A stretch of DNA of 64,000 bases. It comes from Isoperla grammatica. Its lineage: Eukaryota; Arthropoda; Insecta; Plecoptera; Perlodidae. The stretch covers positions 2,030,254 to 2,094,253 of the forward strand of contig OX246747.1 of the NCBI GenBank assembly GCA_945910005.1, written 5' to 3'. Below the pieces are notes generated by a model, which saw only the letters and a list, made by a program, of their open reading frames with translations, searched no databases and was not told the origin of the DNA. Below are positions 1-64,000 of the stretch, in pieces (within the stretch, counting starts at the first letter, position 1; each line of letters opens with the position of its first letter). The position numbers and the translations under genes are program-made.

Positions 1-3000
1 CTGCGTGGCCACCTCAGTGACCGGCCACTTAACATCACCATACAGAGGGCTCTGCGCTCGCTCACCTGGTGGCAGACACTGAAGCTGTCGTGGCACCTCG
101 TCATGAACAAGGAGCCAATCAGGTACAACCAGCATACGGTTCTAAGGCTGCGTGGCCACCTCAGTGACCGGCCACTTAACATCACCATACAGAGGGCTCT
201 GCGCTCGCTCACCTGGTGGCAGACACTGAAGCTGTCGTGGCACCTCGTCATGAACAAGGAGCCAATCAGGTACAACCAGCATACGGTTCTAAGGCTGCGT
301 GGCCACCTCAGTGACCAGCCACTTAACATCACCATACAGAGGGCTCGCTCACCTGGTGGCAGACACTGAAGCTGTCGTGGCACCTCGTCATGAACAAGGA
401 GCCAATCAGGTACAACCAGCATACGGTTCTAAGGCTGCGTGGCCACCTCAGTGACCGGCCACTTAACATCACCATACAGAGGGCTCGCTCACCTGGTGGC
501 AGACACTGAAGCTGTCGTGGCACCTCGTCATGAACAAGGAGCCAATCAGGTACAACCAGCATACGGTTCTAAGGCTGCGTGGCCACCTCAGTGACCAGCC
601 ACTTAACATCACCATACAGAGGGCTCTGCGCTCGCTCACCTGGTGGCAGACACTGAAGCTGTCGTGGCACCTCGTCATGAACAAGGAGCCAATCAGGTAC
701 AACCAGCATACGGTTCTAAGGCTGCGTGGCCACCTCAGTGACCGGCCACTTAACATAACCATACAGAGGGCTCGCTCACCTGGTGGCAGACACTGAAGCT
801 GTCGTGGCACCTCGTCATGAACAAGGAGCCAATCAGGTACAACCAGCATACGGTTCTAAGGCTGCGTGGCCACCTCAGTGACCGGCCACTTAACATCACC
901 ATACAGAGGGCTCGCTCACCTGGTGGCAGACACTGAAGCTGTCGTGGCACCTCGTCATGAACAAGGAGCCAATCAGGTACAACCAGCATACGGTTCTAAG
1001 GCTGCGTGGCCACCTCAGTGACCGGCCACTTAACATCACCATACAGAGGGCTCGCTCACCTGGTGGCAGACACTGAAGCTGTCGTGGCACCTCGTCATGA
1101 ACAAGGAGCCAATCAGGTACAACCAGCATACGGTTCTAAGGCTGCGTGGCCACCTCAGTGACCGGCCACTTAACATCACCATACAGAGGGCTCTGCGCTC
1201 GCTCACCTGGTGGCAGACACTGAAGCTGTCGTGGCACCTCGTCATGAACAAGGAGCCAATCAGGTACAACCAGCATACGGTTCTAAGGCTGCGTGGCCAC
1301 CTCAGTGACCGGCCACTTAACATAACCATACAGAGGGCTCGCTCACCTGGTGGCAGACACTGAAGCTGTCGTGGCACCTCGTCATGAACAAGGAGCCAAT
1401 CAGGTACAACCAGCATACGGTTCTAAGGCTGCGTGGCCACCTCAGTGACCGGCCACTTAACATCACCATACAGAGGGCTCGCTCACCTGGTGGCAGACAC
1501 TGAAGCTGTCGTGGCACCTCGTCATGAACAAGGAGCCAATCAGGTACAACCAGCATACGGTTCTAAGGCTGCGTGGCCACCTCAGTGACCGGCCACTTAA
1601 CATCACCATACAGAGGGCTCACTCACCTGGTGGCAGACACTGAAGCTGTCGTGGCACCTCGTCATGAACAAGGAGCCAATCAGGTACAACCAGCATACGG
1701 TTCTAAGGCTGCGTGGCCACCTCAGTGACCGGCCACTTAACATCACCATACAGAGGGCTCTGCGCTCGCTCACCTGGTGGCAGACACTGAAGCTGTCGTG
1801 GCACCTCGTCATGAACAAGGAGCCAATCAGGTACAACCAGCATACGGTTCTAAGGCTGCGTGGCCACCTCAGTGACCAGCCACTTAACATCACCATACAG
1901 AGGGCTCGCTCACCTGGTGGCAGACACTGAAGCTGTCGTGGCACCTCGTCATGAACAAGGAGCCAATCAGGTACAACCAGCATACGGTTCTAAGGCTGCG
2001 TGGCCACCTCAGTGACCGGCCACTTAACATCACCATACAGAGGGCTCTGCGCTCGCTCACCTGGTGGCAGACACTGAAGCTGTCGTGGCACCTCGTCATG
2101 AACAAGGAGCCAATCAGGTACAACCAGCATACGGTTCTAAGGCTGCGTGGCCACCTCAGTGACCGGCCACTTAACATCACCATACAGAGGGCTCGCTCAC
2201 CTGGTGGCAGACACTGAAGCTGTCGTGGCACCTCGTCATGAACAAGGAGCCAATCAGGTACAACCAGCATACGGTTCTAAGGCTGCGTGGCCACCTCAGT
2301 GACCGGCCACTTAACATCACCATACAGAGGGCTCGCTCACCTGGTGGCAGACACTGAAGCTGTCGTGGCACCTCGTCATGAACAAGGAGCCAATCAGGTA
2401 CAACCAGCATACGGTTCTAAGGCTGCGTGGCCACCTCAGTGACCGGCCACTTAACATCACCATACAGAGGGCTCGCTCACCTGGTGGCAGACACTGAAGC
2501 TGTCGTGGCACCTCGTCATGAACAAGGAGCCAATCAGGTACAACCAGCATACGGTTCTAAGGCTGCGTGGCCACCTCAGTGACCGGCCACTTAACATCAC
2601 CATACAGAGGGCTCTGCGCTCGCTCACCTGGTGGCAGACACTGAAGCTGTCGTGGCACCTCGTCATGAACAAGGAGCCAATCAGGTACAACCAGCATACA
2701 GTTCTAAGGCTGCGTGGCCACCTCAGTGACCGGCCACTTAACATCACCATACAGAGGGCTCGCTCACCTGGTGGCAGACACTGAAGCTGTCGTGGCACCT
2801 CGTCATGAACAAGGAGCCAATCAGGTACAACCAGCATACGGTTCTAAGGCTGCGTGGCCACCTCAGTGACCGGCCACTTAACATCACCATACAGAGGGCT
2901 CTGCGCTCGCTCACCTGGTGGCAGACACTGAAGCTGTCGTGGCACCTCGTCATGAACAAGGAGCCAATCAGGTACAACCAGCATACGGTTCTAAGGCTGC

Positions 3001-6000
3001 GTGGCCACCTCAGTGACCGGCCACTTAACATCACCATACAGAGGGCTCGCTCACCTGGTGGCAGACACTGAAGCTGTCGTGGCACCTCGTCATGAACAAG
3101 GAGCCAATCAGGTACAACCAGCATACGGTTCTAAGGCTGCGTGGCCACCTCAGTGACCGGCCACTTAACATCACCATACAGAGGGCTCGCTCACCTGGTG
3201 GCAGACACTGAAGCTGTCGTGGCACCTCGTCATGAACAAGGAGCCAATCAGGTACAACCAGCATACGGTTCTAAGGCTGCGTGGCCACCTCAGTGACCGG
3301 CCACTTAACATCACCATACAGAGGGCTCTGCGCTCGCTCACCTGGTGGCAGACACTGAAGCTGTCGTGGCACCTCGTCATGAACAAGGAGCCAATCAGGT
3401 ACAACCAGCATACGGTTCTAAGGCTGCGTGGCCACCTCAGTGACCGGCCACTTAACATCACCATACAGAGGGCTCGCTCACCTGGTGGCAGACACTGAAG
3501 CTGTCGTGGCACCTCGTCATGAACAAGGAGCCAATCAGGTACAACCAGCATACGGTTCTAAGGCTGCGTGGCCACCTCAGTGACCGGCCACTTAACATAA
3601 CCATACAGAGGGCTCGCTCACCTGGTGGCAGACACTGAAGTTGTGTGGCACCTCGTCATGAACAAGGAGCCAATCAGGTACAACCAGCATACGGTTCTAA
3701 GGCTGCGTGGCCACCTCAGTGACCGGCCACTTAACATCACCATACAGAGGGCTCGCTCACCTGGTGGCAGACACTGAAGCTGTCGTGGCACCTCGTCATG
3801 AACAAGGAGCCAATCAGGTACAACCAGCATACGGTTCTAAGGCTGCGTGGCCACCTCAGTGACCGGCCACTTAACATCACCATACAGAGGGCTCGCTCAC
3901 CTGGTGGCAGACACTGAAGCTGTCGTGGCACCTCGTCATGAACAAGGAGCCAATCAGGTACAACCAGCATACGGTTCTAAGGCTGCGTGGCCACCTCAGT
4001 GACCGGCCACTTAACATAACCATACAGAGGGCTCGCTCACCTGGTGGCAGACACTGAAGTTGTGTGGCACCTCGTCATGAACAAGGAGCCAATCAGGTAC
4101 AACCAGCATACGGTTCTAAGGCTGCGTGGCCACCTCAGTGACCGGCCACTTAACATCACCATACAGAGGGCTCGCTCACCTGGTGGCAGACACTGAAGCT
4201 GTCGTGGCACCTCGTCATGAACAAGGAGCCAATCAGGTACAACCAGCATACGGTTCTAAGGCTGCGTGGCCACCTCAGTGACCGGCCACTTAACATCACC
4301 ATACAGAGGGCTCTGCGCTCGCTCACCTGGTGGCAGACACTGAAGCTGTCGTGGCACCTCGTCATGAACAAGGAGCCAATCAGGTACAACCAGCATACGG
4401 TTCTAAGGCTGCGTGGCCACCTCAGTGACCAGCCACTTAACATCACCATACAGAGGGCTCGCTCACCTGGTGGCAGACACTGAAGCTGTCGTGGCACCTC
4501 GTCATGAACAAGGAGCCAATCAGGTACAACCAGCATACGGTTCTAAGGCTGTGTGGCCACCTCAGTGACCGGCCACTTAACATCACCATACAGAGGGCTC
4601 GCTCACCTGGTGGCAGACACTGAAGCTGTCGTGGCACCTCGTCATGAACAAGGAGCCAATCAGGTACAACCAGCATACGGTTCTAAGGCTGCGTGGCCAC
4701 CTCAGTGACCGGCCACTTAACATCACCATACAGAGGGCTCGCTCACCTGGTGGCAGACACTGAAGCTGTCGTGGCACCTCGTCATGAACAAGGAGCCAAT
4801 CAGGTACAACCAGCATACGGTTCTAAGGCTGCGTGGCCACCTCAGTGACCGGCCACTTAACATCACCATACAGAGGGCTCTGCGCTCGCTCACCTTGTGG
4901 CAGACACTGAAGCTGTCGTGGCACCTCGTCATGAACAAGGAGCCAATCAGGTACAACCAGCATACGGTTCTAAGGCTGCGTGGCCACCTCAGTGACCAGC
5001 CACTTAACATCACCATACAGAGGGCTCGCTCACCTGGTGGCAGACACTGAAGCTGTCGTGGCACCTCGTCATGAACAAGGAGCCAATCAGGTACAACCAG
5101 CATACGGTTCTAAGGCTGCGTGGCCACCTCAGTGACCGGCCACTTAACATCACCATACAGAGGGCTCTGCGCTCGCTCACCTGGTGGCAGACACTGAAGC
5201 TGTCGTGGCACCTCGTCATGAACAAGGAGCCAATCAGGTACAACCAGCATACGGTTCTAAGGCTGCGTGGCCACCTCAGTGACCGGCCACTTAACATCAC
5301 CATACAGAGGGCTCGCTCACCTGGTGGCAGACACTGAAGCTGTCGTGGCACCTCGTCATGAACAAGGAGCCAATCAGGTACAACCAGCATACGGTTCTAA
5401 GGCTGCGTGGCCACCTCAGTGACCGGCCACTTAACATCACCATACAGAGGGCTCGCTCACCTGGTGGCAGACACTGAAGCTGTCGTGGCACCTCGTCATG
5501 AACAAGGAGCCAATCAGGTACAACCAGCATACGGTTCTAAGGCTGCGTGGCCACCTCAGTGACCGGCCACTTAACATCACCATACAGAGGGCTCGCTCAC
5601 CTGGTGGCAGACACTGAAGCTGTCGTGGCACCTCGTCATGAACAAGGAGCCAATCAGGTACAACCAGCATACGGTTCTAAGGCTGCGTGGCCACCTCAGT
5701 GACCGGCCACTTAACATCACCATACAGAGGGCTCGCTCACCTGGTGGCAGACACTGAAGCTGTCGTGGCACCTCGTCATGAACAAGGAGCCAATCAGGTA
5801 CAACCAGCATACGGTTCTAAGGCTGCGTGGCCACCTCAGTGACCGGCCACTTAACATCACCATACAGAGGGCTCGCTCACCTGGTGGCAGACACTGAAGC
5901 TGTCGTGGCACCTCGTCATGAACAAGGAGCCAATCAGGTACAACCAGCATACGGTTCTAAGGCTGCGTGGCCACCTCAGTGACCGGCCACTTAACATCAC

Positions 6001-7538
6001 CATACAGAGGGCTCGCTCACCTGGTGGCAGACACTGAAGCTGTCGTGGCACCTCGTCATGAACAAGGAGCCAATCAGGTACAACCAGCATACGGTTCTAA
6101 GGCTGCGTGGCCACCTCAGTGACCGGCCACTTAACATCACCATACAGAGGGCTCGCTCACCTGGTGGCAGACACTGAAGCTGTCGTGGCACCTCGTCATG
6201 AACAAGGAGCCAATCAGGTACAACCAGCATACGGTTCTAAGGCTGCGTGGCCACCTCAGTGACCGGCCACTTAACATCACCATACAGAGGGCTCTGCGCT
6301 CGCTCACCTGGTGGCAGACACTGAAGCTGTCGTGGCACCTCGTCATGAACAAGGAGCCAATCAGGTACAACCAGCATACGGTTCTAAGGCTGCGTGGCCA
6401 CCTCAGTGACCGGCCACTTAACATCACCATACAGAGGGCTCGCTCACCTGGTGGCAGACACTGAAGCTGTCGTGGCACCTCGTCATGAACAAGGAGCCAA
6501 TCAGGTACAACCAGCATACGGTTCTAAGGCTGCGTGGCCACCTCAGTGACCGGCCACTTAACATCACCATACAGAGGGCTCGCTCACCTGGTGGCAGACA
6601 CTGAAGCTGTCGTGGCACCTCGTCATGAACAAGGAGCCAATCAGGTACAACCAGCATACGGTTCTAAGGCTGCGTGGCCACCTCAGTGACCGGCCACTTA
6701 ACATCACCATACAGAGGGCTCGCTCACCTGGTGGCAGACACTGAAGCTGTCGTGGCACCTCGTCATGAACAAGGAGCCAATCAGGTACAACCAGCATACG
6801 GTTCTAAGGCTGCGTGGCCACCTCAGTGACCGGCCACTTAACATAACCATACAGAGGGCTCGCTCACCTGGTGGCAGACACTGAAGCTGTCGTGGCACCT
6901 CGTCATGAACAAGGAGCCAATCAGGTACAACCAGCATACGGTTCTAAGGCTGCGTGGCCACCTCAGTGACCGGCCACTTAACATCACCATACAGAGGGCT
7001 CTGCGCTCGCTCACCTGGTGGCAGACACTGAAGCTGTCGTGGCACCTCGTCATGAACAAGGAGCCAATCAGGTACAACCAGCATACGGTTCTAAGGCTGC
7101 GTGGCCCCCTCAGTGACCGGCCACTTAACATCACCATACAGAGGGCTCGCTCACCTGGTGGCAGACACTGAAGCTGTCGTGGCACCTCGTCATGAACAAG
7201 GAGCCAATCAGGTACAACCAGCATACGGTTCTAAGGCTGCGTGGCCACCTCAGTGACCAGCCACTTAACATCACCATACAGAGGGCTCTGCGCTCGCTCA
7301 CCTGGTGGCAGACACTGAAGCTGTCGTGGCACCTCGTCATGAACAAGGAGCCAATCAGGTACAACCAGCATACGGTTCTAAGGCTGCGTGGCCACCTCAG
7401 TGACCGGCCACTTAACATCACCATACAGAGGGCTCGCTCACCTGGTGGCAGACACTGAAGCTGTCGTGGCACCTCGTCATGAACAAGGAGCCAATCAGGT
7501 ACAACCAGCATACGGTTCTAAGGCTGCGTGGCCACCTA
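1..7538 (+). repeat. 140/147-bp tandem array of a TRABD exon (about 53 copies)
   Basis: About 53 head-to-tail units, starting before the window and ending in a partial copy at about 7538. The full unit is 147 bp. In frame it encodes a segment (LSDRPLNITIQRALRSLTWW, then QTLKLSWHLVMNKEPI) that corresponds to the TraB-domain stretch just upstream of the ISKEEVERCK segment encoded by the exon at 8546. Each unit keeps the exon end CCAATCAG followed by GTACAA, a good 5' splice site; ATCAG joined to the C at 8546 gives the expected Ile-Ser codons. Fifteen units are 147 bp. Most others are 140 bp because they lack TGCGCTC, and two carry a further 1-bp loss near 3640 and 4060. Seen: the repeats, the frame and the donor. 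Known: TraB family similarity. Inferred: the array grew from the real exon. The 5' edge of the exon within the unit is uncertain. Confidence 0.9.
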
Positions 7539-8545
7539 GCCTGGCCCCGTTTCGGTCTTTTCAAACTTCTCTAAAATGTGTTCAAATTTCCCCAACCCAA
7601 ACGTAAATCACAATATATCATCTTGTAGAGAATTTAGTGTGATTTCTTATGAATGTTATTATTATTATTATTATTATTTGCTTCCTTCTCTTCTCTCATT
7701 TGCACCTTGGGCTCCTCTTGAGCCAAGATGATGCGATAGTGCACCCTAGCCAGCAGCAGGTCGGAGCAAAGCAGTTGCTCACCCAATGAAATAACATACA
7801 CTTGTGTTTATTGGTTGTCCCTCCGTTCCCATTCAAAGTCTTTTATTTAGCTGGCTGCTGTTCTATTGGTTTCCAAGAGTATAACAACTCAATAGCTCAG
7901 TGTTTTACATAATTTACAGTGGCAGTCAGTGATGACCCCTCCCCTTCCACCCCCCCCCCCCCCCCCCCAATGATGAGACTGTGTTCACCCACTTCACGGA
8001 GACAGAAATAGTCATTGTCCAGTATTGAAAAATGGTATCTTGTTGGGGTTTGGGTCTGGTAGGGCTATTATCGGATCATGGCAGTTTCCAAAAAAGTCTT
8101 CACTCATTCCCCATTCATCTTTTACCCCTTGAAACAGGCCTGTGTCTACAAATTCTTGCGACCAATTATTAAATAATGAAAAGTATTTTTCTGCCAAGTA
8201 GGCTATCTCTCTGCAGGGCACTATTTAATACTTCAACACACAAACATGGGGAAGTAGCTCTAACCATTCCATTTCTAGGCGACGAGAAGAACAAAACTGT
8301 ACACAAGCTTTCGAACCCTCCAATCTGCTCTTACCATGGTAACTAGTGTTTCGTTGGAGAGTGGTCACCCATCCTCCTGACCTAGCCCGAGGTTGCTTAA
8401 CTTAGGCATTCGTATGGGAACCGACTCGGCTAAACCGTCCGTTAGCATGTTTCTTCGTTCCAATAAATATTTCCATTTTTCAGATGTACTTACTTACCTT
8501 TTGTAATGTGATGTTCTAACCACGTTGTACGTTCTCTGTTTGCAG
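7539..8545 (+). other. TRABD intron with simple repeats
   Basis: Intronic DNA between the exon array and the 8546 exon. It holds an (ATT)n run near 7657-7677, a poly-C run near 7952-7969 and a 5S-like SINE (listed separately). The short minus-strand frame at 8012-8221 has no recognisable domain and I do not call it a gene. Confidence 0.6.
8345..8445 (-). mobile_element. 5S rRNA-derived SINE (SINE3-like) fragment
   Basis: The plus strand reads GGTCACCCATCC, then CTAGCCCGA and GTTGCTTAACTT. This order is the reverse complement of the 5S rRNA internal promoter region (AAGTTAAGCAAC, then GGGC, then GGATGGGTGACC). Further 5S sequence is eroded. A degenerate 5S-like block in an intron is better explained as a SINE3-type retroposon or 5S pseudogene than as a working 5S gene. 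Confidence 0.6.
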
Positions 8546-8715
8546 CAAGGAAGAGGTTGAACGATGTAAACAGCGCGATCTATTGGAGGAGATGTTAAAG
8601 GAAATGGCCGGAGAATTCCCTCAGCTGGGCACCGTATTCGTACAGGAGCGAGACATATTCCTCACACACTCCCTGCAGCTGGCTGCCTCATCGACTGCAT
8701 TAGACAAGCAAGACC
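8546..8715 (+). CDS. TRABD: TraB domain-containing protein, internal coding exon
   Basis: Exon between an acceptor (GTTCTCTGTTTGCAG) and a donor (GACC then GTGAGT). It enters with one base that completes the AG left by the upstream donor and leaves one base for the next exon. It encodes KEEVERCKQRDLLEEMLKEM, then a GEFPQLGTVFVQERDIFLTH stretch and a LQLAA helix. This matches the conserved TRABD region holding the E-R-D-x-(Y/F)-L motif of the TraB/PrgY family. TRABD proteins are thought to be metal-dependent peptidase-fold proteins at the outer mitochondrial membrane; that is family knowledge, not seen here. The frame joins exactly upstream to the 147-bp array units and downstream to 23188, which is strong support. 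Upstream exons lie outside the window or inside the array. Confidence 0.92.
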
Positions 8716-8723
8716 GTGAGTTG

Positions 8724-8800
8724 CCTCGTCTCTCTCTCTCTCTCTCTTAAGAGAAGGCCCAACTGGCCTTAATCCCGCCTTCAATAAAGACCATTATCTA

Positions 8801-8862
<62 letters not shown>

Positions 8863-8888
8863 CCCCCCCCCCCTCCCTCCCTCCCTCC
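8724..8888 (+). repeat. (TC)n microsatellites around a retroposon-like tail
   Basis: Two CT-rich tracts (8724-8748 and about 8797-8888, with CTAT and poly-C variants) flank about 45 bp reading AACTGGCCTTAATCCCGCC, then CAATAAAGACCATTATC. The middle part resembles the 3' tail of invertebrate non-LTR elements that end in short tandem repeats. The microsatellite probably grew from such a tail. Confidence 0.6.
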
Positions 8889-9164
8889 CCTCATATAGCT
8901 TCCGAAGGGAGTTCGCTCGGCTGGGAACAGTGTGTGAACAGGAGCGAGAATTCCCTTCTCAATGAACTATTGAGTTCTGTACTCGAATAGTAGACGAAAC
9001 ATTATTAAGTATTTAATAAGGATAATTATTGATGTGCGGGAGGGGTGCGAAAAAGGCTTAAAATTTAGACACCCCATAGTTTTAAAAAAAAAGTGTTAAG
9101 CCAATTGATATTTCATGAATTAATCCATTATAAATTATTGAATTAATAACCGATGGGGACATAA

Positions 9165-10208
9165 TAGGGTTGCCGTTCGATATGAATTTCAGCATCGATA
9201 ATCAGACCAGTAAAATCGATTATCGATCGCGATAATCGACTTAACAAATATCGATCGATAATCTAATCAAAATTACGTTATTTCTTGCATAAAAGGCGGA
9301 CCATTTGCGAGTATATATTGTCTTCGGGGGGAATCTATAATATTCACATTGTTCTGTATGCCACGAGATGCTAATCTGCCGAGATCAAAGATGAAGTAGG
9401 GACTGCTGGCTGTAGTAGTGGGGTGGACTGTGGAAATTGCGCTTGTCCTTGGCTTGACCTTGAGCCGGTAGGAGGGGCTAAGGAGGTTGGAATGCAGGAG
9501 GGGTGGTCGACTTGCGCTGGGAAATACGCAGTTGTCATTCAGGATTCATGACAGCCGGTTACACACCAGGGATACGCGAGATAACAATTTAGCAGCTGCG
9601 TACAATACACTCGCGAACAAATAAATAATGGACCGGAAAAAGACTATAGTCTGAAATTGTGATTACTTTAACAAATATTTGATGTTGCGTAAGCATTACA
9701 TTTTCGTAAATGTGTACTAAGATTTGTCGTGTTGCCACTGTAAGCCACTTTACCATTAAACTTCCTACAAACTACACCCACTGTCTATGATTTCTTATTT
9801 TTCATTGACACGAAAACCGAAGTTTTTCCACACCTCACTTCTTAGTTGCCGCGGAGTAAACAGATTTGTTTTAGCCGTGGTCAAAAACATCGCGCGAACA
9901 AGAGAAAAAAAACGGATCAAGAAACTTGAAGAAGGGGGGGCCCCCCTTCTACTGCTCGACGGGGGGGGGGGGGGGGGGGGGAAGGGCAGGCCTGGGTACG
10001 GAGTGGGTGATGAGGGGTGGGGGTTGAAGCTACTACGCTGCCAGGCGTACGTAGGAAGCGTAACGAGCGGTAAATTCAAAATCTCGGCCGGGCAAGCCAT
10101 TCGATTATCGATATAGTGATAATCAATTCGGGAAGACTAAATCGATTATCGATTGTTTCGGTGAATAATTGTATCGATCGATATATCGATTATCAAACGG
10201 CAACCCTA
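9165..10208. mobile_element. hAT-type non-autonomous transposon
   Basis: Inverted ends TAGGGTTGCCGTT (9165) and AACGGCAACCCTA (to 10208) are flanked by 8-bp duplications GGACATAA (9157-9164) and GGATATAA (10209-10216) that match at 7 of 8 positions. Length is 1044 bp. Both subterminal regions are crowded with ATCGAT/CGATTATCG words, as in hAT elements whose transposase binds subterminal repeats. A poly-G run lies at about 9961-9980. The frames at about 9787-10116 are not convincing genes, so the element is non-autonomous. Confidence 0.85.
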
Positions 10209-10323
10209 GGATATAACAATCGTAACGGTTTACAATGTTAGCAAGTATTTGAATTCATTGTTGACCTGATTAGAACCAAATCTCGGGTAAGAATCACTTT
10301 TTCAAAACTGTGAGCATTCTTAA

Positions 10324-11016
10324 CCCTTTGCCATACTTTAAGAAAATGACATATAGCTAGAAATACTATCTAAAAAAAAAAAAAAAAAAAAGTCAAGTTC
10401 ACTTGAATCAGCCTTCAGACTCCCCTGAGCCTGGTTTACTAGGCCTGGGTTGCCAGTGAATGGTAATATAGTTATGTTATTATTATTATTATTGGCAATG
10501 CTCGACCATTTCCAATCGTCCGTTTTCGGCCTCTTGTTCCCTGCGACAACTGTGTTTGGCCTAGGCCTACGCCTAGTGGGTGTAGCACGCGCATCGCCTC
10601 CCCCAAACTCACTGCCGGAACTTTGAGCCTCATAAACAGACGCACTTGACTCTGAATCGGAAGAAACAACATCACTTACTTCGTCGTCAGATTCTTGTGA
10701 TCCATTTTCAATCTCCACATCGCTTTCGAGATCACTGTCGCACAAAATATTCCGCAATATCTCCTCATCCGCGAGTTGTTGACATCTACGCGACGCCATC
10801 TTACAACAGTGTGAAAATAGATCGATCTTGAACTGCATATATCGATATAATACATTGGTCGAAACAAATTTTCGATTGTCCGATAATATTGCTCGGATTG
10901 TTGGCATCATTCTAGAATATTGAAGTGTGCTGCTATCTAACGGCAAACGCCGTAACTGTTTTGAACACGATCACGTGACGCAGCCCGTCTGGGAGACGAG
11001 ATAGTATGGCTTGTGG
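10324..11016 (-). mobile_element. Internally deleted piggyBac-type transposon
   Basis: The left end CCCTTTGCCATAC and the right end GTATGGCTTGTGG are imperfect inverted repeats, each bordered by TTAA (10320-10323 and 11017-11020), the target site piggyBac elements duplicate. The 693 bp retain only the 5' part of a transposase gene on the minus strand. Confidence 0.8.
10480..10799 (-). pseudogene. piggyBac transposase N-terminal remnant
   Basis: Minus-strand frame from the ATG at 10799. It begins MASRRCQQLADEEIL, followed by a long acidic serine-rich stretch (DSDLESDVEIENGSQESDDE), then a basic RRRPRP segment and a DDWKW motif. This arrangement is typical of piggyBac-derived transposase N-termini ahead of the DDE core. 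An (ATT)n/poly-Asn tract and poly-A then replace everything that should follow, so the catalytic domain is absent. Confidence 0.65.
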
Positions 11017-11326
11017 TTAAGATATATCAATAAAATATCGTTTATTGTGTGTGGCTGCAGCTGTCCGTTGCCATTAATACCACAATTAAATGCCAATTAA
11101 TCGTGCTATTTTCTTTATCTTACTATCATCGTCATACCATGTCATACCTTTCGATCAGTTAATTAGAGGGCCGGGCTATGACATATCACTCAATTATCGA
11201 TATCGCCGCAAAATCTCAATATCAAATTATCGATATTTCAAAAAAGAATACACTGATTTTATAACGTCCCACTTTGTAGGGGCAACAATGAAAAACCAAC
11301 TCTTTTGTACACTAATGTATTACAAC
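11017..11326. other. Intron DNA between piggyBac and BEL insertions
   Basis: AT-rich, with several ATCGAT palindromes (11200-11240). No gene or element boundary seen apart from the TTAA and ACAAC duplications at its two edges. Confidence 0.5.
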
Positions 11327-11653
11327 TGTTTAGCACGCAAACACAAACTAAAAAATCGCCGGGCGGTAGACAATAGGATGAAGGGGGGAATGTGGGGAAA
11401 GCCGGGGAACATGTTAGGGAAGCCGCACTAACCTTAAGACTCCATGGAGACGCTCCACGACGACCGGCTATGGTTCCACCACACTGGAATTGACAGCTGT
11501 TCACTTCTCCACGGTACGCAAGCAACTGTAGTGAGCGCTTGTTCAACAATAATATGTTTGCTGATAACGCTCGTGACGTGTAATGTATGACGTATACGAG
11601 TGCGGCAGAGGGATGGTATGGAGGGAAAATTCAAACAACACTAATACTAAACA
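11327..11653 (-). repeat. BEL 3' LTR
   Basis: 327 bp, near-identical to 17087-17414. It carries the signals for transcript ending. Bordered on the left by ACAAC. Confidence 0.95.
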
Positions 11654-11665
11654 TACCCCCCACCG
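11654..11665 (-). promoter_or_regulatory. BEL polypurine tract
   Basis: The minus strand reads CGGTGGGGGGTA directly before the 3' LTR, the expected place for the plus-strand priming tract. Confidence 0.6.
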
Positions 11666-11803
11666 AAACCAAAGTGTGGTTTCCTAAGCAAGCGGAATAT
11701 GACGTAATTCGTAACTTCACGAAGTTTACGTAAGCAATATAAGATGCTGAAAACTAAACAAACGTTCTTCTACGAAAAGAATATAAAATACCTCAGGGGA
11801 TCT

Positions 11804-14209
11804 CTATTCTGTGGCGGGCAGTGGACATAGTTTCACTACTGGCCGAGTGATTGTCCCCTGGGAAGTGCGTACGGTAGCTACTCGGACGACCTTGTCTAAA
11901 CCGGGGTGCACCGCAACGATTCTGCCTAGTTTCCATTGCAGCGGTGTAGATTTCCCATCGTTAATAATGACAAGGTCATTGACCTTCAAGTTTGGTTTGT
12001 TTGTACACCATTTTAAACGTTGTTGAAGTGTGTTCAGATATTCCGTTTTCCACTTATTCCAAAAATCCTGGGATGCTTTCTGAAGAAGCTGCCAACGGGA
12101 TAACCTGTTTATAGGTGTGTCGATGAAGTTTTCCTCTGGAAGAGACACTAGTGGGGTTCCTACGAGGAAATGTCCCGGAGTCAACGTATCAAATTCGTTT
12201 ACATCGGGCGATAAGTCAAATAATGGTCTGGAGTTGAGAATTGCTTCGATTTTGCTGAATAAAGTTGCTAGTTCTTCAAACGTAAGAGCTTGATCACCTA
12301 TGACGCGTCGTAAATGATATTTCACTGAGCGTACCCCAGCCTCCCATAATCCGCCGAAGTGAGGGGCCGAAGGGGGGTTGAAGTGCCATTGAATTCCCTT
12401 TGCGGCGGTTGCGTCTATAATTTGCGTTGATTGTTCGTGTAAATATTTGAAGATGCCTATGAGATACCTGCTTGCTCCAACAAAGTTTGTTCCACAGTCC
12501 GAGTAAATGGCTGAGCACAAACCTCGTCTGGCTACGAATCGTTCTAGTGCAGCGAGAAATGCAGGAGTTGATAGGTCAGACACAACTTCCAAATGCACGG
12601 CCTTTGTTGACATGCAGACAAAGAGGCACATGTATGCCTTAGATATCTTTGCATTTCTTATTTTACTTTCTTTAATGTTGAATGGACCAGCGAAGTCAAG
12701 ACCTACAGTCAGAAACGGGCGTCCTTGTTCGACTCTCGAAGCTGGTAGATCTCCCATCAGTGGCTGGGCATGGGTTGCTTTCATCTTGTGGCAAATGAGA
12801 CATTTTGATAGCCTTGAACGAATTATTCGACGGGCTGACAAAATCCAAAATTGTCGTTGCAATATGCTTTGTAAAGCGCGGGGACCGATATGAAGGTATG
12901 AGCGGTGATAGTAATCTATAATTAGATTTGTCAAATGGGTTTTTGGAGGCAGAAGTAGCGGATGACGAGTGCTGTAGGGCAAGGGGGCGTTTCGCAATCT
13001 GCCTCCTACTCTAAGAGATCCTGAGTTGTCAAGAAATGGATTTAGACGTCGCAACGAAGGCGAACAAGGAATCTTCTTTGTCAGTGAGTCGATATCCTTA
13101 CAGAAATGTATGCGTTGTGCATGTCTAATCCAAACGTGTAATGCTTGGCGCAATTCATTAGCCGTCAAGGTCCCTCGACAACGCAACCCTTTTGGTAACT
13201 TTGAATTAGTTGCAAACCTGAAGCACCAAGCAGTGACACGTTGCAAAATGGTCAACGATGAGAATCTCTCCTCCAAGGTATACACAGGAAGCGCGGTCAT
13301 CGAGACCAACGTGTTCGTAGCAGTTTTAATTTCGGGTATGTCGACAAGCTGTAAGCCCGGTACGGCAGCAATGGGCCATCGCTCTCGTGGGGAGGACAAC
13401 CAAGCGGGACCCTCCCACCACAGTGGATGATCGACAAGCTGCTTGGGAGTGAGCCCTCTACTCGCGCAGTCAGCTGGGTTGTCGTCGGTGGACACGTAGC
13501 CCCACGTTGAAGGTTCGGTTAACTCATGGATCTGTACGATACGATTAGAAACGAATGGTTTTAATTTGAACGTCGGTGTTCGTAGCCAGGCTAAGACGGT
13601 GGCCGAATCGGTAAATGCGTAAGTGCGATTTATAGTAGTGGTAAGTATGGACAGGGCATACTGTAACAGTTTTGAGAGGAGGACAGCTCCACATAACTCC
13701 AAGCGAGGAATTGACAGCGTCTTCAGTGGTGCAACCTTTGATTTGCCCATAAGCATGCTTACAATGCTTTTAGATTGAGACACGGTAGTGTGAAGATAAA
13801 CCACACTAGAATAACCCTTTTCCGAAGCATCACAAAACCCTACTAGGCTAACTTCTGCATTGCTAGACGACGCTATACAACGTTTAATTCTTAATTTTGA
13901 TAATTCCTCGAGTTGAGTAGCAAACACCATCCATTGATCATGAATAGCTGTGGGAATGGGGTCGTCCCAACCCAAACCAAGAGACCAAAGTTTCTGTATA
14001 AGGTATTTTGCATTGAATACTGCTGGTGTGACCCAACCCAGCGGGTCATAGATTCGCGCTATGACGGACAATAATGCTTGTTTGGTGTGAACGATATTGT
14101 TTAGTTCGACTTTGTATGAAAATGCGTCCGCTTGTGCATCCCAGTGGATGCCTAAAATTTTTACTACTGAATCATCTGGTGAAGAGAGTGACAAATAAAC
14201 CTCTGTCAA
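11804..14209 (-). CDS. BEL RNase H-integrase polyprotein part
   Basis: 801-residue frame that overlaps the end of the Gag-RT frame by 38 bp in another phase. Residues about 120-245 are RNase H-like (FCDAS, AFTDSATVLAWL, DDNPADCASRG). About 417-480 is the integrase zinc-binding part (H-x-H then CLICHKMKA). About 500-630 is the DDE core with VGLDFAGPF, YSDCGTNFVG and GGLWEAGVRS. The C-terminal region (SRWQLLQKASQDFW) matches the usual end of Pao integrases. The phase change relative to the upstream frame is probably an inactivating indel; programmed frameshifting at this place would be unusual for BEL. Confidence 0.92.
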   Translation of the reverse strand: MTEVYLSLSSPDDSVVKILGIHWDAQADAFSYKVELNNIVHTKQALLSVIARIYDPLGWVTPAVFNAKYLIQKLWSLGLGWDDPIPTAIHDQWMVFATQLEELSKLRIKRCIASSSNAEVSLVGFCDASEKGYSSVVYLHTTVSQSKSIVSMLMGKSKVAPLKTLSIPRLELCGAVLLSKLLQYALSILTTTINRTYAFTDSATVLAWLRTPTFKLKPFVSNRIVQIHELTEPSTWGYVSTDDNPADCASRGLTPKQLVDHPLWWEGPAWLSSPRERWPIAAVPGLQLVDIPEIKTATNTLVSMTALPVYTLEERFSSLTILQRVTAWCFRFATNSKLPKGLRCRGTLTANELRQALHVWIRHAQRIHFCKDIDSLTKKIPCSPSLRRLNPFLDNSGSLRVGGRLRNAPLPYSTRHPLLLPPKTHLTNLIIDYYHRSYLHIGPRALQSILQRQFWILSARRIIRSRLSKCLICHKMKATHAQPLMGDLPASRVEQGRPFLTVGLDFAGPFNIKESKIRNAKISKAYMCLFVCMSTKAVHLEVVSDLSTPAFLAALERFVARRGLCSAIYSDCGTNFVGASRYLIGIFKYLHEQSTQIIDATAAKGIQWHFNPPSAPHFGGLWEAGVRSVKYHLRRVIGDQALTFEELATLFSKIEAILNSRPLFDLSPDVNEFDTLTPGHFLVGTPLVSLPEENFIDTPINRLSRWQLLQKASQDFWNKWKTEYLNTLQQRLKWCTNKPNLKVNDLVIINDGKSTPLQWKLGRIVAVHPGLDKVVRVATVRTSQGTITRPVVKLCPLPATE

Positions 14210-17015
14210 TCAAGGGAACATCGTGTAGAATGTCGGGGCAGTTGCTGCTCCATTTTCGTAGTTGAAAACCACCAGATTTCAGCACGGTGATTAGTTGCTG
14301 TTTAAGGGAAAGCGCCTCTTCTAACGAATCTGCTCCGGTTAAAACGTCATCTACATAGACATTTTCCCGCAGGACTTTGGCTGCATCAGGACATTTTTTA
14401 CCTTCATCTTCCGCTAACTGATGAAGGGTTCGTATGGCCAACCAAGGAGCAGATGATACTCCATACGTAACGGTATTTAATTCGAATCTCTTGACGTCCA
14501 AGTCTGATGAATTTCTCCACAATATATGTTGAAACGGCCTGTGTTCTGGCAATACAAGGATTTGCCGATACATCTTACAAATGTCAGCGGAGAATACCAT
14601 TGCGTGCATTCGAAACTTGAGTATAACATCGGTTATATCAGTCTGTAGCTTGGGTCCCGTAAATAGGATATCGTTGAGCGATCTGTTGCATGAAGCTTTG
14701 GCCGAAGCGTCAAAAACAACACGCAACTTTGTGGACGAACTTGACAACTTGAGTACAGGGTGATGAGGAATAACATACTGTGATGTGGTAGACGATGGCA
14801 ACTCACGCATGTGTCCCAACGCTTCGTAGTCCCTCATGAACTCTTCATAAGGTTTTTGAAGCTCAGGCTGTCGAGTTAGACGACGTTCAAGTTGCTGGAA
14901 ACGTGAAACTGCTTGCGGATATGAATCGCCTAGCTTAGGTGCTTCCCTTTTAAAAGGTAAGGGTACGACATACCGTCCAGTTTGATCACGATAATGGCAA
15001 TTTGCAAATAAATCTTCACAATATTTATCATCAGGGTTAACTACGTTTACATGAGGCGGTTCCTCAACTTCCCAGAATCTCCTCATGGTGATGTTGATGT
15101 CAAGTGGTGAATCAACTGAGGCTAGCAGAGTTGTGATAGAGGAGGGCGACCGATCAAAAAAGTTAACCTTCCCTGTAATGACCCAGCCATAAATACTATG
15201 GAGCGCCGAAGGACAACCACTAATTGTCTCACCAGTAAATACATCCGGGAAGAGGTCAGCACCAAGAAGAAAATCAATAGGCCCAGGAAAATTAAATTGT
15301 GGATCAGCCAAACTCAAATGTTTGAACTGGGCGAAGTGAACTGGCGGTATATGAACAACAGGCATGGCCGAAGTGATTGTGGGCAAAACAATAGCTTCCG
15401 TAGTAAACTTAGGGTGCTCGGAATCTCGAGGTTTTATTATACAAGTGGTAACACCCTGAGCGGCTTGGACATGTGTCTGACCTAGACCAGCAATACAGCC
15501 TCTAGATCGACGAAGAGACAGCCCAAGGCGCTTAACACAATCAGATGTGATGAAGGACGATTGAGCTCCCGAATCAATAAGAACCCTAATCAATTGGTAG
15601 GATCCAAAATTATCCTTGCAGTGAACAACGGCTGTACTCAACAAGACAGGAGTAGTGGTTGCCAGAGATGAGAGGGCGTGGCACGACGTACTCGCTGGAG
15701 TCAAGGACGTACCTGACTCAACGCTTGGGGTTGATTCTGATTTAGACTCAGAGTGCCCTTGACTGCTTGAATGTAGCAACGTGTGATGACGAGCGTTGCA
15801 TTTGAAACATGAACTCTTAGAAGGACATTCGTTTATCATGTGTGTGTTTCTTAAACAATTAAAGCACAACCGTAGAGACCGCACTTGATCACGGCGTTGA
15901 TTTGACTCAAGACCTAAAAGGTCAGGACACTTGTAGATAGAATGTTGTTGCGAACAACACTGACAAGGATTTGTATTGGCTTGAACAGCCGCAACAAATG
16001 TCCGTCCTTGAATAGGCTTGTTTTCAGCTGATGTCGTACGACTAGCAGGTTTCGATTTGATTGGGGCAGAATTTGAACGATTGTCAATGTTGGATAATTC
16101 AAGGACCTTAGCATGACCTTGAATAAATGTAATTAAATTATCATACGATGGTATGTCAGTCTGTTTTAATTGCATTTCGAACAACTTGCGTGTTGATCGA
16201 TCCAAATTGCGCAGTGCTATGTACAACAACACAAAATCCCCTAAATCCGGTATATTCAAGTGACGTAGGGCAATAACACACTCTTGAAACGTTTGTAAAA
16301 ATGTGTTAAGTCCTGATGTCGATTCAGAAGTTAATGCTCGAAAATCAAATATTTCATCGAGGTATTTTGTAGCAAGAACTCTCTTGTTGTGATATTTGTC
16401 TATCAGAGCTTGCCAAACTATTACGTAGTTCGCCTCAGTAATTGGAACACTCGTAACAACAGTCGAAGCCGGGCCGTGTACTAATGTGATAAGGTATTGA
16501 AACTTCTCGACGTTTGACAATGACTCATTATCATGAATTAGACAACGGTATGTATCGTAGAACGTAACCCAATTTTTATAACTTCCATCAAATGGCGGAA
16601 TATTTATTTTAGGTAGCCGTGGACTAGGCCTGGAATTCCTATCTGTAACGACAGATGTGGTAGGTTTTATCGACGCGGCAAATATTTTTACCTCGTAATA
16701 AATATCGTCAAAAGATTCGAGAGCCTTCGAATCGACTTGCGCAGTCGAATCAAGAAGTAATTGAACGTCAATTATTTCAGATTGTATTCTAGAATATTCT
16801 TCTGCAATTTTCTCAATTTGTTCAAATCGTACATTGAAAGCTGTAATCTTGGCTTGGTTTTCCGGTATTTCCTTGGTTAGATCGTAGAGTGTTTGCAGTT
16901 TCCTGAATTCTCGTTGTTTACGAACTTCGAGGCCGGTTAATTTATTTTCAAGTTTCGTTTTCGTTGCTTTGTCAGTCATTGTTGAAAACGAAACGAACTC
17001 AAATGAGCGGAACAA
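14172..17015 (-). CDS. BEL Gag-protease-reverse transcriptase polyprotein
   Basis: 947-residue frame. Residues about 12-100 form a charged helical Gag segment. About 134-230 is the Gag-like domain common in BEL/Pao (PPFDGSYKNWVTFYD). About 351-415 holds CCHC-like zinc knuckles (CFNCLRNTHMINEC, CFKCNARHHTLLH). About 477-500 holds the aspartic protease active site LIDSGAQSSF. Reverse transcriptase follows from about 760 (LRVVFDASAK) with the catalytic YVDD at about 887-890. The frame ends soon after the polymerase, where BEL elements normally read on into RNase H. The start is the first ATG; the second Met, MTDKATK (residue 13), could equally be used. Confidence 0.93.
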   Translation of the reverse strand: MFRSFEFVSFSTMTDKATKTKLENKLTGLEVRKQREFRKLQTLYDLTKEIPENQAKITAFNVRFEQIEKIAEEYSRIQSEIIDVQLLLDSTAQVDSKALESFDDIYYEVKIFAASIKPTTSVVTDRNSRPSPRLPKINIPPFDGSYKNWVTFYDTYRCLIHDNESLSNVEKFQYLITLVHGPASTVVTSVPITEANYVIVWQALIDKYHNKRVLATKYLDEIFDFRALTSESTSGLNTFLQTFQECVIALRHLNIPDLGDFVLLYIALRNLDRSTRKLFEMQLKQTDIPSYDNLITFIQGHAKVLELSNIDNRSNSAPIKSKPASRTTSAENKPIQGRTFVAAVQANTNPCQCCSQQHSIYKCPDLLGLESNQRRDQVRSLRLCFNCLRNTHMINECPSKSSCFKCNARHHTLLHSSSQGHSESKSESTPSVESGTSLTPASTSCHALSSLATTTPVLLSTAVVHCKDNFGSYQLIRVLIDSGAQSSFITSDCVKRLGLSLRRSRGCIAGLGQTHVQAAQGVTTCIIKPRDSEHPKFTTEAIVLPTITSAMPVVHIPPVHFAQFKHLSLADPQFNFPGPIDFLLGADLFPDVFTGETISGCPSALHSIYGWVITGKVNFFDRSPSSITTLLASVDSPLDINITMRRFWEVEEPPHVNVVNPDDKYCEDLFANCHYRDQTGRYVVPLPFKREAPKLGDSYPQAVSRFQQLERRLTRQPELQKPYEEFMRDYEALGHMRELPSSTTSQYVIPHHPVLKLSSSSTKLRVVFDASAKASCNRSLNDILFTGPKLQTDITDVILKFRMHAMVFSADICKMYRQILVLPEHRPFQHILWRNSSDLDVKRFELNTVTYGVSSAPWLAIRTLHQLAEDEGKKCPDAAKVLRENVYVDDVLTGADSLEEALSLKQQLITVLKSGGFQLRKWSSNCPDILHDVPLIDRGLFVTLFTR

Positions 17016-17066
17016 AAATCGAAATTCAGAACTAACAACTCCCCTATCCTACCGTACCAAAATCCG

Positions 17067-17082
17067 GCCGCCAGGAGGACCA
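17067..17082 (-). promoter_or_regulatory. BEL primer-binding site candidate
   Basis: Four bases inside the 5' LTR the minus strand reads TGGTCCTCCTGGCGGC. It starts TGG as expected for pairing to a tRNA 3' CCA end. The tRNA species was not determined. Confidence 0.5.
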
Positions 17083-17086
17083 ATTA

Positions 17087-17414
17087 TGTTTAGCACGGAA
17101 ACACAAACTAAAAAATCGCCGGGCGGTAGACAATAGGATGAAGGGAGGAATGTGGGGAAAGCCGGGGAACATGTTAGGGAAGCCGCACTAACCTTTAAGA
17201 CTCCATGGAGACGCTCCACGACGACCGGCTATGGTTCCACCACACTGGAATTGACAGCTGTTCACTTCTCCACGGTACGCAAGCAACTGTAGTGAGCGCT
17301 TGTTCAACAATAATATGTTTGCTGATAACGCTCGTGACGTGTAATGTATGACGTATACGAGTGCGGCAGAGGGATGGTATGGAGGGAAAATTCAAACAAC
17401 ACTAATACTAAACA
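17087..17414 (-). repeat. BEL 5' LTR
   Basis: 328 bp. On the minus strand it is the upstream LTR and should carry the promoter. It begins and ends with TG...CA. The adjoining ACAAC is the target duplication. It has one extra T near 17193 relative to the other LTR. Confidence 0.95.
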
Positions 17415-19355
17415 ACAACTCTAATTTGTTGATTATAATACACATTTTCTGGGGACAAAATTGATAACTAAGGGCATTGTATTGTAAAATTAATGCAGAA
17501 AGTAGAAAACAGAATTTTGTGTTCTGTTTCTGCATGAACAATTTAAACATTATGTGTATAATAATTATATCTTTTATGTATTATATACCATACATTGAAC
17601 ATTTTAATTTTTAATTGCAGTTTAATTTTTTTTTTTAGATATTTCGAATCATTCATATTGATTGATCATATTTGATTTAAAATTAAAAATTTTTAAAATC
17701 TTGCTATTCAAATCAATAACATTACTAGTGTTGGCAATTTTCAGAAAATTTTGATTTGTTGAAAATTTCATGAAAATTTTCAACAAATTTTCAAAAAAAA
17801 GTTATTTAGTGTTATCATATAACTTGATGTTTGTACTTTAAAAAATGAGTTTTATATTTAACTTCTTACTGGTAATAGCCGAAGCGAAGGAAGCCCTTTG
17901 GAGTACTTTTGTGGCGTCGGAAAGATAACAAGCTGAAATTTTCAGAATATGTTCTAAACAGTTCCATGATACTTCTGTACAAAGTTTTCACAAAAAACCG
18001 TGTCGGAACACCATCAAAAAAATTATCAAACACCAAATTTTGATTTTTTAGGCTGATGCATGTTTTCTGTAATAACTTTGGAAGTTACACACTTATATGC
18101 CTGATTTACCACTTAGAACGTGTATGCACCTAATGTCTATCCATGTTAATTCAAATAAGTTAATGTTGTTATTACTTTATACTTAATATATTAAATAATT
18201 TGCCAAAAAAAATTGAAAAAATCGTTTCACCTGATTTCCAACTCGATCACCAGCTACAAACAAAAAATAAGAAAATAATTAATTACACCAGTAGATAGGC
18301 CTATTCATTAGCTAAAAAACCGTGTCTTTCAGTTTTCGTTTACGTAAACTTCGTCGCATTGATAGTTGCGTTGTTTGAGAGACTGTATTGCGCGTAGCGC
18401 CGCCTCGGCCGGCTGCGCGTAAGGCACAGTATGCACATAAGCTATCCGCTAATGCAAGCGAATCTCGACCACCATGACTTCACACAAGTATTACCAATCC
18501 CTTTCAACACATGCTAATCAACACACAACAAAATACTACTGATAGCATGTTTAGAAGGTGGAAACTCTTCTACCACTAATACCTTTTATTCTATTGCTTT
18601 CTGCTTAAAATGAGATTTACTATTTCGTACTTCATTCGAACTTCAGGTATTTCGGTTATTTTGCACAGAACAGTGTGAATGCACACACGCATTCATCCAG
18701 TATAATTTATAAGTATATGACCCTTTTAGCTTGACTGATGTGTCACACGTGCACACAGAAAAGATTTCTTGTGTAACTCGCTTGTTTGACGTATAATGTG
18801 CCGACTACAGATAACTATTTATCACGTAGTGAATTTATTATCTGTAGTGCCGATGATACAATTTGTGGACAACGGCCAAAGAGTCCACTGAATGAAAAGC
18901 AAAGTGATCATAACATTTTATGGAGGAGGGGGGAGTGGAGTGGGGGTAGCGGGCCTAATTATTTTGCTGCACAATACCACGTTAATTTACCCTTCTATAT
19001 AGATCATTATTTTTTTTCCGTTCGCGTTTGTTCAATTCAAAACGAATCTTGTGTGCCAAGTGCAAGTGTAAATTAGAGTTATTATAAGTGCAATGGGTAA
19101 TGGCTCGTTTAGTGTATTGTAAAAGTGTTCAGCACGGACTGCACACAACATTAAGTTTAATTGTGATTTTCGTTTAGTTTCCACGTACTTCCGTACAATC
19201 GCTAGTAGTTGCAAATAGTGTGAATACATAATTATAGGCCTTCCTGAAGACATGACTACTTAAACTTACAATAAGTAAGGTATATAATGGTATGACATTT
19301 TAAGCCACAGTTTGTTGCGTTTTAAGAGACTATATATAGAATAAAGTAACTACTT

Positions 19356-19871
19356 TTGGTTTTCATTTTAACTGATGATGATTGTGGCCCGTCAACCTCA
19401 AAAACTAATCTTAAAACGACGAGTAAAATAGTGCGTGTGTTTTGCAACGGGGAAAATGGACCGTTATTGCCAAATGATTTGACTGCGGTTTTAACTGCCA
19501 AAGGTTTGGAAACAATTGTATCAGCTTACCGTGAACGAGATGATCCAATCACCCACAAAATATTGGAGCACAAGACAAAGACATTACGCGAGTTTCCCCA
19601 TAAATTTCATAGAGTGTGTAGGAGGAGCGCATATGTAAGCAAAAAATGAATTGCCACCAAGCAAAAAAGTGCGGAGAATGATGACGATATTCCAACCCCG
19701 TCAAAACGCGCATTGCGTGTAGAAAGTGCACAGTTTGATTGGAATGTCCACTGTCTTCTCTGCAGTGAAATTCAGGACAAACATAAGAAGGACCACATAT
19801 TTTCTTACATCAATATGAAGCCTGATTTAGTTAAAAACAAATGTTTTAACTGTCGCAGAAAAGCGCAATGA
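19356..19871 (+). pseudogene. N-terminal fragment of a repeat-associated cysteine-rich protein
   Basis: Frame 19356-19649 plus an in-phase continuation after a TGA (19647-19649) to about 19871. Visible parts: CGPSTSKTN, then VFCNGENGPLLPNDLTAVLT, a KGLETIVSAYRERDD helix, a HKFHRVCRRSAYV motif, and after the stop a SAQFDWNVHCLLCSE cysteine pair. This pattern (C-x-n-G...LT.KGL..I..A...R.D...H..CR..Y...F.....CLFC) recalls the N-terminus of large unnamed proteins common in invertebrate repeat families. The C-terminal half of such proteins ends in a CXC domain like that at 61495-62755. Similarity is from memory of the pattern. Confidence 0.4.
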
Positions 19872-20225
19872 TGACACTATTAGGTCAAGACTAAGGTACA
19901 GTGTAGATCACTTCGCGGTAAATGCCAGGTACCACAGACCTGAACCACATTAGTACCTGAACACATTGTTACCTGAACTACATTAGTGAAACCAGTATTC
20001 AAGGGCAATTAAATTAAGAGAAAAGTCATGCTATGATCAAGCCGCTGATTTTGTTTTAATTTTTTTTAAAGAAGACGTCGTCGACTACAATAAAATAACT
20101 GCTACTTCTACAAATAAATGTAAATTGATTATTTGCGGTTAGATATCGATTTATTGGCGCTTTTATAAAGCAGTACATAACACAATGGTAATTATAATAA
20201 TTTATCATAGGAATTACCTGCCAGG

Positions 20226-20415
20226 GTGACTAACCACGTTGGAGTATTTCGAATATTTAGGGAGGAATATCCGACAGCTGATAGTATGACTCAGTCGCAG
20301 CATTCGCCTTGTGACAGGAAAACCTCGGAAAAACTTCAATCAGGACTACCAGGGACCGGTATCGAACAGGTGACCTTCCGAATTAGAGCCACGCGTCTTA
20401 CCACTGAGCCATCTA
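20226..20415 (-). mobile_element. tRNA-derived SINE
   Basis: On the minus strand from about 20411: GATGGCTCAGTGGTAAGACGC (A-box-like), then CTGTTCGATACC (B-box-like), i.e. a tRNA-type pol III promoter, followed by a body with GAAGTTTTTCCGAGGTTTTC and AAGGCGAATGCTG. That body is similar to SINE bodies widely seen in arthropods. Inserted inside the 5.4-kb hAT-like element. Confidence 0.65.
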
Positions 20416-22320
20416 AATCATTTTTAAGTTCGACTATTATTTTGTATAAGATCTTTGTACTCAATATCAACCTGTCTGTAATAGGTGTATATATATTTAT
20501 ATAAGGTACGAAAATATTTTTAACGGTAAACCAATCCAAAGTATATTTTCAAAAAATAAATGTCAACTTTTCGACGACGTCTAGAGTCGTCTGTTTCAAG
20601 ATATACAATAACAAATAGAAAACCACAACAGCCATACATACAAAATCAAAATCACTGCCACAGCGTAACATCACTGGGTAGCTCTAGCAAGCTGTTTGGA
20701 TTTACTCCTAGTTATGGGTCCCCCTTGAGATACTGCAACAACTCTTTGGCTTCTTTTACAATGATCAGCAACAGGCTGATTGGTGGCTGGAAACACCTGC
20801 TGGACTTTAAGGGTAGCCACAATGGGTTTCCAAGCCGAAGGTAGTCTTTGATATATATACATATGTATGAGCCATTCTTTGGTTCAATCCGCGTCGAAAA
20901 TGCTAAATCAATTAAATATAATAAAAATATTTAATTACATGTTTTTTAAATCTATATATTATATTATATACGGTTCGTCGGATACATCGAACGTTTACGG
21001 AAACGTTTTGTAAACGTCAACTTTAAAAATGAAAAACATTTAATTAAACATTTTTATTTAGTTTAATTGAATAAGTATTTTGACGCGGATTGAACCCAAG
21101 AATGGATCGTATTAATACATCGTATTAAGCCTTCACAATTATTTATATTTAATCGTTGTTGAATTGAAAGTGCAATACGTTCAATTTCATCGTGATAAAA
21201 ATCATCAAGGAGGTAAATATGTGAGAGTAGGTATAGGTACGTACCTTTAGTTTTGATTACGCGTAGAAATACAAACATAACTATGATTGATTATTATAAT
21301 ATACAGTCGCATATAACAATGTATTTTAATCTAATTACCTAGGAAATAAATGTGTATGAAGCAATAATTAACCATAAATGATAAGGGGATCGATGACACC
21401 CCCTAAACATACTTTGGATGTGGTCGTATGTGTGACTGTGATTGTTCACGACTATGGTAGGTCAAAGCGGTCGAAATTCGCTTGCAAAGCACTGGCTGTA
21501 GATGTGATACTGCGCCGTAAGCGCGCAGCCGCCCCGAGCACGCTAGATAATACAGCCTTTCAAACAACGCGATAATCTATGCTACGAAGTTTACGTAAAC
21601 GAAAATTGAAAGACACAGTTCTGTAGCCAACGAGTTTATCTATCTTGTGGTAAAACTTATAATTTTTTTAGATTTTTTTTGTAGCTTTTGATCGAGTTTG
21701 AAACAGTGCAATGAGATTTTTGTATGTTTTTTCCGCCATTTTTCTAATGTATCATACATGAAAATTCAAATAACTGTTGTTTTTACTATCAATATTGTTA
21801 GACATACACTTTATACACATTTAGAAATAAAAATTGGGTCAATGGGGTTATTAAGACCAAAGTAGTCGTAGAAACGAAAAAACTCTCAAAAAAACAAACT
21901 TGCCTCTTCAATATTTTTTTTGACAGTGTTCCGACATGGTTTTTTGTGAAAACTTTCTACCAGAGTACCATGGCACTGTCTGGAACAGTTACTGAAAATT
22001 TCAGCTTGTTACCTCTCCGACGCCAGTAACTTCTTTAAATGAAGAGCTAGGGCCGACTATCGCTCTGGCTATAATGTGTCTGTATTGAAAAGCAACTCAG
22101 ACACTTGTTGATTATCGTTACTAAAATAGCCTACTTATTGTAATTAGGCCCGCTATTTCAATGCTGTATTAAGGGCGTATCTCAAATCTCTATTTTGGCC
22201 TGCTTCGCCTACCTCGCCAACTAAAACAACAATTACTAATTGTTATAATTAATTGTTACTAATTGTTAGGTTAGTCGGCTACGCTAGTGGACTAGCGAAA
22301 AACATCGATTTGAGACGGAG

Positions 22321-22716
22321 ACTACGTTTACATGCAGGTTTGAAAAAGTTTTGACTCAAGTCAAACCAAAACCGTCGATCGTTTACATGCCATCGATCTG
22401 AATACGTTCTCAAACCATTTTTTAGTTCGTACATTTCCCGGTATACAGCGCCACTTACAATAAGACATTTCACTGCTTTCTAAAGAGACATTGGAACAAC
22501 AGAGAGGTTTAGTTTGCTAATGAGCCCGCCAAGTCGAAACGTATTGGCGGCAGTGGGGTGTTTACATGGCAGTTTCCAAAACTAGTTTTCAAGTCACCCC
22601 TGCGAGCAAACAGGCGTGACTCGAACCGATCCAAACCCACTTTCGAAGTGTTTATATGCTGTTTTGAAAACTCAAAACGTTCTCAAATCGATTTCAAACC
22701 TGCATGTAAACGTAGT
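22321..22716. mobile_element. Nested MITE
   Basis: 396 bp bounded by the perfect inverted ends ACTACGTTTACATGCAGGTT and its complement, running on to TTTGAAA. It lies within the right arm of the 5.4-kb element. I could not settle a target duplication, so the superfamily is open. Confidence 0.65.
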
Positions 22717-23187
22717 AACAGCCTTACTATTTATTTGACGAGTAGGCCCTAGCTTGTTTTCACCATTGGCAACCTCCCTTCAGTATCTTCTTTGAAACCA
22801 ACCAATTATTGCTTACAACAAATTGCTTTGTTATCTTCAACAGATTTTATTGTTATTTGTTGATTGTAATGCTGGCCCTTAATATAGAAGACATTTTGTT
22901 TGAATATAACTTTAATTTTCTGGCAGGCAACAAGATGCATTTTTGCATTGAATGGACATTTAAATGGGTATTCAGTATCACAATTCCACATGCTTTTCTT
23001 TGGTATCTAATACTATCAGATGATGTAAGACGACCAACCTAAATCATATTAGCAATAAAAATTATTTGAAAATTTTCTGAAAAATTTTCATTTCACTGAA
23101 AATTTTCAATTGAAAATTTTCAATTTGCCAACACTAAACATTACCCTGGTTATGCCCCTGGTTTGACCCTGTCTTGTCTGCTTCCAG

Positions 23188-23426
23188 CTATGGATGTGAC
23201 CCGCGTGGTGGCGGTAGTGGGTATAGGTCACGTGCCGGGCATCACTGCCAACTGGGGCCGCGTGACCAACGCTGACATACCCCCTCTCATGCACATCCCA
23301 CCGCCCTCCAAGTCTTCTGTGCTGATCAAGCTGACGGCCAAGGCCTCCGTACTCGGCCTGGTGGTCTGGCTGGTGGCTCGGTACGCTCCCAGGCCGGACG
23401 TGTCACGCTTCGTGAGGATGCGATGA
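23188..23426 (+). CDS. TRABD: TraB domain-containing protein, last coding exon
   Basis: Acceptor CTGTCTTGTCTGCTTCCAG, then two bases that complete the codon begun at 8715, then 78 residues to TGA at 23424-23426. It contains VVAVVGIGHVPGI followed by NWG, the TraB-family G-x-G-H motif, then a PPPS stretch and a hydrophobic segment (VLGLVVWLVARYA) fitting the C-terminal membrane anchor of TRABD proteins. The C-terminus is short and basic. Codon use is GC-rich compared with the AT-rich transposons next to it, as expected for a host exon. The 5.4-kb hAT-like element ends 51 bp upstream (43 bp after its target-site duplication), so the branch point and polypyrimidine tract must fit in that remnant unless the transposon supplies them. 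Confidence 0.93.
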
Positions 23427-24060
23427 GAGACCTGTCTCCTGTCTGGTGAGCACTTTCACGTTATGGTTCGACGGACATTGGCTAGGTTACCAACACGAGA
23501 GTAGCGACTACACCAATAGTGTTTTAGGAACCATTATCGGTAATTGCTTAAGAAACCTATGTTCCGCAAAGAATCGTATCCAATATTCCCACTGTACCAA
23601 AAATGACCAATCATTTACCAGTCTAGGGATGTAGCGCGCTACTTGTAGCATGCTACTTTTTTCGTGTAGCGCACTATAAAAAAGTAGTGAAATTTAGCTG
23701 TAGCATTTCTGAATCATTTGACACCCATGACAATAGAAATACATTTTGCTACCCGGATAAAGCAGGTACACTAGGCCCGGGTACCCGATATGAATCATTG
23801 TGGGTATTGACATCGCTACCCGAAATGTGTTTTAAAGTGTGTGTGCTCTAACATGGTGTGTTCTTGTCTTGTCTTGCAGAACAGTGACCCTTCCGTTCGG
23901 CGTCCAGCCGTTGAGTCGTCAAGATTACCCGACCAGTCATTGATTCTTAATGTTTGTAAACAATTTTAAAACGTCAAATGTTGATTACTTACAATACATA
24001 CCAGTGTACCTAGTACGTATTTATAATATTTGAAATATACAGTTACTATTTGTGTATGTT
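23427..24060 (+). other. TRABD: TRABD 3'UTR with a spliced intron
   Basis: Nineteen bases after the stop the sequence reads GTCTG then GTGAGC, a strong donor (exon end 23445). A typical acceptor, TTGTCTTGTCTTGCAG, ends at 23880, so the 3'UTR probably continues in a final exon from 23881. The distance from stop to junction is below the usual nonsense-mediated-decay limit. I see no canonical AATAAA before about 24060, so the transcript end is a guess. The 3'UTR intron includes a stretch near 23626-23700 rich in TAGC/GCTAC words that may be another TE scrap. Confidence 0.6.
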
Positions 24061-24498
24061 TGGCTGTGTGTTTCATTTACGCCCATTACGTTCTTCCTGC
24101 TGTAAGATTCCCATTGTGAGTAACATTTTCCCCTTGATGTATATTAGTTAAAAATGTATCAAACATGAAAACAGTCCCATAAGCCACATGTTAAAAGTTT
24201 CCTTGAATCTTATCCAATACAAAGTTTTCTTTGGTTTGTAGAAACCCATGGTATAAGGATATTTGTTGTGTGGGCTGAGTTAAAAATCGGCGGGCTGGGC
24301 TGGCCCACTGTAATGCAGGCATTCACACCACCACTCAGATAACTAATGATCTGACAATCGGCATGTTGACATATATTGTGTAACATTACGTGTCTTGAGA
24401 CAGTTGGAAACACTTAACACCCCCTCATTGACATAATCTTGTAAACCGGACCCACTAAAAATCACACTTCTTGGTAGCAATAATCCCTTGCTTCCTTC
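24061..24498. other. TRABD downstream DNA
   Basis: No gene, RNA or repeat seen apart from the CTTCCTTC target copy at its right end. Confidence 0.5.
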
Positions 24499-25737
24499 CA
24501 GTGTTGGGGCGAGAACTTTTAAAAAGAACGCGTTCCCGAGAACGCGTTCTTTTTTTGTGAACTTTCCAACGAACTTACTCTTTTTTCAAATGAGTGAACT
24601 TGAACTTTCAAAAGTTGTTTTTGAGAACGAACTTTTCAATTTTAGAAAGTTCTTTTGAAAGTTCATTCTGTTCGATGATTGAGCATCTGTCAACGCGCCG
24701 TCGAGGAACACGCGAATCGTTTTCGGTTCTCCTTCAGCTGATTTTAAAAAGCTACCGGCCACCATTCATGGAGTAGAATTACATTCAAGTCTGGCCGTTC
24801 GAACTCTACCCACCACAAGATGTTAGATCACTCGGTCGAGATAAGTGGGTCTGCAAGTGCAAGTGCCCAAATACCAGAAGTAATGCGACACGATAATTGG
24901 GCGGGAGGAAACGACTCTACGTGGAACTCCATTCACTAATCAAAACGCAAGATTGAAACATTTCTAGAGCCAGTGTAAATTCTCAAGAGGAACAGATTTC
25001 TCGGTTGACTAATGGATTTGTTGTTATAGGGTGTTTGTGTCACAATTCTACTACCGTTTCACTTTATCCTAAAATATGGTGTTACTGATCATCAAATCAA
25101 TCATCATTCATCATCAATCATCAAATGATCAATCAACACATCAATAATAAAATGCATAACAATTATTATCAACAATTTTTACCAACTAAAGGGGCCTACT
25201 AGTCTTTGTAAAATAAAACAATAATAGGACGGGCTTAGCCCTGGTAGTTTTAGTGAAGAACAGCACTTTTGTACATACATATACATACACTATCACTAAT
25301 CGCTATCACTATCACTAATTAATCGATACACTAATCGCTATTTTCACATGTCTGTAATAATATAAACTGAATCAACAATACAATTATCCTTCCTTGAAGT
25401 TCTTAAGTTTTTTATTTCTACAATGGTAGGCGCCTATAGCCCTACATCAGACACCTAATGGCTAATGCCAGCATTCAATATCTTACCTTAACATGCATGT
25501 TTTTCTTCCTATTTAAGCCATACAAGGCAATCGATTATTCGCATGACTGTTAATACAATGTGGTGACACTTTTTCACAAAAGAACTTTTAAAAGAACTTA
25601 GTTCATATTTTAGACGAACTTGAACTTTTCAAAATTTTAGGTTTTGAAAAGAACTTGAACTTTATTAAAGTTCATTATTTGAGCTGTGAACTGAACTTTT
25701 AGAAAGTTCATTTAAAAAAAGAACTGCCCCAACACTG
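24499..25737. mobile_element. hAT-type non-autonomous transposon
   Basis: Ends CAGTGTTGGGGC (24499) and GCCCCAACACTG (to 25737), with a perfect 8-bp duplication CTTCCTTC (24491-24498, 25738-25745). Both subterminal regions are made of GAACTTTT/AAAGTTC words in many phases. 1239 bp with no transposase frame. Confidence 0.88.
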
Positions 25738-25745
25738 CTTCCTTC

Positions 25746-26259
25746 CGTGTATAAGATAAACATAATATTATGATTCGTTGTCTGGAACAGTCTACAATTA
25801 ACCCTCTGGAGTCTGGACATTTAAATGTAGTGTGTCTTCATCTTTGAAAGAGTACGGACTCGCGTTGATACGTGCTCTGGCGCGATTGCTTTCTGCATTA
25901 TTAATTTGTTTCCTCTATTGTACCTAATTGCCAAGTATTGTCTTTATAGTGCGTGTTATGTGTTTTTAACATTAATTCATCTAAACTGAATATTAATTAA
26001 ACGTGTTTTCCTAAGTAGGACCTACAGATTTACTTTAATATAACAAGTGATTCAATGAGGCGTTTGACTTGTGACTAACGTTGTGACCCAGTGAAGTGTG
26101 TTCAGTTTTATTTTATTTGTATATTATATAAGATGTTTTATTTACAACACTACAACTATATAGGTATGTAACTCACGATGCGCTTCTATTCGACTAAACC
26201 AAAACATCGTTTTGAAACTGTGCATTTGCATATTTATTTGTAATCTCGCATCAGTCATA
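25746..26259. other. AT-rich DNA, nothing recognised
   Basis: Lies between the hAT element and the THAP-like frame. No supported feature. Confidence 0.4.
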
Positions 26260-26530
26260 ATGGTTTTATGTGCTGTGTTCGGATGTAACAATATAACCAT
26301 AAAACGTGATTCTGTAAGTGCCGGACATCACATATCTTTTCATACGTTCCCTAAGGATGAAAACTTGTGTTCAGTTGGGTTCAATTTTGCAAACGATCCG
26401 ATAAGTTTGATGTAAAACATTCAAGAGTTTGTTCGGAACACTTTGAAGAAGACGCTTTTCATTGGCATTTACAGCACAAGTTTATTCACTATTATTCACA
26501 CTTTTTTCAAGACTCAATTGAGTCTTGTGC
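26260..26530 (+). pseudogene. THAP-type zinc finger fragment, frameshifted
   Basis: From the ATG at 26260: MVLCAVFGCNN, then HHISFHTFPKDENL. After a phase change near 26370-26400 the next part continues CKRSDKFDVKHSRVCSEHFE. Together these give the THAP order C-x4-C ... FP ... C-x2-H-F. Neither phase alone contains the whole domain, so it is a broken copy, or two exons with a tiny unseen intron. THAP domains occur in cellular DNA-binding proteins and in P-element-like transposases, and I cannot tell which. The downstream sequence is interrupted by the MITE at 26550. Confidence 0.6.
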
Positions 26531-26549
26531 TATTGGGTCTGGAAAAAGG

Positions 26550-26926
26550 CAAGGTCACCTTGATCTCCGCCTGGCGGAGGCTCGTCGAACTCCCAAGTTA
26601 GGTCGTCGCAAGGGAACCAAAAACGCCATTTTGTATTCCACTAAAACAACTGTTATAACAATTAAATACACTTTCTAGATCATGTAAACAATACTTAAAA
26701 CACGTAAAAGATACATTTCGATAGAATATATAATGATTGAAGGTCTTAAAATATGACGATTTTTCCCTTTTGGAAGGTAATTTCATTTGACAGTTCACTT
26801 CATTTGTTTTCTTTCACATTTCTCCCATTTGAATAACATGTGATTTTTAACATTGTGGAACGGACTGCAACGACCTAACTTGGGAGTTCGACGAGCCTCC
26901 GCTAGGCGGAGATCAAGTTGCCCTTG
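26550..26926. mobile_element. hAT-type MITE with about 60-bp inverted arms
   Basis: Begins CAAGGTCACCTTGATC and ends GATCAAGTTGCCCTTG. The inverted similarity runs about 60 bp inward (through CTCCGCC, CGTCGAACTCCCAAGTTAGG). A perfect 8-bp duplication GAAAAAGG flanks it (26542-26549, 26927-26934). 377 bp, no coding potential; the frames inside are palindromic by-products. Confidence 0.85.
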
Positions 26927-27028
26927 GAAAAAGGTTTGTATGTTCTTGTTGTGAAATGTATTTGGATTGTTGGAAGAAAAGAAGGAACAGTGGTAAGTAA
27001 ACAACAGCTGATTTTCAAAAGGTATTTT

Positions 27029-28091
27029 GTAGTAGAAGAGCAAAAGGTCTCGTGCGCCTTTCGTGAAAGAGTATGCGCGGTAAACAGTATTTTGTTATGG
27101 CATACTATACAAGTATTTAGCACCTACCTGGCACATCCTGGCACGCTGCAGAGGGCGCCAGGAGCGTCGTGACGTCATAGACACGTTTTAATTAATAACG
27201 TTTGAACTTTAAACGGTTCATGTCACAGAAAATATCAAGGGAACAATATTGTAGAGAATTCAAAGCAAATCGATTGATATCTACCAATAGGGTAATTATG
27301 TAATATTTAAGGGAGATATTGCTAAAAAATAATAATAATTAGATGTGTATACGAAATGCAGTGCAACTCTCATCGTAATATTTATTTATTACTATTTTGG
27401 AGTTATAATTGTATCGCTGTGAAGGACTTAATAGTCATAGTGATCCCAACATACCCAATACCCATGGATATCTGTTATTTAACAATAATAATAATTATTA
27501 TTATTTTTATACTACTATTCATAGATTGATTAGTAAAAATCAAATTTGCTAGAAGTTCCCTTCTTCTTCATCATCATTGTCTTCATCCCATCTCCCATGT
27601 TAATTGTATTCAAGCACTCATGTTCCTCGTCTTCAGTAGAGCAGCCACAAAGCTCGGTGCACCTCATGTTATTTGCTTTTCAGCTGCATCTTGACGCACA
27701 CCTTGATTTTAAGCAGTTGCACTTAACTAGTTGAATGACGGCAGCCGGTGCAGGTTCGAGGGTTGTCATGACTGCCATATACTCGTTGTTCTCAAGTAGC
27801 CGTCCGTAGTCTTCGGGTAATAAGTTGATAGAGTTGGCAACCTGGTCATTATGCCACACCCAGCATTGATGGTGAGTACTCAGTATGCTTGGAGAAGTGC
27901 GGCTTTGGTGGGTGGAAGTTTATTTGCTTGGCAAGACATTGTGTGAAACATGCTTCATCGGAGCTCAGACACTGAGCTCAGTTTAGAGAATGGAGAATAC
28001 AGTTTGCAAACAAACTTCTCTAGACCACTTGTCACGGAGTCTTTTAGAGCAACAGTTGAATCTATCGTGAAATGCTGAAAATATTTCACAG
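27029..28091 (-). mobile_element. Truncated copy of the CXC-protein element
   Basis: Starts with GTAGAAGAGCAAAAGG and follows the same order as the left arm at 60528-62056: one 150-bp subrepeat with GGGCGCCAGGAGCGTCGTGA, an AT-rich stretch with a TAATAATAATAATT palindrome, then the CXC protein tail in antisense and the block ending CTGAAAATATTTCA. It has one subrepeat instead of four and breaks off at the same internal point as the inverted repeat at 62731. Confidence 0.75.
27545..27890 (-). pseudogene. CXC-domain protein tail, degraded
   Basis: Antisense copy of the tail at 61495-61806. It keeps the LVKCNCLKS and TELCGC cysteine motifs but has indels in the acidic tail and near its start, so no continuous frame survives. 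Confidence 0.6.
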
Positions 28092-28273
28092 TTGCGAGAC
28101 ATTTCTAGTTGCAAACTACTAATATGTTTGAGCGAGAAAATAAATAGTACTTAATATATAAATTATGAAAACTTTTTAAAACACATGAATACTAAAGTTT
28201 TTTTTCCCATTACAAGACATTTTTATTCGAGAATCACTCGTGTGAGGACAAATATTTGTGGTTATAATGTAGT

Positions 28274-28557
28274 GGTCAGTTAGGGTACCCGGGTAGACGT
28301 CCACCCGGGTCCTTTTCAAAACCTGGATACTTTTTTTTTAATAACCTGAAGTGTTTATCAGGATATTAGTCATTAATCTTTATTATTAATTGACAATTGT
28401 TCCTTCTATTATAGGCCTACTTTCTTTGTTTTGACTTCCGACATCACTTCGAATACCCATCCACAAATAACAAAAATTAGCCAAACCTTTTTTGTTGTTG
28501 GTATACCCGGGTAATAACATGGGTACCCGATTTAAAAATTGATTACCCGAACTGACC
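28274..28557. mobile_element. Possible small MITE with ACCCGGGT-rich ends
   Basis: Inverted ends GGTCAGTTAGGGTA and TACCCGAACTGACC enclose 284 bp with several TACCCGGGTA palindromes. No matching target duplication was found. Confidence 0.4.
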
Positions 28558-29102
28558 TCGTGAATGCTTTTTTCACAAGATTCCTCAAAAATGATCTTTA
28601 TGAATTTTTGAAACTTTGATGTTCGTTTTGAGTCCTGTGTTGCCATTTTATGCGCACAAAATTATGCCATTCTACCATTTTAAGCAAAATTTATCAATTG
28701 ATGTTTATTCACAAAATTAAGCACAAAAATCTCGTTTTTCTAGGCAACGTGCAAAAGAAATTGTTCTATTATTCGTCAACTTGGTTCCACGGATATTCCC
28801 AATTTCCAATTTGGCATAAATAATAACTGTAGACTAGAAAGAGTGAAAGACACTTGCTGAAGTATCAACCCCAGCCAGGACTCAAACTCAAACCCAGGCT
28901 TAATCATTCAACAACAGGTTTGGGTAATAAAAAGCCAGCCTGTATAATTTGACATCCATTTTCCTATTCTATGCAGTTCTGTAGCAGACGAGTTACATGA
29001 CAATCAACATCTGTTTTTTTAAATAATATTACGTTGTTTAATATTTAATAATATTAATATCACCTTAACGTTAAAGTTAACCATAAAGTGTAGAAACATT
29101 TC
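28558..29102. other. Noncoding AT-rich DNA
   Basis: Nothing recognised apart from short AT repeats near 29030-29060. Confidence 0.4.
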
Positions 29103-31668
29103 CTGCCGCCTCCCTCATCGTGTAATGAAGCATGCATCAATAATGCATGTACTGCATGCATGCATGTGTGGTGCGACAATACAACATACTGGATCATATT
29201 GTTGCAGGAACGCCTTACTACGCTGTAGCAGGTACGCTTTACTACGCTGTTGCAGGTACGCTTTACTACGCTGTAGCAGGTACGCTTTACTACACTGTTG
29301 CAGGTACGCTTTACTACGCTGTAGCAGGTACACTTTACTACGCTGTTGCAGGTACGCTTTACTACGCTGTTGCAGGTACGCTTTACTACGCTGTTGCAGG
29401 TACGCTTTACTACGCTGTTGCAGGTACGCTTTACTACGCTGTTGCAGGTACGCTTTACTACGCTGTTGCAGGTACGCTTTACTACACTGTTGCAGGTACG
29501 CTTTACTACGCTGTAGCAGGTACGCTTTACTACGCTGTAGCAGGTACGCTTTACTACGCTGTAGCAGGTACGCTTTACTACGCTGTGCAGGTACGCTTTA
29601 CTACGCTGTAGCAGGTACGCTTTACTACGCTGTTGCAGGTACGCTTTACTACGCTGTGCAGGTACGCTTTACTACGCTGTAGCAGGTACGCTTTACTACG
29701 CTGTAGCAGGTACGCTTTACTACGCTGTTGCAGGTACGCTTTACTACGCTGTTGCAGGTACGCCTTACTACACTGTTGCAGGTACGCTTTACTACACTGT
29801 TGCAGCAACGCTTTACTACACTGTTGCGGGTACGCTTTACTACGCTGTTGCAGGTACGCTTTACTACACTGTTGCAGGTACGCTTTACTACGCTGTTGCA
29901 GCAACGCTTTACTACACTGTTGCGGGTACGCTTTACTACGCTGTTGCAGGTACGCTTTACTACGCTGTAGCAGGTACGCTTTACTACGCTGTAGCAGGTA
30001 CGCTTTACTACGCTGTAGCAGGTACGCTTTACTACGCTGTTGCAGGTACGCTTTACTACGCTGTTGCAGGTACGCTTTACTACACTGTTGCAGGTACGCT
30101 TTACTACACTGTTGCAGATACGCTTTACTACACTGTTGCAGGTACGCTTTACTACACTGTTGCAGGTACGCTTTACTACGCTGTTGCAGGTACGCTTTAC
30201 TACGCTGTTGCAGGTACGCTTTACTCTTACTACGCTGTTGCAGGTACGCTTTACTACACTGTTGCAGGTACGCATTACTACACTGTTGCAGGTACGCTTT
30301 ACTACGCTGTTGCAGGTACGCTTTACTACACTGTTGCAGGTACGCTTTACTACGCTGTTGCAGGTACGCTTTACTACGCTGTTGCAGGTACGCTTTACTG
30401 CACTGTTGCAGGTACGCTTTACTACGCTGTTGCAGGTACGCTTTACTGCACTGTTGCAGGTACGCTTTACTACGCTGTAGCAGGTACGCCTTACTACACT
30501 GTTGCAGGTACGCTTTACTGCACTGTTGCAGGTACGCTTTACTACACTGTTGCAGGTACGCTTTACTGCACTGTTGCAGGTACGCTTTACTACGCTGTAG
30601 CAGGTACGCCTTACTACACTGTTGCAGGTACGCTTTACTACACTGTTGCAGCAACGCTTTACTACACTGTTGCGGGTACGCTTTACTACGCTGTTGCAGG
30701 TACGCTTTACTACGCTGTTGCAGAAACGCTTTACTACACTGTTGCGGGTACGCTTTACTACGCTGTTGCAGGTACTCTTTACTACACTGTTGCAGATACG
30801 CTTTACTACACTGTTGCAGGTACGCTTTACTACACTGTTGCGGGTACGCTTTACTACGCTGTTGCAGGTACTCTTTACTACACTGTTGCAGATACGCTTT
30901 ACTACACTGTTGCAGGTACGCTTTACTACACTGTTGCAGGTACGCTTTACTACGCTGTTGCAGCAACGCTTTACTACGCTGTTGCAGGTACGCCTTACTA
31001 CACTGTTGCAGCAACGCTTTACTACACTGTTGCGGGTACGCTTTACTACGCTGTTGCAGGTACGCTTTACTACACTGTTGCAGGTACGCTTTACTACGCT
31101 GTTGCAGCAACGCTTTACTACACTGTTGCGGGTACGCTTTACTACGCTGTTGCAGGTACGCTTTACTACACTGTTGCAGCAACGCTTTACTACACTGTTG
31201 CGGGTACGCTTTACTACGCTGTTGCAGGTACGCTTTACTACACTGTTGCAGGTACGCTTTACTACACTGTTGCAGGTACGCTTTACTACACTGTTGCAGG
31301 TACGCCTTACTACGCTGTTGCAGGTACGCTTTACTACACTGTTGCAGGTACGCTTTACTACACTGTTGCAGGTACGCTTTACTACGCTGTTGCAGGTACG
31401 CTTTACTACGCTGTTGCAGGTACGCTTTACTACACTGTTGCAGGTACGCTTTACTACGCTGTTGCAGGTACGCTTTACTACACTGTTGCAGGTACGCTTT
31501 ACTACGCTGTTGCAGGTACGCTTTACTACACTGTTGCAGGTACGCTTTACTACGCTGTTGCAGGTACTCTTTACTACACTGTTGCAGGTACACTTTACTA
31601 CGCTGTGCAGGTACGCTTTACTACGCTGTTGCAGGTACGCTTTACTACACTCTATGAGGGAGGCGGCA
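29103..31668. mobile_element. Inverted-repeat element carrying a 24-bp minisatellite
   Basis: TGCCGCCTCCCTCAT (29103-29117) and ATGAGGGAGGCGGCA (31654-31668) are a perfect 15-bp inverted pair at the two edges of the minisatellite. Non-autonomous DNA elements with an internal tandem array are known in invertebrates. Here the match is short and no target duplication is clear, so the assignment is an inference. Confidence 0.5.
29201..31653. repeat. 24-bp minisatellite, about 102 copies
   Basis: Unit GGTACGCTTTACTACGCTGT plus TGCA, with variants at fixed positions (CGCTG/CACTG, TTGCAG/TAGCAG, GGTACG/GCAACG). A few units are 23 bp and one has an extra six bases near 30220. Because 24 is divisible by three, several phases stay open for about 670 codons on both strands. 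These give strings such as QQRSKAYL and CCRYALLR, which I regard as noncoding. Each unit contains TTGCAG followed by GTAC, acceptor- and donor-like words back to back. Confidence 0.97.
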
Positions 31669-32345
31669 AATAAAAATGTTATTTTGCACATTTATCTACA
31701 TTGAATGTTTTTAAACCTTTTTTTGGAGTAAAAACATGAATATAATCATATGAGACTGAGAGAGAGAGAGTTAAACAAAAGTCTGGATTTAACAAAGTAG
31801 TTTCGATACATCGTAAACAAAAATACATAGAGAATGAGTTTGTTTAACAATGTAAAAATAACCTCCCTTCAACTGGACTGTGCGGCGAGCTCCCTGCTCA
31901 TGGTCAAAAACTGCGCCGCTCCAAATAAACCGGTTTTAGTTGTATTTTGAGTATTGGAAAAGTGACGAGTGTCAGGAATTTAGATCGTAAGAACTTAAAA
32001 CTGGGATAACAAAATTTCAAATATTGTGATCATTACGGTTGTTATTAGTTAAGTGGCGGCCCAAACGAAAAACTGTAGTGAAGGCAACATTTAAATTTTG
32101 CTAACCCGGATTTTAGGTCTTACAAAAATGCATTCCCAACATTTGAGGTGTTTTGAATAATGTGTAGCCTTCTAAAAATATAACAAAAAAACTTTTTTTG
32201 CAGTGAGACTACCAGTTGCCGTTAATTGTTCGTATTCGGACCTACGGAGGTTCACCAAACTTCACCAAGCGTCCCTGACCAACCACATCTGAAGAGTTTG
32301 TCAACAGATCTTCCCATTGAATCGTCAATCTCTCGTCCCGAGGGT
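31669..32345. other. Noncoding DNA, nothing recognised
   Basis: No supported gene or RNA. It could contain the end of the TLDc gene 3'UTR, but no clear polyadenylation signal was found on the minus strand. Confidence 0.4.
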
Positions 32346-32775
32346 GGCGGTGATACGCCCACGGCTATAACTCATAGATATACACCCACGGCTATACGCC
32401 CACGGCTATACGCCCTCGGCTATAACCCACAGCTATACGCCCACAGCTATACGCCCACGGCTATAACTCATAGGTATACACCCACGGCTATAACTCATAG
32501 ATATTCATCCACGGCTATAATTCATAGATATACGCCCACGGCAATAACTCATAGATATACACCCACGGCTATAACTCATAGATATACACCCACGGCTATA
32601 CGCCCACAGCTATAACTCATAGATATACACCCACGGCTATACGCCCTCGGCTATAACTCATAGATAAACACCCAGGCTATACGCCCACAGCTATAACTCA
32701 TAGATATACACCCACGGCTATACGCCCACAGCTATAACTCATAGATATACACCCACGACTATACGCCCATAGCTA
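32346..32775. repeat. Degenerate CACGGCTATA/AACTCATAGATATA repeats
   Basis: Mixed short units (ACGCCCACGGCTAT, ACTCATAGATATACACCC) in irregular order. They merge into the 13-bp array on the right. Confidence 0.85.
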
Positions 32776-33012
32776 TACACCAACGCTATACACCAACGCT
32801 ATACACCAACGCTATACACCAACGCTATACACCAACGCTATACACCAACGCTATACACCAACGCTATACACCAACGCTATACACCAACGCTATACACCAA
32901 CGCTATACACCAACGCTATACACCAACGCTATACACCAACGCTATACACCAACGCTATACACCAACGCTATACACCAACGCTATACACCAACGCTATACA
33001 CCAACGCTATAC
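32776..33012. repeat. 13-bp minisatellite, about 18 copies
   Basis: Near-perfect GCTATACACCAAC units, directly downstream (minus strand) of the TLDc stop codon, so probably transcribed as 3'UTR. Confidence 0.95.
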
Positions 33013-33020
33013 GCCCATAG

Positions 33021-33156
33021 CTATACGAACTCCCAACACTCTAACGTGAGTATATGAAAGTCCTCATGCGATGAAAGGCGCTCGTTGTCGAATGTCTTGC
33101 AGGGCTCAGTTCTCCCCTTATCGAGGTCTTGGTCCACCCACAGGCCGCACTTTCCG
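33021..33156 (-). CDS. TLDc domain protein, final coding exon
   Basis: The minus strand has acceptor GTCTGTGTTGCAG ending at 33157, then 136 bp to TAG at 33023-33021. The one leading base completes the codon split at 35925. It encodes GKCGLWVDQDLDKGRTEPCK, then TFDNERLSSHEDFHI and a terminal ECWEFV. This is the C-terminal third of a TLDc domain (GLW-x-D-x-D...G.S..C.TF.N..LS..EDF.I...E.W.F), ending exactly where TLDc proteins such as OXR1, NCOA7 and TLDC2 end. TLDc proteins bind V-ATPase and act in oxidative-stress defence; that is family knowledge. Confidence 0.92.
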
Positions 33157-35735
33157 CTGCAACACAGACACATTCACATTCACTGTGCACATACTGATGC
33201 ATTCATTCACCCACAGGCCGCACTTTCCGCTGCAACACAGACACATTCACATTCACTGTGCACAAACTGATGCATTCATTCACCCACAGGCCGCACTTTC
33301 CGCTGCAACACAGACACATTCACATTCACTGTGCACATACTGATGCATTCATTCACCCACAGGCCGCACTTTCCGCTGCAACACAGACACATTCACATTC
33401 ACTGTGCACATACTGATGCATTCATTAACAGGCTGCACATTCCGCTGCAACACAGACACATTCACATTCACTGTGCACATACTGATGCATTCATTCACCC
33501 ACAGGCCGCACTTTCCGCTGCAACACAGACACATTCACATTCACTGTGCACATACTGATGCATTCATTCACCCACAGGCCGCACTTTCCGCTGCAACACA
33601 GACACATTCACATTCACTGTGCACAAACTGATGCATTCATTCACCCACAGGCCGCACTTTCCGCTGCAACACAGACACATTCACATTCACTGTGCACATA
33701 CTGATGCATTCATTCACCCACAGGCCGCACTTTCCGCTGCAACACAGACACATTCACATTCACTGTGCACATACTGATGCATTCATTAACAGGCTGCACA
33801 TTCCGCTGCAACACAGACACATTCACATTCACTGTGCACATACTGATGCATTCATTCACCCACAGGCCGCACTTTCCGCTGCAACACAGACACATTCACA
33901 TTCACTGTGCACATACTGATGCATTCATTCACCCACAGGCCGCACTTTCCGCTGCAACACAGACACATTCACATTCACTGTGCACATACTGATGCATTCA
34001 TTCACCCACAGGCCGCACTTTCCGCTGCAACACAGACACATTCACATTCACTGTGCACATACTGATGCATTCATTCACCCACAGGCCGCACTTTCCGCTG
34101 CAACACAGACACATTCACATTCACTGTGCACATACTGATGCATTCATTCACCCACAGGCCGCACTTTCCGCTGCAACACAGACACATTCACATTCACTGT
34201 GCACATACTGATGCATTCATTCACCCACAGGCCGCACTTTCCGCTGCAACACAGACACATTCACATTCACTGTGCACATACTGATGCATTCATTCACCCA
34301 CAGGCCGCACTTTCCGCTGCAACACAGACACATTCACATTCACTGTGCACATACTGATGCATTCATTAACAGGCTGCACATTCCGCTGCAACACAGACAC
34401 ATTCACATTCACTGTGCACATACTGATGCATTCATTCACCCACAGGCCGCACTTTCCGCTGCAACACAGACACATTCACATTCACTGTGCACATACTGAT
34501 GCATTCATTCACCCACAGGCCGCACTTTCCGCTGCAACACAGACACATTCACATTCACTGTGCACATACTGATGCATTCATTCACCCACAGGCCGCACTT
34601 TCCGCTGCAACACAGACACATTCACATTCACTGTGCACATACTGATGCATTCATTCACCCACAGGCCGCACTTTCCGCTGCAACACAGACACATTCACAT
34701 TCACTGTGCACATACTGATGCATTCATTAACAGGCTGCACATTCCGCTGCAACACAGACACATTCACATTCACTGTGCACATACTGATGCATTCATTCAC
34801 CCACAGGCCGCACTTTCCGCTGCAACACAGACACATTCACATTCACTGTGCACATACTGATGCATTTATTCACCCACAGGCCGCACTTTCCGCTGCAACA
34901 CAGACACATTCACATTCACTGCGCACAAACTGATGCATTCATTCACCCACAGGCCGCACTTTCCGCTGCAACACAGACACATTCACATTCACTGTGCACA
35001 TACTGATGCATTCATTCACCCACAGGCCGCACTTTCCGCTGCAACACAGACACATTCACATTCACTGTGCACATACTGATGCATTCATTCACCCACAGGC
35101 CGCACTTTCCGCTGCAACACAGACACATTCACATTCACTGTGCACATACTGATGCATTCATTCACCCACAGGCCGCACTTTCCGCTGCAACACAGACACA
35201 TTCACATTCACTGTGCACAAACTGATGCATTCATTCACCCACAGGCCGCACTTTCCGCTGCAACACAGACACATTCACATTCACTGTGCACATACTGATG
35301 CATTCATTCACCCACAGGCCGCACTTTCCGCTGCAACACAGACACATTCACATTCACTGTGCACATACTGATGCATTCATTCACCCACAGGCCGCACTTT
35401 CCGCTGCAACACAGACACATTCACATTCACTGTGCACATACTGATGCATTCATTCACCCACAGGCCGCACTTTCCGCTGTAACACAGACACATTCACATT
35501 CACTGTGCACATACTGATGCATTCATTCACTCACAGGCCGCACTTTCCGCTGCAACACAGACACATTCACATTCACTGTGCACAAACTGATGCATTCATT
35601 CACCCACAGGCCGCACTTTCCGCTGCAACACAGACACATTCACATTCACTGTGCACATACTGATGCATTCATTCACCCACAGGCCGCACTTTCCGCTGCA
35701 ACACAGACACATTCACATTCACTGTGCACATACAT
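33130..35735 (-). repeat. 73-bp minisatellite made from the TLDc splice acceptor, about 36 copies
   Basis: Unit AGGCCGCACTTTCCGCTGCA, then ACACAGACACATTCACATTC, ACTGTGCACATACTGATGCA and TTCATTCACCCAC (plus strand). On the transcribed minus strand each unit contains TGTCTGTGTTGCAG followed by CGGAAAGTGCGGCCTGTGG, i.e. the 3' splice site and first 19 bases of the exon at 33156. Four or more units are a 69-bp variant (ATTAACAGGCTGCACA). Blocks of 361 bp recur at 33331/33692 and 34272/34633. The AG is kept in every unit I read, including the changed GTTACAG unit near 35479. Confidence 0.95.
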
Positions 35736-35915
35736 TCATTCAATCATGCATTCATTCATTTTATTATTTTTTTATTCATTCATTCATTCATTCATTCACT
35801 TGTTCATTTATTCATTCATTCATTCATTTATTCATTCATTTATTTAGTTAATTATTTATTCTATCATTTATTCATTCATTTATTCATTCATTCATTTTTT
35901 TATTTATTCATTAAT
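35736..35915. repeat. (ATTC)n/(ATTT)n tetranucleotide repeat
   Basis: Runs straight on from the 73-bp array. The ATTC word also occurs in each 73-bp unit, so the two repeats probably grew together. Confidence 0.95.
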
Positions 35916-35924
35916 TATACTCAC

Positions 35925-36100
35925 TCCCCGCCTCCAATTGAGAGACACTCTCTCTTGGCTAGGATGAAGTTCATGTTGCATCCGGTCCACTTGAAAACTT
36001 TGAACTCGGGGGTGAAGCGGAAGAGGAAAGACTGTCCCGTGCCGAAGATGTGTTCACGATGAGTCAACTTGGGGGCGCAGGAGAGGACCGCCCCGAACAC
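35925..36100 (-). CDS. TLDc domain protein, penultimate coding exon
   Basis: Minus strand: acceptor GTTTCCTCGACAG, 176 bp, donor GGGGA followed by GTGAGT. Encodes VFGAVLSCAPKL, then the TLDc signature FGTGQSFLFRFTPEFKVFKW and TGCNMNF, ending in SIGGG. It joins in phase to the upstream exon (phase 0) and to the final exon (two bases left over). Family members have GTG(E/Q)(S/T)F(L/V)(F/Y) here. Confidence 0.93.
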
Positions 36101-37105
36101 CTGTCGAGGAAACACGTTTAGGTGTTACTGTTGCACATCATGTATGCAGGTTGGCAGACAAGACCACTAATCCCCTGTCAGGGATATCTGCCAACCCACA
36201 CTAAAAGTACCTGAACAAGTAATAGCTAAGTTATGAATAGATATAGGCCCTGCGCAAATTGGCTGGATAATGTGTGGATAGAATCCACAACTATCTTCGT
36301 GGGAGATTAGAAAGTAAACATTGAAGACATAAGGCAAATATAATGAGAGTTGTCGACATGAGGTCTTGTCTTGATCACTCAAGCAAGAACTCTTGTTGTT
36401 CGGGAACATCTAATTGTTTTATGTCTCTTCAACGTTTACTTTCAACTCTCAAATTCGTTATTACACGAAGGTAAGCTGTTGGATTCTAATATAAAATATT
36501 AGAATGTAATTCTTGTGTTTTTGTGTCCCATATATTTGCAACTTAGCTCATCGAGACGATGAGTGGATGAAATATGAATATTAAGATGTAAACGAGTAAA
36601 GGGCGAGTAGAATGGCGGGGAGGAATATACAAATTAGAAAATAAATATACAGACGCGTATTAAAGTAGGCCTAAGGCAACATTATTTGGTGTTGAATGAT
36701 GCTTGGGTGATGAAGATATAAGGAGAGGTGAAGCGCAAAGGGACAAAGGGAGGACCTCATTTCATCGCCTGTTACGATTGGGAGAGTCACCACGGGCCAG
36801 AGAAAAGACGTCGAAGTAGATTGCAGGAAAGCGGCAAGTAGCAGGAAAAGTGGGTTAACCGGTAGGTGCAGGCAGACATTGCAAGACCTTTGAGAACTTT
36901 TCGCCAGAACGTTCGTAAACATGGACGCGCTCGCTCATCAACGCGTCACACAGAACGTTCGTAAACATGGACGCGCTCGCTCATCAACGCGTCACACAGA
37001 GCGTCTTCCTGGTGTACAGACAAGTGCTCGATATTCATCGTTATCGACCCAAGCTACACGATCGTACTGCAGGGCAGGGACAACATATAAGACAGGCCAG
37101 CTCAC
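36101..37105 (-). other. TLDc gene intron
   Basis: Intron between the two upstream TLDc exons. It contains a direct duplication of 46 bp starting GAACGTTCGTAAACATGGAC (about 36907-36998, two copies) near the donor. Nothing else recognised. Confidence 0.7.
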
Positions 37106-37381
37106 GTTGCTCTCGTCGTCTCGCATGATGAGCAGAACCGGCCCTTCTATGTCCAACATCAGCCGGTAGAGTGAGTGGAGACAGAAGCCGTGTTGTGACG
37201 TAGAGAAGGCCAGCGACCAATCATGTCCCTCCGTGCAGGCCATCATGTGAGGACACAGCTTCATGCGGTGATCCTCGGTCAGGATCTCAGTCGAGCCTAT
37301 CAGGTCCGTCAGGTAGAGCCCGCTCAGAGACGTGACGCTGTTGTAGATAGCGCGGCAGAGCGCCTCGTTGATGGCCAGAAC
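37106..37381 (-). CDS. TLDc domain protein, exon with the domain start
   Basis: Minus strand: acceptor GTGTGTTGTGCAG, 276 bp (92 codons, phase 0 both sides), donor GCAAC followed by GTGAGC. Encodes LAINEALCRAIYNSVTSLSG, then a LIGSTEILTEDH stretch, DWSLAFSTSQHGFCLHSLYR and GPVLLIMRDDES. These match the TLDc opening (W.L.YST..HG.SL..LYR.M....PVLL.I.D). The N-terminal rest of the protein is not identified. The domain resembles OXR1/NCOA7/TLDC2 more than TBC1D24 or MEAK7, but the exact orthologue is open, so no symbol is given. Confidence 0.9.
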
Positions 37382-37642
37382 CTGCACAACACACAGATAT
37401 AGTTAATTCTCTCGGGTGTTGTAGACCTCCAGTCAGTCCGCCATGTAAACAAGGTCAATATAAGATTATTGCAGGAGTCAACCTTGCTCTGACCCCACAA
37501 ACACCCATTAAGATGTAACGAGTCCCCAGGTCTAAGTGCTGTAATGAGTCAATGAGCGAACAAATGCGTTATCTCGCAAATAGTCTTGTATTAGAAGCGA
37601 GATACAGATGTACAACACATCAAAGCCAGTGAGGCGGATTGC

Positions 37643-38080
37643 ACATGACATTGTGGCACCCGGTATGTGAATACACCCTATTGTAACAATCAACTACCAA
37701 TCACATGACATTGTGGCACCCGTTATGTGAATACACCCTATTGTAACAATCAACTACCAATCACATGACATTGTGGCACCCGGTATGTGAATACACCCTA
37801 TTGTAACAATCAACTACCAATCACATGACATTGTGGCACCCGTTATGTGAATACACCCTATTGTAACAATCAACTACCAATCACATGACATTGTGGCACC
37901 CGTTATGTGAATACACCCTATTGTAACAATCAACTACCAATCACATGACATTGTGGCACCCGGTATGTGAATACACCCTATTGTAACAATCAACTACCAA
38001 TCACAAGACATTGTAGCACCCGGTATGGCTGCCATGCGCATTATGTGAATACACCCTATTGTAACAATGAACTACCAATC
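37643..38080. repeat. 60-bp tandem repeat, about 6.5 copies
   Basis: Unit starts CACATGACATTGTGGCACCC and ends CAATCAACTACCAAT. Copies differ mainly at GGTATG/GTTATG. The last copy has an insertion (GCTGCCATGCGC). Lies in the intron or upstream region of the TLDc gene. Confidence 0.95.
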
Positions 38081-38140
38081 ATCGTCAGATTTTGATATCG
38101 TGAAATGCATGCATAGACTTACATACTGTTTTCTGCTGGT

Positions 38141-41100
38141 ACGAGCCGGTACGCCTAGCGGCTACACAACAGACGTACCGATAAAAGCCAAAGCTTCACA
38201 CTATAGCCGGTACGCCTAGAGGCTAACACAACAGACGTACCGATAAAAGCCAAAGCTTCACACTATAGCCGGTACGCTTAGCGGCTAACACAACAGACGT
38301 ACCGATAAAAGCCAAAGCTTCACACTATAGCCGGTACGCCTAGCGGCTAACACAACAGACGTACCGATAAAAGCCGAAGCTTCACACTATAGCCAGTACG
38401 CCTGGAGGCTTACACAACAGACGTACCGATAAAAGCCAAAGCTTCACACTATAGCCGGTACGCCTAGCGGCTAACACAACAGACGTACCGATAAAAGCCA
38501 AAGCTTCACACTATATAGCCAGTACGCCTAGCGGCTAACACAACAGACGTACCGATAAAAGCCAAAGCTTCACACTATAGCCGGTACGCTTAGCGGCTAA
38601 CACAACAGACGTACCGATAAAAGCCAAAGCTTCACACTATAGCCGGTACGCTTAGAGGCTAACACAACAGACGTACCGATAAAAGCCAAAGCTTCACACT
38701 ATAGCCAGTACGCCTAGCGGCTAACACAACAGACGTACCGATAAAAGCCAAAGCTTGACACTATAGCCGGTACGCTTAGAGGCTAACACAACAGACGTAC
38801 CGATAAAAGCCAAAGCTTCACACTATAGCCGGTACGCCTGGAGGCTAACACAACAGACGTACCGATAAAAGCCAAAGCTTCACACTATAGCCGGTACGCC
38901 TAGCGGCTAACACAACAGACGTACCGATAAAAGCCAAAGCTTGACACTATAGCCGGTACGCTTAGCGGCTAACACAACAGACGTACCGATAAAAGCCAAA
39001 GCTTCACACTATAGCCAGTACGCCTAGCGGCTAACACAACAGACGTACCGATAAAAGCCAAAGCTTCACACTATAGCCGGTACGCTTAGAGGCTAACACA
39101 ACAGACGTACCGATAAAAGCCAAAGCTTCACACTATAGCCGGTACGCCTGGAGGCTAACACAACAGACGTACCGATAAAAGCCAAAGCTTCACACTATAG
39201 CCGGTACGCCTAGCGGCTAACACAACAGACGTACCGATAAAAGCCAAAGCTTGACACTATAGCCGGTACGCTTAGCGGCTAACACAACAGACGTACCGAT
39301 AAAAGCCAAAGCTTCACACTATAGCCAGTACGCCTGGAGGCTAACACAACAGACGTACCGATAAAAGCCAAAGCTTGACACTATAGCCGGTACGCTTAGC
39401 GGCTAACACAACAGACGTACCGATAAAAGCCAAAGCTTCACACTATAGCCAGTACGCTTAGCGGCTAACACAACAGACGTACCGATAAAAGCCAAAGCTT
39501 CACACTATAGCCAGTACGCCTGGAGGCTAACACAACAGACGTACCGATAAAAGCCAAAGCTTCACACTATAGCCAGTACGCCTAGCGGCTAACACAACAG
39601 ACGTACCGATAAAAGCCAAAGCTTCACACTATAGCCGGTACGCCTAGCGGCTAACACAACAGACGTACCGATAAAAGCCAAAGCTTCACACTATAGCCGG
39701 TACGCTTAGAGGCTAACACAACAGACGTACCGATAAAAGCCAAAGCTTCACACTATAGCCGGTACGCCTAGCGGCTAACACAACAGACGTACCGATAAAA
39801 GCCAAAGCTTCACACTATAGCCAGTACGCCTAGCGGCTAACACAACAGACGTACCGATAAAAGCCAAAGCTTCACACTATAGCCAGTACGCCTGGAGGCT
39901 AACACAACAGACGTACCGATAAAAGCCAAAGCTTCACACTATAGCCGGTACGCCTAGCGGCTAACACAACAGACGTACCGATAAAAGCCAAAGCTTCACA
40001 CTATAGCCGGTACGCCTAGCGGCTAACACAACAGACGTACCGATAAAAGCCAAAGCTTCACACTATAGCCGGTACGCTTAGAGGCTAACACAACAGACGT
40101 ACCGATAAAAGCCAAAGCTTCACACTATAGCCGGTACGCCTAGCGGCTAACACAACAGACGTACCGATAAAAGCCAAAGCTTCACACTATAGCCGGTACG
40201 CCTAGCGGCTAACACAACAGACGTACCGATAAAAGCCAAAGCTTCACACTATAGCCGGTACGCCTAGCGGCTAACACAACAGACGTACCGATGAAAGCCA
40301 AAGCTTGACACTATAGCCGGTACGCCTGGAGGCTAACACAACAGACGTACCGATAAAAGCCAAAGCTTCACACTATAGCCGGTACGCCTAGCGGCTAACA
40401 CAACAGACGTACCGATAAAAGCCAAAGCTTCACACTATAGCCGGTACGCCTAGCGGCTAACACAACAAAGGTACCGATAAAAGCCAAAGCTTCACACTAT
40501 AGCCGGTACGCTTAGAGGCTAACACAACAGACGTACCGATAAAAGCCAAAGCTTCACACTATAGCCGGTACGCCTAGCGGCTAACACAACAGACGTACCG
40601 ATAAAAGCCAAAGCTTCACACTATAGCCAGTACGCCTAGCGGCTAACACAACAGACGTACCGATAAAAGCCAAAGCTTCACACTATAGCCAGTACGCCTG
40701 GAGGCTAACACAACAGACGTACCGATAAAAGCCAAAGCTTCACACTATAGCCGGTACGCCTAGCGGCTAACACAACAGACGTACCGATAAAAGCCAAAGC
40801 TTCACACTATAGCCGGTACGCCTAGCGGCTAACACAACAGACGTACCGATAAAAGCCAAAGCTTCACACTATAGCCGGTACGCTTAGAGGCTAACACAAC
40901 AGACGTACCGATAAAAGCCAAAGCTTCACACTATAGCCGGTACGCCTAGCGGCTAACACAACAGACGTACCGATAAAAGCCAAAGCTTCACACTATAGCC
41001 GGTACGCCTAGAGGCTAACACAACAGACGTACCGATAAAAGCCAAAGCTTCACACTATAGCCGGTACGCCTAGCGGCTAACACAACAGACGTACCGATAA

Positions 41101-41181
41101 AAGCCAAAGCTTCACACTATAGCCGGTACGCCTAGCGGCTAACACAACAGACGTACCGATAAAAGCCAAAGCTTCACACTA
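38141..41181. repeat. 62-bp tandem repeat, about 49 copies
   Basis: Unit starts AGCCGGTACGCCTAGCGGCT and continues through CAGACGTACCGATAAAAGCC to CAAAGCTTCACACTAT. Every unit has a HindIII word (AAGCTT) and a short GGTACG...CGTACC inverted pair. Variant letters (CCTAGC/CTTAGA/CCTGGA, CTTCAC/CTTGAC) recur in patterns, suggesting multi-unit duplication steps. Confidence 0.97.
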
Positions 41182-41199
41182 TCTGTCACATAGCTGTTG

Positions 41200-41245
41200 A
41201 GTACGTCGTTAAACACCACCAATCAATCAATACAATTCTTTTTTT
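41200..41245 (+). mobile_element. SINE 3' tail
   Basis: GTACGTCGTTAAACACCACC followed by AATCAATCAATA, a tail type common in invertebrate tRNA-SINEs. The body is not recognisable; it abuts the last 62-bp unit. Confidence 0.5.
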
Positions 41246-41282
41246 TAGAAACCTACGCTAGCGCCACCTGTCGAGAGTTGGC

Positions 41283-41729
41283 TTGCACTTGACAAATGCA
41301 GACAAACATTTCAATATGGCTATGTTTTACTTAAGATTACAAACTAGGGTAATAGTTAGGGCCCTTGTTGTAATCTTTGGTTTAACATTGAAAATAGGTG
41401 GGTTTAAACTTAGAGATACGTGTTTATATAAAGCTTGTTTCTTCCAAAAAATGGTTTTACAAGATCATTTGATCCTTACAGAATGTATCAAGATATCCGA
41501 ATGGTTGAATCAGTTGAATCATTGGCAATTTAATATGTCAACAAACGAAGCTCTGAGGACTGTTCTGCATGGGTTTGAATGGGATTGCAGACATCATTCT
41601 TACTGTTTGTCTGCAGGGAATGAGAGATGCGCTGCGCATGTGGTTCTGCGCAATCACGCCACGCAGAAGATTATCGTTACCAAAGATAGTAAGATATACC
41701 CTGTGATCGTTACTAACGCTATTGGCTGA
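41283..41729 (+). other. Open frame of unknown status
   Basis: 148-codon frame beginning MHLTNADKHFNMAMFYLRL, without a domain I recognise. Composition is unremarkable, no splice sites or neighbours support it, and it is probably a chance frame or part of an old mobile element. TAACCAC repeats follow at about 41797-41830. Confidence 0.15.
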
Positions 41730-42486
41730 TTTGTGTGGCGGACCGCGTGGAAAACACTCAAAGTGAGGGTGTGTTCCAACTTGATTTTCGCTTGCTAACC
41801 ACTAACCACTAACCACTAACCACTAACCTGCTACACACTAAACGCTTACAGCTTTTGGCACGCTACTAATAATACTATATACTAAGTTTATTGTTAATAA
41901 TACTAAGCTAATACTAAGTTTATTGTTATTAATCATCTAATGTAAATAAATACGATAATAATTTTTCCACTCACTGGTTGCAGGGTATTTTCCTAACCTT
42001 AAAGTATCAGCTGTGATGGCTGGTATCCACCATCTTGGTTTAGTGGGTTAATTGGTTTCGTAGTGTACACTTTCGGCCAGTACCCACTACTACTAACCAC
42101 TAGCCAAATAAGAAGCATTGGTCGCCTGCTTGTGACGTCACTTCCTTTCGATTAGTATAACTAAGCTTAGTCTACTACTTAAATCGTCAAGTTGGCCAAC
42201 ACACCCTGAGTATTGTCTGCGTGATAACTTCCATGAATAGCTTCCTTATGTTGTTAATTTCAAACCATGACATGGGTGAGACAGGTTGAAAATAAAAAAA
42301 AATTGCTATAGCACAAGACTCAATTCCAAAAATAGCCCTGTGGCCGTGTTTTGTTTCGGACAAACATTGAATATGCACCAATCAAAGAAAGATATAACAA
42401 TGCTGTTCACTAGCAACACATTGTTTGTCCACAATGGAAGGCCCATCTACTTGCAAAGCGAGTGTCTCCATTAGACCTTTATAAAC

Positions 42487-42843
42487 CCTGGCAATAGCTG
42501 GGCCTGGCAATAGCTGGGCCTGGCAATAGCTGGGCCTGGCAATAGCTGAGCCTGGCAATAGCTGGGCCTGGCAATAGCTGAGCCTGGCAATAGCTGGGCC
42601 TGGCAATAGCTGGGCCTGGCAATAGCTGAGCCTGGCAATAGCGATGGGCCTGGCAATAGCTGAGCCTGGCAATAGCTGAGCCTGGCAATAGCTGAGCCTG
42701 GCAATAGCTGGGCCTGGCAATAGCTGGGCCTGGCAATAGCTGGGCCTGGCAATAGCTGAGCCTGGCAATAGCTGAGCCTGGCAATAGCTGGGCCTGGCAA
42801 TAGCTGGGCCTGGCAATAGCTGGGCCTGGTAATAGCTGGGCCA
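42487..42843. repeat. 16-bp minisatellite, about 22 copies
   Basis: Unit CCTGGCAATAGCTGGG with a G/A variant (GGGCC/GAGCC). One unit has a GCGAT insertion near 42640. All minus-strand phases stay open; I treat them as noncoding. Confidence 0.95.
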
Positions 42844-42942
42844 TGTCGTAGACAAGGGAGGGCAACTGGGCAACCACCACTAGTTGGAAATCAGTTATTA
42901 TAGATTATTATTTTTATTTTTAATTATTGTGATAATACTCAC

Positions 42943-43106
42943 TCGAGCCTTGTGTTTGAATAGCTTGATGAGAAACATATTGTTCCTTAGTTAAAGCTTT
43001 CCCCCACGCAGCAACCACGGACGGGAACGAAACAAAAGTCTCAACCATCGGTGGCTCCGAGGTCAACTTGGCAACTGCGCCACACAGCGTCTCGGCCAAC
43101 TTCTTA
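42943..43106 (-). CDS. Possible coding exon next to the 63/64-bp array
   Basis: The minus strand is open from about 43106 (CACTATAAG as a weak acceptor) to a good donor GGCTCGA followed by GTGAGT at 42942. It encodes KKLAETLCGAVAKLTSEPPM, then VETFVSFPSVVAAWGKALTK and EQYVSHQAIQTQGS. It looks protein-like but matches no family I know. It could be an upstream exon of the TLDc gene, but its donor phase (one base left) does not fit the acceptor at 37381 (phase 0), so a further exon would be needed. Confidence 0.3.
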
Positions 43107-44447
43107 TAGTGTCACTCGATGGCTGCTCAACTTGGCAACTGCGCCTCACAGCGTCTCGGCCAACTTCTTATAGTGTCACTCGATGGCTGCTCAACTTGGC
43201 AACTGCGCCTCACAGCGTCTCGGCAACTTCTTATAGTGTCACTCGATGGCTGCTCAGCTTGGCAACTGCGCCTCACAGCGTCTCGGCCAACTTCTTATAG
43301 TGTCACTCGATGGCTGCTCAACTTGGCAACTGCGCCTCACAGCGTCTCGGCCAACTTCTTATAGTGTCACTCGATGGCTGCTCAACTTGGCAACTGCGCC
43401 TCACAGCGTCTCGGCAACTTCTTATAGTGTCACTCGATGGCTGCTCAGCTTGGCAACTGCGCCTCACAGCGTCTCGGCCAACTTCTTATAGTGTCACTCG
43501 ATGGCTGCTCAACTTGGCAACTGCGCCTCACAGCGTCTCGGCCAACTTCTTATAGTGTCACTCGATGGCTGCTCAGCTTGGCAACTGCGCCTCACAGCGT
43601 CTCGGCCAACTTCTTATAGTGTCACTCGATGGCTGCTCAACTTGGCAACTGCGCCTCACAGCGTCTCGGCAACTTCTTATAGTGTCACTCGATGGCTGCT
43701 CAACTTGGCAACTGCGCCACACAGCGTCTCGGCAACTTCTTATAGTGTCACTCGATGGCTGCTCAACTTGGCAACTGCGCCTCACAGCGTCTCGGCAACT
43801 TCTTATAGTGTCACTTGATGGCTGCTCAACTTGGCAACTGCGCCTCACAGCGTCTCGGCAACTTCTTATAGTGTCACTCGATGGCTGCTCAACTTGGCAA
43901 CTGCGCCTCACAGCGTCTCGGCAACTTCTTATAGTGTCACTCGATGGCTGCTTAACTTGGCAACTGCGCCTCACAGCGTCTCGGCAACTTCTTATAGTGT
44001 CACTTGATGGCTGCTCAACTTGGCAACTGCGCCACACAGCGTCTCGGCAACTTCTTATAGTGTCACTCGATGGCTGCTCAACTTGGCAACTGCGCCTCAC
44101 AGCGTCTCGGCAACTTCTTATAGTGTCACTCGATGGCTGCTCAACTTGGCAACTGCGCCTCACAGCGTCTCGGCAACTTCTTATAGTGTCACTCGATGGC
44201 TGCTCAACTTGGCAACTGCGCCTCACAGCGTCTCGGCAACTTCTTATAGTGTCACTCGATGGCTGCTCAACTTGGCAACTGCGCCACACAGCGTCTCGGC
44301 AACTTCTTATAGTGTCACTCGATGGCTGCTCAACTTGGCAACTGCGCCTCACAGCGTCTCGGCAACTTCTTATAGTGTCACTCGATGGCTGCTCAACTTG
44401 GCAACTGCGCCTCAAGGCGTCTCGGCCAACTTCTTATAGTGTCTTAT
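43050..44447. repeat. 63/64-bp tandem repeat, about 22 copies
   Basis: Unit starts ACTTCTTATAGTGTCACTCG and continues ATGGCTGCTCAACTTGGCAA to GCGTCTCGGCCA. The 63-bp form lacks one C in GGCC. The 63-bp stretch (about 43620-44415) therefore stays open in several phases. The unit overlaps the first about 40 bases of the exon candidate at 43106. Confidence 0.96.
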
Positions 44448-44800
44448 CGTGACCAAGTAAAGTTCTTCTGTAGTGAAATGAGTTTAGATACGGTTATTGC
44501 TTGTCCTGCGTCGTGTTAGGCCGCACACGGCTCACGTCACAGCCATTCGTACTTCCGGCATTGCCAACTGCTGCGTAATACAGCGATTAACCTTGCGTGG
44601 TACGATGATTGATTTAGGAATATATAAATAGAGTTTGTTTTATTTTAAGAGTAGGGAAGTGTCAACAGAGTTCAGTAGTGGTAAAACATGTATGTATTCC
44701 TTTTTTGTTTACAAATAGTAGGAATTTCTTTTTTTAGATTTAAATTTATTGTTTTGATTTTCTCGCTATGTTATAAAGAACGATCTGTGGCATTAATTGA
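44448..44800. other. Noncoding spacer
   Basis: AT-rich sequence between two arrays; nothing recognised. Confidence 0.4.
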
Positions 44801-47800
44801 GTGTAAATCTATATCATATAACATCGTGGGTCTCATATGGGCGTATGAACCATCATAAGATGTGTGTACATCTATATCATATAACATCGTGGGTCTCATA
44901 TGGGCGTATGAACCATCATAAGATGTGTGTACATCTATATCATATAACATCGTGGGTCTCATATGGACGTATGAACCATCATAAGATGTGTGTACATCTA
45001 TATCATATAACATCGTGGGTCTCATATGGGCGTATGAACCATCATAAGATGTGTGTACATCTATATCATATAACATCGTGGGTCTCATATGGACGTATGA
45101 ACCATCATAAGATGTAGTGTACATCTATATCATATAACATCGTGGGTCTCATATGGACGTATGAACCATCATAAGATGTGTGTACATCTATATCATATAA
45201 CATCGTGGGTCTCATATGGGCGTATGAACCATCATAAGATGTGTGTACATCTATATCATATAACATCGTGGGTCTCATATGGACGTATTAACCATCATAA
45301 GATGTGTGTAAATCTATATCATATAACATCGTGGGTCTCATATGGGCGTATGAACCATCATAAGATGTGTGTACATCTATATCATATAACATCGTGGGTC
45401 TCATATGGGCGTATGAACCATCATAAGATGTGTGTACATCTATATCATATAACATCGTGGGTCTCATATGGGCGTATGAACCATCATAAGATGTGTGTAC
45501 ATCTATATCATATAACATCGTGGGTCTCATATGGGCGTATGAACCATCATAAGATGTGTGTACATCTATACCATATAACATCGTGGGTCTCATATGGGCG
45601 TATGAACCATCATAAGATGTGTGTACATCTATATCATATAACATCGTGGGTCTCATATGGGCGTATGAACCATCATAAGATGTGTGTACATCTATATCAT
45701 ATAACATCGTGGGTCTCATATGGGCGTATGAACCATCATAAGATGTGTGTACATCTATATCATATAACATCGTGGGTCTCATATGGACGTATGAACCATC
45801 ATAAGATGTGTGTACATCTATATCATATAACATCGTGGGTCTCATATGGGCGTATGAACCATCATAAGATGTGTGTACATCAATATCATATAACATCGTG
45901 GGTCTCATATGGACGTATGAACCATCATAAGATGTGTGTACATCTATATCATATAACATCGTGGGTCTCATATGGACGTATGAACCATCATAAGATGTGT
46001 GTACATCTATATCATATAACATCGTGGGTCTCATATGGGCGTATGAACCATCATAAGATGTGTGTACATCTATATCATATAACATCGTGGGTCTCATATG
46101 GACGTATGAACCATCATAAGATGTAGTGTACATCTATATCATATAACATCGTGGGTCTCATATGGACGTATGAACCATCATAAGATGTAGTGTACATCTA
46201 TATCATATAACATCGTGGGTCTCATATGGACGTATGAACCATCATAAGATGTGTGTACATCTATATCATATAACATCGTGGGTCTCATATGGACGTATGA
46301 ACCATCATAAGATGTAGTGTACATCTATATCATATAACATCGTGGGTCTCATATGGACGTATGAACCATCATAAGATGTGTGTACATCTATATCATATAA
46401 CATCGTGGGTCTCATATGGGCGTATGAACCATCATAAGATGTGTGTACATCTATATCATATAACATCGTGGGTCTCATATGGACGTATGAACCATCATAA
46501 GATGTAGTGTACATCTATATCATATAACATCGTGGGTCTCATATGGACGTATGAACCATCATAAGATGTGTGTACATCTATATCATATAACATCGTGGGT
46601 CTCATATGGGCGTATGAACCATCATAAGATGTGTGTACATCTATATCATATAACATCGTGGGTCTCATATGGGCGTATGAACCATCATAAGATGTGTGTA
46701 CATCTATATCATATAACATCGTGGGTCTCATATGGACGTATGAACCATCATAAGATGTAGTGTACATCTATATCATATAACATCGTGGGTCTCATATGGA
46801 CGTATGAACCATCATAAGATGTGTGTACATCTATATCATATAACATCGTGGGTCTCATATGGGCGTATGAACCATCATAAGATGTGTGTACATCTATATC
46901 ATATAACATCGTGGGTCTCATATGGACGTATTAACCATCATAAGATGTGTGTAAATCTATATCATATAACATCGTGGGTCTCATATGGGCGTATGAACCA
47001 TCATAAGATGTGTGTACATCTATATCATATAACATCGTGGGTCTCATATGGGCGTATGAACCATGTGTGTACATCTATGTCATATAACATCGTGGGTCTC
47101 ATATGGGCGTATGAACCATCATAAGATGTGTGTACATCTATATCATATAACATCGTGGGTCTCATATGGACGTATGAACCATCATAAGATGTAGTGTACA
47201 TCTATATCATATAACATCGTGGGTCTCATATGGACGTATGAACCATCATAAGATGTGTGTACATCTATATCATATAACATCGTGGGTCTCATATGGACGT
47301 ATGAACCATCATAAGATGTGTGTACATCTATATCATATAACATCGTGGGTCTCATATGGACGTATGAACCATCATAAGATGTAGTGTACATCTATATCAT
47401 ATAACATCGTGGGTCTCATATGGACGTATGAACCATCATAAGATGTGTGTACATCTATATCATATAACATCGTGGGTCTCATATGGGCGTATGAACCATC
47501 ATAAGATGTGTGTACATCTATATCATATAACATCGTGGGTCTCATATGGACGTATTAACCATCATAAGATGTGTGTAAATCTATATCATATAACATCGTG
47601 GGTCTCATATGGGCGTATGAACCATCATAAGATGTGTGTACATCTATATCATATAACATCGTGGGTCTCATATGGGCGTATGAACCATCATAAGATGTGT
47701 GTACATCTATATCATATAACATCGTGGGTCTCATATGGGCGTATGAACCATCATAAGATGTGTGTACATCTATATCATATAACATCGTGGGTCTCATATG

Positions 47801-50265
47801 GGCGTATGAACCATCATAAGATGTGTGTACATCTATACCATATAACATCGTGGGTCTCATATGGGCGTATGAACCATCATAAGATGTGTGTACATCTATA
47901 TCATATAACATCGTGGGTCTCATATGGGCGTATGAACCATCATAAGATGTGTGTACATCTATATCATATAACATCGTGGGTCTCATATGGGCGTATGAAC
48001 CATCATAAGATGTGTGTACATCTATATCATATAACATCGTGGGTCTCATATGGACGTATGAACCATCATAAGATGTGTGTACATCTATATCATATAACAT
48101 CGTGGGTCTCATATGGGCGTATGAACCATCATAAGATGTGTGTACATCAATATCATATAACATCGTGGGTCTCATATGGACGTATGAACCATCATAAGAT
48201 GTGTGTACATCTATATCATATAACATCGTGGGTCTCATATGGGCGTATGAACCATCATAAGATGTGTGTACATCTATATCATATAACATCGTGGGTCTCA
48301 TATGGGCGTATGAACCATCATAAGATGTGTGTACATCTATATCATATAACATCGTGGGTCTCATATGGGCGTATGAACCATGTGTGTACATCTATATCAT
48401 ATAACATCGTGGGTCTCATATGGGCGTATGAACCATCATAAGATGTGTGTACATCTATATCATATAACATCGTGGGTCTCATATGGGCGTATGAACCATG
48501 TGTGTACATCTATATCATATAACATCGTGGGTCTCATATGGGCGTATGAACCATCATAAGATGTGTGTACATCTATATCATATAACATCGTGGGTCTCAT
48601 ATGGGCGTATGAACCATGTGTGTACATCTATATCATATAACATCGTGGGTCTCATATAGGCGTATGAACCATCATAAGATGTGTGTACATCTATATCATA
48701 TAACATCGTGGGTCTCATATGGGCGTATGAACCATCATAAGATGTGTGTACATCTATATCATATAACATCGTGGGTCTCATATGGGCGAATGAACCATGT
48801 GTGTACATCTATATCATATAACATCGTGGGTCTCATATGGGCGTATGAACCATCATAAGATGTGTGTACATCTATATCATATAACATCGTGGGTCTCATA
48901 TGGGCGTATGAACCATGTGTGTACATCTATATCATATAACATCGTGGGTCTCATATGGGCGTATGAACCATCATAAGATGTGTGTACATCTATATCATAT
49001 AACATCGTGGGTCTCATATGGGCGTATGAACCATGTGTGTACATCTATATCATATAACATCGTGGGTCTCATATAGGCGTATGAACCATCATAAGATGTG
49101 TGTACATCTATATCATATAACATCGTGGGTCTCATATGGGCGTATGAACCATCATAAGATGTGTGTACATCTATATCATATAACATCGTGGGTCTCATAT
49201 GGGCGTATGAACCATGTGTGTACATCTATGTCATATAACATCGTGGGTCTCATATGGGCGTATGAACCATCATAAGATGTGTGTACATCTATATCATATA
49301 ACATCGTGGGTCTCATATGAGCGTATGAACCATCATAAGATGTGTGTACATCTATATCATATAACATCGTGGGTCTCATATGGGCGTATGAACCATCATA
49401 AGATGTGTGTACATCTATATCATATAACATCGTGGGTCTCATATGGGCGTATGAACCATGTGTGTACATCTATGTCATATAACATCGTGGGTCTCATATG
49501 GGCGTATGAACCATCATAAGATGTGTGTACATCTATATCATATAACATCGTGGGTCTCATATGAGCGTATGAACCATCATAAGATGTGTGTACATCTATA
49601 TCATATAACATCGTGGGTCTCATATGGGCGTATGAACCATCATAAGATGTGTGTACATCTATATCATATAACATCGTGGGTCTCATATGGGCGTATGAAC
49701 CATCATAAGATGTGTGTACATCTATATCATATAACATCGTGGGTCTCATATGGGCGTATGAACCATGTGTGTACATCTATGTCATATAACATCGTGGGTC
49801 TCATATGGGCGTATGAACCATCATAAGATGTGTGTACATCTATATCATATAACATCGTGGGTCTCATATGGACGTATGAACCATCATAAGATGTGTGTAC
49901 ATCTATATCATATAACATCGTGGGTCTCATATGGGCGTATGAACCATCATAAGATGTGTGTACATCTATATCATATAACATCGTGGGTCTCATATGGGCG
50001 TATGAACCATCATAAGATGTGTGTACATCTATATCATATAACATCGTTGGTCTCATATGGGCGTATGAACCATCATAAGATGTGTGTACATCTATATCAT
50101 ATAACATCGTGGGTCTCATATGGACGTATGGACCATCATAAGATGTGTGTACAACTATATCATATAACATCGTGGGTCTCATATGGGCGTATGAACCATC
50201 ATAAGATGTGTGTACATCTATATCATATAACATCGTGGGTCTCATAAGCGCGTATGAACCATCAT
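44801..50265. repeat. 63-bp tandem repeat, about 87 copies, with multi-unit duplications
   Basis: Unit CATCTATATCATATAACATC, GTGGGTCTCATATGGGCGTA, TGAACCATCATAAGATGTGT, GTA. Variants: 65 bp (GTAGTGTA) and a short unit lacking CATCATAAGAT. Marker variants (GTATTAACC with GTAAATC, ATCAATATC, ATACCATA) recur in the same order starting at 45161 and 47428, showing a duplication of more than 1 kb. Shorter block repeats start at 48616/49033 and 49214/49458/49765. Long frames in both strands arise because 63 is divisible by three. Confidence 0.97.
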
Positions 50266-50279
50266 AATATTCTACAAGT

Positions 50280-50545
50280 TTAGGTGGCTCGTTGGTCCAG
50301 TGGTTAGCGTCCCTGCTTCCAATGCAGAAGGTCCCGTGCTCAAATCCCGCTTCAGGCAAAAGTTTTTTAACTTCTATTGTGGATTCAAGTCCATTACTTC
50401 TTGTCTTAGGAATAAGTAAACGGTGACTTTCGAGCCGTCCTAGCAACGAAGCACTCAATAAATTCAAAGTTTTCTGAATCGGCCTTGTTGATTCTGGCAT
50501 TTGTCCGCAGGTGTTCGCACTGTCCAATCACTGATTCATATGTTT
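50280..50545 (+). mobile_element. tRNA-derived SINE beside the 63-bp array
   Basis: Head GGCTCGTTGGTCCAGTGGTT with TAGCG (A box), CTGCTTCCAATGCAG (anticodon arm-like) and GTGCTCAAATCCCG (B box). The body continues for about 190 bp. The promoter order is that of tRNA-derived SINEs; stem pairing is too poor for a working tRNA. Confidence 0.65.
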
Positions 50546-50547
50546 CA

Positions 50548-50693
50548 TATTTGAAATATCGATCTTTGATTGGTTATCGCTCACTCGTCGATGGTGTTCG
50601 AAGCCTACATGGTTGGTTTAGTCACTTTAAATTAAAGTCCCCCCACTGCAAATCAGTTTTATTACTGAGTGGGTAGACTCTAAATGTGAATTT
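50548..50693 (+). repeat. Interspersed repeat, copy 1
   Basis: About 145 bp from TTTGAAATATCGATCTTTGA to CTAAATGTGAATTTA, with a near copy in the same orientation at 57414-57558. Contains TGATTGGTTATCGCTC and TTACTGAGTGGGTAG. Family unknown. Confidence 0.75.
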
Positions 50694-51892
50694 ATTTTTT
50701 TATTTATTTATTTTGTTGTGCCAAAGAGTCGTTTGTTTATTTTGTAGTTATTTAAGTTATTCCGCACTTTTTCGTCCCTTCCATTTTACCCCCCCCCCCC
50801 CCTTTTTCACCCGTTTTAAATTTGTTTTAGAATAAATGTAAAACGGCTTCTTTTATTCTTAGAGAAAACCCTAAATACCAGTTTTCAAGTCTGTAACATC
50901 TTCCGTTACCAAAATATGTTTATATGTTCACAAAATAATTTTCCTTTTTTTTAACCTTTTTTTCACCTCTTGTTTTGGCCTTCTTTTCACCACGTTTTCA
51001 AGTTCCGTTCAGTTTTTTAGCATGTGTAAGGAAGGCTCCATGCATTATAAAATTGAATTTGTCAGTCACCTAAAATTTGTATTAGGCCTTACCCTAGATG
51101 TATTGTTTAAATAGTCTTGACAATGTTACTTACAGCCATTATTACTGTTTAATGCTCTGTGTACAACTATACATAGTACTATGATTGTAGCCTAATTAGA
51201 TGAGCGTAAATAAGCCCTGAGCTCCGGAAATCTGTTATAACATTTTTTGTTGGCTTTAGTCTTTTAAGTCGACGAGAAAATACTTAGGGTAGTTATTCAC
51301 AGTTAACTGGCTTGTTTACGGAACGAGCAACACAGCATTGAAAAATGTCAATCTTTACGGGTCGGGACGGGAGTGCAGTGGGAGGGACATTATGTCACCC
51401 TCTCCACAACTCGATTGAGGGGAAAAGGTTGCTCGAGTCCGCTGTTATCTTTCCTTCTGCACCTGCGTCGGATCATATTTCAGAACCCATCTTATCACAC
51501 TCGTAGGCCGGTGGCTGACTCAACACACCGGAAATTACCGCCGATGAATTCACACAATGTTCATATTTATAGTGATGGTGTGTGTTTATTTTCATTACTT
51601 TATGGATACCAAAATTCGAATCTCGTTTCTATTGTAAAAACTGATCGAGCTACACTTGACTAAATTAGAGAAAACAAACTGGAAATCTGAATTGTTTTAT
51701 ACAATCTTATAATAACCAATACAGGACAGTGTTCAAAGTTGAGTCGTTGAATTACTTGTAATATTTACTGGAAGATAGTACACGTACAGCAAAGATTATA
51801 AAGGGCTCTATAATCTTTGGTAACAGAGAGAGACTAATGACTAATGATGTTTGCCCCGAACTAGAATGGAGCCCGTGTACGCCACCTTGGCG
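50694..51892. other. Noncoding DNA
   Basis: AT-rich with a poly-C run near 50790-50802. The frame at 51373-51663 has no recognisable domain. No supported gene. Confidence 0.45.
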
Positions 51893-52875
51893 GCAGGGCC
51901 GTGACATCATGGGCCGTGACATCATAGGCCGTGACATCATAGGCCGTGACATCATAGGCCGTGACATCATAGGCCGTGACATCATAGGCCGTGACATCAT
52001 AGGCCGTGACATCATAGGCCGTGACATTATAGGCCGTAACATCATAGGCCGTGACATCATAGGCCGTGACATCATAGGCCGTGACATCATAGGCCGTGAC
52101 ATCATAGGCCGTGACATCATAGGCCGTGACATCATATGCCGTGACATCATAGGCCGTGACATCATAAGCCGTGACATCATAGGCTGTGACATCATAGGCC
52201 GTGACATCATAGGCCGTGACATCATAGGCCGTGACATCATAGGCCGTGACATCATAGGCCGTGACATCATAGGCCGTGACATCATAGGCCGTGACATCAT
52301 AGGCCGTGACATCATAGGCCGTGACATCATAGGCCGTGACATCATAGGCCGTGACATCATAGGCCGTGACATCATAGGCCGTGACATCATAGGCCGTGAC
52401 ATCATAGGCCGTGACATCATAGGCCGTGACATCATAGGCCGTGACATCATAGGCAGTGACATCATAGGCCGTGACATCATAGGCCGTGACATCATAGGCC
52501 TTGACATTATAGGCCGTAACATCATAGGCCGTGACATCATAGGCCGTGACATCATAGGCCGTGACATCATAGGCCGTGACATCATAGGCTGTGACATCAT
52601 AGGCCGTGATATCATAGGCCGTGACATCATAGGCCGTGACATCATAGGCCGTGACATCATAGGCCGTGACATCATAGGCCGTGACATCATAGGCCGTGAC
52701 ATCATAGGCAGTGACATCATAGGCCGTGACATCATAGGCCGTGACATCATAGGCCTTGACATTATAGGCCGTAACATCATAGGCCGTGACATCATAGGCC
52801 GTGACATCATAGGCCGTGACATCATAGGCCGTGACATCATAGGCCGTGACATAATAGGCCGTGACATCATAGGCA
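51893..52875. repeat. 15-bp minisatellite, about 65 copies
   Basis: Unit ATAGGCCGTGACATC with rare single changes. A marked block (ACATTATAGGCCGTAACATC with GGCAGTGAC/GGCCTTGAC upstream) occurs near 52440-52530 and again near 52710-52780, so whole blocks were copied. The both-strand frames of about 370 codons (DIIGR, PMMSR, AYDVT) are by-products of a period divisible by three. Confidence 0.97.
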
Positions 52876-53838
52876 CCACTTTTTTGATCGCCCCCTCCCC
52901 CTCTGGGGCACTTTGGAATCGTTATGATTATTGTGTATGCTACATATGTTAATACAATATAATTTGTTTGCAAATGTTTAGGCCTCCTGGTCCTAGGGCC
53001 TACATAGAATTATGTTTTTCAATATAATAGATATGCAAATGTAATGCTATAGTTTCCGTCTGTTAAAGTTACTTTACATTAGGCCTACTCATCCACATGT
53101 GACTGGGAGTCGAGGCTTTTTGGAAACGTCTACAAATTATAGCCTTGTTGTCAATTGTTTGTCACAAACTTTAGAATTAAAATAAAAATGTAAGTGAATT
53201 TGAAAGCCGTTCAAAGAGACGCCTCACTTGCTTCATGTTTTTCTAGTGCAACTTACGTCCCTGTGACCCAATAAGTTTTTCAAAAAATTATTAATGCACG
53301 ATTACAATAAAAAAATCTGGTCAAAATAAATTACTCACAAAACTGAGTACGCTGCACACCGCACTTACATACACCACAACACAAGATTTCGTTGGTTGTT
53401 AACGCACGTCTCGCACTCGACACTGAGCTAAGGGGACCTACCTCAGCAACTGAAATGACCATGACGACAAATATTTAAAAATGCGTCGAACCTACGTCAC
53501 GTTAATCAAATAGTTCATTGACGAAGTTTGATTCTTTGGATGTATTGTAAAATACACATTTACAAGAAATCAACTACAAACATCAGCAGTCAGCAGAACA
53601 ACCATATGGTGTACAAAAGGGATTAGAAAACCTGTGACACTGACATGCCTTGTACGCCCTAATCAATGCTTAAAAAGCAATCAGCGTGCTTTCTTCTATA
53701 AGCAAACGTGTTTTGCAGTCGTTAGGTAAACACGCCAACAATAAATGAGTGCAGTGTCAGTTTAATGTTATTTTCTTAATTAATCAATCTTGTCTACTGC
53801 CAGTCTTAATTCATATATATATTTTTAATTTGTGCATA
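52876..53838. other. Noncoding DNA
   Basis: No supported gene, RNA or mobile element seen. Confidence 0.4.
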
Positions 53839-55160
53839 GCATATACCGTGAGACAGGGGACACCAGGCGCCCCCTGTCTCACGGCGCCCTAGGCAAGTGC
53901 ACCATATACCGCGAGACAGGTGACACCAGGCGCCCCCTGTCTCACGGCGCCCTAGGCAAGTGTAACATATACCGTGAGACAGGGGACACCAGGCACCCCC
54001 TGTCTCACGGCGCCCTAGGACAGTGTTCCATATACCGCGGGACAGGGGACACCAGGCGCCCCCTGTCTCACGGCGCCCTAGGCAAGTGTACCATATACCG
54101 TGAGACAGAGGACACCAGGCGCCCCCTGTCTCACGGCGCCCTAGGCAAGTGTACCATATACCGTGAGACAGGGGACACCAGGCGCCCCTGTCTCACGGTG
54201 CCCTAGGCAAGTGTACCATATACCGTGAGACAGGGGACACCAGGCACCCCCTGTCTCACGGCGCCCTAGGCAAGTGTACCATATACCGCGAGACAGGGGA
54301 CACCAGGCGCCCCCTGTCTCACGGCACCCTAGGCAAGTGTACCATATACCGCGAGACAGGGGACACCAGGCGCCCCCTGTCTCACGGCACCCTAGGCAAG
54401 TGTACCATATACCGTGAGACAGGGGACACCAGGCGCCCCCTGTCTCACGGCACCCTAGGCAAGTGTACCATATACCGTGAGACAGGGGACACCAGGCGCC
54501 CCCTGTCTCACGGCACCCTAGGCAAGTGTACCATATACCGTGAGACAGGGGACACCAGGCGCCCCCTGTCTCACGGCGCCCTAGGCAAGTGTACCATATA
54601 CTGTGAGACAGGGGACACCAGGCGCCCCCTGTCTCACGGCGCCCTAGGCAAGTGTACCATATACCGTGAGACAGGAGACACCAGGCGCCCCCTGTCTCAC
54701 GGCGCCCTAGGCAAGTGTACCATATATCGTGAGACATGGGACACCAGGCACCCCCTGTCTCACGGCGCCCTAGGCAAGTGTACCATATACCGTGAGACAG
54801 GGGACACCAGGCGCCCCCTGTCTCACGGCACCCTAGGCAAGTGTACCATATACCGTGAGACAGGGGACACCAGGCGCCCCTGTCTCACGGCGCCCTAGGC
54901 AAGTGTACCATATACCGTGAGACAGGGGACACCAGGCGCCCCCTGTCTCACGGCGCCCTAGGCAAGTGTACCATATACCGTGAGACAGGGGACACCAGGC
55001 GCCCCCTGTCTCACGGCGCCCTAGGCAAGTGTACCATATACCGTGAGACAGGGGACACCAGGCGCCCCCTGTCTCACGGCGCCCCAGGCAAGTGTACCAT
55101 ATACCGTGAGACAGGTGACACCAGGCGCCCCCTGTCTCACGGCGCCCTAGGCAAGTGTCT
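53839..55160. repeat. 63-bp array of hairpins, about 21 copies
   Basis: Each unit holds CCGTGAGACAGGGG, then about ten bases (ACACCAGGCG), then CCCCTGTCTCACGG (the array unit has one extra C): a perfect 14-bp inverted repeat, followed by CGCCCTAGGCAAGTGTACCATATA. Most substitutions (CGTGAG/CGCGAG, GGGG/GGTG, GGCGCC/GGCACC) weaken or spare single pairs, and I saw no clear compensating pairs. Two units lack one C (near 54187 and 54880). Confidence 0.96.
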
Positions 55161-55254
55161 AGTCCGCCTATTGGGTAATATGGCCCTGCTTGGCGGTCTA
55201 ATTATGATCTTACGATCTGAAATAATCGTGGGCCACGAGAAACATACATGTCTA

Positions 55255-55375
55255 AATTGCTACGTTCAGCAATTATATGAGCTCTTATGCCAGAGCATTG
55301 GTACGTTGTCGGAGTGCGCTGGTTCGATCCCAGTCAGGGAAAACTTACGACGTTTGCTCCATATACAAATACAAT
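55255..55375 (+). mobile_element. tRNA-like SINE fragment
   Basis: AGCTCTTATGCCAGAGCATT then GGTACG, and 30 bases later GCTGGTTCGATCCCAGTCAG (B box). Pol III-type boxes without a foldable tRNA; probably a SINE head. Confidence 0.5.
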
Positions 55376-55399
55376 TAAACAGTAAACTGGTTTTGTAGC

Positions 55400-57413
55400 T
55401 AAATGTAGCTATAGCTATATATTATATTGCATGGGATAAGGTATAAAAAAAACACGCACTCTTTTCTAATCTACTTCCTTAGTGATTGTATTTTTATTCT
55501 ACACGCGATGTTTTAACCTACAAATATATATATATATAATTATTGCCATACTGATAGTACATTGAGATGGAGTTACATCGCCTCAAATGCAGTACATTCA
55601 CAGTAAAATATTATAACAAAGACATTACTCGGAATAACACTTCTCAGTCTTTGCAGTGAGGCTAATCAAAATGATTGGTGGATTTCAAGAAGGATTTATG
55701 GTGTCTGCCAGCGGGATATCGAAATCAATCATCAACAATATACAGTAATCCAGGTCACGATATCTCTTCAAATAAATTTGAAATGTTCTTCTTCTGATAT
55801 TTTACTTGGTGAGATGTTATATAAAACGATACAATGACACATAGCTGCTCGTGTAATACGATGCCAAGTCTTATCCAGTGTCTGATCCCGCCCACTTTAC
55901 CCCCTCATTGCTTCAAAGCAACATAATCAACTTACGTGAGAGAGCGCCACGAACCAGAGCCAAATGTGTGATTTGCAGAGCATTTATACTATACATCTCA
56001 CGTCTACATTATTACTTGGATAACGCTCATATTTTGTGTCCGTATTAACAATGATTATGTCAATTTACGTAAATAGTGTTTTTGTTCAAATTCGATCTAG
56101 TTCGGGCACAAACAATTTTTGAACGGGGACTAAAAATTATGATACACGAAAAAATCTAGGGCAGGTTGAAACCTGAAAACAGAATATCTATGCAATAATC
56201 TAACAAAAACGCTATGTACGTAAAACAACAATTTAGTTTTCTAAATGCTGATTCAAACAATGGAAATAAGTGAATGTTTGTGCACGAAGTTTGTATAGTT
56301 TGAAAGTACTGCCTCCCCCCCATCCCCCCCCCCTCTAGATCTTCAGTTACAACAATGCACAACAGTGAAAAATGCACCTTTACATAACTATCAAGGGCCC
56401 TTAGATAGAGCTAATCACGGCCCTCTAGATCAATTCGTGGTTGGAACATGAGCTTAGATAATCAAGCAGTTGCTAAATTCGTTATTATTTACTTATAGTT
56501 TTTCTTCTCATCTGCGGCGGCGCTATCTCGCCAGTGGCAGACAAACTGCTTCCTCTCCCCACTTGCGGCACAAGCTGTGCGTCCATTATAAAAGAGTTTT
56601 ACGAAGAAGGCATTGTTTGATTGATTGATGTTTATTTATCAGCAACAGGGCATTGGCCTACAAGTGCGATACAATAATAATACACATATAATATTACACA
56701 TAATAATTACTCATATTAATATTATAAATTGATAAAATTAAAACAACATTGGCCAATACAAATGTTTCTATATTTATATTGTGTTAGTTTGCCCGCTTCC
56801 ACTTCTACCGAAGAATGTCATGCATCGGGTGACGTAGGAACTGCGTATCGCGCGCATGGTCGAATATCCGACCAATCAGAAGGCTCGTTTCAAACTACTG
56901 TCAACTGCCAGTGCTGCAGACTTACACACACTTGGACTCTCTTCCTTGTCGGATGTTCAGTGCGCAATGTAATTTCAGTTGTGATTGATTGTTTGATTAA
57001 TTGATTGTTTGTCTATTGGTTTATCTATAGTTACTAAATATCTTACTAATAACTGAATAGTGCGGTACGCTAAGAATTATACTTTACAGTGACGGAAATA
57101 TTGCTTAAAACTTCAAGTATTGTGGAACTTGAGTGAGTCAAGCATGCAGTATTACGGTAAGACTGATCACTACAATGAATATAAAACAAGTGTGTAGAAC
57201 ATTATTGAGCAATAATAATACTAGCCCAAATTATTCACGGCTGGTTCATCGACTAGACATTTTAAAGCTATTACTCAAATTGGCGGATTTTTTGGCGTCC
57301 TCGTCAGCCATTTTGCTTCTTGTGTTATTTTTGTTTGTTTTAGAGTTAAAGTATTTACTAATGTGTAATTTACCTCGATCGTAATCAATTATTAATAATG
57401 ATCTATTCTGATA
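55400..57413. other. Noncoding DNA with a retroposon tail
   Basis: No supported gene. Near 56615-56690 a (TTGAT)n run leads into GTTTATTTATCAGCAACAGG and GGCATTGGCCTACAAGTGC, which looks like the 3' end of a retroposon in reverse orientation. Short frames at 56729 and 57133 show no known domain. Confidence 0.4.
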
Positions 57414-57558
57414 TAACTTTGAAATATCGATCTTTGATTGGTTATCGCTCTCGTCGGTGGTGTTCGGAGCCTATAGGTTAATTTAGTTGCTTTAAATTAA
57501 AGTCTCCCATTGAAAATCAGTCTTGTTACTGAGTGGGTAGCCTCTAAATGTGAATTTA
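57414..57558 (+). repeat. Interspersed repeat, copy 2
   Basis: Same family and orientation as 50548-50693, with scattered substitutions and short indels. Confidence 0.75.
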
Positions 57559-57959
57559 CTTAAAAGGTTAATGGGAATCTTCTTATGTTTCATTACAAAC
57601 AGTGTAGGCCTACTTCCTGTCAATATTATGGTTCAATGTCAAGCCCGGTTATTGCTGGTCGGCTATTGTATGTTATTGTTAGCGGGTAAACACGCGCGTA
57701 CACATTATTGTAAATATACAACAAGACACTCGAGGCACTGTATACCTTGGCCACGTTGTGATGATGCTGTTTAAAATAACATAATTGTCAACTTGATGAC
57801 TAACTTTTATGTCTCTAAAGTTATTGTACATAGTATGACACATCACTTGTTTCTGGCTTGAGCCCCAGTAACAACCCTTTTTTATTACTGCCGCGGATTG
57901 ATTTTACTGTGGTTACCCACTTACGGTTATATTACATTAATTTTACTGTCGTTATCATA

Positions 57960-58335
57960 TGATTTCCAACCTTCATTCGCGGAGCGCTGTACCCTAAACA
58001 AAAACAAACTTTCCGTGCCACTTTATAGGACTGATGTTGGAACAAAACTAGTTAGTTGGCTCTGCCACAAGATTGTGGAATGGTTTGGATAAAAGAGTAG
58101 TAAACCCCCTACCCGACCACATATCAAAATTTAAAAGTATGCTCAAAAAGTATCCTTACCAATAACTCTAGGCCCAATTCCCCTGATACTGTTTATCAGT
58201 ACCAAATAACTATATTCTATATCTTACTGTACTATTTTGCCCATTTATTAACCCTTTATCATCTTAAATAATTTATTTTTAATAAGCTGTAATATCGTGC
58301 AATATTATACCTGGTAAATGCTATATGCTATGCTA
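57960..58335 (+). pseudogene. Degenerate LINE 3' end
   Basis: Across two phases the sequence reads LYRTDVGTKL, then WNGLDKRVVNPLPDHISKFK and SMLKKYPYQ. This is the pattern at the end of non-LTR reverse transcriptases (R...G...F...G..LWN.LP..I....S...FK..LK). It is followed by a noncoding tail ending in TGCTATATGCTATGC-like short repeats, typical of a LINE 3' terminus. Confidence 0.6.
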
Positions 58336-60527
58336 TGCTTTGCTATGATATAAATACTATGTAACAGAGCGGAAGAGCTCAAATCATAGTCAATATGAAA
58401 ATTAACAATAAACGCTTTCTTGACGTAAATAACAACAGCTGGGAACCCGATGTCAACATGACCTACAATTCACCTCTGTACAGTTCACAACACCGAGTCG
58501 CGTAGACAGTATAATGCACAGTATAATCATGAATATAAACGCATTAATTTGTTAACTTTTTAGTTGATTTGAACAAGACCGTAATAAAAAAACCTGTCTG
58601 TTAAAGTTGTTTGGTTATGTTTGACGTTATGAAATGACGTCACGATAAGTTAGTCATGGAAGTAGAACGTCCTCTGTTTACAAGACTCGGATCATGGCCG
58701 ATTACTCGAGTTACTCCGAGTACCAACTCGAGTAAAAAGTTGGCCTATGGTAGTACTCGATTACGTTTACATGCTAAACTTATCAGCGTTATTTGCGTTG
58801 AAATGCGAGTAACGTAAACCAGGTCTAAGGGAAAACTTGTACGACAGTTACAATCACACAACTGTCATTAGTACATTAGTAACAGCCCATCTGTCTAGAT
58901 TAACCTCGTTGTCTAATCGGCTAGTTTCAAGCAATAACTACAACAGTAGCAGAGACGTACGTAGGTACGTTTTACTAAAGGTCAAAGTCGTATTAAATTA
59001 ATGAATATGTGAAATATAGTAACCCTCTTCTCAATACTTGTGGCGGGAAAACCGAGGGAGGGTTCAGGTTATGGGATTTTGAATTCTCCCCCCCCACCCT
59101 CTCTCTCTTTCTTCTCACAAAGAGGAAGCTCGTGACGTCATGGAAAAAACCGTTGCAGATCACGTGCGGCGCGGTACCATGCGCAAAGACTCACCACCCA
59201 CATCCGACCAATCAGAGCTCTAAAACAACTCCCGCGCAATTTGGAGCGTCATTGATTAGTTGTTTCTCAACTTGGAATAACGTACGCTGCTCAACGCCTT
59301 TTTACAACTACATTTGTGATTGAAATGATTGTATTTGGTTTTTGGTGCAGTAATAATCGTAGCTATATTTCTGGACAGTAAACTATAACTTCTTATTCAT
59401 ATATTATTAATTCTAGTGGAAGTGACCAACATACGGTTAGTTATAGAAATTTGGTGGCGTTAAGCAAAACACTCGATGACGGTAAGTCATACGAACTCAA
59501 CATTTTTAGTTTTTAATGGTAGGCCCAACATTGGAAATCAGCTTTCGTGAAAGGGTAGATATTAATTTGGCAAATATATCTGTTTAACATGTTAATAATC
59601 AGTCTACAAGTGTATGTGCGTTTAACACACCTCTTAATAAAATGGATTAGGTAAATTGAGTATTTTATAATGAAATTATGGGTTTTTTATTGTGGATCAC
59701 GAGCCGCATTTTAGTTTTTTACCAGTAGCATCAAAATGAAATGGTGCTCTATTTTTGGGACATAATTTCGTGCTAGTGAAAGATCTACTTACTGTTAATC
59801 AGTTAGGGTTCATTTTGTTTTTAAATACTAGTAGCTTTTTATCACGTGGATGCAAATTATTAATCATTTCATTGAAATCAAATCTTATAGACATTTACAT
59901 CGTTATTAATCAGTTCTTATTTAGGTTATTCGAAAAAGAAAGCTTGTCTATACATACGGTGTCCCAGGCCAGGTTTACTAAGAAAATTAAATTATCATTT
60001 GGATATTGTATTATACTGCGCCGTTTTTAACGAACTTCACTTGAAATCTTTCATTGAAAACAAACCGCAATAGATTCATGGCTACGAAATAAACCTGTAG
60101 GCCTACACTCAATTGTCTCGATGACTTTACTTACACCATGTATAGAAAAGGTCACCTCGAAACTCGTAGGCCTATCCACAGCAATGACAGCATGATACTT
60201 GCACGAATGTGTCTCTATGCTATCGCTGGTTTATCAATTCTCGTTATTTATTATCTATATAGTCGACACACGCCACGCCCAGTCAGTGCTTTCCATGGTC
60301 AGAAGAGATTTCATAGATACTTTGTAAATGGTTTAGAAATAAAATCAGAAACTGAAAATAAGAGTGACGTTATTTAAATCTTGCTTGTTAACTGCGGAAG
60401 CGTGGCTGAAATAAATAAATAAAATAAATACATTCTTATTTATAGAGTCAATCCACTCAGTAACAAGACATTTTTATTTTTTCATTTTCAGTAACAAAAC
60501 TTGTCTCGCTCATGCCGCAGGCTTTAT
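58336..60527. other. Noncoding DNA, one weak membrane-anchor frame
   Basis: Palindromic ACTCGAGT words at 58700-58760. A frame at 60192-60377 starts MILARMCLYAIAGLSILVIY and then turns basic, like an N-terminal signal anchor of a type II membrane protein. Without a donor site, homologue or continuation I do not call it a gene. Nothing else supported. Confidence 0.35.
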
Positions 60528-62056
60528 AGTAGAAGAGCAAAAGGTAACATTTAAGTTCTCGTGCGCCTTTCGTGAAAGAGTATTGCGGTAAACGGTATTC
60601 TGTTACGGTATACCATACGAGTATTTTGCACCTACCTGGCAGATCCTGGCACGCTGCAGAGGGCGCCAGGAGCGTCGTGACGTCATAGACACGTTTAAAT
60701 TAATAACTTTTGAACGGTTTATGTCACAGAAAATATCAAGAGGACAATTTTATGATGTCATACTAGACAAGAATTTATAACCTATCTGCCGCATTCTGGC
60801 GGGCTGCAGAGGGCGCCAGGAGCGTCGTGACGTCATATACACGTTTGAACTAATAACGTTTGAACGGTTCATGTCACAGAAAATATGTAGGGTACAATTC
60901 TACTATAAAATACTATACAAGTATTTTGCACCTACCTGGCACATCCTGGCACGCTGAAGAGGGCGCCAGGAGCGTCATGACGTCATAAACACGTTTTAAT
61001 TAATAACGTTTGAACGGTTAATGTTACAGAAAATGTCAAGGGAACAATTCTATTACGACATACTATTTGAGTATTTTGCATCTACTTGGCACATCGTGGC
61101 ACGCTGCAGAGGGCGCCAGGAGCGTCGTGACGTCATACACTTTTTCATTAATAACTTTTGAACGGTTCATATCACAGAAAATATCAGGAAACCAATATTA
61201 TAGAGAATTTAAATACAAATCGATTGTTATATACCAATAGGGTAATTATGTAATATTTAAGGGAGATATTGCTAACAAATAATAATAATTAGATGTGTAT
61301 ATGAAATTCAGGGCATCCCTCATCGTAATATCTATTTATTACTATTTCGGAGTTATAATTGTATCACTGTGAAGGACTTAATAATCGTAGTCATCCCAAC
61401 ATACCCATGGATATATGTTGTTTAACAATAATAATAATTATTATTATTGTATACTAGTTACTACTCATAGACTGATTAGTAAAACTCACGTTTGCTAGAA
61501 GTTCTCTTCATCTTCATCATCATCGTCTTCATTCTCATCTCCCGTGTTGTCGGTATTCAAGCACTCTTGTTCCTCGTCTTCAGTTGAGCAGCCACAAAGC
61601 TCGGTGCACCTCATGTTATTTGCTTTGCAGCTGCATCTTGACGCACACCTTGATTTTAAGCAGTTGCACTTAACTAGTTGAATGACGGCAGCCGGTGCAG
61701 GTTCGAGGGTTGTCATGACTGCCACATACTCGTTGCTCTCAAGTAGCCATCCGTAGTCTTCGGGTAATAAGTTGATAGGGTTGGCAACCTGGTCATTATG
61801 CCACACCCAGCATTGATGGTGAGCACCTAGTATGGCTTGGAGATATGCGACTTTGCTGGGTGGATGCTTGGCAAGACTTTTTGTGAAACATGCGCCATCG
61901 AAAGTCAGACACTGATCTCAGTTTAGTGAATGGACAGTACAGTTTGCAAACAAACTTCTCTAGACCACTTATCACTGAGTCTTTTAGAGCAACAGTTAAA
62001 CCTAGTTCTTTAAATGCTGAAAATATTTCATAGTCGGATTCTCTGAAAGCTTTCCA
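60528..62056 (-). mobile_element. CXC-protein element, left arm of a large inverted repeat
   Basis: From TAGTAGAAGAGCAAAAGG: four 150-bp subrepeats, an AT-rich stretch with a TAATAATAATAATT palindrome, and the antisense 3' part of the protein frame. From about 60771 inward it is matched, in reverse orientation and at high identity, by 62731-64000. The right arm runs off the window, so its full length is not known. Confidence 0.85.
60620..61200. repeat. Four 150-bp subrepeats with CRE-like cores
   Basis: Each unit has CACCTACCTGGCACATCCTG, then GAGGGCGCCAGGAGCGTCGT, then GACGTCATA. The junction gives TGACGTCA, the consensus palindrome bound by CREB/ATF factors. Spacing is 149-151 bp. The same units occur in the right arm (63629-63960) and singly at 27120-27240. 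Confidence 0.85.
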
Positions 62057-62755
62057 GCACGAAAGCTTCCCCTTTTCTGAAAATCCCCCAGTGTTGTCGG
62101 AACCACTGAAAGCGTGAAATCCAGTTAGTCCTGAAACTTGATTGTGCCCAAGTGTGTTGTATAGTGACCCAAGTGCTATCCTTCTATTATTTCCCCTTTA
62201 ACTGTAATGAACACAGTATATTTACAGAGATCGGTGTGACGTCGCAGTACCAGGATAAGGACATCTGTATCTGGGGAAAAAATAGATATTTGAGTAGCTC
62301 CTCGTTTTGTCGCATCTACTGCATGAAGCAACATCCTAGTTCGGTTTTTCCTGTTCACTATTTAAGTGTGATAGAAGTGTTTTTGTACTAATAGTCTTGT
62401 TACTCCATGCGACAACTGTTTGTCGCTCCATGGCCTGTGAGGCTCGAATTATCTTCTGGGAAAAATATTCTGTCAGCTCATACTTGGTTTTGGTGTGACC
62501 AAGTAGTTGTGACATGCTCAAGTGCCCGATTGGCGTATTGTCTGTAATGCGATAAGCTACAGCAGCTTTTCCTCCTTGCAAGTCTTTCGAGTAGCCGATT
62601 TTAATGAAACAGGAATGTCATATCTATCAAATACCACGTGGACCTCTGAAAACTCACTATAACTGTTGACAATGCGCATGACAAGAAGTTTGGCTAGATT
62701 CTCACAAGTGCTGGTGTGTGGAAGAATCCGACCATGAAATATTTTCAGCATTTAA
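61495..62755 (-). pseudogene. PIN-like/CXC-domain repeat protein, C-terminal half, broken
   Basis: Read on the minus strand, successive phases give VHVVFDRYDIPVSLK; AVAYRITDN with QLLGHTKTKYELTEYF; RMLLHAVDATKRGATQISIF with SPDTDVLILVLRR; GFHAFSGSDNTGGFSEKGKL with SCWKAF; MWHNDQVANP; and a cysteine-rich tail LVKCNCLKSRCASRCSCKAN with TELCGC, ending in a long acidic run. At least two frameshifts (near 62570 and 62345) and one stop (62176) break it. The order matches large unnamed invertebrate and cnidarian repeat proteins. The G-S-D-N-T loop recalls FEN/XPG-type PIN nucleases and the tail recalls TSO1/tesmin CXC domains. The last 104 codons (61495-61806) form one intact frame. Confidence 0.65.
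62057..62730. other. Spacer of the inverted repeat
   Basis: Single-copy middle part of about 675 bp holding the more N-terminal coding remains of the CXC element. The two arms face each other across it, a layout prone to hairpin extrusion. Confidence 0.75.
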
Positions 62756-64000
62756 AGAAATAGGTTTAACTGTTGGGGTGTTGCTCTAAAAGACTCCGTG
62801 ATAAGTGGTCTAGAGAAGTTTGTTTGCAAACTGTACTGTCCATTCACTAAACTGAGATCAGTGTCTGACTTTCGATGGCGCATGTTTCACAAAAAGTCTT
62901 GCCAAGCATCCACCCAGCAAAGTCGCATATCTCCAAGCCATACTAGGTGCTCACCATCAATGCTGGGTGTGGCATAATGACCAGGTTGCCAACCCTATCA
63001 ACTTATTACCCGAAGACTACGGATGGCTACTTGAGAGCAACGAGTATGTGGCAGTCATGACAACCCTCGAACCTGCACCGGCTGCCGTCATTCAACTAGT
63101 TAAGTGCAACTGCTTAAAATCAAGGTGTGCGTCAAGATGCAGCTGCAAAGCAAATGACATGAGGTGCACCGAGCTTTGTGGCTGCTCAACTGAAGACGAG
63201 GAACAAGAGTGCTTGAATACCGACAACACGGGAGATGAGAATGAAGACGATGATGATGAAGATGAAGAGAACTTCTTGCAAACGTGAGTTTTACTAATCA
63301 GTCTATGAGTAGTAACTAGTATACAATAATAATAATAATTATTATTGTTAAACAACATATATCCATGGGTATGTTGGGATGACTACGAGTATTAAGTCCT
63401 TCACAGTGATACAATTATAACTCCGAAATAGTAATAAATAGATATTACGATGAGGGATGCCCTAATTTCATATACACATTAATTATTATTATTTGTTAGC
63501 AATATCTCCCTTAAATATTACATGATTACCCTATTGGTATATAACAATCGATTTGTATTTAAATTCCCTATAATATTGGTTTCCTGATATTTTCTGTGAT
63601 ATGAACCGTTCAAAAGTTATTAATGAAAAAGTGTATGACGTCACGACGCTCCTGGCGCCCTGTGCAGCGTGCCACGATGTGCCAAGTAGATGCAAAATAT
63701 TTAAATAGTATTTCGTAATAGAATTGTTCCCTTGACATTTTCTGTGACATAAACCGTTCAAACGTTATTAATTAAAACGTGTCTATGACGTCATGACGCT
63801 ACTGGCGCCTTTTTCAGCGTGCCAGGATGTGCCAGGTAGGTGCAAAATACTCGTATAGTATTTTATAGTAGAACTGTACCCTACATATGTTCTGTGACTT
63901 GAACCGTTCAAACGTTATTAGTTCAAACGTGTATATGACGTCACGACGCTCCTGGCGCCCTCTACAGCCCGCCAGAATGTGGCAGATAGGTTATAAATTC
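62731..64000 (+). mobile_element. CXC-protein element, right arm of the inverted repeat
   Basis: Mirror image of 62056 down to about 60771. Begins at TGAAATATTTTCAGCATTTA and carries an 8-bp insertion near 62780 (GGGGTGTT) compared with the left arm. It contains the CXC tail, the palindromic AT tract and three 150-bp subrepeats before the window ends. Confidence 0.85.
62967..63287 (+). pseudogene. CXC-domain protein tail, second copy
   Basis: 106-codon frame nearly identical to 61495-61806 (one N/D change in KANNMRC/KANDMRC) with a slightly longer end (ENFLQT). Upstream coding sequence in this arm is cut short and shifted, so it is part of a truncated copy, not an independent gene. Confidence 0.6.

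Follow-up and report, generated by a model that had tools for sequence, protein, structure and literature searches.

A TLDc-gene intron in Isoperla grammatica consisting almost entirely of tandem copies of its own 3' splice site

We found that the last intron of a TLDc gene in the plecopteran Isoperla grammatica is occupied almost entirely by a minisatellite whose units each carry a copy of the intron's own 3' splice site. The gene lies on the minus strand of the window, by which we mean the whole 64,000-nucleotide stretch of DNA analyzed here (G000:C15:2030254-2094253 of a searched assembly of 874 Mb and 603 contigs). The intron (33157..35924, 2768 nt) holds 36 acceptors, the true one being the last, at 33157, and the 73-bp array accounts for 93% of it. 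The same architecture, with the true splice site at one end of a series of copies, was observed at other exons of this genome. We consider it very probable that the array is what has been called a 'mirage' in amphioxus: a segment spanning an intron/exon boundary that would have been tandemly duplicated and amplified, leaving decoy sites that are mostly ignored by the splicing machinery. The array, the true acceptor, the ancestry of the intron and the arrays at other exons can be read directly from the DNA, and from them we infer both how the array was duplicated and that the decoys are disregarded.

The identity of the gene was established from three coding exons on the minus strand. These are VLAINEALC...DDESN (37106..37381; donor AAC/GTGAGC, the slash marking the splice boundary here and below), recognized by its match to Pfam TLD, VFGAVLSC...IGGG (35925..36100, ending GGA/GTGAGT), placed by in-frame joining and its TLDc match, and the last coding exon GKCGLWVDQDL...CWEFV with stop codon TAG (33021..33156), placed by frame and aligned relatives. 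An initial TLDc search matched one of 77 candidate proteins. The three exons (37381-37106, 36100-35925 and 33156-33021) join in frame, and the resulting protein, extended upstream by seven residues, matches Pfam PF07534 at 3.1e-44 over profile positions 3-169 of 170, which bears out the placement of the gene and its last intron in a first-pass annotation of this DNA. The joined protein agrees at 51% with a Penaeus chinensis TLD2-like protein and matches 11 distinct solved sequences, 4acj being the best. Among the best 120 of 462 matches to the TLDc profile, those carrying organism names are arthropods, in a sample biased by the shrimp sequence included in the profile. A simple scan did not find the first exon of the gene, and the window yielded no match to Rfam and no tRNA. 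At its other end the gene runs into a second array of 13/41-bp units (32353..33026, minus strand; GTATAGC..., GTATAGCGTTGGTG on that strand; TRF and sequence), which starts within the last codon and stop codon (GTATAG), so that the last exon is flanked by arrays on both sides and the gene end itself lies inside a minisatellite.

The window analysis by TRF gave a 73-bp period with 35.8 copies and 97% matches (33135..35733, minus strand), and reading of the individual units gave 36 acceptors, in line with the roughly 36 copies of the 3' splice site reported in the first-pass annotation. A degenerate (AATG)n microsatellite of about 190 nt (35734..35916, minus strand; sequence and TRF) separates the donor from the array, and the intron is thus nearly all 73-bp repeat plus short-unit repeat, as had been described. 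The flank upstream of the array reads AAAATGAATGAATGC. Each unit comprises 54 intron-type bases, ending in the 14-mer TGTCTGTGTTGCAG, and 19 exon-derived bases; compared with the real boundary, the usual unit takes in about 51 bases from the intron end and 22 from the exon start, and 22 bases of the real exon (33135-33156) fall within the array. The earlier description of units carrying the first 19 exon bases is therefore right for the stretch that precedes the donor-like GT and too short for most units, which share 22. On the minus strand the acceptors read TTGCAG in 35 cases and TTACAG in one, and they are spaced 73 bp apart, or 69 bp after four variant units. The 35 decoys, with their last intron-type base at 33230, 33303 and so on to 35696, are each followed by exon-derived bases. 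Among the 35 complete units, 24 are identical, seven show one or two base differences and the remaining four, a variant of 69 bp, lack the donor-like site; the unit types are set apart by about eight mutational differences. A donor-like GG/GTGAAT had been assigned to every unit; it is present as TGG/GTGAAT in 30 of the 35 decoy units, while one has CCT/GTGAGT and four have neither. Unit types recur as blocks five units apart (for example, AAFABA). A genome search that skipped very common words placed the first 26 bases of the real exon at 31 sites with up to three mismatches, all of them inside the TLDc array, which identifies the array as a local expansion.

That the last copy is the real acceptor, as the first-pass annotation had it, is established by the TLDc frame, by homology and by a paralogue. 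The aspartate at the exon junction aligns to aspartate in 111 of 120 relatives, and 115 of the 120 are aligned on both sides of the junction without insertion, the remainder comprising four with gaps beside the junction and one with an insertion. In the latter, P0233, alone among the aligned relatives, 24 extra residues fall precisely on the junction; a gene model that kept an intron might explain them. The genome contains 11 TLD exon matches, including a paralogue on contig 16 (C16) and a match on the small contig C521; for a TLDc copy on C12, 421 bp were read between two matches. The last exon of the C16 paralogue is identical to that of the window gene at 44 of the first 60 bases, and its intron, of 627 nt, has the same position and phase (GA/GTGAGT ... 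TTTGCAG/CGGCAAGTTCGGTCTGTGG, the acceptor reading TTTGCAG/CGG). This paralogous intron contains no minisatellite, just four low-scoring short repeats. The intron therefore predates the array; it was the acceptor region that supplied the array's sequence, and the acceptor does not owe its existence to the array. The first-pass annotation had named an array unrelated to the acceptor, in a comparison with relatives, as the result that would speak against it; here the C16 paralogue served in place of a relative, and it shows the acceptor region to be the source of the array. The paralogue also bears on the idea that the intron was newly gained through tandem duplication of exon sequence, a role as intron creators having been proposed for mirages in the accessible text of PMC3087553. 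Since the array-free C16 copy shares this intron, position and phase included, we rate the chance of such a gain as close to nil; it is refuted at this site unless both introns arose independently.

Under the preferred explanation, a short segment over the intron/exon boundary (about 51 intron and 22 exon bases) would have been duplicated in tandem. The first duplication can be read as exon GGGTG joined to intron TGAATG with a two-base overlap; where the real exon continues from GGGTG into GACC, the array units continue from GGGTG into AATG. Unequal exchange or slippage might then have amplified the segment to 36 copies, and the unit-type blocks recurring five units apart would fit later unequal exchange. 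Because the duplicated exon piece ends each copy, leaving the rest of the exon attached to none but the outermost, a real acceptor is expected to come last and a real donor first; this arrangement is a geometric consequence of tandem duplication, and selection is not needed to explain it. Microhomology at the breakpoints amounts to two bases at the TLDc array and to six bases at both donor-type arrays described below (CCACCT at the TraB exon, CGGGCT at the ABC-transporter exon). By our own arithmetic, a six-base identity has a probability of about one in 700 per array for random breakpoints, and these identities would fit tandem duplication at microhomology; the mere two bases at the TLDc array count against it there. 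Mis-assembly could in principle have inflated or collapsed the copy number, long near-identical arrays being error-prone and the amphioxus BflGb6 array having looked aberrantly assembled in a draft (PMC3087553, as far as its available text goes), but the point differences and the four 69-bp variants are arranged in a block structure and the same topology occurs at five different exons, TLDc included, which makes an artefact very improbable.

What distinguishes the real acceptor from its copies is not apparent in the sites themselves. On a rough frequency-based score, all 36 acceptors reach 4.81 and are the best AGs of the intron; on the same scale the decoy donors score 5.04 against 5.68 for the real donor, one unit scores higher (6.63), and the intron-type part holds 36 instances of a further donor-like AAT/GTGAAT (5.38). 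Around the boundary, most decoys and the real site agree over no fewer than 51 bases on the upstream side and 22 on the downstream side. Occlusion of the decoys by RNA structure was rejected, since predicted folds of three 146-nt stretches around real and decoy acceptors were no stabler than shuffles (z 0.66, 1.61 and 1.28). As nothing local was found to separate real from decoy and the difference begins past the 22 exon bases, we infer that exon definition makes the choice: each decoy has only 19-22 exon-like bases behind it, with no exon body or gene end that would define a terminal exon. The decoys are thus most likely ignored or rarely used, although the equal acceptor scores count against this, as does the position of the first decoy, 229 nt from the donor, which would be favoured under a first-come rule.

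The consequences of decoy use can be predicted. A last exon started at any of the 35 decoys, with no further splicing, would lose the real C-terminus in 35 of 35 cases, giving a shorter tail in 31 and a longer but unrelated tail in four. Inclusion of one, two, four or five 19-nt micro-exons would likewise break the TLDc C-terminus, in agreement with the frame shift anticipated in the first-pass annotation, while three or six would keep the frame and add 19 or 38 residues with the TLDc end intact. Very short exons are hard to define. The array might nonetheless be a working source of splice variants, in which a decoy acceptor together with GTGAAT yields 19-nt micro-exons or other C-termini; 30 of the 35 decoy units do combine an acceptor, 19 nt and a donor-like site, the decoy donors score near the real one, and some micro-exon numbers preserve the frame. 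However, no single-decoy outcome among the 35 keeps the real C-terminus, most of the micro-exon numbers considered break it, and amphioxus mirages reportedly coexist with normal splicing (PMC3087553, accessible in part). We therefore regard a working source of variants as unlikely, and of the two possibilities raised in the first-pass annotation, a hazard that the cell tolerates and a source of variants, the amphioxus precedent would favour the former.

Arrays of the same kind, which the first-pass annotation had not linked to the TLDc array, were found at other exons. At the left end of the window, a donor-type array of 140/147-bp units (1..7537, plus strand; TRF and sequence), continuing to the left (L015 9155-10000), lies at the 3' end of a TraB-family exon. 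The donor of this exon, ATCAG/GTACAACC, recurs 59 times, of which 53 are in the window as CCAATCAG/GTACAACC, and the true one heads the series at C15:2029522, a position 732 bases to the left of the window. The exon gave no Pfam match; its assignment comes from TIGR00261 (4.1e-11, 42 bits), under the whole-protein cut-off of 178 for a query of one exon. The 14-mer at the end of the intron-type part of the TLDc unit occurs at 548 places in the genome, compared with 13 for the reversed pattern. Eight loci were extracted for this 14-mer (L001-L008), and in two of them an exon bears an array of this kind. One is an ABC-transporter exon (C1), assigned by a Pfam match of 0.0015 on a fragment, under the cut-off, with 110 copies of its donor spread over 12.2 kb and the real exon at the head of the series; the other, L005, has about two acceptor copies. 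The 14-mer also led to an array on contig 8 (C8) with 122 acceptors over 15.5 kb and the real exon last. These last three arrays are a non-random sample of exons, since an acceptor motif led to them. Separately, the 108-bp unit of the ABC array (C1:105056086-105068287; L003, L016 and L036) is an open frame in the few copies translated, other copies differing in length; given this open frame, a retained ABC intron would encode repeated Walker-A segments. In L007, a 54-bp repeat of 2.8 copies (2862-3014) runs off the locus end about 1.3 kb from an acceptor-like 14-mer.

How often such arrays should be expected depends on the repeat content of the genome. Tandem repeats make up 43% of the window and 20% of 19 random 10-kb regions from five contigs, a sample that is uneven (0 to 41% tandem). 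The repetition itself is no matter of chance, but in a window so rich in repeats the contact of an array with an exon edge is less remarkable. Random placement of the arrays, judged on the 43,724 of 200,000 trials that left the three TLDc exons mostly free, touched at least one exon edge in 15% of cases and at least two in 0.8%; two contacts are observed, at the acceptor and at the stop codon, in what is a post hoc comparison with the TraB exon outside the test. Splice-like signals showed no general enrichment in 34 minisatellite units taken from the window, its right-hand flank and the random regions (median p 0.60 for acceptors and 0.47 for donors, against mononucleotide shuffles); p was below 0.05 in 2 of 34 units for acceptors and 4 of 34 for donors, the TLDc unit itself giving 0.19 and 0.46. 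An amplifier specific to splice sites was rejected on this ground, and nothing special about splice sites needs to be invoked.

A looser acceptor motif, YYTGTGTTGCAGG, was found at 627 places and its reversed pattern at 51. Of the 100 places that head the listing, 73 are single sites and 27 belong to seven tandem clusters of 2-8 exact copies, so that 7 of 80 acceptor-like loci are tandem (4 of 80 with at least three copies) and would be candidate exon-edge arrays. The ABC and L005 arrays score as single places in this count, their motif copies being inexact or unrepeated. For comparison, 2.7% of 13-mer loci in the 19 random regions are tandem (1.4% with at least three copies), with a region mean of 4.5%. 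The difference between 7 of 80 and 2.7% has a nominal p of 0.006 (0.027 for at least three copies) when loci are taken as independent, and it is weak since the random regions are uneven; it is suggestive of acceptor-like motifs being tandem more often than random 13-mers. It is quite possible, if short of probable, that the arrays reach exon edges by chance with no link to splice sites, a reading that concerns their frequency only and leaves their structure as in the preferred explanation. With tandem repeats at 20% of the random regions, chance would by itself place many arrays at exon edges, the 34 units show no enrichment of splice signals, and contact with at least one edge has a 15% chance. 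Against chance overlap stand the 0.8% for two TLDc edges, post hoc as this figure is, with the TraB exon besides, and the excess of tandem acceptor-like loci, which is weaker when set against the region mean of 4.5%. We put forward tentatively a broader proposition, that exon-edge minisatellites are pervasive in this genome, affecting several percent of boundaries in both polarities with up to more than 100 copies, and that the spliceosome ignores the decoys by a rule lying outside the splice site.

The window contains further repeats and mobile elements. On the plus strand, a 24-bp array of about 102 copies (29200-31648; TGTTGCAGGTACGCTTTACTACGC) has the consensus CAG/GTACGC, an acceptor and a donor back to back, of the recursive or dual-specific type. 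Between 36905 and 63991 TRF marks ten more arrays, their units ranging from 15 to 150 bp, and a period of 62-63 bp is common to four arrays (38144-41182, 43063-44443, 44801-50267 and 53840-55158). A Pao-type retrotransposon on the minus strand (11807-17048) has two overlapping open frames (Peptidase_A17, DUF1759 and DUF5641); among the best 120 of 1854 matches to a Pao open frame, those carrying organism names are arthropods. Two nearly identical cysteine-rich open frames in opposite orientation (61498-61917, minus strand, and 62856-63284, plus strand) lie between 150-bp repeats (60610-61186 and 63585-63991) and are probably a transposon or an inverted copy.

It has long been asked how one splice site is chosen when many sequences match, and the TLDc, C8 and ABC exons set dozens to more than 100 near-identical sites in series, with the real one marked only beyond the repeat unit. 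An arthropod genome with several mirages would widen the phenomenon, and it would bear on how introns might be seeded by boundary duplications. Were exon-edge arrays indeed pervasive, the genome would put exon definition to a large-scale test by nature, and new introns and exons could continually arise from it.

Several known systems resemble these arrays in part. The AGGT repeats of human UBC (PMC10809524, from the text available) are likewise tandem units that each carry splice signals, but there one AGGT is both donor and acceptor. The TLDc intron has the donor GGA/GTGAGT and the array units have the acceptor CAG/CGG with a GT 19 bases further on; an array of dual-specific splice sites was rejected, the unit acceptor containing no AGGT, and so was a recursive site with a zero-length exon, given the distance to the GT. 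Intron gain by tandem genomic duplication, as described in the accessible part of PMC4974935, also sets splice signals in series, whereas the TLDc intron, to judge from the paralogue, already existed. Human internal tandem repeats at exon-intron boundaries (PMC2812944, seen in part) are similar in being minisatellites that change exon/intron structure, and differ in having units of 30 bp on average, repeated four times, in segmental duplications.

The closest parallel is with a little-studied kind, the tandem repeats of intron/exon boundaries named mirages in amphioxus, known, from the available portions of the two papers, at Adh3, the globins BflGb6 and BflGb9, and PGBD5 (PMC3087553, PMC3902484). 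BflGb6 is reported with 6 and 3 units in two haplotypes and BflGb9 with a duplicate (PMC3087553), and the PGBD5 mirages have repeats of 60 and 108 bp, present in 2-7 copies (PMC3902484). Splice signals are present in many mirage units, RT-PCR suggests normal splicing (PMC3087553), and mirages are reported not to disturb splicing (PMC3087553, PMC3902484). In the literature searched, mostly without subscription journals, boundary arrays called mirages were found from amphioxus only among the matches listed. The TLDc array has tandem units across the exon/intron boundary, the authentic boundary at the array edge and attached to the rest of the exon, and splice signals in its units (AG in 36 of 36, a donor-like site in 31 of 35 decoy units), and by its sequence fits the structural definition of a mirage. 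As in amphioxus, so far as those sources describe it, minisatellite-like units span the boundary at acceptors or donors, many carry AG or GT, and the authentic boundary is kept; unlike there, the host is an arthropod and the copies number 36 to 122 in four arrays and about two in the fifth, the larger counts exceeding those reported in the accessible texts for BflGb6, BflGb9 and PGBD5.
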